Below, piece by piece: positions 1-64,000 of a stretch of DNA of 64,000 nucleotides. How positions within the stretch are numbered: the stretch's first letter is position 1; every line of letters begins with the position of its first letter. Source of the stretch: Paramecium tetraurelia. Taxonomy: Eukaryota; Ciliophora; Oligohymenophorea; Peniculida; Parameciidae. Below the pieces are notes generated by a model. That model was given only the letters and a program-made list of their open reading frames with translations. It was not told the DNA's origin and made no database searches. The position numbers and the translations under genes were made by a program. Location of the stretch: positions 252,611 to 316,610 of the forward strand of contig NW_001799033.1 of NCBI RefSeq assembly GCF_000165425.1, read 5' to 3'.

Positions 1-1468
1 AACACTTTTTCTTCTGATGAGAGATGCGGCGTCTTCTTAAGGTTCGCTATCAGCAGAGATTTAACTTTGAAAATCGAAATTTCCGTCTATGCTCTAAGAA
101 CTTATTCAAATCTATACCCCAGGAACATATTATGACTTGATTTCTTTATTGATCAACTTGCCCCAAGGATATCCTTTCAGCCATTGGTGCTCAAAAATCT
201 CTTCAATTCCATTGTGGCCTAACCTTTGTTAAGGCTTTCTTATGAGTAGCTATAGAATAAATATTTAGAGATTACTCTATTAATGAAGTCCTGTGCTTTC
301 GGAGAGAACCTTTCATCTTTAATTTAAACTTATTTGGCTAGGATCTGATCTCTAATTTCTTATCTATTCTTGCCATTATATGGTCTTTTGCCAAGGAGTA
401 ACTCGTAAGCAATAACTCCAAGTGCATAATAATCGACAGGAAATGAATGGTCGAGTCTACACATAACTTCAGGTGCCATGTAACCAGGAGTTCCTGAGGT
501 ATCACTAGCAGCAGAATCCTTATTTAATCTAGCTACTCCCAAGTCAGTTAATCTCAAGAATCCATCTTTATCGAAAACTAGATTTTCAGGTTTAACATCT
601 CTATGGATTATGCCATTTTGATGTAAATATTAGAGAGCCAATAAAATACAACAGACAAAAAACTCTTTAGATATAAAATAATGGGGTACTTGTTTGATCT
701 TCTGAGAATCTGGTGTTTCTACCAATATGATATCTGAGGTCTCCTCCTCTGAGTAAATCCAAGACCAAGTATAAGTTTTCTCTGTCTTAATAAGCATAAT
801 GCATATTCACTAGAAAAGGATGTTTGAGATGTTCGAGTAGATACTTTTCATTCATCACAGAATTAACAGACCTTTTAGAGATGATTCTAATAATCATTCA
901 GATAAAAAGATACTTGGATTTCAACATTTCTTTAAGCGCATATTCTTAACGATTGGCTTTCATTTCAACTCTCCAAACCTTTCCAAATCCGCCTTTTCCA
1001 ATTACATATAGAAATTTGAAGGAATGTCTTCCGATTACTATAATAATAGATACTAATAAGTTTACCATTTTCCTTGGGAGGCGAGGATTCAAGAGATGTC
1101 TTTCTGGTCCGAGAATTATTAACCATTGTGGTTGAAGTAGTATTATTGATTTATTTGCCACTATAATAACTGTGATGAATGACATGATTTGATTGTTGTC
1201 TTGATATTTATTTTGAGATGACAGCTTATTATACTAAAATAGCTTTCTGATCAACTGTTCTTTTCGAAACTGGTGAGCTTTCATCAACCACCAACGAATT
1301 TTTGATACTCAACATTGAGGATGATCTTTTTCGAGCACAGATTAAGCAACTTTTTTGATTGCATTGACAAAGAGATTCCACCTTCTTACTAATCTTAAAC
1401 TTTATCTTCGACAGTGGGTTGTGTTAAGAATGCTGAGCAGGCATTATGTCTTTTAATGAGACATGCAT
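1..1468 (-). CDS. STK32/YANK-like Ser/Thr protein kinase (3' end beyond window)
   Basis: Protein kinase of the AGC-related STK32 (YANK) type. Visible in order: Gly-rich loop IGKGGFGKVW, the hinge stretch LDLLRGGDLRYHI that is characteristic of YANK kinases, catalytic HRDVKPEN, a DLG in place of the usual DFG, activation segment SGTPGYMAPEV, and the C-lobe motif VDYYALGVIAYELLLGKRPY. Family knowledge gives ATP-dependent phosphorylation of Ser/Thr; the substrate is unknown. Four small introns restore the frame: 1038-1065 (28 nt), 665-689 (25 nt), 250-275 (26 nt) and 94-117 (24 nt, containing an in-frame TGA). Removing them leaves exactly 455 codons up to the window edge. Start at 1468 is the first of two in-frame ATGs (the other is 1444); neither is decisive. 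The N-terminal ~130 residues before the kinase domain are basic and Ser-rich. The C-terminus is not in the window. Confidence 0.9.
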
Positions 1469-1936
1469 ATTATTTAATTATTAATCAAACTCAAACAACT
1501 AAAAACTCTTCCTATAGAAAATATGGGAACTGAATCAATAGTTTTTTAATTAGAATCATTAGTACACTATACCTTTTAATATCTAAGTGATTTTTTGATT
1601 TCTTACCAATCCATAGACATTATAAAGACTTTCTTAAAATTCTTACTATAAGAGAAAATAATGTCACTTCATATTTAGTGATTATAGGGAAATCTATTTA
1701 AATATAAACATTTAATTATTATAAGATATACTTAATAAAGTATTAATAGATTAAGTAGAGAGACAGTAATTTAAGTAACTGTGACACTTTTAATAAATTA
1801 TTTACTATTATTCTTATTGCTTTCTATAAAGTGAATTTGTTATCAAATATTAGATGTTATAATCTATCAAAGTGCTTATGAATAATTTAGAGGAAATGCC
1901 AAATAATATGATAATTTAATTATAAAAATAAAAATA
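1469..1936. other. intergenic, AT-rich, nothing recognised
   Basis: About 470 bases between the divergently transcribed kinase and the EF-hand gene. Frequent TGA on both strands in all frames; no motif, repeat or RNA fold that I can support. It presumably carries the upstream regions of both genes. Confidence 0.5.
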
Positions 1937-2495
1937 ATGTAAAGAGAATAGGCAGTTTAGATTGCAGGATAATTATATAATTATTATACAAAAAAAGGGA
2001 GTTTAGACAGTAAGTTTGACTTTTATGCTGTTAGTTTAAACAATGATGGCTAATAATTATAAGATGATGGGTAAATAATCTCAGATCTAATAAGAAGATA
2101 TTGAGGAATACAAATAAGTTATTGGAAGCGGTTAAAAGAAAGATTTTGAATAGTTATGTATCAGATATTTCTGCAACACTCTTCCGATAGTGAATTAATA
2201 AAAGAAATAAAAATACTCAAAAATTGCTAATGACAGATTAGAAATTGCAAGGAAAATTTTCCGTAAATTTGATGCAGATAACTCTGGTACTATAACTTCG
2301 GATGAAGTTCGAGGATTATTAATTGAAACATACAAGTAAGTGGGGATAAACAACTATCAGCCAACAGATGAAGATCTGAAAGAGTGGATGAATATGACAG
2401 ACACAAATGGAGATGGATTAATCAGCATAGAAGAATTTGAAGATTTAGTAATTCGGAGTTTGTAGAGTTCTGGAATAGAAATATATTAGAAATGA
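1937..2495 (+). CDS. small EF-hand calcium-binding protein
   Basis: About 174 residues. Two canonical EF-hand loops are visible in the C-terminal half: DADNSGTITSDE and DTNGDGLISIEE, each with acidic residues at loop positions 1, 3, 5 and 12 and the invariant Gly at 6, so two Ca2+ ions should bind. This pairing resembles calmodulin-like or centrin-like sensors, but the N-terminus is not informative enough to name it. I chose the start at 1937, joined through a 34 nt intron (about 2033-2063) that brings the N-terminal frame into the EF-hand frame. A simpler alternative is an unspliced start at the ATG at 2043 or 2064. The gene ends 18 bp from the stop of the convergent transporter gene. Confidence 0.8.
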
Positions 2496-2513
2496 ATTGT
2501 ATTTATTATAAAT

Positions 2514-3939
2514 TCAGATTAAATTGTTATTTTCTTCTGGTTATTGATGCAACTGTTTAATTGCATCCTTTTAATTTTTGATATGCTTTCCTTAATCTGG
2601 TAATGCTCCTATAGACAAGCAAACCCCAATTCCTGCTAATACTAAATAAATAATATCAACATCTCTCATTCTATCTTTTTCTCCCTTTAAGAAAGTATAA
2701 ACAAATCCTGATAGCATGGGTACTGTTGCCATACAGATATTTTCAATGATTCCCAATATTCCCAATGCAGTAGCTCTTAATAATACAAATAGAATACCTA
2801 ACATATTATCAGGGACAGTTGATTACAATGCAGGCATCAGAATGCTTGAATAGCAAGCATAAGACAATCCTAAAGTTATCAAACTTCACATAGATAGAAA
2901 ATATAAATTACGCAAAAACGGACATATAGTTGGGATGTGTAGAATGAGGCATATAATAGAGTTGTAAATGCGATAAAAAGAACATTAGAGTCGATACAAA
3001 AATGAGGACCTGGCGTTTATGAGAAAACGTGTCACTGATTTTTCCAATGATTGGAGAGGATAAAGCTATACATAAGATAGAAATTTAATACCTGCTACAA
3101 TATATCCAACAGTGACGATTCTACCAGCATGCATAATACTAAATCCGAATCTCTCGTGATAAAACTTATTAGCATTGTCTAAGAAGGGAACATAAGCTGC
3201 CAACATCAGTGTAGTGATTAGACTCATTCTGACAAATGGTTTACTAAGCTTAACTAATATAGTTTGGTCAATTACATTTAGATAATGAAACCTCCTCGTC
3301 TGGTTCTTCTGCCTAACAAGTATCATACTTTGTGTCTAAATATATCATTAGTAATCCAGATAAGAAGGACTATGATTTAGGTTTATTGAATATACCATAA
3401 TGCACAATGATAATCCAAAAAGTAAAGGCCATTCTAAAGAATGAGTTTTCTCAAATAGATATGGTGATAAAAAGGAATTCAATGCTGCTGCCAATTCTGG
3501 AACTGTTAAAATCAACCCCATTGCTGTTCCCAAACAATGTGGCATCCTTCTAGCAATCACCTTAAACACACCTATGTGTAATAAATCACTTGCTATTCCA
3601 AATATTGCCCTCCCTACTAACATCATATAATATTTTTAATAGCATCCACCAAATGCTATAAATAATTATGAGAGTCCAAGCATTAATGAAAATGTAAATA
3701 CCTATTTATTGTATAAATTTTACTCCCCATCTTCCTCCCATCCTATCTATCATGATACCTCCTCCAATAGATAATCCAATATTTGGAACTGCAAATATGC
3801 TGTACAACAAATTGAATTATGTTTATGTTAGTTTAAACTCTTTTTCAATCGGAATCTCAAGTGCTTGGGGTATGTCAAAGGCATAGTTATTTCCAACCAT
3901 TAACAATATTGCCAAACCTATAATTAGACGATCGATCAT
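2514..3939 (-). CDS. major facilitator superfamily transporter, MFSD1-like
   Basis: Predicted 433-residue multi-pass membrane protein. It starts MIDRLIIGLAILLMV and runs through alternating hydrophobic helices. Family clues are the loop after helix 2, GGGIMIDRMGGRWG (the MFS D-x-x-G-x-R type motif), GRAIFGIASD near helix 4, and two stretches like vertebrate MFSD1: HCLGTAMGLILTVPELAAAL and PALQSTVPDNMLGI. MFSD1 proteins are lysosomal dipeptide/solute carriers; for this protein the cargo and location are inference. Five introns (22, 26, 22, 26 and 28 nt) are needed; they remove every frame break and give exactly 434 codons including the stop. The next gene upstream in the same orientation ends 89 bp away. 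Confidence 0.88.
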
Positions 3940-4028
3940 CCGTTTTTTATATATATAATATTAAATTCTTAATAGTATTAAAAAACTAACAAATTTTAAA
4001 ATATATATTATCTTTGTATGTAATCAAC

Positions 4029-7000
4029 TCAAAGTCTTGGTTTAGCAATCTATTTATTGATTGTAAAAGTTCTAAAATATTTATTATATTTATATACTCT
4101 AATCCTTCATCATCTTACATGAATTCAGTATGTGTTTTTAGCATTTTTTAATTGTCACTTACTTGTGGTATATTTGTATTTGTGATTGTCAACTATTATC
4201 CAGTATCATAGTCTTATTAGAAATATCGAATAGACACTCTATTACCCTTCTCCTATTTCTTTGTTGTTGGACCCTTATTTTTTACAAGTTCCATAACTGA
4301 TCTTGCAAGATTCTAGAACCTCTTTCTTATTTAAGCACTTTTCTTAGTTCTTTTGTAATTAAAGCACTTGACAATCTTTTACGATTTTAATATAGGGAAT
4401 AATGATGTTAATTTTGAATTTATATTGTCTATAATTTTCTCCGCTTATGAAGAATTTAGCTTAATCACAAGTTTGGTCAGGTACAGCAAAAATTGTGCAT
4501 TTATTGCTATTAAAAAGACATAACTGCAGATTTCAATGAATTTCAAATTGTATTGTTCACTTTAAACAACTAAAATGCTAAAAATAATTGTAGTAAGGCA
4601 AACGATATGCATATGACTTTCTAAATTGTTAAATAAGGATGCTTTATAAGGTTGAAACTTTTCTACTAATTGTTAATAGACGATTATTATTAAAACTACA
4701 AAGGTTGCTTTCCAGACTATTTAATCCTGGAACTACAATAGCACAATTACCAATAAGAATTTTTATATTAATTTGCAATACTCCCAATAATAATATTTAC
4801 TTTTATAATTTAAGTACAAATAACCAAACATCATTTTCGTTTTTAAAAGTGTTAATTATTATTTTCTCTAAAATATTGCGACAAAGTCCAATACCAATAT
4901 GATAAGAAATAATATAAATATTGGAATAATGAATTGCAAAATCCATAAATAATGTTCTTGTGAATCAAATATATATGTGACATCAGCAAGAACCCACTTT
5001 TTCCCTCCTATTACTCTATATGAGATTAAAGAGATCAAACAGGAGAATATACTTGGAGAATAATAGAGTTTGCAATATTATAGAGAATTGAAAATTAAAT
5101 GATGCCGAGTTTCACTTTCTGTTCTAAATACAAATAATATGAACACACCAATAATTATCAAATAGAGGATTGGTGAAAATATTTAAATTATGGCTCTAAT
5201 ATAAATGATATTGAAAGTAGCTTCATAATTAGACCATACACAATCTAATGAAAAGGATATTGACTCTGTAGGATTTCCTAAAAAGTTTATAATCGAAGAT
5301 AATTGAATGGGAATATTCAATTGCAACATAGTCAAATAGAATATTATCTAAAAATAATGAAGAAATATCTTATTGCAACTAATAGTTGAAAACCAGAATA
5401 CTCTAAACAACTTGTTAAAATCACTCTTTATACAAAAAGCGGTTATTCCAATGGCTAAAATATTCCTAGATTTTATAATTAATTAAATACCATATGTTTA
5501 AGATTATGTAATAGAAGATTGTATATCTCTAACTTGAGCATTATTGACAAGAATACTTAAACAAATTCTAAAATTTTTCTGAGCCTCTAGTACCATAAAT
5601 ATCACACTGTTCACATAATGCTCCTACATATCCAATTTCACAACTAGCATCTCCTGTTTCCCAACCTCCTTTGCATTTAGTCTACGAATAGGAGCATTAC
5701 AAAATATCATCTGAATTCTAATGGTATCTCCAGAAACCTTATCTGAGTTTCAATTATCCTGATGTTACTGAAGATGTTGTAAGTTCGTTTCTTTTTGAAC
5801 ATTTAATAGATTTGATTATTACAGAATATAAATCTTAAGTGTAGTCACAAGCCTTACATTGATCACGATCAAAGATTTCTCCTATTTTACAAGTGAAAGT
5901 CTTGACTTGGAATTGGAGTTAGTAATTTTATGAATTAGTTATGGTGTTACTTAAGACTTTAATACAATTGCATTTGATTTTTAATAATAAAGGTTACTCA
6001 GTGTATGGTGTGAAAGTAAAAATTTGATCATCAAAATCAAAATCTTAAGAAGATTCATTGAATTTAACTTTGATTTAGATTTAAGAATCATCACTAAATA
6101 TTGTGCAGTAGAAATTGCTTAGATTTCTCATTATATCATTTTATCTATTCAAAGCAACAACCCTCAAAGTTTAATTGGCATTTATATATTTATTCAATTT
6201 CTGATCAAAATACTAGTACTAACCAATTTATTATCCTGATGGAAAGTATATGTAACTAGTAATGCTTCCATCAAACATAGAATAATTTTGAATCTTTATT
6301 TAATCTAATTGAATTGATTAATTATTCATCAAATCTGTAGGGAATAAGATATTCCTATAATTGTCAACAGTAATTCCTAATTTTGATGGAATTTCAACAA
6401 TGTCATTTCCAAAATAGCTAGCTTGGTTTGCCTTAAAGGTTTCGTGCTCTATGAATATAGGCAACTAAATATTTGTAAAGACTCCTCCACCTTATTCAGC
6501 TTTATTGTAATAAATTTAAGACTGTTTAAAGACTATACTCTTGCCTTCATAGTAGACAGCTCCTCCTTTGTATTTTGCTGTGTTATTAATAAAATTTGAC
6601 CTTAAAACAGTTATTGAAAATTCATAAGTATTCAAACAACATCCTTATAAGGCTGTATTCTCTAAGCAATAATAGTTTGATATTAATATATCTTTTGACA
6701 CTATCTTCTCATCTGGCTAATATGATATTGGTTGTATAGTTATGCAAGAGTTTAAACATAAATTTGAATGACTGAAGAGTGTATCCATAACTATTTAGGA
6801 TACATTTTATTATTTAATTAAAGCATTAATATTAATTAGTTCATTTATTTGATTGTTCATAAATGTAATGTTTCTAAAAAAGATTGATTTCGTTGTAATT
6901 TATTGCACAATGTTTATTAGGGTAGATGCAGATAATTAGGATGAAAATATCAATAATTCTTAGGAACATTCTATCTGTTTCATGAAATCTGTCATTTATG

Positions 7001-10000
7001 ATATTGAAGTACAATCATTAATTTTAGTAGAGCTAAGTTTACAGATCTATCTGTTACTCTTATAGTTAAAATTGTTTTATGTGTTGAGCACCTATATATT
7101 TGTTAACTGAATGTCACTATAGCTTACAATATTAATTAATTATTGATTAACTATGTTTGCATTGTCAACTAATAGATTAGCTAAAATAATTTCAGAGGAT
7201 TGTTCCACAGATATTATGCCCTCTTATATTAGATTTACAAAATATGAATTTTTAAATTCAATAGAACACATTTTCAAATTTATTAATTGCCTTTATTTTG
7301 CTAAAGTATTATCTATCTAATTTTAATTATCAAATTTTAAGTTTTCAAAGTATGTTTAATAAGCTGATTACTCAACTATTATTTCCTTTAGACTTAACTT
7401 GCAAGGCTATTCATTTGAATTGATAGAATTATCAAAATATAGAATTGATCCTAAATCTGCATAATTATCTTTAAAAAAAGAATTTTAAAATTCAATCTGT
7501 ATTTTTTGATAAATTGAAGATTTGATAAAAAGAAATCCGCCTAGATTTTACGTGAAAACTTAGCTCACTGAAATGTTGATGAATTACATTAGTATTTCCT
7601 ATGATTGTATTTCTAGATATATGGCAGCTCCATAGGATAAAGAGTTATCAATCAAGTTAGATAAATTACTAAATTAGCAATTCTGTATTGTTAACGTAGA
7701 AATATTCTAACTGCTTATTTGAAATCCTCCTCCATAAAATCCTTATGAAGTATTCAAATGCACATCATTTACTACAAGAGATGATGTTTTCAAGTATCCA
7801 TTGCCAGATTGAGTGTAAATTGATGTGATAGAAGTTGAAAGATCTTTTATAAAATAATTTAATGTTGTGTAATTCATTACATTATTATTATTAAAAAGAG
7901 TATAAGCGATGTTTAACTATTGAGTGTTGATGTAAAGTAATGAAACAGTGGAATTCAATATTAAATTATACTCCAAGGAAGAAGTAATTAAAGAAAAATA
8001 TCCTCTTGGAGCAATTGCAACTATGAGTAAAGATGATGCAATTTAGGATTCCTCCTAAAATTCATTCAATAAATTCCCTTGAAATATTAATGAAGAGAAA
8101 TGAATAACAATTTAGTTTTAATCGATAATACTTATAAGTCCGAGCGAATTTTAATTAAGATTCTTTAAAAGCAAATTTCTTTCAAACTTTACCTGATTGA
8201 TTATAATTAGTTTTTACAGAATCTCTTAAATTAAATTCATCTTTTGGTCATATATAATTTGTATAATTCCTTGATTGTATAAAGTATTATTTGAGAAAAT
8301 CGAGTTTTGAATAGTAATTTTTCTCACTTCAAAAAAAGAGATGAGAGAATATTCCTATTAAAATTTGGAAGAATCTAAACAGATAAAACTTAAAAACTAT
8401 TCTCTTTTTCTTTTAATTATTTGCAAATTATCAATAATTACTTCGATTGAATTCAGTATTGCTATTTCTGGCAAATCTTCTTCTCTTATTATTAAAAAGT
8501 TAGTGATTTTTATTAAGTTACAAGACAATAGAATTTTATTTTTTGAAATATCAATTTCATTTAATAATTCTATTTAAGTTATTTAAGAGTTCTAAATTTA
8601 AATATTCAAAAGTTAAATTTAAATTGGTTACTAGTTTTCCTGATTCACATAGATTAAAGGAACTTCTTTTTCATATTTGATAAGATTAAAACTTATCTTG
8701 TCCAAAATGAACTGCGGTTCATTAATATAAGAAATGCCACCTTAAAACAAAGTACTATAGGATTAGAGAGTTAGTCCAGATAGAGTAATGTCTTCTATTT
8801 CAATAAAATTATTTAGAGAAAATAAAATCGTATTTATTAAGGTTGAATCTTATATGAGGGCTTATTTCACTTAAATTTAATAGAAATAATTAAGATTAAA
8901 AAATATTGTGGAATCAATAATTAATTAATTTAAATCCAAATTTTGCATCAAAATATTATTTAGACCATAAAAAGAGAGTTTAATGTATGTGGAGTTTTTA
9001 ACAACCATATTTGTGATTTTTAAGTTTGAAATGTTGATTTTGATAGAGTTTTAATTTAATATGTTAAATAAGATTATATTTATAAAATCACAATTTATAA
9101 ATTTAACATTATCTAAGGTTAATTAGGATGGTTGTTAATTAGTTTTAATTAAAATAAATTGAGAGTTCATTTCAGATAAGAGTAAATTTATAATTTAAAT
9201 GTCTCGAAATTCAATAGATTATTAACTTCTCGCAAAAATTATAATTTATTACTATTTATTCAGGGATCCAAAATTCACATTCTAAAACGTTGTTTTTAGG
9301 TTAAATTTGGAATCAATAATTATCGTAGCTATGAGATTAGATGATGATATAAAGGATATATTAGAAATGATAATTTCAGTAAAGCCTAACAAATAAAAAT
9401 TTTCAAATATTAAAAGGTCTGACTATTATGAGGAGTAGAAATTCAATTTAATTAAGCTATAATTAATAACAATATTACATTGCGGAAAACACATTTTTGC
9501 TCATACTTTATTAAAATTATCCTTCCTGAGGAATTTTACAAGAATGTTCAAGACCATCAACAATTTCAAAATTATAAATTAATTCTTTAACCGTATTTTT
9601 ATTTGCATAAGAATAAAGCTTTTCATTTTCAAAATAAGATAGATGATCTATTTCACTGTTGGAAGAGAATAAATCTTTTATGTTTATTTAATTTTTATAA
9701 GAAACAAAATCATCTTAGCAGTATATTTTGACATCTATTGTTATCGATTTAAAGCATTTTTATTGATGAGGGTTAGAACTGCAGTCTTAAAAACTCTAAA
9801 GATCTTCATCATAAAAATATAAGTATGAAAATCCTTTAATACAGATATTCTAATATATTTGAGATTAGCTTGTATAATAAGGATTTATAGCAGCTACCTC
9901 TGATTAGCTTCTTTTAATGCAAATTTAGCAATAGGTGGGACATTCCAAACAATTATCATCAACTACTGAAAGAATCTTGCCCAAATAAGTAAAAGGGCAA

Positions 10001-12973
10001 GATTGACATACGTTTTCATCATTAATTTTAATACATGATTCACAATATTAAGGACATGATTTTATACATTTTCCATTATACAACTCATAATTTTCTAAAC
10101 ATTAAGTGCATTATACCATATATTATTCTTTCTAAAATTTTTAATTATAATCATTATAAAAGTGATTTTGATTGCTTTCTTCAACAAAAAACTTATAAAA
10201 TGCTCTAAGATCTTTTCGAAAATTATCGTTATATTACTTTAAATTCTATGTACACCTGAAACAATTAAGTTCAGTAGGACATTTGATACAGACTCCGGTA
10301 TAAGAGGCATAATATCCAAAATTACATTCCAAACAAACCTGATTAATATCATTGATTTTGAGACACAATATACATTTATCAATTAATGGGCAGTAAAGAA
10401 ATTATTCATATATTTTCTAATTGATAAGAACTTGATTGTAAATGATTAGGCAAATATATGTGCCGCTATAATCAAAAACAGATTGCTTGCACATTTAATA
10501 TTGATAGAAAGTATAAACACATTAATTAGTAATGAGAGAGTATGTAAAATAATCATCCATACATCTGGCACATCCAACCCTCACATTTTCATCAAAGTCT
10601 TGAGGTTCAAAAAATATATCCATAGTAGTTATTGAATGATCAGTCTCTAAATATTGATAGCCATATAAACAATAATCAATTTTAATTTCTAAACAATCTA
10701 TTGCATTGAACATTATATAGTATTTATTCATATCTATGCATTCTAAGCATCTTAGGAAGTATTCTTTTTTCTTAAGATTGAAATCAATCTAACAAGTTTT
10801 GCAATTCAAACCACACCTTGAACACCCTCCATTTACAATTACAGAGCTCTCATCCAAACAGCTATCACATTGTACTTTGTTAATTGTTTCATCATAACGA
10901 CATCTTTGACAATCTTGTGGGCATTCAACACAATTTTATTAATCTAAATCAAAATAATATTAAGAAAGGCATTCAATACAAATTCCCTATTCATTCTATT
11001 GTGAACAAAAAGGAGGATTAAGTTTACAAGCTCCATTAATAAATTTAAAATTTGATTTACATTTTACAAATACATACTAGCCTAAATGTTATGCTCCTAT
11101 TAGCTTATTACATTCAGATTCAATAGGAGTACAAAACCCTGCACATCCATCGCATAATTACATTGAAAATGGTTAATTGATCAGATACAAATCTAGAAAT
11201 TCTTACTCCCTTTGAGCTTATCTAAAAGAAAAATAAATTTAATTGAAATCCCAATTACACATTGGGTTTTTGAACCATTCCTTTTAATTATTTATGCAAT
11301 CTAAACAATTAAGCTGTAATTTTCCAAATGGGCTAATTATAATGATTATTATAATACCATGGATAACATGAATTCATAAATTCAAAATATCCTAACTAGC
11401 ATTTTATTGCATCATTTTCATTTTCTTTTTGTAAGAAAATCACAGCAGTTTGATAATTTTGTACAATCGATATGCAATCCAGGCTGTCCAATGATTCTAT
11501 GTATCCAATACCACAAGCACATAAGTTTTTAAAGGGCAAGAATACTCTATTATAGATAGGATTGCAAGACAAACATTAGTTCTCATAAGGACCGACACAG
11601 CCAAAGCAAGTAGGATGGCAATCTCTATTAAACTCAAATTTATACTTAAAATAAATGGTTTTAACCCTTGATAGCTATGAATAAATTCTAATTTTGCCAT
11701 CTAGCCATTCATGAAGGTTCTGTATTTATTAATTCCTGCTATTTAGATACTCGCATTAACATTGGAAAATTAGTAAGGCTAAAAATTAGGTTAAAAATTC
11801 CCTCCTACAAAAGTTTAATCATAAGAAAAGTAGAGATGAATAGATGATGTATAATCCTTATTTCCTAACTGAAATTATAGATAATGCCAAGATATTAATT
11901 GATGATACACTTAAGGTTGTCCTCCATAGATACCAGCTTCGTATCCGCAATAAAAATAAGGTTTGTAAATGTTTGGATTTTAGTTAAGTTAAGTATTTAT
12001 AGTGAATTATGTGCTTAATTGACCACTGGTTGAAATTTGATACTGTAGTGATAAGATTTCATCTCCTGGGTAGACATTGGAGTATTGCAATTATGAATAG
12101 CTTATACTTGCAAGTATAAATCCATAATCTTCGACTTATTCGCTTAATTTTACCCACCCCTAAAGTAAAAATGAGGAACCTTCCAAAAAGATTATCTTTT
12201 TTAAATAGTTATTTCCATTAAAATATTGATCATCTACTAATAGAATTCTTTATTCTTAAGGTTTGATTCTTTCAAATATTCCACCCTCAATAATCTTCTG
12301 ATTAAACTATTAAAAATTACTCCCAATCTAGTCGAACACTTCAATTATTTGAAATTCGGATTATTTTGCTGTAAAGGGTAGCAAATTCATGTTTTATACC
12401 TATGATAGTAAATAATAAATTTACTCTTCCATATCCTCCCAAAAAACTGTTGACCACTTAAGGAATTTAGGTTGTTAATTGAAACTTATTGTAAATGAAA
12501 TTATTGAAAGCTTATTCATTATATAAGTAAACTTCGATTGAGCTTTGAATAGGATCTAATGCAACTGCAGCATAGATCCAAATGCCTTCAAAATCATAAT
12601 ATTTATAATTAATCAATTACTCCTGATTTGTATTTATAATGAATTTTAAATTTATCAGGTTATTATTGAAATCTTCCATAAAGTATAATAAAATTTCAAA
12701 TTAATCCCCTTAAGACAAACAAATTATATATCCCTTAACTTCTTCATTTGAATCTAAACCTTCAGTTAATAAATGAGTTGAGAAGATCCTTTTAAAGGCA
12801 ATAAATTTAAACCAAATTCCATACCCTGTTCTTGTATTTTAAACTTGAGTCACTAATTTTTAATAAGGGTCATATTCGTCTAATAATTATAAAGTTTATT
12901 TGACATTTTAAGCCAACGAACAAAATGAAACTATAATGATGATTAACGCTCTAAAGTATTCGAAATATTTCAT
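4029..12973 (-). CDS. giant cysteine-rich, beta-helix, multi-pass surface protein (paralogue A)
   Basis: Roughly 2,900-residue protein with a signal peptide (MKYFEYFRALIIIIVSF). Order of parts: an N-terminal domain containing GYGIWFKF (possibly ConA/LamG-like), cysteine-rich furin/TNFR-like repeats at about 11700-9600, a long repetitive Asn/Ile-rich region at about 9500-5800 that looks like a right-handed beta-helix, a second Cys box at about 5700-5560 (CKGGWETGDASCEIGYVG), then six or more hydrophobic helices (about 5500-4560) and a basic cytoplasmic tail. It matches the head-to-head neighbour at 13137 box by box, so the two are paralogues. Such giant proteins form a large uncharacterised family in Paramecium and Tetrahymena. 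The tail needs a 26 nt intron at 4072-4097 to reach the TGA at 4029-4031. Introns in the middle were not all resolved. Confidence 0.82.
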
Positions 12974-13136
12974 TAATGCTTAATGTTCTAAATAAATTTA
13001 AATAAAAATAATTATTTGAAAAAGATTATCAAATTAGGTAAATATAGCGCTAATACTTTTTATTTTTATTATTGAGCTTCTGAAAAGATAAGACAATTTA
13101 TCATATATTAATTTAATATAATAATATTCAGTGTCT
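12974..13136. promoter_or_regulatory. shared divergent promoter region of the giant paralogue pair
   Basis: Only 163 bases separate the two initiation codons, which point away from each other. The stretch is AT-rich and must hold the upstream signals of both genes. No individual element can be named. Confidence 0.5.
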
Positions 13137-16100
13137 ATGCTGAGGTTTATTTCATTATTTTTACAAATTTCTTTGTACTTATTTATCATAGATTTTAGTT
13201 TTATATAGCAAACAATTAGTGATCTTGAGGTTATCGATGAAGAATAGTCATTTTACAAGACAACAAATAAAATTCAATTAGATGAAAATAATAGCTATGG
13301 TTATGAATTTTGGTTCAAATTTAATCTAATCCCTCAACATTCTTACTAGGAAGTATTTGAAGAAGAATTAATAACAGTTCGTTATAACAACTAAGAATAT
13401 AGCAATACTTTTTTAATTTTTTCTGAGTGGGATTCACACTCTAAGTAAATTACTGTTCTATACTTCCTATAATAAACATACTCAGGATATTGTACTCTCT
13501 ATGTTATACTGTATGTTTAGGATTAAAAATACAACTTGTTTTCATAATTTATTGGGTATTAAAATTTCGAGGGAAGTTGGGTATACACTCATTTTGGTTT
13601 CTAAAGGAACACAAACATATTTTAATGGCTTTACTATTCTTCAGAAGATAGATTGATCTAAGGGTAGGTTTGGCCAATTGATGGGGTGTTTTAAGATTTA
13701 GCAGAAACCACTAATATAGTGGGCGGAAGTGGAAAAATTTAATTCTCGAATTAAGAGCTAAATCTTCAGAAAATTAGAGGGAGGTTCACTCCTGTGATTT
13801 TTACCAAGGGAATTTTATATAAAGAAGCATTGCCTTGGTACCTAGCATATATTCATCTTCCTGATATCTGTACTGGAGCTCTATTTGAAATTGTATATGG
13901 AATTTAATATTTGGACGGGACAAATTACTTAGAAAGAGTTATGTTTTTGAAAGGCAAGAAATTTATTATAAAAGGATGGAATAAGCTAATTATTAAAAAG
14001 GTAGTATATTGATAAATTGTAGAATTAATACTAAGATTCACATTTATAATTGATGAGAATTACTACTAATAAAGTCTATACAGAAAATAGTAATATTGGA
14101 GATAAGTTATTTTAATTAATTTATATCCTGAATACAGATTTAAATAAACAATCAGGAATTCAAGTGAATGCTTAAAGAATCACTATTCCCTTTTTATCCT
14201 TCTACTACGATTCGTATTTCAGCAGTTTTTTTTATAATGATGATCTTATGTTAAAGAGGTTGTCTAATTGGGTCTTCTTTAGTTTTGAATAAGGTGGCTA
14301 AAAATAATAATTATTCAAAATTTTCTTTACTTATGATTCGTTCAGTCTGTCGTTCGACTTCGGAAATTTTTACTATCCTTACACTGTCTACTAATTAGCT
14401 GATGTTCCACTTTATATCCTTATCGGAGGAGATAAATTTTCAAGTCGGTTCTATTATTAGGGATATGTGTAGAATTTATACATCTAGACCTGTCTATCTG
14501 AATAGGACTTGTATTAATATTATAACCCTTAGTAGGATTGTAAATATTGTTTTATATTATAAGATTGCCATCCAATGTGTAAAACTTGTAATGGACCTAA
14601 TTAAAATAACTGTTTAACTTGTCATGACTATCAGAATAGATAATATTATATTGGTAAAAATATATGCCTTTGCAAGTTTGGATTTTCTGAAGTGTCATAT
14701 TCCTATAGCTGTAAAGACATTTTTAGTCAGTATAAGAAGGAAATATTAGGAGAGTAATAATCATAAGAATGCTAGATAAATTTAGAAATGAACGGTCTGT
14801 AAATATGTTCGAGTTGGTATGTAGTATTATAAGATATGTTAGTCCTGAGATCAATTATAGATGCTATGATTGTATTTTGAATCCTAATGATTGGATTTCT
14901 AATCCTTTGTGCACAAAAGATATTGTATATTCTAGTTTAAGCAGTTCATCAATGTTAATAAACAAAAGAGAATCTAAAGACTATACACTTTATACATTAG
15001 ATCTTGAATTTGGATTTTCACTTTGCGAAGGTTGTGAAAGACTATGTGTTGAAGATGAAGTTGGGTGTAACCATATATAAGGAAGGACTCATTTAAACGA
15101 AAAGGTTATGGTAAAATGCAAAAATGAGGGGTTTTATTTTGAAGATAACAGTTGTCAAAGATGCAAACCATAATGTTTGATTTGTGTTTCATTAAATCGT
15201 TGTTAAACTTGTTTGGATGGATATTATCAAAAAGACGGAGACTGTTTTCAATGTCAAAAAGAATGTACAAAATGTTTATATAATGATTAATAAAAAATAT
15301 AATGCACAACTTGTGTTGAAAATTATGGATTGATTCAAGGCTCCTGTTAAAAATGCGGATCACATTGTATTAGTTGTGAACAAAGCATAAACAGGATAAA
15401 TTAAAATGTATTTTTAAGATGCTTGATTTGTGAAGATAATAAAAAATTCATGATAAGTTATGATTAATTCAACTGCATTGACAATTAAATTAATCATTGT
15501 AATTATGGGTTCATTTATTCATCAATTGATCGAGTTTAAAATACTTTAATGTTAGATTAAGATTTTATTACATTAGACACTGCAGTTTTTGGATGTGCAT
15601 AATGTGAAGAGTATTATGAATATGATATTCAAAATTAACTTTGTTAATATAATTATGTAGAAAAATGCAAATAAATCATTCTAGATTAAGGACAATAGAT
15701 ATGCTTAGTTTTTACAAATTACATAATTATTTTTCCATATTATCCATCCAGGGTATATGTCAATGATTTCGAGTGCGATAGATAATTAGATTAATGTATC
15801 TAATGCTTAAATCTTTCTAATATTTATTATTGTCTTTTTTGTAAAACTGGTTACTATGCAGACCAGGAAGGCTTATGCGTAGAATGCCCAAAAAGTATAA
15901 ATTGTAAAAATTGCTATATTCAGTCAAAAAAATATAAAGATAATTGGAAAAAAAATATTAGAGCAACGTTTGAATATTTCTATATGAACTATTATGTAGA
16001 TTAGTCGTTATTCACAAGGCTAAACTCTAAACCAGATGATGAATATGAAATATTGTGTTATGATTGTTGGGAAGACTATGAGTTTTACAATGGGTAGTGC

Positions 16101-19100
16101 ATTAAAGCTTGCGATTGTGTTTCCTGTGTGAAAATAGATTACTAGAATATTTGCGAAGTCAGCCCCTACTCTCAAGATTACACATCTCTAACTGTAATTG
16201 AGGGTAAAATCATCGATTGTTCAACCTATTGTTTGTTTTGTTTTCCATTGCTTTAAGAAGAAATTAGGCAGATAAATCCTTACTTTTAGAATTCTGTATA
16301 TTCTTACTATTCTAATAAATGCTTAATTCCAAACTCCAACTTCAATAATTTGGTTTATGATTCTTATCTTAAACAATATAAAAAATGCTAAACTCATTCA
16401 AATTGCTAGATGGAAATAACCCTCAACTATTTCTTAATTTGCCAAAATGAACAGACAGATCAAAAAGAAGATTCTCCACTATTGATTACAATAGAATAGT
16501 TATTTTCTATTAGTAATGGATAGCGATTTAAGGAATTCCAAAATTAGGTTTTTTATGAATATGCTAATGCCCAAATGATAGAAAATATCATCATAAATAT
16601 TGAAGTTTAAGACTCCAAGTAATGCTTATTACCTCAATTGTCTTAATTGAGTAACGAATTTTTTACAAACATTTTCTCAATCAGAAATATAAAATTACAT
16701 TTGTTCAGTTAAAACTCAGTTGAGTTTGTTGTTAATGAGCTTAGTATATCAAGTTTCTAATAGATCCAGCTTGAAAATATATAATTTAAACCGTATTTTC
16801 AGAGAGCATTCAGATTATACATAAATTCTTTAATAAAACAATAAATAATCCTTAAGAATTTAAATTTTACTAATTAGAAACAAGTAAATTCATTCTAAAT
16901 ACAAATTATGTATATCAATAATTTAGAATTACATAACGTTAGATTTAACGAGATAGAGACTAATTATTCTTATGGATTAATATAAATAACTCAAGCCAAA
17001 TCTAATAAACTTTATTTTAAAGATATAAAACTATTAAACTCCATATTATTCCAATCTGTTTTCCTATATTTAAATTATGTTACACTTTCAGAAATCATAT
17101 TTGAGGATTTATAAATTGAAACTGAATTTCAATATTCCTCATTGCTCCAATATTTTAATTCAAGCGAAAATGATATTAAGATGTCTTATGTATCAATTTA
17201 GTCAAATTTAATAAATTGTTAACTATGGTTACATTTTATGTAATAAAATAAAATAGAATTAAATCATTTTATCATTTAGTCGTCATACTTTGTTTAAACT
17301 AAATTACTTTATTTAAGAGAAAATACCTAAGTTTCTGATATCTAAGCTTTTCAAAATTAATTTTAAGATCAATCAATTATATTATATTTTATTAATGGAT
17401 ACAGTGAAGTTAGTACAAATCAATTAACTATTAAAAATGTGTTGTTCTAAGAAAATTTATGTTATAATAACTATTGTCTAATATATGCAGTTCAAGAAGT
17501 AGAAGCATCCCTAAATCAAATTTTATTAGAATAAATATATATTTATTTTAATTCTAGATTATCTTAATGGAGTGTTGAAAATGTTGAAGAGTATGAAACC
17601 TTAATTTATTTATCTCTTAAAACCATAATAATAGATGATTTAGAATTGAAAGGAGACTTTATGTCTTAATTAGATAAATAAATTCCAATCAATTAAATTC
17701 ACATCAATAATATAGTCTCACTTCAAATTACATCGATTAAAATAAGTAATATAAATCAACCAAGTGCCTCATATTTGTACCAATCTTATAAATGTTCTAA
17801 GTTATAATAATCATCTACAAGTAGTAAACCTATACTAATGATTCAATCATTCCAGAATCTCAAATTAAATTTTTTCGATATTTATAACGTCGTTAATTTC
17901 AACGCACCAATTATCAAGATTTTATCATAAAATTCATAAGTTTAATAGTTGGATGAGAAGATACTTATTCAAAATATTAATTTCACGTCCAATTTACTAT
18001 TAACTACATAATATTTTAACTCTAAATCAATTCTAGAAATATCAAGTCAATAGAAGCAAAATATTTAAATAGAAAATTTCATATCATCGTATAACATCCT
18101 ACATGAATACATTTAAGATTATAGCATATCATCTTCAAATGTATTACTAATAGAATCTCCGTAAAGTGATATTACAATGATCAATTCATATTTTACAAGC
18201 AATACTGTTATTAATTCGAGTAATACTCAACTCTAAATTTTTTGTAATACTTTGCAAATTATTAATTCAACCTTTATAAAGCATAATCAGATGGATTAGA
18301 GTATGATTGATGTAATATTTAATAAATAGTTTCTTAATGACATGGATGTTAAGTATTTTGAATAACTTTAAAATTATTTTCCAATTATTTCTTAAACAGG
18401 AGTTGGTGAATTTCATTTTAGGAATCTCATCATCTAAAATATAGAGATAAACTCAACATAGGGTTATTAAGGTGGAACATTCTCATTATATCCAAAAAAT
18501 CAAGGAGTAATATAAGTATCACAGTCAAGATTTATCAATATAAAATCCTAATTTTCACTTTTTGATACTAAAGGAGGATGTTTTTACATATCATTGCCTT
18601 CATTTGAAATAGATATTGTTATTAAATAATGCACTTTTTCCAATATTTGGACATAAAACTATGGAAGCATAATTTTTGTTGAATCGGTTATTGATCATCT
18701 TATCAGTCTCAATGTAGTGGATGTTTTCATTAAAAATGCTTTTAGTTTGTAAGGTTCAGTCATCTATTTGAAGTAAAACAAAGTTGATTTGAATTCTATA
18801 AATCAATTAGTATTTTAGAATGTTGAAATTGTATAGGAAGAGGACAATTTTGTTGGCTATTTAGCCGAATACATGACCATACCTGATGATTAATAGAATT
18901 AATTTTTAGAGAATAGAAGTCTAATTTATTCAACTTATTCTAATGTATCTTTAGAAAATTTTACAGTATTGAATATATTTTAAGAAATGATATTAGAATG
19001 TAATTAATGTGAGAAAATTTTAATTAGAAATTTATTCATTTATAAAGCCAAAGAGACATTAGCTCTATTTTCAATTATTTCAGATTAGAACTAGATTTAT

Positions 19101-22100
19101 ATTTATTTTTCTAACATTTAATTTCTTAATGTTAAAAATTAAATTGAACTCTTTACAGATTTAAATTGTAATTTAAAAAAAGAACTTGTTAATCTTGAAT
19201 CAGGTTGTTATTCTTAAAATCAAAATGAATAAGTTAATTTAAAGAATAATATCTTATTTTATTATGATGATGCCTATTTATAAGTGCTTGGGAGGTGCAA
19301 TTTCAACAATATTTAAAGATAAATCTAAAATTAATAATCATTGATACATATATCAATTTAATCAACAATTTAATAATAGATAAAATTTGTAAATTGTTTA
19401 TTTGAATCAATCTAAGTTTCAAATGCAATTATTAGAGTAGCCATCTAAACTATTCCGCCAAATTTTATTAAATTAAAATATATTTATATTTAAAACAATT
19501 AATGTGGATAGAATGGATGTATTATTTTGGAATCAAATAGAAATTAACTCAGCAGATTACTATCTGAAGAGATTGCAAAAGAATTTGAAAGATTTGATTC
19601 TCAAATTAAAATCGATTAATTGTATTGTTATAATAACAAAGCTTCGAATGGAGTTTGCTTAAATATTTAAAACTTATCTGTATACATACTCCTATCCTAG
19701 TTTTATAATAATACAGCATCTGAATATGGAGGAAGCATTTACTTTAATTCTAACTCACCAGGATAATAGTTGTTATTTAAATTTTGTCAGTTTTATAATA
19801 ATTAAGCATTCATCGCTGGCGCTATTTATTCGAATAATATTATTAATAACAAATGGATAAAGGAATATAATTATTTGGATAAAAATGGCTGTAAATCCTT
19901 TGGTTCTACTATTGTTTATCCCCCCATGAAATTAGGGGTTACTTTTGATAACTACAACACTATCTATTATCCAATAACATTACATGAAGGCTAAAATATT
20001 AAAATAGATCAAATTTAATTCAATAAAAAATTGGAATAAAATTATTTTAATCTTCCTAGTGGGTGTGTGTTAAATTCATATTAAACTGTAACAGAGGATA
20101 ACCTATATATAAACAACAACATAACTTTTCGTTTAATCGGATTCGATTCGAATGATGAAATTATGAAAAACCTTGAAGATTCATCTTGTAGCATTTACGA
20201 CAGAATCGTTGATTTGCAAAAGGTAGATGAAATATTTTAAGTATCCGAACTTGTTTCGACTTCAGTGAACATTAAATCTATTAAATTTAATAACAATTCT
20301 AAAGATTATAATTTAGATACTGTTGTATTGAATAGCAAAGCAATCAATAATATTACTAATACTTTACAGTTGATCTTCTTTTGTCCAAGCATATAAAGTA
20401 TAATATTCAAATAAACTGATAGCATAAAAAGTGAATTCAGAATATCCTTATAATATCATTTCTACTCACAGTCAATATTACTTAGAGATCAACATTGTTA
20501 CATTAGGTTGCCAACTAGGTGAAATTTAAAATCAATTGACAGGGGCATGTCAATAATGTGATGCTTCTCAAGGATTTTATTCAGTTTTACTTAATTAAAT
20601 TTTATGCGATGTTCAAGATGACACAACAACTGCAGAAGTCAAACCTGCATCCCTTAAATTACTCTAGGTATTTTAATAGAACCTAATAAAATAGGGATAT
20701 TGGAGACCTGAATATGACAATAGATACATTACTTAATGTTCCAATAAGGTAGAAAATTGTAAGGGAGGTTGGGATGTAGGATATAATTCCTGTGAGGAGG
20801 GATACTTTGGTGCATTATGTGAATAATGTGACATATATAATATTAGAGGAGATGGTAGATATTCAAATACAGAATCTTATTAATGTGGAGAATGCCAGCC
20901 AGATTATTAATCTGCTCTATATGCTATTCTATTGAATCTTTGGTATTAGTTTTAAATAATTAAGGAATTTGTTTTCTATTATATTCTCTGTCAAAAGTTC
21001 CTAGACTTCAATTTTAAATTAAGTGAATAAAAAGAATCAAATTGCTGTAAGTACCTTTCTCAAGATTTTTATCAATTACTTCTAACTACTATTTGTAGTG
21101 TCAACCTTCCAATTGCCAATTCCTTATTAGATAACAATATTGTTAGGGTTTATGGGAAATCCTGTTAGAGTCATCTCTTATTCTTTAGATTGCTCTTTAG
21201 TAGATAAAATCGCTATTGATATCATTTATTTTAGGATGATTTAGTAAATCTTATACCCGTTTATTTATCTCTTTATTATGTCAACAGCCTATTTAATTTA
21301 CGCTTTATACACGAAGAATAAAATCAATTTTAGTTATTTCTATATAGCCATATCCTATTTGGTGTTGTATTACAGTCCCTAAATCTTGAGTAGTTTGATT
21401 AACCTAATGTCTTATAGAGTAATATCGAACATCAGTTGGGTGTAAGCAGATGTATCGTTTTAATATGATACGTATAAGCATTTCTAATGGATTTATATTT
21501 TATGCACTCCTCTGCTTATATTTTTGTTGATCTCAATCAGTAGTTTATTTTTCTTACTTTTCAAAAAGCGAAACAATTTAAAGAAAATTAGATCACTCTT
21601 ATATTTGGGATACTTGTATTTGGAGTATAATACAGGTTCTTATTTCTGGGAGTTCGTTAAGTTAATGCTTAAGATATTGATTGTAGTGGTTTTAACATTT
21701 TTGCAAGAAAGAATTATCATTAAAGGATGCATTTGCTTTTTGATACTTGCATTATATAAGTCATGTATTTCAAGGTACAAACCTTATAAGTTGAGAAATA
21801 TCAATAATATAGACCAGTGGGCATCCTTTGTGTGTTTAGTGTCTATTTTACTTGGAATGTTGCTCCGTGTGGCCTATGAAATTTAATTAGATATCTTCCC
21901 ACAAATTATCTATTTTTTCTTAGCCTTTCTTAATATAGCCTTTACATTGTATTTATTAAATTTGATATTTCAATCTTATATGAGACAATATTCAGAATAA
22001 TTAGACGAAGTAAAAGAATTTATTAAGAGAACATTTCCTTAATTAGATAAAATTAAATTGTGCAAAAAACTATTATAAAATTCTTCTATAGTGAGGAATA

Positions 22101-22339
22101 AAGCAAAAATGGATTTGAAAAGGATAGCTTCAAGTGTAATTTAAAAAAGTCAGCAATTTAATAAATCTAAGCTACTAATGTCTAAGCAGTAATAAGCAGC
22201 ATCTATTGAATCAAGAGTTCAACTGTAAACAGTCGATGATTAAATGAAAACAAGCTTATAATTACTTTAGAAAATTGACTTAAGAAGAGCATTTTTCCAT
22301 AGACAAAGCTTATAAAATATTTAGAATGAAGAAACTTGA
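13137..22339 (+). CDS. giant cysteine-rich, beta-helix, multi-pass surface protein (paralogue B)
   Basis: Roughly 3,000-residue membrane protein. The hydrophobic start (MLRFISLFLQISLYLF) is a signal peptide or anchor. The N-terminal domain contains GYEFWFKF as in its neighbour. Cysteine-rich repeats follow at about 14560-16250 (for example CHPMCKTCNGP, CLTCHDY), then a long Asn/Ile/Ser-rich beta-helix-like region at about 16400-20350 including FYNNTASEYGGSIYFN, which is typical of pectin-lyase-fold repeats. A second Cys box at about 20500-20920 contains CKGGWDVGYNSCEEGYFGAL. Several transmembrane helices lie at about 20930-21960, followed by a Gln/Lys-rich cytoplasmic tail ending at TGA 22337-22339. 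One intron is clear at 14001-14022 (22 nt); others near 14740 and in 20350-21500 are implied but not placed. A role as surface receptor or adhesin is inference. Confidence 0.82.
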
Positions 22340-23125
22340 TTATTTATTAATAATTTATCAAAATAATTAGATTCTTATATTTCAACAATCTATTATGGAC
22401 AAGACAAGGTCTATTTCACAAAATTGTTGTTATAGAACATCTTAATTTATCATTCATTTTTTTGATGAGAAAGCGTATAATTATAATTAAAATTATTATT
22501 AATGCTTGCTAAATTATTATATTTGTATTCAAAATCTAATATTTATGTTTAAGACTTTATTCATCCCATGAAGTAAGAATTAATTATTTTAGATCAATAA
22601 CAAAATCATCTAAAATACATTTTCAAGATTTCAAGAATTATTAAATTATTTATGGAAAATCAACTTTAAAGTTGGTTTAACTAACATAATAATTTTTTAT
22701 TACTTTTCAAATATCTAAATTACAATCCCAAGCATTTCTGTAATCTTGATTAACAAATTATTTATAATCTTTGAATTTTATGTAATTCCAAAGAGATTGT
22801 TTCGAAATTTCTAATTAGATGGCGGAAATTAAATGATCATCTATTCAATAGTAAAATAATAACAAGCCTATAATATATATGGCTATGCACTAACATTTGT
22901 ACCAAGATTTATTAATTGAGTAAATAATATTAATAATTAAATTTTCTTAAAGGATAGGATAGAGAGGTTACAATTTCCCAAATGAATCTTCATCAATTGG
23001 ATTACTTGGCTTTTCTTCGAATTTCACATAAAACGATAAATTATATAATCATAATAATTGTTGATTTATTGAGAAATTATTAAATCTTAAGGGATTAACA
23101 TAGAAGCAAATGACGTAATAATAAT
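22340..23125. other. intergenic, no supported gene
   Basis: About 790 AT-rich bases. TGA is frequent in all plus frames. A short minus-strand reading at about 22930-23060 (FEEKPSNPIDEDSFGKLQPL) looks protein-like but has no start and only some 50 codons; I do not call it. Confidence 0.4.
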
Positions 23126-24884
23126 ATGAATAAAATCTTTCTAGTTGGTTTGATTCTTAGTGTAAGCCTCTGTCAATAAAGAACAGTAATTGATAGATTG
23201 CAGGGCACTTAGGTTGTGGAGGAAGGAGAGAAGGAAACAATATACAATATCCATTATTTCGAGGATGAGAACCCAAAAGAAAAATATGAACAATTGATGA
23301 GCAATTTATTGAATTTAAGTAACCATTTATTTAATTAAGACCAAACCCAACTTTTAAGTTGTAGAAAGAGTGAAAGTCATGAGTTTTTCGGTATGTCATT
23401 CCAAAACGTTGGAAGGTTAAACCATGAGTTAAAGAATATAAAACTGAAAGAATATGATGATGATTGCTTCTCTTAAATGAGAGTGAGTTACGAATATAAT
23501 GATGCTGAAAACCAAGTTTAAGTGACCTTCGATCCAGGAGATTACAAAAATGGAAAATAATGCTCAGAATTTTATATGATTGGAACAACTTTGAATTACA
23601 ATATTGTAAAAGTTAAGAAAGGTAATATATTATAAAAAACATATATATAGTATAGAACCATAAGGTGTACTTCCATTTTAGAAATGAAAAGCAAAAGGAG
23701 GCTTTTAAATTGGTGGGAGCATACATCTTCAGAACCTGTGATCATTTTGATTATTGGATCGGAGATTTGTTAACTACAATTGAATTATTTTTTGGAGGAT
23801 TTTCAGCAAATCCTTTTTTGGGTTCAGTTTTCGGTAGTGTTCCACCAGATTGGATGGTTAGATCAAATATAGAGTTTATTGAGAGAGCAACAGGATTTAG
23901 ATGGAAAGAGAGACCCAACGTTGATGTAGAATGGTCAGAAGCAGAGATACATTAAGGAGACTTTTTGGCTATTACAAGATTTGATGGATTAGATTAAATT
24001 ATAGAATGGGGAACAGGAAGCAGATCAGGACACAGTGCTGTTATCTTTGAAATAGATGGTGTTAAATGGGTCGTGGAATCATAGGATGCTTGGTATTGGC
24101 CTAAGAAGAATATTCAAAAGAACAGATGGGAAGATTGGAAAGTTTATGCTAAGAATGCAGGATTCAATGTTGCCATATTGCCATTAAGTCCAGAGAAGAG
24201 AGCACAATGGAATTAAGAAGGGGCTCTTAAATTTTGGAATTTTATGGAAGGATGTCCATATGGTTATCACAATTTTATATTTGGATGGATTGATACGCCA
24301 AAAGATAATTATCCCTCTTTATTGAGTGCTGAATTAGCTACTTATATATTTTCATTCATTGAGAAATTTGCTCCTAGTATTTCAAATAAAATGGTTGGTG
24401 AAGGATTGAATAAGAGATTAGGAACAGAAGGTTTGACAATCCCAGAAATCACCATTGAAGCAGCAAAGAGAGGAATTGAAATTGTAATACTCTTATTTCT
24501 AAATTAAGGCTGAATTATATGCTATGGTTGAGAAAGATAATTGGATTTACAGTGATGGACCAAGTTAAGTATGTTCTTCATTTGTTATCGGATTGTATAA
24601 GGCAGCTGGTTTATTTGGAGAATATCATATTGAAGCAACAGAGTAATTATTCATTATATCTTAACAGATTTACCCCCAAAGATGTTTATTAAATGAACTT
24701 CTTTGATAAAAATTACGTAGTTCCCAAAAAATGCAAAGATAATGATCCCGATTTGCCCTATTGTTAAATCATGGGAACTCATAGAATGGAGTTGGAAGGA
24801 TACAATACAATAGATCCATATGAACATATGAATGAGAGATGTCCAAGTTAAGCTCCAGATTATAAGAGACCAGCTGACTGTTGA
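23126..24884 (+). CDS. secreted permuted papain-like (NlpC/P60, YiiX-type) protein
   Basis: Predicted 559 residues after removing introns 23622-23650 (29 nt), 24484-24508 (25 nt) and 24643-24667 (25 nt); length is then exactly in frame. A clear signal peptide (MNKIFLVGLILSVSLC) directs it to the secretory route. The middle carries SGHSAVIFEIDG followed by KWVVES, then far downstream VCSSFVIGLYKAAGLFG. His, acidic residue, then a late Cys in that order is the permuted active-site arrangement of YiiX/NlpC-P60-like cysteine hydrolases (amidases, peptidases or thioesterases). I infer the fold from motif order only; the reaction is unknown. The C-terminus is Cys- and Asp-rich (CKDNDPDLPYC, ADC at the end). 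The next gene follows in the same direction after 47 bp. Confidence 0.72.
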
Positions 24885-24931
24885 TTTAAGAATAATATAT
24901 ATTAAATTAAGTATTATTATTTTATTAATAA

Positions 24932-26015
24932 ATGTTAACAGAACTTATTATTGAAATTTGTGAATGCGAAAGAAGAACAGAAACTGTCCGTAAATTACTT
25001 TCCTAATTATCCTAATTTGAACCTTATGCTGGTAAATTGTTTTATCAAGTTAGAGCATTCAAAAGAATGGACAAAAGTAGATGTGGAGAAATCTCTTATC
25101 AAGATATCATTGATTTTATGCTTGATAATGACTGCAGTCTCACAAGTTTAGAAGCATCCTATTTACTGTAATATTTGGACTTCAACAGGGATGGAAGAGT
25201 AACCTATACAGAGTATATTTGTACTTATCATAAAGCTTTGCTAAACAGATACTACCAAAAACTGATCTTATTCTTAAAGAAACAGCTGCTGCCAGAGATT
25301 CATACTTTGTATTAGCCAACAAAACTCTACCGAATGAAGTTGAATGGGGATTGTTCAAAATACTCCATTAGGAGTTGTCTAATTTCAAACATCTGAAAAT
25401 TGTCAAAGAATTATGCAAGGAATCAGTCTAATAGGCATTCTAAATGATAGATCATTACTAACTAGGGTATTTCACAGCGCAACAGTATTATATATATTAT
25501 ATTTTAATCATAGTTTGGAGAATTATTTTAAAAGCAATTACATACAATATGATAAGCAGGATATTAGTGCATTCTTTCATGCTTCAGATAGGGATGAAGA
25601 TAATAAAATATCCATTGTGGAATTCAATTATGTCATTAAGCCTTTCCATCCCTCTTAAATTTTGAAGGACAGGGAGAGGGCTTTTTATAGCACTCCCAAA
25701 AAGTATCGTAGAATTGACAACTCCCCAAAACCATAGAATTCATTCACCAACGTGAGATCAAAATAATTCATTTATAAAACTCCTGTTAAGGCAGATCTAT
25801 CTTAGCCGGACTTAGAAGTTTAGAAATAGCATTTGATCTAACAAAGCGACTTCAATTTAATTGATTTGTTTTATTAACAACCGAAGGCTACTCCGGAAAT
25901 GAAGTTTAGAAAATTTTGCAAAACCATTCTCCCAAAGAATGTCCCTCCAAATTACTAATCAAAGCCGATTAGTGCGAAGACATATTAGATGATGCTCAAT
26001 ATACTTAGATAATGA
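24932..26015 (+). CDS. EF-hand protein with basic C-terminal tail
   Basis: Predicted 343 residues. An EF-hand is visible at DFNRDGRVTYTDF and another at DRDEDNKISIVEF; an earlier degenerate one lies at RMDKSRCGEISYQDI. Splicing of 25213-25235 (23 nt) is what completes the second hand, since the unspliced frame breaks its exiting helix; a second intron is 25485-25513 (29 nt). The last ~100 residues are Pro/Lys/Gln-rich with no domain recognised. Calcium binding is expected from the loop residues; partner and process are unknown. The spliced length is exactly 344 codons. It converges with a small membrane-protein gene, 30 bp between stops. Confidence 0.8.
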
Positions 26016-26045
26016 TAATTGTGATATTTCTATATATAACAGAAT

Positions 26046-26352
26046 TCATTTTTTTTTAAATTGATCGGCAACTACCTCTCCGATTTTCTCTTTTGCAGCA
26101 TTTTCAATGGAGTTTGATGATTTATCCCATACGCTTTTGACTTTGTCATCTATCTAAGATAAAAATCATAAATGCGATTAATACGAATGAGAAGAATTGC
26201 TCTATCTTCTTTTCATGCTAGTATATAAAGGGCTAGATTGAGTTATTGAATATTGCAGCTGAAAATTTAAAGTTGTTATAAATCAATCCGATTGCCAATG
26301 AAACTAAGACTATGTCAACTAGCAAACTACGTTTAAATATTTAAATACTCAT
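26046..26352 (-). CDS. small single-pass membrane protein, hypothetical
   Basis: 91 residues after removal of a 31 nt intron (26154-26184). One hydrophobic helix near the N-terminus (LLVDIVLVSLAIGLIYNN) is followed by a soluble, charged C-terminal half (DKVKSVWDKSSNSIENAAKE) ending in FKKK. The terminal lysines could be an ER-retention type signal; that is inference. The N-terminal part has no cleavable-signal look. I do not recognise a family. Confidence 0.62.
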
Positions 26353-26565
26353 TCAAAACTATTTCAAGAACAATATCTAAAAGCGATATCATCCAATTTA
26401 TGCACCAATATTTTAACAAAGTTTGTTGTCCCTCCTTATCCTTATTCTTCAGTACTTTGAAGGATTGTATTAGTGGATATATGATTCGGATTGTATGCCT
26501 ATTAAATTAGTATTGATAAATTACAAAAGGAAATTCATCATTTCAATATTTTAAATAATTTAATA

Positions 26566-29500
26566 ATGTTCGACGAATACAATGAGGATTAAGGATTTGT
26601 TGATTAACCTCATCAAAGAGAGGAGTACGAAGACAGTTACCTGTATCGTGGAATAGATTAATATTGCCACCTCACTGAGATACCCAAGTTGAACACCAAA
26701 GTGTAAGTAGACAGATACAATACCTTGATGGAACAAGATGCGGACACCAAGAACATTCCTAAAACATTTGGAAACAATTTCAAGAAGTTTATGGATAATC
26801 AATTATAATTGAGTAAAGACTATTTCTTTAAGAACCCTATCCCAAAAGAAATGGTTACCTTTCTCAATAAGAAAAAGACTGGCAAATAAGCGGATTATAC
26901 AATCCAAGATTTTAGAGAACTTTTCCAAAATAAACAATCGAATGCTTGGTTTTAATTTTACATTGAAAACTTCTCTTTCTTAGATCTGGTCAACTCCAAC
27001 AGGATAGATGATCCCGAGAAATATATCAAGTTTATTGAACAATATTTAGCAGGGGCCAGAGATCCATCCAATTTCATTTCGAGTCGTCCCATCAAAAATA
27101 GCAAATAGGAGAAGAAGAAGTAGAAAAGAGAGGAGAGAATCGAAGTTCAATCGATTCATTAGGGATATGTGTTGCCTCAGATTATTGAGGAGGAACAAGA
27201 TTAAGCTTAACATCAACATCAAAATGATTATGAAGAATCTAATCAAATACTCATCAATTACGGCAGAGAGGTTGGTTAGAACCCGTATTAGGATTGAAAA
27301 CATATTATTAAAAATATTTAGTGATATTAATATAATGGATACTAGATAATTCGAACAGAAACCATCGGTTCAAAGTTATTCTTCATTCGACTCCTACGTC
27401 ATTCAAGATGAACATGATGGAAATCTCAGTATTCATCAATTAAAAGAAAAGCCATTCTTCAGTTTCTAAGAAGCTAAAGATCAAAATGCAGAAGCCAACT
27501 TAAATACTAATGGTAAAAATAACCAACACAAACAAAAATAACCTTACGAAACAGTACTCCCTAAACATATAATAGGTTCAGGATTTACTATACACCGAAG
27601 AGAAATTGGAATTGCCATCTTAACAACTTAAACAAATTCCTAAATTACAATAAAATTTTGTTAACATAAAGTTATTAAACTTATCCTAAAACCAGTTAAC
27701 AACTGTCCCTCCCCAAATCATGTAATTGTTTACTCTTTCTATTTGAATAGGCGTATGACCAACCTACAAAAATTGATTTTGAGCAGTAATCAAATTAATG
27801 TTTTGCCAATATTCTTGCAAACCCTCAAATACTTGGAATATTTAGACATGCAAGACAATCTAGTCAAGGTGTTCAACATCAATCCCCCAGAACTCAAATA
27901 TCTAAACTTATCCAACAATTACATAGAATAACTATATTTCCCTAATCTTGAGCATCTGTGTATCCAAATGAACTGCTTCACTGTTGTGCCCAAAGGGTTT
28001 CATAAGGTGCTCTATGGAATGCAGTACTTCGAATTCGATTGGTTCAAGTATTGCAAGCCTGCTTTGCCAATGAAGATTAATTTCGAGAAGTACTAGCACA
28101 TCAAGGATAAGTTGATATCCATGTTGTAGTCCACAAGTCTCACTTTTGAAACCTTCGTTAAACTGTTGAGTATCTCAGAACCTAATTTCTATTAGACAGA
28201 CTATAAGTAGTTATTTATTTGACTATCCTCTCTAGATACAGGAATTTATTTTTTTCAGCAGGATCATCAAACGAAATAGGAATTCTCTATAGTCTAATCT
28301 AGATAATACCTGAACAAATCAACAATTTAGATTTCGATCAAAATACTCCTTTGAGTGCTTGTTACAATGAAGGTAAAGCGAGGTAATAATATACTTTAAT
28401 AAAGATCAGTCAAAGTATTAAGAAGTCTGGGTGGCAAATTTGCTCCATAATCAATCCACGTCATTTGTTAAAGAGTAGATTTAGCCTTTTTCAAAATACT
28501 TCTCAATCTTAATGAAGAAGATAACTCAACTACACACCATACTGATTTGAATCTCATTCATTTTAGAAATGTGGATGGCAACACTCCTTTACATCAGTTG
28601 TTCATGAATTACTCAAAGAGTCCAGATGCTAAAGTAATGGCAGATGTACTATTGTCTTTGGGAGCTGATCCAAATGGTGAAAACAATGAAGGATGGACTC
28701 CTTTGGATTTGGCTGTTAGAAAAGGCTAAATCAATTCGATTTAATACGCTGTAGAATACAATAAGAGATTATTCCAATTGAGATCACATCAATAATTATT
28801 CGATTTCCAAAAAAAGTCAGGTTAAAGTGAATGGTCTTTGGGTCATGTGGCTGCCAGTGTTGGCAATATAGATATATTGGAATTGCTCAGTCAGGTATTG
28901 ATTTTGTATATGATAGATTAACATAGATATATTTTAAGTTAGTAAATGCAATAGATTACCAAGACATTTGGCAATATAAAGTTTGACAATGTTGAAAAAT
29001 ATGAGAAAATTGGAAAAAAGATGGATTATTAAAAGAGTATTGCATGATTCAGTTTCAGTGTCACAAACAGAGAAAAATGTTTATCAAATGAAAAATCAAA
29101 TTGAAAAAAATATGACTAAGAAACATTAGAATATAGCTTAGAAACTCATAGAGAATGAGGATGATAATATTGATATTGATTTTGATATAGAAGATAACTC
29201 TTTTAGAATAGCTAGTGAAAGTTCTATTAAAGATGTAGTCACTGAATCAGCACCTATATTTCAAAGATTAGCTAACAAGGAAGTCACCAGAATGCAATTA
29301 GAAAAATAAAATATGTCTACTCTAGATACTACTGATTTTGCTGATCATCTGCCTGAAATATAGAAACTCCTGAGAAATCATAATTATGAGGTTGCTCTTC
29401 AAAAACTGAAGTATGCATTATTGAGTGACATGCTACCATTGTCTGAAAGATTAAAGTATAAGGATTACATATAGATGATTCAATTTAAAATGAAATATTC

Positions 29501-30088
29501 AAAAGTGGAAATGCAATCATATTTAAGGAGTAGTCTGAATCTAACTTTGAGTGAGTTCCAATTCAAAGGAATTCCGTTGGATCAAAAATGTATTATGTGA
29601 TTATATTTAATATAGCTAAACTGATTAAGGAATTGGTAAGTTTAAACAAAGATCAATCAAGGAATGAGGCTTCAAAAATTTAATTTCATATAGAAAAAAT
29701 GCAACTTGTATGTTAGAATCCGTTGCTGCATCAAGATTTACTCGCAAAAGATTTGGCTACTATCAATGAGTTGAGATAGAAATTGAGCAATAATCTTATT
29801 TATGATATTGCTAATTATGCTGAATCTATATATCAGTTGAATGACTAAATCTATTATTGGATAAATACGAATCATGGGAGATGTGAGAAGCTGTTGATCA
29901 AGTCGAACATTCCGAACCTTGTTAATTATGAATGCTTATAGAAGATGAGATTCGTCAAGAAGGCGAAATCTAGGGACAAAGATTATGACAACATCGAACA
30001 AGATATGATAGAACCAGAGTCATCTATATCTTCGTATTAATAATTTACTTACATTATTACGCCTTTTCAAAATAGCAAACGATTCTGA
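26566..30088 (+). CDS. leucine-rich repeat and ankyrin repeat protein
   Basis: About 1,100 residues. The acidic N-terminal third has no recognised domain. Leucine-rich repeats follow at about 27660-27930 (LNLSQNQLTTVPPQI, LILSSNQINVLP, LEYLDMQDNLVKVF, LKYLNLSNNYIEQL). Ankyrin repeats follow at about 28320-28980 (FDQNTPLSACYNEGKAR, NVDGNTPLHQLF, NNEGWTPLDLAVRKG, GHVAASVGNIDILELLSQ). The C-terminal ~370 residues are helical and Lys-rich. Both repeat types are protein-binding scaffolds; the partner is unknown. Introns of 37, 22, 29, 29, 22 and 26 nt restore the frame; one more near 28890-28940 is required, but its exact ends are ambiguous. The DHHC gene starts 60 bp downstream on the same strand. 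Confidence 0.8.
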
Positions 30089-30147
30089 AATTTGTTAATT
30101 TAATTTTATTATTCTATAATTTATACTTTTATTTTTACAGCAGAATT

Positions 30148-31167
30148 ATGAATTACCATCAAGAAGTATTAAAATATGGATTTAGTAATTAGAAATATCG
30201 ATTGATGAGAACTCCACTCCCATTCGATTGAAATGGACAGGCAGAAATAAGGCCTGTTGCGGCGACACAATATTTTACACCAACCAAAGTGCTAAATTTC
30301 TCATAGTTCTTATGCTGTTGTTTATTGAAGCCATTCTATATTAGATGATTTACGTAAAATCAATTCTAAGCCTTAGATGAAGATATAATATGTCGAATTG
30401 GTTCTATCACTCCTATCCATCTATTTATTGATTGCTACTTATTGTACAGATCCTGGAATTATGCCTAAAATTGTAACATATCAGCATATATGTAGATAGT
30501 TTTATAAACACGAAGATGACGTAGAAAAACTGTAGATACCCTAATCCACCAAGAAGAAGGAGACACAACATATTATCGTCAGATTGGAGACTCACACAAT
30601 CAGACTAAAATTTTGTCCCACTTGCAAAATATACAGACCCTCTAGACTATCCCATTGTGGGTTTTGCAATAATTGTGTATTGAGATTTGATCATCATTGC
30701 AATTGGATTGGGACATGTATAGGAAGGAGAAATGTAAGATCTTTTTATTTTTTCTTGCTCGTCCTTAACACACAGCTCATTTTCGAAATAGTCAAGCTCT
30801 CTATCTAATAATCGACTATTTGTATATATTGCATAGTTCTGATCGTGGCCTTAGCGTTGGTCACAGTCTTAACCTTTGCTTTGTTTTGTTATCATACATT
30901 TCTGATTTGCAAGAACTAAACAACAAATGAACATTTAAAACACACTTGGACTTTGGAAAGCGGAAATCCATATGATAAGTAAGAACATTTTATTATTAAC
31001 TTAGGGGTTCAATCTCAAAAAATATCTGTAATGTATTACTAAGTCATATACCCAATCGATTGGTTTATTTAAACAAAAGATTATTTTCTTAACACACCCT
31101 CAAGGCAAAAGAAGATAAAGAATAATAATAAGTTGAGTTGACGAAGGTCAATTCATCGACTGATTGA
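30148..31167 (+). CDS. DHHC-type palmitoyltransferase (zDHHC S-acyltransferase)
   Basis: Predicted 316 residues, membrane enzyme that transfers palmitate to protein cysteines. Core evidence is the zinc-binding Cys-rich domain: [20 protein letters not shown] then [17 protein letters not shown], with the catalytic DHHC intact. The other family signatures are present too: TDPGIMPK (DPG motif) after helix 2, TTNEHLK (TTxE motif) after helix 4, and NPYDKGFNLKNI near the C-terminus. Four hydrophobic helices flank the Cys-rich domain, two on each side. Three introns (30166-30185, 20 nt; then 23 and 26 nt) are needed, and the last one is what creates the conserved NPYDKG motif. After splicing the gene is exactly 317 codons. 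Confidence 0.95.
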
Positions 31168-31754
31168 TATACATCATTTATTTGGTATTATTTTACATCA
31201 TTTATATTCTAAATAATAAATTACAAGAAATCAAACATAATAATAATCGAATTCAAGAGTATTCTGAATATATCATTGTTTACATAAAATTATTGTTTAA
31301 TAAAAATCAAATTATTTTATTATATAAGAATGAAGAATATGAATAAGAATTTAGTATAAATGAATTTAATGCTACTCTGATAGACTAAGTTCATCTCCAA
31401 TTTTAGGTTATATGAACATTTAAAACATAATTTACAAACTTTGCATCTTAATTTTTAAAGTAATTATGCTTGTATTTATACTAATTTTGACACTTAATAT
31501 ATTTCTATTTCATTAGATTGTAATTTTATGAATCTTTGATCTAACACATTAATATTTTCTTAATTCTATTTGATTTCATCTTTTGCCCTCTTATTTTATA
31601 GATTAGATTTGTTAACTAGAAACATTTTAATTGTATAATTAATCAAAGATTTTCTTAAGTATTCAACTTACCAATGAAAATGCTAAAATAGCCCTGAAAA
31701 TAATCTTTATTTAATTTAATCAAAATCAAATCCAATCAATATATATATTTTCAT
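31168..31754 (-). CDS. possible coiled-coil protein, boundaries uncertain
   Basis: A minus-strand frame stays free of TGA for about 195 codons from the ATG at 31754 and would run on into the DHHC gene on the other strand. The first ~110 codons look protein-like: Glu/Gln/Lys-rich with heptad-like spacing (NVLDQRFIKLQSNEIEIYQV, then QAQLLQKLRCKVCKLCFKC). The later part is hydrophobic and more like AT-rich noncoding sequence. No stop fits before the neighbour, so either an unplaced intron ends it early or the frame is a chance opening. It lies divergently 184 bp from the start of the Ca2+ channel gene. Confidence 0.3.
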
Positions 31755-31938
31755 TCTTGAATTACTTGATACTTAACTCACAATTTAAATACAGTTTATT
31801 AATTATTTGATAAGGAACCTCCAAGTAAAGATAATTGCTTTAAGAATACTAGCAACTATTATTTAAAAAGCCTGTAGAACAAAGTAATGTTATTGATTCT
31901 AATAATATATTTACTTTGGTTATATTATAATTAAAATT

Positions 31939-34900
31939 ATGAATCCAGAACCTATTACTTTTTCATCTTTGATTGTGCTTAATATGAGTGCATTCCCGAA
32001 CTTATCCCTATACTCAAATGGATTCAGCACATAGAATTTTAATTTGAGATCATTTCACCAATTGAAAGGTGACTTAGATTAAGATTATTAGAATTGCGTT
32101 TTCAGAATACTGCCAGTTCTGAATTACAAGGCTCACGATGATCTTTTGCGATAATTCTAGGATTCTAATTTCAAGAACTTAGAAATGTATGAGTAAGGTC
32201 AAAGAAGAAATAAAATTTAAACCACATTGCTCAATTTAGAAAACGAACTAACTTCAAATATCTCTCTAACAAAAAAACTAGCAGGCACCCCTTTGGTTTT
32301 TAGTTCATCAATATTTCACTTAGTTCATGTTTCTTCATTGAAATTCTTAGCCTTAGATGATCAAAATCTGGAAGCATTATAATTTAAATTAATTGACTTC
32401 CCAAATAGTAACACATTATTAAAATTCAATCCTTGTTTGAATTTCCAAAAACTAAGAACCAATTTAGTGTATAGCGGAGACGTAGTATGTATATCTGCAA
32501 ACAAGCAAGTGTGCAATAGAACAGCAAATCTATTTACTGATTATTGGGGATTAAATTATTATGAATTGCAAGACGAACCATAGAAATACGAGGACGAAGT
32601 CTGTAAAGCTAAGGTGATAGCATCTGTTGAGGATTAAACTTAATGGAGAATCAAAATATTTCAAAATCAACAAGAAAATGATGAAGCCTTATTCGTAGGA
32701 GACGTGGCCATATTTCATTTGCCAGAACTGAACGTAACAAATTCATAATCGATAGTTATATTTGAATGCAAAGAAAACCTAAGACATCCAAGAAAAAGTC
32801 AAAGAAATCTTAGATCGCAATACTGTCGTCGACATCAGCAATATAATTCAAGACAAAGTCATTTATACAAAATAGCAGACTCTCTTTCCAGGATAGCAAG
32901 CTGTGATGTCAAGATAAGTAAGTGAAGAAGTGGGTAGAAGTGAACCAAAGAACTATAAATCAGATTCTCAAAATAGTCATATTTATGAGAAGTAGCAATC
33001 TCGTTCCTCTCAAATTATTCAGGCCTCAAAAAATATAAAAGAAATAGATAAGGCTCTCTATTCAGAAATTAAGTTATATTTTAGCAACTTTACTGGTAAC
33101 AAATCAGATAAAATTACTATTCCCTTTAGTGCTTATTGGAGAATAGAATCCGATAATTTCACTGGAGGGGAAGTCAAATGGGATAAGTGCTATCGCATTA
33201 GACATTTTTAAACTGGATAATACTTGGATGTCGATATAATGAGATAAGTAATACTTACAGAGAAGGTGACTAAGAATACCTTATTCTAATTTGTGGCTAT
33301 TAAGAAGAATTCTAAATACGTGGATAAAGAATCCTATTTCTTAATTAAGCATTTTCTGACTGGGACTTATTTAAATATTAGAAATGATCCTGTGTGCACA
33401 ACTTAAGATGTTAATTTAATAAATTGCATTAAATTCAGGAAAACTGATTATGAGGATATCTGGGAAAAGAGATTCTTAGTATTTTTGGTACCAATTTTAA
33501 AGGAGGCTATTTCATATTTCGAAATTCTTCAGCCTCTTACAAGTATTGCTTTTATGAAGAAAAACGAAGTCTAAGAGAGAATTGAATTTTATTACCTTTT
33601 TGAAAAGCTCAATTCTCTACTTGAAATCTTGAATCAGTTTATGTATAACAAATTAGTGAGTAACATATAAACAACTCAAGATTTCTCATTTGTTTCCTAA
33701 AATAGATAGGACATTATTAGAGAGGAGAATATCTTACCTTTGCTCATCTGGTTGATATGTAAGACATTCCCTAATCCAGATGAAAAAATAGAAGGATCTG
33801 AACAAAACCTAATTAAAGATTTGTGTGGTGAGAATTCATTTATTTTAAGAGTCTTAACTATGATTCAACAAAAGATGGACAAATCTAATGATATAGAATA
33901 TGAGAAAAAGGTTTAGAAAATGAAAGAATAATTGGAAGATAATCATAGAAAAAGGAAAAGACTATTACAATTAAAACTATTTCAAACCATTAAAATAGCA
34001 TGTCATAACAATTAAAGGAATCAAGAGATTTTAATGAAGTTTTTTAAACATTTTGAAAAGCATATAGCACATGATTATGTATGTACAACAATTAGTTAAT
34101 CCATTTCAAATAATTATCAAATTCTGAGTATGCTCAATAAACAGGAAATCCCATATGATATGAAGTCTACAATGAATTTCAACAATATAGATCAAAAGAA
34201 TTAAAAAAGTCAAAGTACAATTCTATCAAGACTATTGGACATCATTTCTAAGAGTGATCAACTTCTACCAGAATTGTTACATTTTCTGTCAGAAACTTGT
34301 GAGGCAAATGGAGAACCTGTGTTTTCGAATTAAGAATACTTATTAAATAGCATTTAATTATTGAATCAAAAGGTAAGGAATGACAAAGGAGAAGAGAAAG
34401 TTTATATGAATTTAGAACCCATACAAGAGAAGGAAGGAAACTATACGGAATTTTATATTACATACAGAACTTCAAATAAGACCTATGTCACTAGAATGCT
34501 ACATGATTTTTTGAATGATTATAGATAATTCAAAGATGTTGATCATTTTTATGTGGTGTAATACAACTATTTAATTGAATAATTGGCTTTTTTTTCAAAT
34601 ATTTGTTTTCATCGAAATACTGCAGCAAGAGAATTGATCTCAAAAACATTTACTTACTCCTTTTTATTATCTTATGCTGAATAAAATAATCACCAATAAG
34701 GATTCATGAGTGGAGAGCAGAATTTTGTAGATGAATAGGTTAGAGCCTACTTTTTCAGAATGATTCGAACCTTGTATATTGATAGAGAACCTTATACAAC
34801 AACCCCTAAACCAGAACTAGTAAGAATTTAAGAGGAAAAGACTACTCAAAAGACTTTGTTTTTATTTGATGAAACATCTAGTTAAAAGTGCGAAAAAGGA

Positions 34901-37900
34901 GAGTTTGATATTTAAAAATTGAAATATAAGATGCTCTAATATTTGCATGAATAGTCTGTAAAACTTGAAAATAATATAGAAGAAGAAACTGTTTATAACT
35001 TAGAGACTCTAGAAATCATTAAGATATTAGAATTAATGTTAAAGTTTGAGTTGTTTTGGAAAAGAGACGTTGAAGGTCCCATATAGAAAAAGAATTCAAA
35101 TAAACGAGGAGCCTCCATTTTTAATAAAATATCAGAAAATGGAGTGGGATTAAAGGAAATTGATAGGTTGATTACAGCATTATCAAAGATTTTGGAGTAT
35201 GATCATCAGTACTTCAAGTGTTTAGCAAATGCAAAAATCAAGAGGAATTGGTAAACAGATAATGAAAAAGACAAAGGCTTTATGAAATTCAATATCTCTG
35301 GTATCAGCCAAGTATTTGAAAAAGAGAGCAAGGAAAAAGATGAATAATAACAATCTAATAATAATTTTAGGTAGGTTAAGTAATAAGATACGGAAGTTGT
35401 AAATGATTCCTTGTTTAAGAAAATGAAAAATGTCAGAAAAGTACTTTAAAGATATAATAATAAAACATTCACCCTTAGAGAAAATAAAGAAGAAGACTAC
35501 CAGGTGTTGATCAAGATATAGATATGTTAAATATTCTCCTATTTAATGGATGTCTCATAAGATTATTGGATAGATAATGCCTTAGAGTTCTATAAATCTC
35601 TATAATAAAATAAGTAATTAAATGATGAAGTTAAGGAGGAAGACTTAATTAAACTCTTTCCTGAGGAAATATTAATGTCAGGAGAATAATGGGTTGATAA
35701 ACAAGATAGTGAAAAAAAAGCAAATAAATAATCAGCCCCTGTCTTAAAAAGCTTTGATGAAGTCTTGAGAAGACCATTCATAGAAGTATTGCTAATTGCA
35801 TTGTATTTCTCAAGAAACCCATAATTAGAGAATTAGATTGTGGAGTTGATCTAAAGATTTGCAAGATAAAAAAAAGAATTCTTATAGCATTTTGAGAATA
35901 TATAGATATTAGACACCAATGAGTCTCAATAATTGTTTAATGTGTGGGTTTAAATGACATCAATATTAAAAAATAATGTTTAAAGGAGTTAAACTTGGAT
36001 AGCAGAAAACAATAGAATAATGCATCAAACACTTTAATGTCTCTGGAAAATAGATAGCATATTTTAATAAACTGAGAGCGTTTCATTAAAATTAAAATAG
36101 TAAATATTTGAACATATAGGCGGTTATGAAGTTTTAATAGAGTTAATAAACAAAGCTTTAACTGTCATTGACTAAAAATCATTCCCCCCTGATCTAATAT
36201 TATTACTTAAGCATACCATGAATATTATGGCTTATTTTGCCAAAGATAATGAAAGAAATTCCTTAACAGTTTATAGAAAAGTTGTTAAGAAAATCATTTA
36301 GAATAGCAATTAAAATATTGGTTAAATAAGCTTAATTTGCTCATTATTTGAGAAAAAGCCAACTTTGTATGGACAGCTTGGATAATAGGAATATGATTAT
36401 TTTATACAATTGATAAAATAACATGGAAGATATCCAGAATTTCTATAATTTTATTTAGAAATTATAGAAGTTACTGAAATATATTCCAAAAAGTCAGTTG
36501 ACATGTTTGAAATCATCATTGAAAAATTAACAGATCCTATGGGCTTATAACCTGATCAAGATAATTACAATCCCTTATATCCATTTTAAGACTCTTACAA
36601 AATCACTGACTTTTTTGATTACACTCCTAACAAATAAAAATATTAATTTTACTTCATCAATATCATATCGAAATGTCTTTCAAAGAAAATTAGAGCCTCA
36701 TTAATTAGTCAAGCCATTGAATTTTTGAAACTGCAGGATCTTCTTGAACACACACTCATAGTAACCTAAAGAATTTTGGGATGTATAAAATAAAAAGAGA
36801 AGCCTCATTATGAGGATATCTAATTGTAAAGTGACTATTGGAACATTATTAAAACTATGGTATTTCATAAACCAGAAACACTTGATGAACTTATGTTTCC
36901 ATATAATTCTGAAATCTTAAATAAAATACTTACTGATGAACATAAGGCGATCAAACAAAAGGATAAGTTTATACCTTAGAATTTGAATTACTTGTTCGAT
37001 TCCTTATTACCTGTTGTAAATAGATATAACGAATTGTTGCAAAATGCCTTATTATCTTCCGAGAAAGATTAACATTAAATTAGCGAATTTGTGTCTTTCT
37101 TTTTAGAAAATCTTGATAAAATGTTCTTTTTGGCTCCAGCAGAATTAACCAATAATAAATAAAGATTAAAAACCATATCCGATTTAGGTTAAACTTTCAA
37201 TATTCAAATTCCAATCAAATTTTTTTAGCTAGACCCTAATATCTCCTAGGATGAAAAGACAGCTGATATGTAAACTCATTATGCACAGTCTTAAGAAAAC
37301 ACTTAAATAAGTTAATTTCGTAAGAAGTATTTTGGCTAAGAATTTGTCAAAGATTTAGTTAAAAAGGAATCCTTAAAGTTATCAAATTCCATTTGGACTA
37401 TTTAAAATATGTTTAAAGATGATAGAAAACAAGAAGTAAAGGATCTATTATTGACAAACTCAGATATTATTGTTAAAATTCTAACTTATTTGGAATTTTG
37501 GAAGACAAACGGAGCCAGTAGAGAGAATATCATCTTTATTCTCAAAGTATTATCTGCCATATTAAAAGACACAGAAAACGAATTATACGAGAGGCAAGTG
37601 TTATTTAATAGAATGAATGTCACTTAAATATTGATAGTTTTATTATGTGAATCTGAATTAGAACCAGTTTATATGGGTACTATAATGTCATTTATGATAC
37701 TACTATTAAAAAATGGAAATTAAAATGTTTAAAAAACTGCTTATGAGTATTTTTTATCAAACACACAATGTGAGAAGTTTTTTAAATAACTCAAAAATGT
37801 ATTCGATATTCAAATATTATCAATGAGTAGAGCCCATAAATTAAATTATTAGGAAAATAAATTAGTTTGTAAAGCTTTGAAATTAACACAATTATTTTGT

Positions 37901-40455
37901 GAAGGACACAATTAAGATCTTTAAAATTATATGAGATCTTAAAGTAACTAAAAGAATAGTTTTGATTTAGTTTCTTAAATTGTGTTGCTAATTTCTACTT
38001 TTTAAATCTCGAAAGCTAATTTCGAAAGTGTCTTGCAATGTTTTGAAACTCTGACAGAACTAATCCAAGGACCATGCAAATAAAATTAATAAACTTTACT
38101 AAAAAGCAGTCTTTTAGAACATGTTGTATTGATTTTATCAGAAGACGAAAAAATATTTGAATAATCAAATGAGTATTTCAAATACGATGGTGAGAAGCAA
38201 TACAGACTGGCTATTCATCCAGGATAATTGGCCAGACTGAAATTTAAATGCTTAAATTGTTTGGTATCATTATTAGAATGTTGTGACCCTCAGAATTCTG
38301 ATATTGCAAGATTGGTAAGAGTTATTCCTTTGAGCGTGTTAACAAACAATCTTACAAGAGTGTATAAGTTGTTTAAAGAGTAATTTGGTGCTATTTATAA
38401 GGATGAAATTTTTAAAAGAGCAGAGCATGAAATCACAAATGATGAGTAAGCAGTAAGTTAAGAATTCATCATAGAAAATGGATTTTGCATATTTTTGCTG
38501 ATGTAACAATTCCTTGGAAATTAAAAGGCTAAATAAATGTTATATGATGATAATGAGATGAATGATGTCTTAAATGAGTTTGCTGAAAATAACAATAAGG
38601 AAGAGGATAATGCAATTGCAAACATATTCTCAGGCTTAGAAAATATTGCAAAAATGGGTGGCAATCTAATAGGATAGATAGGGTTGCCTTAGAAATCAGA
38701 AGAGGAAAAGTTATTGTAAGAGAAATTAGAGCAAAAAGAGTTAACCAAGAATGCTATTAAGTTTTTTAGATAAAATACATGCTCGATTGATATGATAAGG
38801 GATTAGAAACTTTACACCATTTATTTTCCGAAATTACCAATTTGTAAATTGCCTAAAAGTGCCAGACTCGAATTTCATGATTAAGTTGATCGAACAAGTA
38901 GTAAGACAAAATTAACATACTTGATGGAAAGAGCTAATTTTCTTATAAAGGTTATGGAATACGAAGAAAAATTGAATTAAGTATTTGCTAAAAATCCTAT
39001 TTTCGCATTTTTCGCAACATCTGGAAAACTTTGGGAGAATTGTGCATTTGTAACAACATTAGTCATCAATCTAATAGTATTATTAAGTTATTCATAAAAA
39101 TTTTATAATGAAGGTCAATCAGATATCACAGGGGATTTGATATATGAAAGATTGTTAGATCCAAGATTATTAGGATAGACAGATTTTATATGGACACCTA
39201 TATTAATTTAAGGATTGGGAATCACAATGTTAGTGTTTAGTTCATTAATAGTTTTCTTCTTTTTAGTGAAAAGAGCACCTCTCAAAGTTGATCACATATG
39301 GGAAGATTATTAAAAACCAAAAACAGTAATGAAAATGATTTGGGATGTGAGCATAAGGGGAATAAAAAGTTTAATTATTTTATTATAGGACTCAGACATA
39401 CTGTATTATTGTATCTATATTATCGCTGGGATTGTTGGGTTGACAGTTCATCCATTTTTTTTTGCGTTTCACTTGATGGATTTCTTAAAATTGGAGCAAT
39501 TAAAAACAGTATTGGATGCAATATGGGGTCCAAGGTAGGAAATAGGTTTGGCACTTCTATTATTGGCTGTGATTGAATATTATGTTGGAATTCTTGGGTT
39601 TGTCATATTTTTTAATGATTATCCGATAGTAAATGGAACAAACTGTAGAATACTACAAGACAATGATCATATTATATGTGAGAGGGGATGTAGTACATTG
39701 TGGCAATGCATTTTTATGAGTTTTGATTTAACATTCAAATTCACAGGGGCTTTAGGTCAAGGGATTATGGATTATGACACTATTACAGAAATATCTTAGG
39801 ATTATGATATGATTGTAAATGGTTGGGATAGAGTAATCTACTCATAAAATGAATATGATGGAGTCGATCATAGTTTCACTTCGAATTACTTTAGTCGTTT
39901 TGTTTTTGACAATGCTGTCAATATTGTGTTAGTTATGATTATGCTCAATATGATATAAGGTATTATTGTTGATACTTTTGGTTCATTGAGAGAAAAGCTT
40001 CAAGAAAGAATCAAAGATCAAACGATGAAGTGCTTCATATGTGGTATCACAAGGGAAAAATTCGAAAAAAATGATGAAGGAGGAGGCATGGGCTTTCAAG
40101 AACACATAGAATAAGAACATTACATGTGGAATTACATTTATTATATTGCTTATTTGAAGCATAAAGATGAAAATGATTATAATGGCAACGAATCCTATAT
40201 CAAATCAAAAATTGATATTAAAGATATAAGTTGGATGCCAATTAAAAGGTAACCAAAAAATACATTATTTTTAGAGCAAGATTTGCTGAAGAAGATATGG
40301 ATGATTAATAAAAAGGTAATGAAATCTAAGAGGTAATTGAGATGAAGATGAAAACCATGAATGATTCATTAGAGAAGATCTAAGATAGAATAAAACATAT
40401 AATTGATATTATCAATAATCAACCTGTAAGCATGACAGAAACATACCACGCATGA
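31939..40455 (+). CDS. inositol 1,4,5-trisphosphate receptor-type Ca2+ release channel
   Basis: Predicted 2,822 residues, the full length of the InsP3R family (~2,700). After an N-terminal beta-trefoil-like part, a MIR domain sits at about 33140-33440 (YWRIESDNFTGGEVKWD, FQTGQYLDVD, LTGTYLNIRND). A long helical RIH-type solenoid follows. The transmembrane cluster is at about 39030-39960, with the pore loop TGALGQGIMD and the last helix VLVMIMLNMIQGIIVDTFG. Next come the diagnostic cytosolic motifs CFICGITREKFEKND, EHIEQEHYMWNYI and NGNESYI, nearly as in animal InsP3Rs (CFICGLERDKF...HIKEEHNMW). Function: ligand-gated Ca2+ release from ER or alveolar-sac-type stores. Two introns (22 nt near 32737, 26 nt near 40250) give exactly 2,823 codons. 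The filter GALGQG departs from the animal GGGVGD. InsP3-binding residues were not checked. Confidence 0.95.
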
Positions 40456-41490
40456 ATGTTATATATATTTCAAACTAACTTAATTAGTTTATTCAAGACT
40501 ACTTATACTTATTTTATATGAATAATATTTTATTATTCTTTTTTAAATATAATGTTAAAAAAATAACAATATATTATATATTTTTATATTTAAAACCATA
40601 ATAGATCATTTTTCTAATTTAGATCTGAATAATTGATAGAAACGAGCTGGATAATTTAACTAACTTAATTTCTATAGGTAAAGATATTAAATTGACTAAT
40701 ATATAGTCTTTATTTTTATAAAATAATTGGATTTGTATACTAAATTAAATCTACCTTAATAGTTCTCGAATAAGGACAATTATTGGAGTCTAAGTTTAAT
40801 GATTTCTAATCATCCGGACGATTTCTGCCTTTACTTAAATTTTTATAGAAGATCAGCCAAAGGAAAACTATGGATATTTAACTTAAATTATATAAGTCTA
40901 ATAGAAATAATTTTATTTAGAAAAATTTATTTCATAATAAATGCTTTTGTTTGAAGTTCAAAATTATAAGATGAACACTGTAGCAGTTCAATTTATATAT
41001 ATTTTCATTATTCTATTATTATTTCTATTAAGAAGATTCAAAAAGTTTTATGTTTATTCATTTTTAATTAGAATAAATTATTCTTATTTTGTTCGAGTGG
41101 CTTGAATTATTGTTTTCCTTTGACTTTAGAGTTTATCCATTTGGAAATATAAATTGATATTAATACTAAATGCATCTTGAATATAATTTCAAAATTAATA
41201 TATGTGATTGATTTAGTATTTGAACTATTTGAGGGATCAAATCAACATAATGTAAATCTCTTATCACTATTACAGAGCAATTCATATGTTTTTTTGGCAA
41301 ATGTTTAGTTGTTAAATGGGTAAAAATTTTAGCACAAATTTAAAGCAAACTTAATGCATGATATTTAAGAAAGAATTATATATTGGATATTAGTATAAGG
41401 TATAAAATATTCTAATTAAAACAGTAATCTTCAGAATTCTCATATAAAAGGATAATAAATACATATTAAAATCATAAATATTTATTTTTT
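40456..41490. other. intergenic, with an unexplained long open frame
   Basis: About 1 kb between the Ca2+ channel and the dual kinase gene. Most of it is AT-rich noise. One plus-strand frame is free of TGA from about 40955 to 41494 (some 180 codons; for example EIQIDINTKCILNIISKLIY and SYVFLANVQLLNGQKF), but it has no ATG near its beginning and its stop overlaps the next gene's start. It may be a decayed gene or a chance opening; I do not call it coding. Confidence 0.35.
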
Positions 41491-43818
41491 ATGATGAAGA
41501 ACGATTACGAGCCTATTAAGACCCTTCGCAAAGAGGAAGGGAAGCTAAAGATGCAATTAATAATTCTTAAAGATAGTAACACGCCTGAATATTTCATATC
41601 CCTTCATCTAATGAATATCAATATCTCTCATTAAGATTTGACTAAGATGAGAAAATTGAAATACCTAAATATTATTCAGCCTCAGAATTACTATGAAGAA
41701 GGAAAGGAAAAGATTTTAATATTTCCAGATAGTGGACCATTAAAGTTGACCAATAAATAATTGGCCCAAAATTATTATAGAATTTTGCTTTAGTTAGCGC
41801 TAAGTAAGTCTTGTTTCTAAATATAGCTTATGCTGAATTTGAATAACGATAAGTTAATTGGCCTCTGAACGAATTGTCACAGCTATACTATGCAGGAGGG
41901 ATATTATATATTTCTTTGCTAGATTTTGATTTTACCAAGCCCATCCACAACCAAAGTCCTTTTTAAATCTTTAGAGACTTTACTCTCAAACACTTCTCCT
42001 AATACATACCTAATATACAAAATTTATTTTAATAGAATTAGTTCAAGCCAGTAATTGAATTTCTATTAGAGAAGAATGGTGACTTACATAAAGTTAATTA
42101 TATGTATCCGCCGTATGAAAATGTCTTACTGTTTCTTCTATCTTAGTAAAGTCCAATATAACTTCATTCAATATATGAAATGGGTAACTCAGTGGTAAAG
42201 GGTTTCAACACACCAGAATCCCTTAAGATCACTTATACTAGATTAGGAGATCATATAGTTTACAAATCAACCAGATATCAGGCAGAAGAACATAAATAAT
42301 AAATCTAATAAAATATTCAAAGGGAAATTGAGTTAATGGAGTAAGCTTTTGATTCGCAATATGCAGTCACATGTTTTGCCTATATTAGGATTTTTGAGTA
42401 TTCTTTTCTCTTGTAAAAGAAATTCGTGCGAACATTAGCATAATTTTTAACCGATTGGTGCAAATAAACTGATAGAGAAGAAAAATAGACAATAAAGGAC
42501 GTACTCCTTATCGCAAATAGATTTGCATTAGGTATTAATTAAATTTATAAAGCCCTTAAATCACTAAAATCATTCAACATTCTGCACAGAGACCTCAAGC
42601 CTGAGAATTTATTTTTAGATCACGAACAGATTCACCTGAGCTACATATATATTGCTGATTTTGATCGTTCCAAATAATTCCAAGGATAATTGGGTGACGT
42701 TATGACTACTTAAAATGTTTAGAATACTCCAAAGTATGATCCTCCAGAAACTACCTAATCCTTTTATTATGACGTCTATTAATTCGGTCTCATCATATTG
42801 ACCATAATGAACAAAGGCAAGTACATTGGAAATGAAATAACAGGATCAAGATATTTCTCCCAAGAGGATCACAATAAGTATTATAGCAAACAAGCCATCA
42901 AAAATGCTCTTAGTCATACAAAATACTCTGAATAGTTTATTGACATCATCTCTCAGTGTTTATAGAGAGAACCAAAAGAGAGGCCTGATATCTAATAAAT
43001 ATACTCAATTATTAATCCATTATATTTAGATACAAAAATATAGAAGGTTCGACAGACTTAACCTGCGAGTGAATCTCCAGCATAACAAAATATTTAACAA
43101 AGTCGAATCAAAAGTAACCCTACAGATAATGCAATGTATGTACCTATTCTTCCAACACCAAATCAAGATGAACCTTCAAATTTTTTTTACTAGAACAATG
43201 TTGATAGTGGGTATTAGTAAGACCCTTAATAATATCAGCAATATCCATAATATTGGCCTAACCTATAATAGATTCCTTATCAATAGTAATAATAGCCTAC
43301 TTTTTAATATTAGACTAATTAATCATAACAGAATAATCAGCCATAATACATTGATTATTCATAACAGAATAATCAGGCATAATAGTATCCCAATAATTAA
43401 CCCCCTTAACAGCCAATTTAAGGATTTTTTTCTTCACATACAGGAAGAGTTATATTATATAGTTAATAGTAACCGAATCAGCCTGTTAATTATAATTAGA
43501 ACTAAAATAATGAGCAGAACCAATAGTAAATGTATTAAAATTATAATCCCTAAAATAATGTAAACTAATTTAGATAATTTAACAACAACAATACTCAACT
43601 TCAAATTAATAATCCTAATCATAATTTCTAGGACAATGGAGTCCTGAATTTGAGTCATTAAGATTCTCCTACTTAAGTTTCTCCTACTTAATATCAGCCC
43701 TAAACCCCAACATAAATTCAACTCCCCTCAAATCCTAAAATAAAAATCATATCCATGTATTAGTTTCAATATATATTTAAGGTAATCTCCTGGTCAAGAA
43801 AAGAATACTCCTTATTGA
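41491..43818 (+). CDS. tandem pseudokinase-kinase with DFD motif and Gln/Asn-rich tail
   Basis: Predicted 759 residues (introns of 23 nt near 41804 and 25 nt near 43755; exactly 760 codons). A kinase-like N-terminal unit without a catalytic HRD appears to cover residues ~1-170 (for example NELSQLYYAGGILYISLLDFDF). A second kinase domain follows with RLGDHIVYK (putative loop and Lys), catalytic [16 protein letters not shown], then IADFDRS where DFG is expected, and PKYDPPE for the APE motif. From about 43050 the protein becomes Gln/Asn/Pro/Tyr-rich. The same layout and the DFD recur in the gene at 52406-54110, so they are paralogues. The catalytic Asp and Lys are kept, so activity is possible but unproven. 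The stop lies 57 bp from that of the convergent flippase gene. Confidence 0.8.
43050..43735 (+). repeat. Gln/Asn/Pro-rich low-complexity coding tract
   Basis: Read in the ciliate code, this stretch encodes runs such as PYQQQQQPTFQYQ and SQQNNQAQQYPNNQPPQQP, mostly through TAA, TAG and CAA/CAG codons. At DNA level it is an imperfect array of TAATAG/CATAATA-like units, so it could also change length by slippage. Read with the standard code it would look like dense stops. Confidence 0.8.
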
Positions 43819-43875
43819 TAAATAATGATTGTGAACAATAATTAATTTTATAAATTAACACATTTATTTTCAATA

Positions 43876-46800
43876 TCAATGTTCTTCCTAAGAAAAAGCA
43901 AATCCTGTGTAGCCTCTTTTAATAGGACTTTTGGGAACCTAGGAGTTATTGATCTAAAATTGCGTATTAGGGGAATGTTAATGCAATTGTTGTTCATCTT
44001 GCAATTCAATGTGCTATTTTTAAATTAGCATATAAACTTTATCATGTTAAATTCCAACCTGAGCATACTAAGACCACTAAGCTAATTTCGTCAGAGCCAA
44101 ATCAAAAACTGAAGTTGCTCCAACAACTAACAGTGATGTCAAGTAGAATCTCAGATGAGAAAAGCTAGCGCTTTGGCTATTTGACATGTCAGATTTTGGC
44201 ATTTTCTCTGAAACTACGATAAATAAGAGGAGATAGATGAAAACCGATCCGAAAAGCCCAACAATAACTCCAAAAGAATAAGTATTACTAAATAGGATAA
44301 TCTAATTTTGATAGCCGAATTGATTACTTTGATATTGCTATTCAAAACTGAATACCCTAAAACAATGGCGCCAGTAGTCCATAAGCCAGCCATCATGCCA
44401 TTATAAATAGATGAGGCTTCGTAAGTCTGGAAGGTTAGGTACGATAAGATGCCAGCTTAGATAGTGCCATTAATGACCCAAAACAAGAATATTTTGACGT
44501 TGAATAATTTGTGTTTGATACCAATATCGTAAAAACTAGGGTCTACAATAGAGAGATAGATTTACTTGAAGTGAGAACATCACCAGAGAACTCTTCATCG
44601 AAGATGGCATATAATACTATAGGAAGACTAGTGAAAAATAGGTTGTAACTTTAATAGAGTAACTAGTCATAAAACATAACAGCCGAAAAGCCATTATTTA
44701 CAGCCCACCAATATTGAGGTAGGACTAGAAGCATATTTTTATAAAAATTGTAATTTACAAGAGTTGAGTTTTTCCTATAACTCTCTCTTCCATGATAAAG
44801 GGTTAATCTTTTAAGTATTCTGAATTCCCCAACAGCATAATCAGAAGCTCTAGCTGCTTGCTAGCCTTCTACTCCTTTAATTCCAACTCCAATATGAGCA
44901 GCTGTAATCATGTTGACATCATTAGCACCATCTCCAATGGCTAGAGTTGTAACATTAGGTTTATTTTATCTAACTAAGGAAACAATCTCTTATTTTTATT
45001 TTGGTGAAACCCTACATGCTACTACAGCCTCACATCTTTCAGCAATTTACATTACTTTTAATGAAAGTTCTGGTTTCATAGCTATTATCAAAGCGTTGCC
45101 AGAGATCACCAATGCATTTTTATTATTGTTTTGGCTTTTTTGGATAGCCTTTTCTAATTCATTTCTAATAACTTATTCATCATTTCCATCAACTATGATT
45201 TATTATAAAGAATCATTCAATAATTAACAGGAATAACCAATATTGATAGCAGTTTCTATTTTATCTCCGGTCAATACCCACACTTTAATGCCAGCATCTT
45301 TTAAGTATTAAATAGTTGGGCCTACTTCTTCTTGTAATTTATCTTCAATGGCTGTTCCCCCTATAAGTTCTAATTCTTATTCAATTTTTGCTTAGGACTC
45401 CATCATCAGATTTTCTCTATTTTGTATGGCTGAACATGCTTGTAAATAGCCTTTTTCCCACTCTTTATAAATGGATAAGGGCAATACTCTCTTAGTTAGT
45501 AGCAGAGTTCTTAAGCCAATCGATGCAAACTCCTGTAGATCGTTCCAAGTCTTCTCTTTCAACTAAGGAACGACAGGTTTCATAAGAGGTTCAATGACAG
45601 AGTCAGCTCCCTTTGTTAACAATATAATTTGATTGGCTTGATCTTAAACGATTACAGACACTCTCTTTCTTGTACTATTGAATTCAAGTACATGCAACAA
45701 TTGGTAATTCTTTATGTCGCCTTTTATATTGACCACCATACTGTTTGAATGCATCCAATCCTTCGAAAGTATATCCGCAATATCTTGCAAAATTAACTAA
45801 GGCTAATTCATCAGGAGATGATGCTTGATATAAGAGTTAGCCATTCTTATTTTCAGTCACTATAGTATGACATAATGATAAACAAAGTAAGAACTCATGG
45901 AGTGGTCCCTTTCCTGGAGTTTAATTCAAATCATTAAAGAAAGCTTTATCTCTGAAATCAACATTTGAAACTTAAGCTAATTTTGACACTTCTTCATTTG
46001 TTAATGTGGCTTCTTTTCCATATGACTTTTTATTGACTGTCAGACATTTGAAATCCATTTGGTTCTTTGTCAATGTCCCTGTTTTATCAGAAAATATGTA
46101 ATCCACTTAACCAAGTTCCTCATTCAGATTTGAAGACTAGACTGCTGTTTTTATATCGTATTCAGCTGAATAGGTCCCTTAATCCATGGTTATCAACATT
46201 CCTTAGAAATACTTAACCATTTCTAAGGAGACCAGCAATGAGATTGGGACAAAATTGGTGAATATAAGAATCCAATTACCCCATTTTATCTAAAATAAAT
46301 TTATAGAGATTACAAATAGATTTTTAGTAAAATTATGTTCTGGATCTGTAATTAAAATATCTAAATAGGATAATTGGGAATTATGAATCTGTTGCCAGGA
46401 TGAATTCAAATAGCCTCCCAAACCACACATGATCATCTGAAAACTAATCATATTGCATTTTTACTTATAATAGAAATATCACAATAATGAACCAATTCAT
46501 TGTTCTTTCTAAATGACTTCGTTTAGGCTAAGCTTTAACTGAATTAAGCATGATCTTTGAGTCATGTCCGTTATAACAAACAATTCCGTAAATATAATTG
46601 ACATTTCTTAAAATACAACCTCTTAATATGAAATTCTTTTCACTAAGAGGGATTTGTTGATTATTAATTTCAGCAGATCCAGTAAATTGATATAGATATG
46701 GATTTGGTCTTTCATATTTAACTGTCATCCTCAAAGCCAATAGAGAATCTTCACTTTGTTCTTACAGTTACTTTAGATTTTTTTGAATATTTTTGCATTT

Positions 46801-47310
46801 TAGATTGGTTTCTCCATCTAAATTTTTAGTCTCAATAAACGCATTGCCCTTCTTATCTGATGTCTACATCAATAAGATATCAGCTGGTATTTGTTCATCC
46901 TTCTAAACCTTGATCAAATCTCCGATCCTTAATTCACTCCATTGAGCATCTCTTGGTGCTTCATTTGTGCGTATCAAATAAGTCTTGCGAGTGTTTTCAG
47001 CATTGTCTGATTTGCTTCTCTGGTAATCTTCAATAAAATCCTTTATCATCGATATGCACACAACTATTGATAATGGACCCATAATCACAGGTTAACCATT
47101 TGTTATGCTGATTGCTGAGATCATCTGCATAATCGCAATGACCAAAAAGTAGACATTAGCTAACTTTGAGAACTGCTCTATCAAATTCAATGGAATGAAT
47201 GTAATAATCGATGAATATTTCGATGTTGTTATTTTGTTGTCAGGCACAGCCATGTCTGGAACATTAGATACAATCGATCTGTCTAGACTATCATTTGTAA
47301 TAAGTACCAT
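43876..47310 (-). CDS. P4-type ATPase (phospholipid flippase)
   Basis: About 1,100 residues. P4-ATPases move aminophospholipids to the cytosolic leaflet using ATP. Signatures seen in order: [19 protein letters not shown] at the start, actuator motif [10 protein letters not shown] (DGET), the P4-specific [10 protein letters not shown] in helix 4, phosphorylation site [10 protein letters not shown], and hinge GDGANDVNM followed by [20 protein letters not shown]. The C-terminal helices include [19 protein letters not shown] and [18 protein letters not shown]. Two introns near the 3' end (23 nt and 26 nt) carry the frame past apparent stops; the second leads into a Gln-rich cytosolic tail ending at TGA 43876-43878. 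Other introns within 45000-46900 were not all placed. Start at 47310 fits the family N-terminus ([10 protein letters not shown]). It would normally pair with a CDC50 subunit, not seen here. Confidence 0.93.
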
Positions 47311-47422
47311 TCATTTAATGAGCAGGCGGCCTAACAGTTATCAAGCCCCATTTTTTAATTGTTCTTTCATTGTTGTATGCATGAGAATCCATTTAATTAA
47401 TATATTATTCTAAAAAACGATA
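47311..47422. promoter_or_regulatory. shared divergent promoter region (flippase / secreted protein)
   Basis: 112 bases between two divergent start codons. AT-rich; no element recognised. Confidence 0.45.
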
Positions 47423-48044
47423 ATGAGAATATTGGTTATTGTGGTATTAGCCCTCACAGTGATGGCAGCCCAAAAAAAGAAGAAGTACATTTACAAACCA
47501 CCTCTAAATTAGAGTCACACCAAACTTAATTCATATGGACAACAAGGCATATTAAAAATCACACGCAAAAATTGAATATGATGTTGATTCATTTACTAGT
47601 CCCAGAACTTAGTAACTCAAGACAGCCTAGAAAAAATAAGACAGCAGCTTAAAAAGAGCCATCCTACACAGCCAATAGACCACTGGATTTGTCCAAATTT
47701 AATAGGAAACAGATCAATTCATCCTCATGAACCAAGATGAAGATGTACCACAAATTCGCAATATTTAGCTCTCTTCCGAATTAATGACTGAGTAACAAAT
47801 CCAATAAGCTTTATTAACAGCCGAAGACTTTAACAATGTCCCCAACATTGAGATGCAAGCTGAATCAAACTACTAAGCTCCAGATGTAGCTCAAGATGAT
47901 GTCAATGAATCCTATTATATTCCAGTTGTCACCGAAGGAGATGGCACATTAGAGGAAGTTCAGAACTCTGATGAAGAGCCCCAATAAAACCCAGATATCG
48001 AGATGCCTTCCTTGGATGAAGCTTCATCATCGTTCCTTCAATGA
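47423..48044 (+). CDS. small acidic secreted protein, hypothetical
   Basis: 197 residues after removing a 28 nt intron (47485-47512), which joins the signal-peptide exon to the rest in frame. Signal peptide: MRILVIVVLALTVMAA. A short basic run (QKKKK) follows it; the mature chain is Gln/Ser-rich and then strongly acidic toward the C-terminus (DVAQDDVNESYYIP, VQNSDEEPQQNPDIEM). No domain is recognised. An acidic, low-complexity secreted chain could be a store or granule (trichocyst-matrix-like) component, but no trichocyst-matrix signature is visible and that is only a guess. Confidence 0.75.
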
Positions 48045-48801
48045 GAAATTTAATATCCAACATGTTTAGACATTCAAGATATATAATCATTATTTTTATA
48101 CAAATTTTATATTCTTTCTTGATTAATTAGTTCGGATTTTATATTCTAAATACAATTTGAGAATACCAGTTTATTGGATTTCATTAACTCTCTTAAAACG
48201 TCTTAACTACTATATATAGTAAGCAAAATAATTGATGATCCTATTGAAATATTTTCGCAATATTCAAGATTGAAAAACTAGCCGTTACTACTTTAATGAA
48301 AACACGTATTTATTTAAATTGTAGGACAGTGTTAAACAAATGACATATTCAGATCTCATAATAATATGGAAATACTTATCAAAATAGGGTGTTTTAACTT
48401 CTACAATTTTGGAAGATTTTAACATCAATTTTTATTATAATTTGAATATAGTTATTACTTATAATTTATTAAACTTAAAGTAATAAGTAAAGATTCTATA
48501 AAAATCCCATAAATTTATTATAACATCAATTTTAACAATTATGATGACTTTTATTGAAATGTAACTTATTGGTAAATGAAGAAAAGTCTTTAGAAATATT
48601 GATAAATTTTATTGATTATCTAAGAAAGCCAAAAACTTAAACTATGATGATTTCTCATTAATTTAATGCTCGCTTTGTCTAGTATTAAAAGATATATTAT
48701 AATTATTATATTGTTTGAGTATTGAGTGATTATTGCGTTTATTCGCTTGCTTTAAATTTAAATCAAAGTTAATGGTAAGATTTATTATTAATAATTGAGA
48801 A
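48045..48801. other. intergenic, AT-rich, nothing recognised
   Basis: About 760 bases with TGA frequent in all frames of both strands. No RNA gene, repeat or ORF that I can support. Confidence 0.5.
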
Positions 48802-50242
48802 ATGAGTTTAGAGAGAAAGTCCTTCTTCGACTTCACTTCCCCTTTTGAACTGAAAAGGCCAATTGAAATATTTTAAAAATCCTTAAAGGATCAATTTTAT
48901 GTTCTCAAAAATAACAAGTTCAAGTTGAAGACCCTGGTGCTTCAACGTAATTACTTGATCAAATTTAGTTCTAAGGTATCATCATATGTCCTATATAAAA
49001 GAAACCAAGCCAAAAGTACTTTAATATAACAAATGCTTTGCTTGAATTAGTCAATCACCCTCAAATGGGAACAGGAATTTCAATAAGTAAAAACGGAGAA
49101 AATTTTACATTCTATGGTCTAGTGGACAAATGGTACACCAACTTAAAAAAATGGTGTGTGTAACCTAACTTTTAGAAAGAGTACTGTATGATTAAACTTA
49201 TCGGAAAGGGAAGCTTTGCTAAGGTATACATAAAAAATTGATCAATTAGGTGTATAAAATTTAGAGACTAGGTGATAAAAAAGAATTTGCAGTGAAGCTA
49301 TTTGATAAAACCACTTTTAAAACTCAAGATAGACCTGCCTTGCTCAAAGAAATTGAATTAATGAGAATAATGAACCATTCAAATGTAGTCACTATTCTTG
49401 AAACTTATGAAAACGAGCAATATATATTTATAGTACAAGAATTATTCAACGGCGGAGAACTCCACCAGGAATTGAAAAAAACTCAAACCTTTTCAGAATA
49501 TGGAGCCTTCATAGTTATTCAATAAGTGATAGAGGCCTTAAATTACATACATTCCCATGGAATCATCCACAGAGACATCAAACCCGAAAACATCATTTTA
49601 AGAGAACAAGGAGCTATAGAATAGGTGGTACTAGCTGACTTTGGTTTGGCTGATTACTTCAGGAAGGATTGCAAATATATGTTTACTAGATGTGGTACTC
49701 CTGGTTTTGTTGCACCCGAATTATTGCAAGATAAAATTTACGATTATAAAGTCGATATATATAGTTGCGGGATACTTTTATACTATTTGCTCGTAGGCAA
49801 AGGGCCATTCGATTCAAACAACTATGATCAGACAGTTATGGCCAACTTTAATGGATGGGTAGACTTGACAAGGTTTCAATTTTCGATTGAATGTCTTGAA
49901 TTGTTAAGAGGCATGTTGGACCCAAACCCTCTCAAAAGATATTCGATAGATCAAATTCAACAAAGTTAATTCTTTAGAAAACATTCAACAATTTTCCAAC
50001 AAATAGGAAGTCAAAGTAGTCTGGCCAGCATACCTTCCTAAAGGGACTCACCATCAATTTCTCCCTAACAAAGTCCAAATCAAGAATCAAAGAAGTCCCC
50101 AAGCGATTTAAAAAATAGATAAGTCAACTCTTGTGTTTCGCCATTACAATTACCAGTTAGATTAAATACAACCAGCTTCTCTCCATTATCAGCTCCTTTT
50201 GGAAAGCCAAGAAATATACAAAGAATACCCATACAAATATGA
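48802..50242 (+). CDS. CAMK-like Ser/Thr kinase with PH-like N-terminus (1)
   Basis: 462 residues after two 26 nt introns (one ending just before KPSQKYFN, the other inside the glycine loop after GKGSFAK); exactly 463 codons. Residues ~25-125 form a short beta-rich segment ([20 protein letters not shown] ... [12 protein letters not shown]) with the closing Trp helix of a PH-like domain. The kinase domain follows: [20 protein letters not shown] (catalytic Lys), [55 protein letters not shown]. All catalytic residues are present. The C-terminal ~85 residues are Ser/Pro-rich. The next gene, on the same strand, is a paralogue; two more copies lie at 60719-63978. Membrane targeting by the PH-like part is inference. 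Confidence 0.9.
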
Positions 50243-50520
50243 ATAAATTATATATATCGAGTTATTAAATAAATAAAAAATATTTGCTTCTGTTAGAGTA
50301 TCAAAATTCACAATGTATTATGTTATTAAATAAAATTTAAATAAATATACACGTTGGTTTTGTAATTAGAAATATTAATAATTAAGTATTATTATTTAAG
50401 TTAAAAAAATACACATATAATTCGACAAATTTAATAATATATAAAACATCTTCTCGAAGATATTAAAATAACTGATAATATAAATTTAGATTAATGATTG
50501 GAGTAAATTTGATTAATAAT

Positions 50521-51993
50521 ATGAATATAAAGAGATAAGTGCCCTCAACTTCTTTCTTCGATATTTCAAAAGGCCCTTTGTGGTAAAACACTACTGCCTC
50601 ACGCAATATCAATGAGTCTATCTAAGAGAATTTTTACATATATTCTGAAAAGCAAAAAATCTATAAAATAAAGACATTTTACTTGTAAGGTCATTTCATT
50701 TTCAAAAGAAAAAAGAATGTAAGAATATTTCATTCTAATCTAAGGGTCAAAATCAAATTGCTGATATCCTCAATGCTACTATTTGTGAAGTTGAGCTTCC
50801 CTTTTATGGTGCCGGAATAAGAATTATTAAAGCAGGTCAAATTATCGAAATATATGGCATGACAATAACTTGGCTTCAACAATTGAGGTTTTATTGTATT
50901 CAGTAAGACTTTGCAAACAAATACTCCATCATCAGATTACTTGGCAAAGGCACATTTGGAAAAGTATGAAATTATTTTTAAATCTTAGGTGTTCAAAATA
51001 AAATCTAGAATTACACAATAAGACTTTGCTGTCAAAGTATTTGAGAAAAAGGCCATTTCCAATTATTAAGATTATCTATTAATAACAAAGGAGCTTCAAA
51101 TAATTAGAAGTCTAAATCATCCAGGAATCACCAAATTTTTTGAAACCTATGAAAATGATGAACATATTTTTTTAATATATGAAATGGTGGAACAAGGAGA
51201 ATTATACACCTTCATTAAAGAAAAGCATCTTTCAGAAGAGGAAGCTTTGTTGATTCTCAAACAATTATTATAGGCCCTCCTTTATATTCACTCCAAAGGA
51301 ATTTTACATAGAGACTTAAAGCCTTCCAACCTTCTGGTAAGGGATAGAAACACTTTATCAATAGCAATTGCAGATTTTGGGTTGGCCGAATTCTATAGAG
51401 TCGATGGAAAATATATTTTTACAAGATGTGGGACTCCTGGATATGTTGCTCCAGAGGTATTACAGGACAAAATTTACGATTATAAAATAGATATTTATAG
51501 CGCAGGTGTCATTCTTTTTATGATGCTGAGTGGTGGTAAATCTCCTTTCAATAGCACTGATCCAGAGGAGAGATTGTACCAAAATTATAAAAGTCTTGTA
51601 GATTACTCTTTGGTTTCAAATATCTCTGAAGCAACTTATAATCTACTACAAAGCATGCTTGAACCTGATAATATCAAAAGGATATCAGCAAGAGCTGCTT
51701 TAAATCATTAGGTTTTTCGAAACAAAAGAACCAGTAAGTGCACTATTATGATCAAGAAAACTCCAAGAAGCATTGATAAAATTACAGCTCCAAGAGTCAT
51801 AATAAATACAAATAATAATTTAGATAAATATTTATAATTATCCCCGAAATTATAAAATTTATCATCGAAACCTTAAAATAATATGAAATAGGAGGCTATA
51901 AGAAGGGGATATTAAAAAATGCAAACATTTTCACATAGATCTCCCCAACTATCGCCATTGCAATCTTAAACCAAATTCGAACCATTCCCATGA
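50521..51993 (+). CDS. CAMK-like Ser/Thr kinase with PH-like N-terminus (2)
   Basis: 473 residues after introns of 26 and 25 nt; exactly 474 codons. Same architecture as the gene just upstream: a ~120-residue PH-like segment (FYLQGHFIFKRKKN ... TWLQQLRFYC) then a full kinase domain with RLLGKGTFGKVF, DFAVKVFEKK, YIHSKGILHRDLKPSN, IADFGLAEFY, CGTPGYVAPEVL and YSAGVILFMMLSGG. The second intron sits at the same place in the glycine loop as in its neighbour, which supports tandem duplication. Ser at the Asn-adjacent position (KPSN) is the only catalytic-loop variation. The tail is basic, Ser/Pro/Gln-rich. Confidence 0.9.
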
Positions 51994-52405
51994 AAAATAT
52001 TGTATTAATTTATATATTTTAATTCATATAACAATATCATTCTTTCTTTAATCATACTTTTAATTGGGAATTAAAATTTTAATTTTTCCTTAAGTAGTTA
52101 CATATATATATTATAATAATTATCAAAAACTCACTGAAACTGAAATAATTTAGTATAATCATAATATTTTAAATGAAATTATTGTTTTATTAAATGTTAT
52201 CCTCCTCGACCATATTTTAAAGTACTTATTTTTTAAATGAATTAATTGTAATATTTTTAGCTATTATATTTTATTTTGATTAACAAATAATGATGAATTA
52301 GTAGACCAAAATTACATTAATAAAATTCTATTTTAATAAAATATTTATCTTATGACCATACTTGATAATATATATTTAAATTATGTAATAGATAATAATT
52401 TTAAT
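51994..52405. other. intergenic, AT-rich, nothing recognised
   Basis: About 410 bases between convergent kinase genes. No supported feature. Confidence 0.5.
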
Positions 52406-54110
52406 TCATATATCACTGACAACTTGCTCCTCAATTTGTTGACTTTTTTGCCATTTAAAACTTTAACTTGAAAAAAGCTTGGGACCTTTAGCCTGTTTTG
52501 ATTATTCTTTTTCGTATAATTTTTACATTATTCTTTCAATTTCTCTAGCTTATGGTCGTTATTATGGATCTTCTTTTAAACACTACTTAATTACATCCAT
52601 AAATTCTTTATCATAATTGTATTATTAAAGTTTTCCCTCTATGACTTAAGGGGAATAATATTGATTAAAATCAAGACAGATTCTTGCTCCTGGATATTAC
52701 CCTTTATTGGCTACTTCGTATATTGTTAATCCATATTGCCATATATCAACAGAATGGTCTCTTAATTTTCGTTATTCTGGAGGATTATATTCTGGTGTAT
52801 TGGTTTGATCAAAATAATCAATATCTAAGCCTTAGTTGTCTTTTTATTGAATTATGGATCTATCAAAATCAGCGATGTGAATTTGGCCGTAAAGAATATT
52901 TTGATTGGTCAAAAACAAATTCTCTGGCTTCAAATCTCTGTGTTTAATTCCTGCAAAATGCAAAAGAGCTAATCCTTTAATGAACTAATAAGCAATTGCA
53001 TAAACAATTAATTTTGTAAAATAAACAGATTGATTTTAATTCATTAATTCGAAATACTATCTCAGATTCTTACAATAATATCTCATAAATAAATAAGATT
53101 GATCCAAGATCCTTATATATTTAAAACAAGCAGCTATTTCATGATTAACTTCAAATAATTCCATTAATTAAATTTCTCTTGTGATATTGACTTTAACATC
53201 TTCAATATCTTGATCCTCTTCTCCTTAGATTTTTGTGGATTTAGCTATTATATCTTAAGTCAAAGGGAAGCTGAAAATCTTTTCAAAAACTGGTAATTTT
53301 TAGAATTTGTAAATATGAGAATTTGCTTGATAGTCAGCCAATTGTGTATAGTTGGACACTTTAAAAATGTGTTGGAAAACTTTAAAATATTAGGCATTTT
53401 CATAATCCTTAACTATTAAATTGAAGGTTGACAAAATGGATTCAGTGAAAGATTCTATTGTATTGGCTTCAAAATGAAATTGATCAATTTCTTAAATTTC
53501 ATTTAATTGAAAGTTATTCCTAACTCAATATTAATATATAGAAGTTACTAAATTGTTTTAAGTAATTCAAGGATTATGTATCAGTTGATTTCTCATAATA
53601 ATGAAACTCTTGCATATTGATAAAAACTATTCCGTCGATGAGTACTAATTGATTTAGATTTGTAATATTGAAAGGAATTTTTCTCTTCGCCATTTCTAAA
53701 AGGGCTAAAGTTTATATATATATAACAGATTTACTTATGCTTAGTTAAACCATGATAGAAACCTTCGTATTCTTATCCAAATGTTTAATTGATTCAACAC
53801 TTAACTAGTAATTTTATAAAAATGGATAGACTATAATGAATTAATCATCCTCATGATAAAAGTCTTCTTTATTTATAATATTTAGTATTTTTATTTATTT
53901 CACTAAGTAAAACATATCGATGATATCCCTTTATTATTTATTAAAAGGGTAGTAGGCAGCGATATATTTTTATTTAGACTCCTGATCATTTTTCTTGACA
54001 ACAATCTAATATTTGTTATAAGGTTTATCTTGTTTGGAGAAGTCATTAAATTCTTGGAGGATATCATAATCAGCACCGAAACTGATTATTTTTATTGATT
54101 AAAACAACAT
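52406..54110 (-). CDS. tandem pseudokinase-kinase with DFD motif (paralogue of 41491-43818)
   Basis: 559 residues with a single 25 nt intron (53524-53548), giving exactly 560 codons. The N-terminal ~190 residues form a kinase-like unit lacking a catalytic HRD ([43 protein letters not shown]), which lines up with the first unit of the other paralogue. The second unit has [27 protein letters not shown] (DFD again), NTPEYNPPE and [20 protein letters not shown]. It lacks the long Gln/Asn tail; instead it ends in a short basic Gln-rich segment. The conserved Lys of the second N-lobe is not obvious. Function unknown; the shared DFD suggests a distinct ciliate kinase subfamily. Confidence 0.8.
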
Positions 54111-54580
54111 TGAATTTATATTTATAAATCATTTTTGATATGAGAAATTGCAAATAAATAGTAATTATAATCTAATTATGGAGAAATCAAATTTGGTAAA
54201 AATATTATCACTTGCATTTAACACTATATATATTAGATATATTAGTAACATAAAATATATATTTTACTAAGCAAGATACATGTAACCAAAAGAAATTCTA
54301 TCTGGCTAAATTATTGATCATAGGAAATTATTTAAAGAACTATTGTTGACATGTAATAAATAAAAATCTCAATGAATTCCTATTACTTGATTATTTAATA
54401 AAGTATCTCTATTGAAAAAGGATAAAGAAAATTTTAGTATTAAGATATTAATGATAAACTATGATATATTTCGAGTAGTCTTTATCTTTATTATATCATA
54501 AGGTTATTAAGTATTATCTAATGAAAATAGATTATTATTATATCATTAAAAACATAATTGTAAATCCTTACTATGATTCG
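54111..54580. other. intergenic, AT-rich
   Basis: About 470 bases. A 60-odd-codon open frame on the plus strand starts at an ATG near 54179 (MEKSNLVKILSLAFN) and ends near 54375; without homology or context I do not call it a gene. Confidence 0.4.
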
Positions 54581-55181
54581 TCATAAATCCTCTGAAACAA
54601 CCTCAACACTGCAACTTGACAATATGACTTTAGCCTTTGGTTTTCCACTTTATTATCCTTTAGATTCAATCTTTTTTACTAATTCCATATTTTCTATGAC
54701 TCTGCCAAAAACTACATGTTTTCCATTTAACTAAAAACCCATAATATATATTTAATACCCAATTAGTATCAGCAGTTGTAATAAAGAATTGACTTCCATT
54801 GGTATTTGGCCCTGCATTGGCCATTGAAATGCATCCAACTTCATGATTTAAGTCTAAATTTTCATCATCAAATATTTTTCCATAAATTGATTCTCCTCCA
54901 GTACCATTTCCTTTAGTGAAATCACCTCCCTAAATCATGAAGTAAGGAATAATTCTATGGAATGGTGAACCCACATAGCTTTTTCCTGCCTATTCGCCAG
55001 TACATAAAGCTCTGAAATTTTCGACTGTCCTAGGTACAACATTCCCGAACAAACCGAGAGTGATTTCTCCTTACTTCCTGTTATCAATAGTAACACCTAT
55101 CTTCACTTTGTGTGTTATTGTTTGCTTAGATAATTGAGATAGAACGCCAAAAGATAATAAACAAAGAATAATAATTTTCAT
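54581..55181 (-). CDS. secretory-pathway cyclophilin (peptidyl-prolyl cis-trans isomerase)
   Basis: 190 residues after a 28 nt intron (54731-54758); exactly 191 codons. A signal peptide ([15 protein letters not shown]) precedes a complete cyclophilin fold. Active-site and core motifs are all present: [31 protein letters not shown] (catalytic Arg, Phe and Gln), [24 protein letters not shown] and [11 protein letters not shown] (His). In place of the cyclosporin-contacting Trp seen in many cyclophilins, the NW just before the intron is at a different point, so drug binding was not judged. The arrangement resembles cyclophilin B, which folds proteins in the ER. There is no ER-retention tetrapeptide at the end (SEDL), although it is loosely KDEL-like. 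Confidence 0.95.
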
Positions 55182-55236
55182 AATTATTTGTATTTATAAT
55201 ATCAATAGATTTCATTTAAATTCCCCCTAAGAACAA

Positions 55237-56505
55237 TCATATATCATTATCAATTATTTTTTATTTAGCAATAAAAGCTTGAAAACTATTATATATTGCC
55301 AGAGGTATTAGTGTAACCGCATAAATCATAACAAATAGAATAATAATAAAGGGTAAGTTAACAATTAGCAAAATAATCTTGAGAGGATCTTGACTTTCGC
55401 AGATTGGGTCAATCTTATTTACAAAATAATCAAGTATTTGAGGTATCTAAATAAAGATCATGGAATAAACTGAATATAAGACCAAAATTAAAGTTGCGAA
55501 TAGAAATTAAATGATTATCTTAAATTTTGGGATTTACTTTTATTTCTTTCTCAATTCTCTGTATTTGTTCACACAATTGTCACATTTGCGTTTTGAGAAT
55601 AATGTGATTTTGGTTTCAGCTTTGCAGTCATAGCAAAATAGTCTTTTGCAAACATAGCATTCATATATATTAGATTTCCATTCTCTATATAAATATTTAA
55701 TATAATACTTAAATTTCTTGGAAGGCTCATTGATATAACAGAAATGTGGTTAGCAGATACTATTACAACAATAGCATCGAAAACATTTGTGTTCTTCTAA
55801 ATAGTTCTTTAGCAAAATCTCATTGCTGCATTCAAGTCCAGGATGAACTGTTCTACATTTAAAACAGAATTGAATGTGACACAATTAGCATTTGCATTAA
55901 TTTAAAGAGATGATCTCCACATTTCCTTAAATATAACTAGGCCAAACGGACCAAAATCCAGAGCATCTCTATCCAATGCAATGAATTTATTTGGTTATTG
56001 GTATCCATTTTATCAATTAAGGAGGTTCAAGATATAAAAACATGAGTTGATAATTAATATTTACATTACAATCATATTGGAGGCATTTTACTGTAATATC
56101 AAAATTATTTTAAATGTAGGATGATATACAAGTTTCACAAAAAAAGTGATTCTGATTGCACACTTTGATCAGCATTCTAGTTTGATAGCATATTTAGCAT
56201 TGAGAAAAAGAAAAATCAAATTAAGATGTAGGAGTCATTGTCAATTTACAATAATAATTATGAATAGGACTTTGAAACAGTTTGTATTAGGTAGATAAGC
56301 CATATTTAACTTTTAAAAGAGAGATTTAATCTAAGCAATTAAAGCATACATATAGAGAGTTAACTTTTTTAAATTTAGAACTGATTATCTTTTGACAGCA
56401 ATGACATTCAATCTAATTCTGATTTTTCTTTATTTTTTATTCAATCATAATCTGAGATTCATCTACCTTTGTTGAGAATTATTAAGGTTCCTAGTGAGGA
56501 TTCAT
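55237..56505 (-). CDS. membrane-bound RING-between-RING (RBR)-type protein, putative E3 ubiquitin ligase
   Basis: 422 residues, one exon. After a ~100-residue N-terminus with an extra CHCC pair, a RING1-like unit appears (CQICYQTRMLIKVC, HFFCETC), then an IBR with full Cys/His spacing (HCIGQRC ... CKCQLCHIQFCFKC, TVHPGLEC). A third Cys-rich unit follows (HKCFRCYCC ... YECYVCKRLFCYDC). Two long hydrophobic helices near the C-terminus (FLFATLILVLYSVYSMIFI and IILLIVNLPFIIILFVMIYA) anchor it. Order RING1-IBR-third unit plus C-terminal anchor resembles RNF144/RNF19-type ligases. I cannot point to a convincing catalytic Cys of the Rcat type, so ligase activity is inference. It ends 55 bp before the cyclophilin start. 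Confidence 0.75.
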
Positions 56506-56646
56506 ATATATAAATTAATATTATTAATTAATCTTAGGAAAAGATGTAAAATATAAGCTCAAAACTGTTTTGATCCAATAAAAGGATCGGATATATTTTA
56601 ACGATATTGTTTTATAGATGGGATCTTATTAAAAAATAAATGGAAG

Positions 56647-57520
56647 ATGGAAAATTCAGAAATTTATGTTGATGATCTTAGAATACCTAAACCCTTAATA
56701 ACACCAATTATTATTATATATTCAGTTAAACTTATTAAGAAACAGAAATCTTGGAAAGGTTCTAGAAAATTTTAGAAGTAATCGAAAAACTAAAACAGTA
56801 AGATAGAGCAATATTCTTATATTAAAAAATGCGGTTTGCGAGTTTAGAATTTAGATAGATACTTGAAATGAGAAAATTGATAATTATATTTCAATGTATC
56901 AAGTTAGATTTTTCAATTAAGAGTGTTATAAGAAAGAAAATAGTTTGCTATATGAAATAGTAAGTAAAAGCTATTCCGATATTGGTTGAGTAAACAAAGT
57001 AACAGTAGGAAGGAAAAACCTATTTATAATAATTTAAAATGCCTGAACTTTCCGAAACTCAAGTAGAACATATGCATATCTAAGTGAGAACAAATAGGAA
57101 TTAGGATTATCGGTGTTCATATTCAAATCTATAACAGTTAGTTGGAAATGGTAAATAGACATATAATTTATATTGTAATAAAATGAATATTGAATGAATT
57201 TAAATATAAAATATATACCAGGCTCGACAATTTATCAAGATGATTTAAGGGTGAGATAATTTAGATAGTCACATTAAACAAAATCTTAATGCTGTTCGCA
57301 TCCGCCAAGTAACCGTTCAAATTTTGAACTTCCGAAATGTCACAATATCGAAATAGATTTCTCTAAGTTTATTTAGCTAAAGAATTTGAGGCCGTCATTA
57401 TAAATAAAATAATAGAAAAAAGAATAATAATAGAAATAACTTAGATTACCTTTGTTATTGAAGTAGGACAAGCCAACTCTTGCGAAAAGGAGAAGGAGTC
57501 TTAATTTATTTGTTATATGA
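56647..57520 (+). CDS. coiled-coil hypothetical protein, multi-exon, introns not resolved
   Basis: Several consecutive frames read as protein and are only consistent if joined by introns. A start at 56647 gives MENSEIYVDDLRIPKPLITP. A helical stretch follows (ETEILERFQKILEVIEKLKQ), then a Gln-rich linker (EGKTYLQQFKMPELSETQVE), and a basic C-terminal part (DDLRVRQFRQSHQTKSQCC, LRPSLQIKQQKKEQQQ, KPTLAKRRRSLNLF). A 31 nt intron near 56965-56995 and at least one near 57140-57230 are likely; two others are needed. No known domain is recognised. The gene converges with the small gene at 57604. Coding nature is fairly likely; exact structure is not. Confidence 0.45.
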
Positions 57521-57603
57521 TGAGAACGATTGAAAAAATGATTATAATACAAATTTTAGTTATTATTTTTCTTTCGTTTTTTAAATTTTGCTGAGTGAGG
57601 ATT

Positions 57604-57848
57604 TCATTCATAGTCTCTTAGTTTTTCAATCAAATAATCTATGACTAAAACTTATTTATCGAATTTCTGAGTAGATGATTTTCTTGAGCTTTATGAATCT
57701 GATTCTAAGTCATTTAAATTGAATTCCTCAAGACTATCTAAAGAGGGACTTGGCAGAGGTCTAGAATAATATTTAATAAATACCTTGTTTTTAATGGTGA
57801 AGAAGGAGTAAAGCTTGTTTTGAATTGAAAAAGGTTTTAATTATCCAT
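57604..57848 (-). CDS. 73-residue Ser-rich hypothetical protein
   Basis: Two exons joined across a 23 nt intron (57761-57783) give exactly 74 codons. The protein is Ser/Pro-rich in the middle (TSFTPSSPLKTRPLPSPSLD) and ends in a short amphipathic helix (VLVIDYLIEKLRDYE). No signal peptide, membrane segment or known domain. Serine-proline pairs could be phosphorylation sites. Real splicing and good frame suggest a genuine small gene. Confidence 0.55.
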
Positions 57849-58064
57849 AAAGATGACTAACTATTAAAAATATATATTTATTTAATTTCAAATTGAAAAT
57901 CACTAATTAAAATTTGTAATTTAATAGAATTCTACAAAATTAATTTGAAAAGATTATAATTCTAGGATATAACTTTATCATATCAATATGTAGCCAATAG
58001 AAATTGATGTATTAGAAATTGAAAAAAGAACCATTTATTTTTGATTTCGATGATATTATAATAA

Positions 58065-60487
58065 TCATAATAATTTATGACTTAATGTAGGCATGGACAA
58101 CTCCGTTATTGGAGGTGTGATTGTAAAAGTAACTAATCTTTCACCTTATGGAGGTATAAAACTCTTGAAATAATAACCTCTTTCCGGTTTGGTCAATTTA
58201 CAACCTCCCTTGTTCACTAAGTTTGTTTCAAAGTTCACTTATTGATTGGATTCATTCTTATAATAGATGTAACCAATTCTAAAAATAGTAAACAATAAAT
58301 AACCCTAGATTTCCATTATTGTCCATCTTCATAGTGATTCCTGGCAATACTTCTTCCACCTTATTGTTGGATCTGACTTGATGCATCATTGTCTAAGAAA
58401 CAAGATTTGGATCCCTGGGAACTTCCTTCAATTACACATATTGTTCTCCATAAGTGCTCAACACAACTGAATGTTCATTCCAAGATGGTACATGCCATTT
58501 GATTTTGATGTATAAAATGTATTTACCAGGAGTGAAATTCTCTCCTACTCTGCCAACATGTGTTTCAATGTCCTTATAGAATTTTCCCTCTAAGTATTCA
58601 TATCCATTTTGTAATTCCTTTGCTAATAAGAGTCTAACATAAGAGTATTCATATTTCAATTCAGGTTGAGATCTATATTATCTTGTAGATTCTTAATGAA
58701 TGGCAAAGAAGTATTCTCCTTCTTTTTTAATTTCGAATTCGAAATACACTCCCTTGTTCCTTCTAACGTTGAATCTCATAGAGTTATAAATGTAATCAGT
58801 TTTGAAATATCCACAGAACACTGAAAAGAAGTATTTGGTATAATCATCTAATGACATAAAAAAGATTCCGTCATTTTCCTTTCCAGTATTTCCAGCCTAC
58901 TCTCTTAATTCAGGGGTCCACAAATCTGATTCGTCACTCCAATCACCCTTCCATTCTTTACGTGCCCATGGATTTCTTATCTTAAGTAAATGAACTTATC
59001 CTCTTTAAGGATGATTTACAGTCTTAACATTTAAGATAGAGTATGCATGTCCTGGTTCTAATCCAATAGCAGAGTAGTCAGCATTTTTACTATAAGTACC
59101 AGTCACCATAACACACTTTTGTTTAACGCAAGTAATGAAATTTTCTTTGAAATTTGGCTTGTTTGTTAATAAAAGCCAAACTGGACCTCCTGTAATTGTT
59201 TTGATAACTTCTCTGGGATCTCCAGCATCAATATTAGTATAGGACCCATTTACTTTTGCCCATGATTTCTCTAACAATGACACCCAAATCTCTTTATCAG
59301 CATTTTTGGTAAAGGCAATTTTGCCATTTTTTACTGGTATATTATCATCTATAGGGATAACTTTCCACTCTCCATTAATGCACATCTTAACACCATAAAC
59401 ACCAAATTTGTTTGCTCTCTAAATAGGGAATAGGTCTTTAATTTGATCAGGCCTAAATAATTAAGTGAAAATATATACCATTTGCATGCTATGGAACTCA
59501 AAGTTGACATAAAATAGCAATCACCTAGATCACCTTGGCAAATATCTCTATGAGATATCCATTTATTTAAGCCAACACCACTTTTATCATGTTGGGTATC
59601 TATTGAAAAAACCTTTTGTTCTCCTTAAAAGAGTTCTTATAAACGTTTCCAATTATTGGCACTGAATTTTGGTCCCAAACTTGTTACATTTGGGGGGAAA
59701 TCAGGATCTGTAAATATCTCTTATGTTTATTAGCATCTTTTTTAAAGATCAGCCAATTCCTTTACTCCTGGAATCTTAAAGTCAACTCCCATAAAATCTT
59801 TAAATCTTTCATCTTCTTCCCTAGTCAATTCTAAACTAATTGTTTATTATGGTTTGGGAATAGTCAATAGATTTGATGTTTCTAGAATCAATTAATATTC
59901 ATACTTGATGGGGCTTCCAAAATGATTTATGGATCACCTTGAGTATTTTCAAAAACAATCTCCTACCATTTTTCAAACAGACTGACAATTGCACTTTCAC
60001 TTAATGGATTATCAGGAAATTCCTCTCTGAGCTTTTTGAATTGTGCATCTGTTATTGCCACGTAAAAGAATTCTAATAAATTTCTAAATTCAGGGTCTTA
60101 TAGTTCTTTATCCTTATTTTTGTCATAGAAATTATACAATCTCTATATGGGCACCTTCTTTTCTCTCACTCCTCTAATGATATTCTTTAACAATGGTAAA
60201 GAATCATAAGAATTTTATGATCCTCCTCTCAATGTAAATTCTTCATCATCCACTATTTATTGATAAATATCCTCTGTTATTCCTGCAGGGCTTTTGAATT
60301 TGGTAATCACCTTCAGATAAAAGTACTTTATGTCTTCATTAGAGATATTTGGATCGAAAACTTACACTAGCTATCTTATCTATTCTAAATTCAAAGCCTA
60401 GGTCTTAAATTCATGCAACAATTCCCTTGGGCTTCTTAGCATAATAAATTAAGATAGAGCTTCTTGAATTAACGAATCTGAGCTCAT
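58065..60487 (-). CDS. calpain family cysteine protease
   Basis: 782 residues after introns of 23, 26 and 25 nt; exactly 783 codons. The papain-like calpain core is complete. Pre-domain: IFTDPDFPPNVTSLG. Active-site Cys: QGDLGDCYFMSTLSS (about residue 311). A conserved ligand region: EIWVSLLEKSWAKVNGSYTN. Active-site His: EPGHAYSILNV (about residue 460). Active-site Asn: RNPWARKEWKGDWSD. C2-like beta-sandwich modules follow (for example GKYILYIKIKWHVPSW, GERLVTFTIT). Upstream of the core lies a ~280-residue helical region with one EF-hand-like loop (DKNKDKELQDPE); in classical calpains the EF-hands are C-terminal. Function: Ca2+-regulated limited proteolysis in the cytosol; substrates unknown. 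Confidence 0.93.
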
Positions 60488-60718
60488 TTTAGATATTTTA
60501 TTAAATAATTAGTAACTTAACATTAATTGGATATGAATTCCATTATTATTTTATGAAATAACTTAAATAAACAATCAAACTATATATACAATATATATCC
60601 TAATAAATTTTATATCAAAATTTGATATCCGAAAATACATACTTAACATAATTCGAAAAGTTAATTTATTTAAAACAACTCTTAAAAAGTAATAAATTTA
60701 TAGAATACGCTAATCATA

Positions 60719-62259
60719 TCAAAATAATCCCTAATCCCTTTTTTCATTTAATAATCTAATTTTTGTGTTGGAGAAGTAATACTTTTCACATTGTTTGGCA
60801 GAAAAGTGAATTTAATTAACCTAATTTTCTTCTTCATCCATTAATTCAGCTTCATCTTCATCATTAAAAACAATGCTGTCCTTAACAACCTATAAGTTCT
60901 CATTATATATAGAATCATCGCTATCTTCAAACTAACCGTCTTTCATTTTTGATTTATTCCACAATGGTGATGTACATTTTATGCTCAGAAACTTCTGATG
61001 TTTTTTATGTCCACATAAATTAGTCTACGTTGAAAGTATTAAATTATTTGTTAAACTTGGAGGTAATTTGAACCATTCATGCCTTAAAGCCTCTTAAGCT
61101 GTGGGTCTCCTCTCAGGATTCTCATTCAATAAACTAAAGACAAATTACTTTGCCTTCTCAGTAATATTGATTTATTTTAATTACAATTAATTTACCTTTG
61201 CTTATAAATTATTTTAATAAATTTCTTATGTTGAATTGCCTGCAAATGGTAAAGTACCTGTAAATAAAGTATATAAAATAACTCCTATTGAATAAATATC
61301 AATCTTTTAATTGTAAGGCTAATTTCTTAAGACTTCCGGTGCTATATATCCTATTGTACCACATTTTTCCAAATATTAAACTTCATTTTTATAATATTCA
61401 GCCAATCCAAAATCAGCAATTGCAAAATCTGTATAATTATTTGAATCTTTTAAAATTAAATTTTCTGGTTTCAAATCTCTATGCATGATTCCTGTTTAAT
61501 GAACATAGCCTATGATTTTTAATAAATTTGATGCAAAATCCATGACAAATTATTCGTTATATTTGTATGTTGGTGATCGTATTTAATCCAACAATTCACC
61601 ACCATTTAAACATTCTAATATGATGTAGATCTTCTTTTTATTTTCAAATACTTCAAATAGTCTTGTAATACCATCATGATCCAATTACCTTAGAATTGAT
61701 ATTTCCTTAAGCAAATGAGACTAAAATGATATACTTATAATACCAAGGAAGATTCCGAAAATTTATTTTTTTCAAATTACTTAGTTGCGAATGTCTATCC
61801 TGTTTTTATATTTAAAATTCTAAAAACCTTTGCTTATGATCCTCTACCAAGTAATTCACATTTTTTAAATTATTTTTTGAAATTTCTTTAAATAGCATAA
61901 TGCTTTAAATGTTCAAACCACTTCAACAAGGATTCTATTTTACCCTAAATTAGAATCTTTTTTCCTTGTTTTTACATTAAAATGAAAGAATCATGTAATT
62001 AGTTTGCTTTAGATTCATCATAACTTATCTAACAATTTTCAAAATTAATAAATTTATTCTTCTTTATAAGATATTGGTTGAACAAATAATAATGCTTTTT
62101 GATTCGAAATTCATCCTACTTGTTTGAAAATTTTAAATGCTCGTCGCTTTTTGTTATTTTTGCACTTTTGTTGGTAAGATAGATTCTAAATTCCTTTGTG
62201 ATTAATTAGGGTTCAAATTTTTCATCTTGATTCCTACCATTATCATTGATTTATAACAT
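60719..62259 (-). CDS. CAMK-like Ser/Thr kinase with PH-like N-terminus (3)
   Basis: 505 residues with one 23 nt intron; exactly 506 codons. The N-terminal ~145 residues match the PH-like segment of the gene upstream (EFRIKKHYYLFNQYLIKKNK; closing helix LLKWFEHLKHYAI). The kinase domain has LLGRGSQAKVFR (the glycine loop keeps GRG but has Gln for the third Gly), [43 protein letters not shown] and YSIGVILYTLFTGTLPF. The C-terminal tail is acidic near the end (SIVFNDEDEAELMDEEE). An AKV rather than GKV in the loop is shared with its tandem partner. Substrate unknown. Confidence 0.88.
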
Positions 62260-62398
62260 AGAAAATTTTAAATAGTAAATTTATTAAAAATTTACTAACC
62301 AAAAATATAATGACCATTAAACTATTATTTATTTAATGGAAAGAAACCTTAAATATTAGTTACAACATAATTCTAAGATAATATTATCAATTTTCTTA

Positions 62399-63978
62399 TC
62401 ATTTTCTTCCTCCCTTGATACTTAAGTGATAAATTTGTAGTAGACTGGCTGGAGATTTAGTATATTTATAGAAATCATCATCGTTCATTTCCTCAAAGTT
62501 CTCTTCTATGCTTCCTTATCTCAATTTATATTTATAATCTACTTAGGTTTCCTCCTCTTGTACTTAATCTTGAATGTCGTCGAGAATGCTTATACATTCT
62601 GAAGCATTCTTGGATTTAGAACTGTCAGAGAGAGTAATCTTAGAGCAAAGGTTGTTCCATAAGGGAGATTACGAAATAATGATATTTTGCAATTCAGGTC
62701 TTTTTTTGATGTTTAAGAGTGGTATATTCTTTAATGAAAGTGAAAAATATTGTAAAGTTTCCATTTTAGGTAAATAAAACCAATCATGTTAAAGAGCCTA
62801 ATAAGCAGTAGGTCTTTGATTTTGATTCTATTCTAAAAGACAAGTCACAAAATCATATGCATGAGTACTGATTTTGGCCATCTTTAATTATTCAAAGTCA
62901 ATATTGCATTACAAATTGCTCTTAATGACTTCATTGGTATCCTTACCACCAAAGGGACTAGAATCAGTGAGCAACATAAACATAATCACTCCTACAGAGA
63001 ATACATCAACTTTGTAATCATAGATTTCATTTCTCAATATTTCCGGAGCTATATATCCTATAGTTCCACACCTTGAGAAGATATATTCACCTCTAATGTT
63101 ATACTCATCTGATAATCCAAAGTCAGCGATCACAAGATCTGTGATATTGGCTTAGGATCTTAATAATAAATTTTAAGGCTTGATATCTCTGTGTAATATT
63201 TTATTTTGATGAATATAATCCAAGGCTTATAATAAATTTTTTATTAATTCTTGCACAACGGATTCACTATACACCTCTGCAGAACTAATTGCTTATAATA
63301 ACTCTCCTCCTGGCAAATAGTCTAGTATTAAATAGAGATGTTTGGCATTTTCGTAAACTTCGTTTAATTTTATGACATTTTTATGTTATAATTATCTCAG
63401 TATCTAAATTTCTTTAAAGAGACCTAGCTTTGAATATCAATCATTCATTACTTTGTTACTGATATTATTCTTTTTAAACACCTTAACCGCATAGACTTGG
63501 TTGTCTCTCTTACTAAAAATTTTGTACACTTTTGCATGGGCTCCTTTCCCAGTTAATTTAATAAAATCGTAATTCATTCGAAAATCATTTTAGATCGTAT
63601 ATATCTTAATATAACCATACCATTCATCAATAATGTCCTTACTTCCATATAATAACAATGTCTCGTAATTTGTACTCAATTCTAATCCATAATACTAAAT
63701 TCATATGATTTTAATACATGTTCCCTCATTGTTTTTTTGAGAATTAGGTTTTCTAAATTTATGTGTTTATTTTTTGATATTAGATACTAATTCTGTAAAT
63801 GATAATGAGGTTTCTAGATTAATTCATCCTATCCATTGATGGAATAAATTTTATTTTGATGATGATCTTAATTTAATGATCGTACAATTTGAAGTACTTG
63901 ATGTGCATTCTCTCTTTTCCATAATGCATCATTCCTATTTTGAATCTCATAGAAGTAAGAGTTATTACTTTAATTCAT
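62399..63978 (-). CDS. CAMK-like Ser/Thr kinase with PH-like N-terminus (4)
   Basis: 510 residues; two introns (23 nt near 63685 and 24 nt near 63440) give exactly 511 codons. The 24 nt intron is a multiple of three but contains an in-frame TGA. The PH-like N-terminus (ELIQKPHYHLQNQYLISKNK ... LLLYGSKDIIDEWYGYIK) matches the gene at 60719. The kinase domain follows: LTGKGAHAKVYK, YAVKVFKK, YIHQNKILHRDIKPQN (Gln, not Glu, before Asn), IADFGLSDEY, CGTIGYIAPEIL, FSVGVIMFMLLTDSSPF. The tail is Ser-rich and acidic. I placed the start at 63978, the only ATG giving an uninterrupted PH-like segment; it is 23 bases from the window end, so an upstream exon cannot be excluded. Confidence 0.87.
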
Positions 63979-64000
63979 TTATTTTATATTATTATTCACT

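Follow-up and report, generated by a model that had tools for sequence, protein, structure and literature searches.

According to PMC6442604, a glycine-rich loop is required in all kinases described before the WNG kinases. The WNG kinases, which that description reports from coccidia only, have beta1 and the glycine-rich loop replaced by a helical extension and carry an acid in place of the glycine of the DFG motif; in WNG1 this acid is a glutamate and is essential for activity. DFD in place of DFG is, by itself, already known from the Mnk kinases, the plant AGCVIII kinases and RNase L. As described in PMC1821047 and PMC3326643, the DFD of Mnk2 takes the out state and its D-to-G mutant takes both states, and the latter source places the Mnk kinases as homologous to the CaMK family. 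The plant AGCVIII kinases are described in PMC3499706 as having the motif in the form DFDLS, a GxGxxG and an activation segment of 55-137 aa. In the DFD of the RNase L pseudokinase, both acids coordinate Mg2+ (as cited in PMC6442604). In the descriptions drawn on here, the loss of the loop together with an acid at the place of the DFG glycine was found only for the coccidian WNG kinases.

Here we have analysed a window of 64,000 nucleotides of Paramecium tetraurelia contig NW_001799033.1 (positions 252,611 to 316,610 of the forward strand), which contains two related genes, A and B. From translations and profile comparisons we show that each is predicted to encode a degenerate kinase unit (N-unit) and, C-terminal to it, a divergent Ser/Thr-type kinase unit (K-unit) without a glycine-rich loop and with DFD in place of DFG.

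Results

Gene models and reading frame

Genes A and B are intact paralogs when read with table 6, and both contain HRDLKPEN and ADFDRS, as the sequence-only reading had claimed. Their features, in positions of the window, are as follows.

41491..43952, + strand: gene A, table-6 reading, putative 3' end
41491..41803, + strand: gene A exon 1, encoding the first half of the predicted degenerate N-unit (table-6 translation, intron model)
41804..41826, + strand: gene A intron 1, 23 nt, GTAAGT..ATAG, modelled
41827..43952, + strand: gene A exon 2, rest of the N-unit, kinase unit and long N/Q-rich tail, putative 3' end
41922..41933, + strand: gene A DFDF, the N-unit site that corresponds to DFG (profile alignment with the DFG of kinases)
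42186..43040, + strand: gene A K-unit (PF00069 match)
42207..42224, + strand: gene A NTPESL, at the place of the glycine-rich loop (sequence alignment of the family)
42264..42266, + strand: gene A beta3 Lys (IVYK), from the sequence
42585..42608, + strand: gene A HRDLKPEN catalytic loop, from the sequence
42654..42671, + strand: gene A ADFDRS metal-binding motif, from the sequence
52406..54110, - strand: gene B, table-6 reading
53735..54110, - strand: gene B exon 1, N-unit (table-6 translation, intron model)
53734-53705, - strand: gene B intron 1, 30 nt, modelled
53549..53704, - strand: gene B exon 2, N-unit (table-6 translation, intron model)
53548-53524, - strand: gene B intron 2, 25 nt, with an unusual GAG acceptor, modelled
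52406..53523, - strand: gene B exon 3, end of the N-unit, linker, kinase unit and stop (table-6 translation)
52508..53323, - strand: gene B K-unit (PF00069 match)
52919..52942, - strand: gene B HRDLKPEN, from the sequence
52856..52873, - strand: gene B ADFDRS, from the sequence

The frame is intact through 812 codons in gene A and 549 codons in gene B, in agreement with the earlier proposal to translate them with table 6, and the genome reads with this table, like ciliates. A table-11 reading of the two genes was discarded, with many in-frame TAA/TAG. The span earlier given for gene B (54110-52406) is exact; that of gene A (41491-43818) has the right start, but its stop ends at 43952 in the present reading. 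Within gene A, 21 nt in frame (42532-42552) are likely to be a further intron. Exon 1 of gene A gives an N-unit profile match in the same frame class. All nine full-length members of the family described below have a modelled intron in the matching position, behind QLxLT.

The two genes align over about 490 residues, the N-unit included, at 30% identity. In both, the PF00069 match of the Pfam search is confined to the second unit, which scores 86.6 bits in A and 99.8 bits in B (cut-off 31.7), and the distance from DFD to PPE is 31 residues in A and 32 in B. All nine members of set A2 match the kinase model at E up to 0.001.

A family with an acid at the third place of the DFG triad

The P. tetraurelia genome contains at least 16 kinase units of this family. 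The third residue of the triad is Asp in 13 of the 16, Glu in two, Asn in one and Gly in none, the variants being DFD, DYD, DLD, DFE, DFN and DQE. Among 34 other kinases, which were picked up through their similarity to A or B and so do not sample the kinome at random, Gly stands at this place in 31 and an acid in none, with Thr, Asn and Lys once each. This comparison started from 35 rows. Removing gene B, which lies in a flanking locus, and a spurious non-kinase row (L054) left 33 kinases, 30 of them with Gly, to which L016, an ordinary DFG kinase, was added; the triad was re-read in L038, L044 and L051, for which the pattern had picked a D ahead of it. Six of the 35 non-family loci gave no row: L045, L047 and L049 overlap loci that were read, and L019, L046 and L053 went unread by the pattern and uncounted. 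The claim that DFD in A and B exceeds a chance mutation is thus upheld, with DFD in 8/9 full-length members and an acid in 15/16 units against 0/34 other kinases.

The first Asp of the triad is kept in 16/16 units, and the HRD Asp, the catalytic-loop Asn and the beta3 Lys in 15/16 each, with all of them present in A and B. The unit C190 has lost both the HRD Asp and the beta3 Lys, and at least this one looks, from its sequence, to have decayed to a pseudokinase. The aligned alphaC Glu is absent, by eye, in 3/16 (Asp in C163a, Asn in C201b, Val in C167), and the activation segment ends in PPE in 14 units and in APE in the other two. Pairwise identity among the nine full-length members is only about 22-46%, and the neighbouring genes are well kept, changing far more slowly than the family copies.

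In a phylogenetic tree, a branch with support 100/100 separates the 16 kinase units from 19 other kinases of this genome, a set itself obtained by similarity (19 of 27 candidate segments, those longer than 250 aa), a result that supports the distinct subfamily proposed before. Within the tree, a second clade of seven kinase units has support 97/93 and the first clade 87/93, and six rows have long branches. Among the best 60 of 2788 PDB matches of the K-unit profile, the best matches are mixed (OSR1, IRE1, CDPK, B-Raf, Nek7, ULK and others), and no specific similarity to JAK or GCN2 was seen. A scan of viral contigs with the same profile yielded 13 loci with 22-31% identity, whose similarity is to kinases in general. 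No published ciliate family with such features was found in the literature titles and abstract starts searched, a scope outside which most subscription papers fall. As PMC3341644 describes many ciliate kinases as belonging to ciliate-specific families, the A/B family may have been catalogued before.

Loss of the glycine-rich loop

None of the 16 family units has a GxGxxG-like sequence within the stretch of up to 30 residues that precedes the beta3 Lys, and the nine full-length members have no GxG in the 120 residues before it. At the place of the loop, 15/16 units have Pro followed by hydrophobic residues. Among the best 60 of 2788 PDB matches, the K-unit profile aligns only from position 15 at the least, past the place of the loop. 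In 19 segments of other kinases taken as a control, the beta3 Lys was found in 17, of which only seven had GxG upstream; the segments without GxG had unspliced introns or cut frames where inspected. Since this control is weak, the claim of loop loss is based on the uninterrupted reading frames of the family members. The sequence-only reading had overlooked the loss.

The first unit

The N-unit is common to the nine full-length members, and none of the nine single sequences matches a Pfam kinase model. A profile built from them gave 18 PDB matches with E values no higher than 10: 15 named kinases and three titin entries; titin contains a kinase domain. The best match is DAPK3 (E 4.3e-4), and only three of the 18 fall below E 0.01. 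The three alignments printed are collinear with kinases from beta1 to DFG. Compared by hhalign with the profile of the 19 same-genome kinases, the N-unit profile scored 34.3 with a probability of only 35.7%; none of 200 column shuffles reached this score (maximum 20.8), and the reversed profile also fell far below it.

Past the DFG position, no similarity to the rest of the C-lobe was recognisable in the PDB profile search or by hhalign, and a comparison of N-unit and K-unit profiles for tandem duplication gave no useful alignment (1.7%). In the second clade, HMMER found no N-unit match in the two members that are long enough, of seven kinase units, and hhalign with these two scored 19.8, the highest of 50 shuffles being 18.9; in the comparison with other kinases it scored 13.7. 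These comparisons support the N-unit as a candidate degenerate kinase unit, from beta1 to the DFG place only and without a recognisable rest of the C-lobe. The pseudokinase identity proposed for the first unit is therefore supported, on profile evidence, for the part from beta1 to DFG only.

Discussion

By its description, the WNG family is like the A/B family in having no glycine-rich loop, an acid for the DFG glycine (15/16 here) and the core catalytic residues kept. The A/B family differs in being from a ciliate, in using mostly Asp rather than Glu, in having a short Pro-containing stretch at the place of the loop and in the added degenerate kinase unit. With Mnk1 and Mnk2, as described, A and B share DFD within an otherwise kinase-like unit. 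The Mnk kinases carry an ordinary glycine loop and are not known to have a leading degenerate kinase unit, whereas the A/B family lacks the loop and is separated in the tree from the genome's own CaMK-like kinases. The DFDxS of the plant AGCVIII kinases, going by their description, resembles the DFDRS of A and B, which lack GxGxxG and have 31 and 32 residues from DFD to PPE, not 55-137 aa. RNase L shares DFD with A and B, but its domain is metazoan, a pseudokinase and fused to an RNase. In tandems of the JAK and GCN2 type, a pseudokinase is likewise followed by a kinase, as the apparently dead unit of A and B precedes a live-looking one.

We argue that the kinase unit would still bind ATP. With no glycine loop to clamp the phosphates, the acid after the Phe may help coordinate Mg2+ and so hold the nucleotide, a role modelled on the DFD of RNase L and the essential acid of WNG1. 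Probably, most members act as protein kinases, or do at least bind Mg-ATP; the N-unit could serve in cis as a regulatory or docking module without catalysis of its own. Judging from sequence and from analogy with these systems, we hold with about even confidence that most members are active, that the second acid compensates for the lost loop and that the N-unit is such a module.

Loss of the loop would suit a catalytically dead ATP sensor equally. Both units could then be pseudokinases, the K-unit binding Mg-ATP through DFD without phosphotransfer, as a nucleotide-gated scaffold like the RNase L pseudokinase. The absence of the loop in 16/16 units, the state of C190, without HRD Asp and beta3 Lys, and the Mg2+ coordination by both acids of the RNase L DFD, as PMC6442604 has it, all point this way. 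We nevertheless consider it a somewhat unlikely alternative: the HRD Asp, which should be dispensable for pure ATP binding, is retained with the Asn and the beta3 Lys in 15/16 units of a fast-changing family, PPE (14) or APE (2) closes the activation segment in all 16, and the PF00069 scores of A and B exceed the cut-off. A Mnk-like switch, in which DFD favours an autoinhibited DFD-out state relieved by phosphorylation or a partner, finds its model in the out state of Mnk2 and the two states of its D-to-G mutant, as described in PMC1821047 and PMC3326643. It seems improbable. Mnk is CaMK-homologous in the latter account; the Mnk kinases have a normal glycine loop, which is gone in 16/16 units here, and Glu (2) and Asn (1) at the third place agree better with a role of charge or of metal than with a switch specific to Asp. 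Since the loop is absent, Mg2+ coordination by the second Asp, as described for WNG1 and RNase L, is a better guess than such a switch.

It is also conceivable that the N-unit is an unrelated alpha/beta domain whose profile similarity to kinases is due to chance or composition, in line with the 0/9 Pfam matches of single sequences, the hhalign probability of only 35.7% and the unrecognisable C-lobe past the DFG place. We doubt this strongly, in that every one of the 18 PDB matches is a kinase or a titin entry, the three printed alignments are collinear from beta1 to DFG, and 200 shuffles and the reversed profile score far under the observed value. A state of decay or of relaxed selection in these genes, with DFD as a shared relic, would agree with the very low identity of the copies beside well-kept neighbours, the GAG intron acceptor of gene B and the degenerate C190; it is very unlikely given frames intact over 812 and 549 codons in A and B, and catalytic residues that stay near invariant amid divergence elsewhere.

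Returning to our preferred reading, in which the second acid may compensate for the lost loop, we regard it as possible, if short of probable, that this is an active kinase family outside the coccidia that has paired loop loss with an acid at the place of the DFG glycine independently of WNG. If so, the absence of the loop together with DF(D/E) would be a second, generally available design for a kinase active site, controlled here by a built-in degenerate kinase unit. With a second loop-less family that has the same kind of acidic substitution, what is now one odd case would become a rule that can be tested, namely whether the second acid in DFx compensates for the lost loop, and the 16 diverged copies in one ciliate genome would provide natural triad variants for testing it.

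Genes A and B and their family

Read with table 6 (TAA and TAG = Gln) and with introns of ~20-30 nt, a length typical of Paramecium, the 69 Mb source assembly gives two paralogous kinase genes, A and B.

41491-43952, + strand: gene A, 812 codons, intact, one tiny intron modelled; 3' end provisional
43059-43952: tail of gene A, 297 aa, 38% Asn+Gln
54110-52406, - strand: gene B, 549 codons, intact, two tiny introns modelled

The sequence-only reading had every motif, the two ends of B and the start of A right; for the 3' end of A, the present, provisional reading gives 43952. A and B share 30% identity over about 490 residues, and the alignment includes the first unit, a kinase-like stretch preceding the kinase unit that carries HRDLKPEN and ADFDRS. 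The frame stays open across intron 2 of gene B (53524-53548) only if a GAG acceptor is used, and introns were modelled near this place in several paralogs. N/Q-rich tails like that of A occur in two paralogs, C176a (mostly poly-Gln) and C163a (loci L061 and L062; members are named by contig); in gene B the corresponding part is just 34 residues long. Such prion-like tails on a kinase could direct it to condensates.

Protein searches of the same genome and the fetched regions, whose counts are lower bounds, gave at least nine full-length members: A, B and copies on C176 (194 kb and 427 kb), C163 (161 kb and 145 kb), C165 (75 kb), C190 (414 kb) and C84 (102 kb). The two-unit plan is identical in 9/9, and an intron after QLxLT in the first unit was modelled at one place in all nine. 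A second, more distant group comprises at least seven kinase units on C224, C225, C41, C201 (two), C209 and C167, most of them fetched solely around the kinase unit. When the 16 family kinase units were placed in a tree together with 19 other kinases of the genome, themselves found by similarity, a branch supported at 100/100 separated the two sets, which supports the distinct subfamily proposed earlier from A and B. Inside the family, support is 97/93 for the second group and 87/93, not firm, for the nine-member group.

An acid replaces the DFG glycine and the glycine loop is absent

The third position of the metal-binding triad is acidic in 15/16 kinase units and glycine in none.

Triads of the 16 family kinase units
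DFD (11/16): A, B, C176a, C163a, C163b, C165, C176b, C84, C224, C225, C167
DYD: C41
DLD: C209
DFE: C201b
DQE: C190
DFN: C201a

Among 34 non-family kinases of the genome found by similarity to A or B, this position is Gly in 31; of the other three, one has Thr, one Asn and one Lys, and none has an acid. Since the acid is found in 15/16 family units and 0/34 others, the substitution characterises the family, Glu or Asn sometimes standing in for Asp, and is not a chance mutation, as the two-gene comparison had held. The non-glycine triads outside the family are DFN, DFK and DFT (among loci L056, L057 and L042), none acidic among the 34 compared.

Upstream of the beta3 Lys, the stretch of up to 30 residues searched in each of the 16 units holds no GxGxxG-like sequence, and in the nine full-length members GxG is absent from the preceding 120 residues. 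Gene A has this stretch inside a single uninterrupted frame that joins its first unit to its kinase unit, so splicing there could only remove sequence and never add a loop. Instead of the loop, 15/16 units (all but C163a) have a Pro with hydrophobic or aromatic residues after it, for example NTPESL in A, or DTPDFL and KTPFYI. When the kinase-unit profile was compared with PDB, the alignment began at position 15 or later in the best 60 of 2788 matches. Other kinases of the genome had GxG in 7/17, a weak comparison drawn from unspliced frames.

The beta3 Lys, HRD Asp and catalytic-loop Asn are each kept in 15/16 units, the first Asp of the triad in 16/16 and the aligned alphaC Glu in 13/16. In the C190 member (G000:C190:414238-415399), HRN stands in place of HRD, Arg occupies the beta3 Lys position and the triad reads DQE; having lost the beta3 Lys, HRD Asp and catalytic-loop Asn together, this member is apparently a pseudokinase born inside the family.

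The first unit resembles a degenerate kinase

Pfam kinase models matched none of the nine single first-unit sequences. A profile built from these nine, with no known kinase included, hit 18 sequences in PDB with E values of 10 or less, of which 15 are named kinases and three are titin entries; DAPK3 was best (E 4.3e-4), and 3/18 fell below 0.01. In each of the three alignments printed, the match is collinear and extends from beta1, by way of alphaE and the catalytic-loop place, as far as DFG. With hhalign, the profile scored 34.3 against the 19 kinases of the genome (probability 35.7%, E 3.9e-4), and controls reached at most 16.9 (20 column shuffles), 20.8 (200) and 13.3 (reversed profile). 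The HRD-equivalent stretch is lost (e.g. RQVNWPLNELSQLYY in A), and the DFG-equivalent place is still DFDF in A, with degenerate sequence in other members. No C-lobe match was found in the ~70 residues that follow it. Because of the profile similarity, the lost HRD stretch and the missing C-lobe match, we call this part a degenerate kinase unit; the pseudokinase suggested by the sequence-only reading is supported by the profiles from beta1 to DFG.

HMMER found no first unit in C224 and C225 of the second group, and hhalign of these two against the nine-member profile gave 19.8, with a shuffle maximum of 18.9 (n=50); its presence there is not established.

The family changes or turns over faster than its neighbours

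32906-40345: IP3/ryanodine-receptor-like calcium channel gene adjoining A, open frame of 2479 codons; MIR, RIH-associated and ion-transport domains
43876-47310, - strand: P4-type flippase-like gene, between A and B
49130-50242 and 50911-51993: two ordinary protein kinases between A and B, PF00069 210 bits each

The gene at 43876-47310 is named P4-type flippase-like by eye; a Pfam scan of its fragment 45687-46451, the sole fragment scanned, matched no family. Contig C176 shares the block 39457-55097, with identities of 95.6% for the flippase-like gene (over 451 aa), 85.5 and 85.8% for two CaMK-like kinases and 79% for a cyclophilin-like gene; its family member adjoins the flippase in inverted orientation and is 35% identical to A. 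The block on C163 is further diverged (channel 85.6% over 292 aa, CaMK-like kinase 62%), and its channel gene is followed downstream by C163a, which is oriented as A but only 39% identical to it. As family members at these duplicated blocks are 35-39% identical, compared with 62-96% for neighbouring genes, the comparison indicates that change, or turnover, is far faster in the family than in the genes around it, with the family's catalytic residues conserved. A CaMK-like kinase (C176:183291-185376) seems to occupy gene B's place on C176, which suggests that B was lost or replaced there.

Discussion

DFD alone is already known from Mnk (PMC1821047, PMC3326643), plant AGCVIII kinases (PMC3499706) and RNase L (PMC6442604). 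The joint absence of the glycine loop and presence of an acid for the DFG Gly is described for WNG1 of Toxoplasma (PMC6442604), as in this ciliate family. Among the titles and abstracts listed in our literature search, none described a ciliate kinase family with glycine-loop loss and an acidic DFx; since many ciliate-specific kinase families are reported (PMC3341644), a numbered listing of this one may exist.

How would such a kinase work? DFD-out autoinhibition of the Mnk type (PMC1821047, PMC3326643) fits less well because the family has no glycine loop and Glu and Asn are also found at the third position. The main rival is that the protein is a dead ATP sensor. The precedents described in PMC6442604 are that WNG1 loses its activity, as fully as when made kinase-dead by mutation, once the acid at its Gly place is changed, and that both acids of DFD bind Mg2+ in RNase L. 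We consider it most likely that the second acid of DFx would compensate for the lost glycine loop, in line with these precedents, and that the degenerate first unit may serve in regulation or docking.
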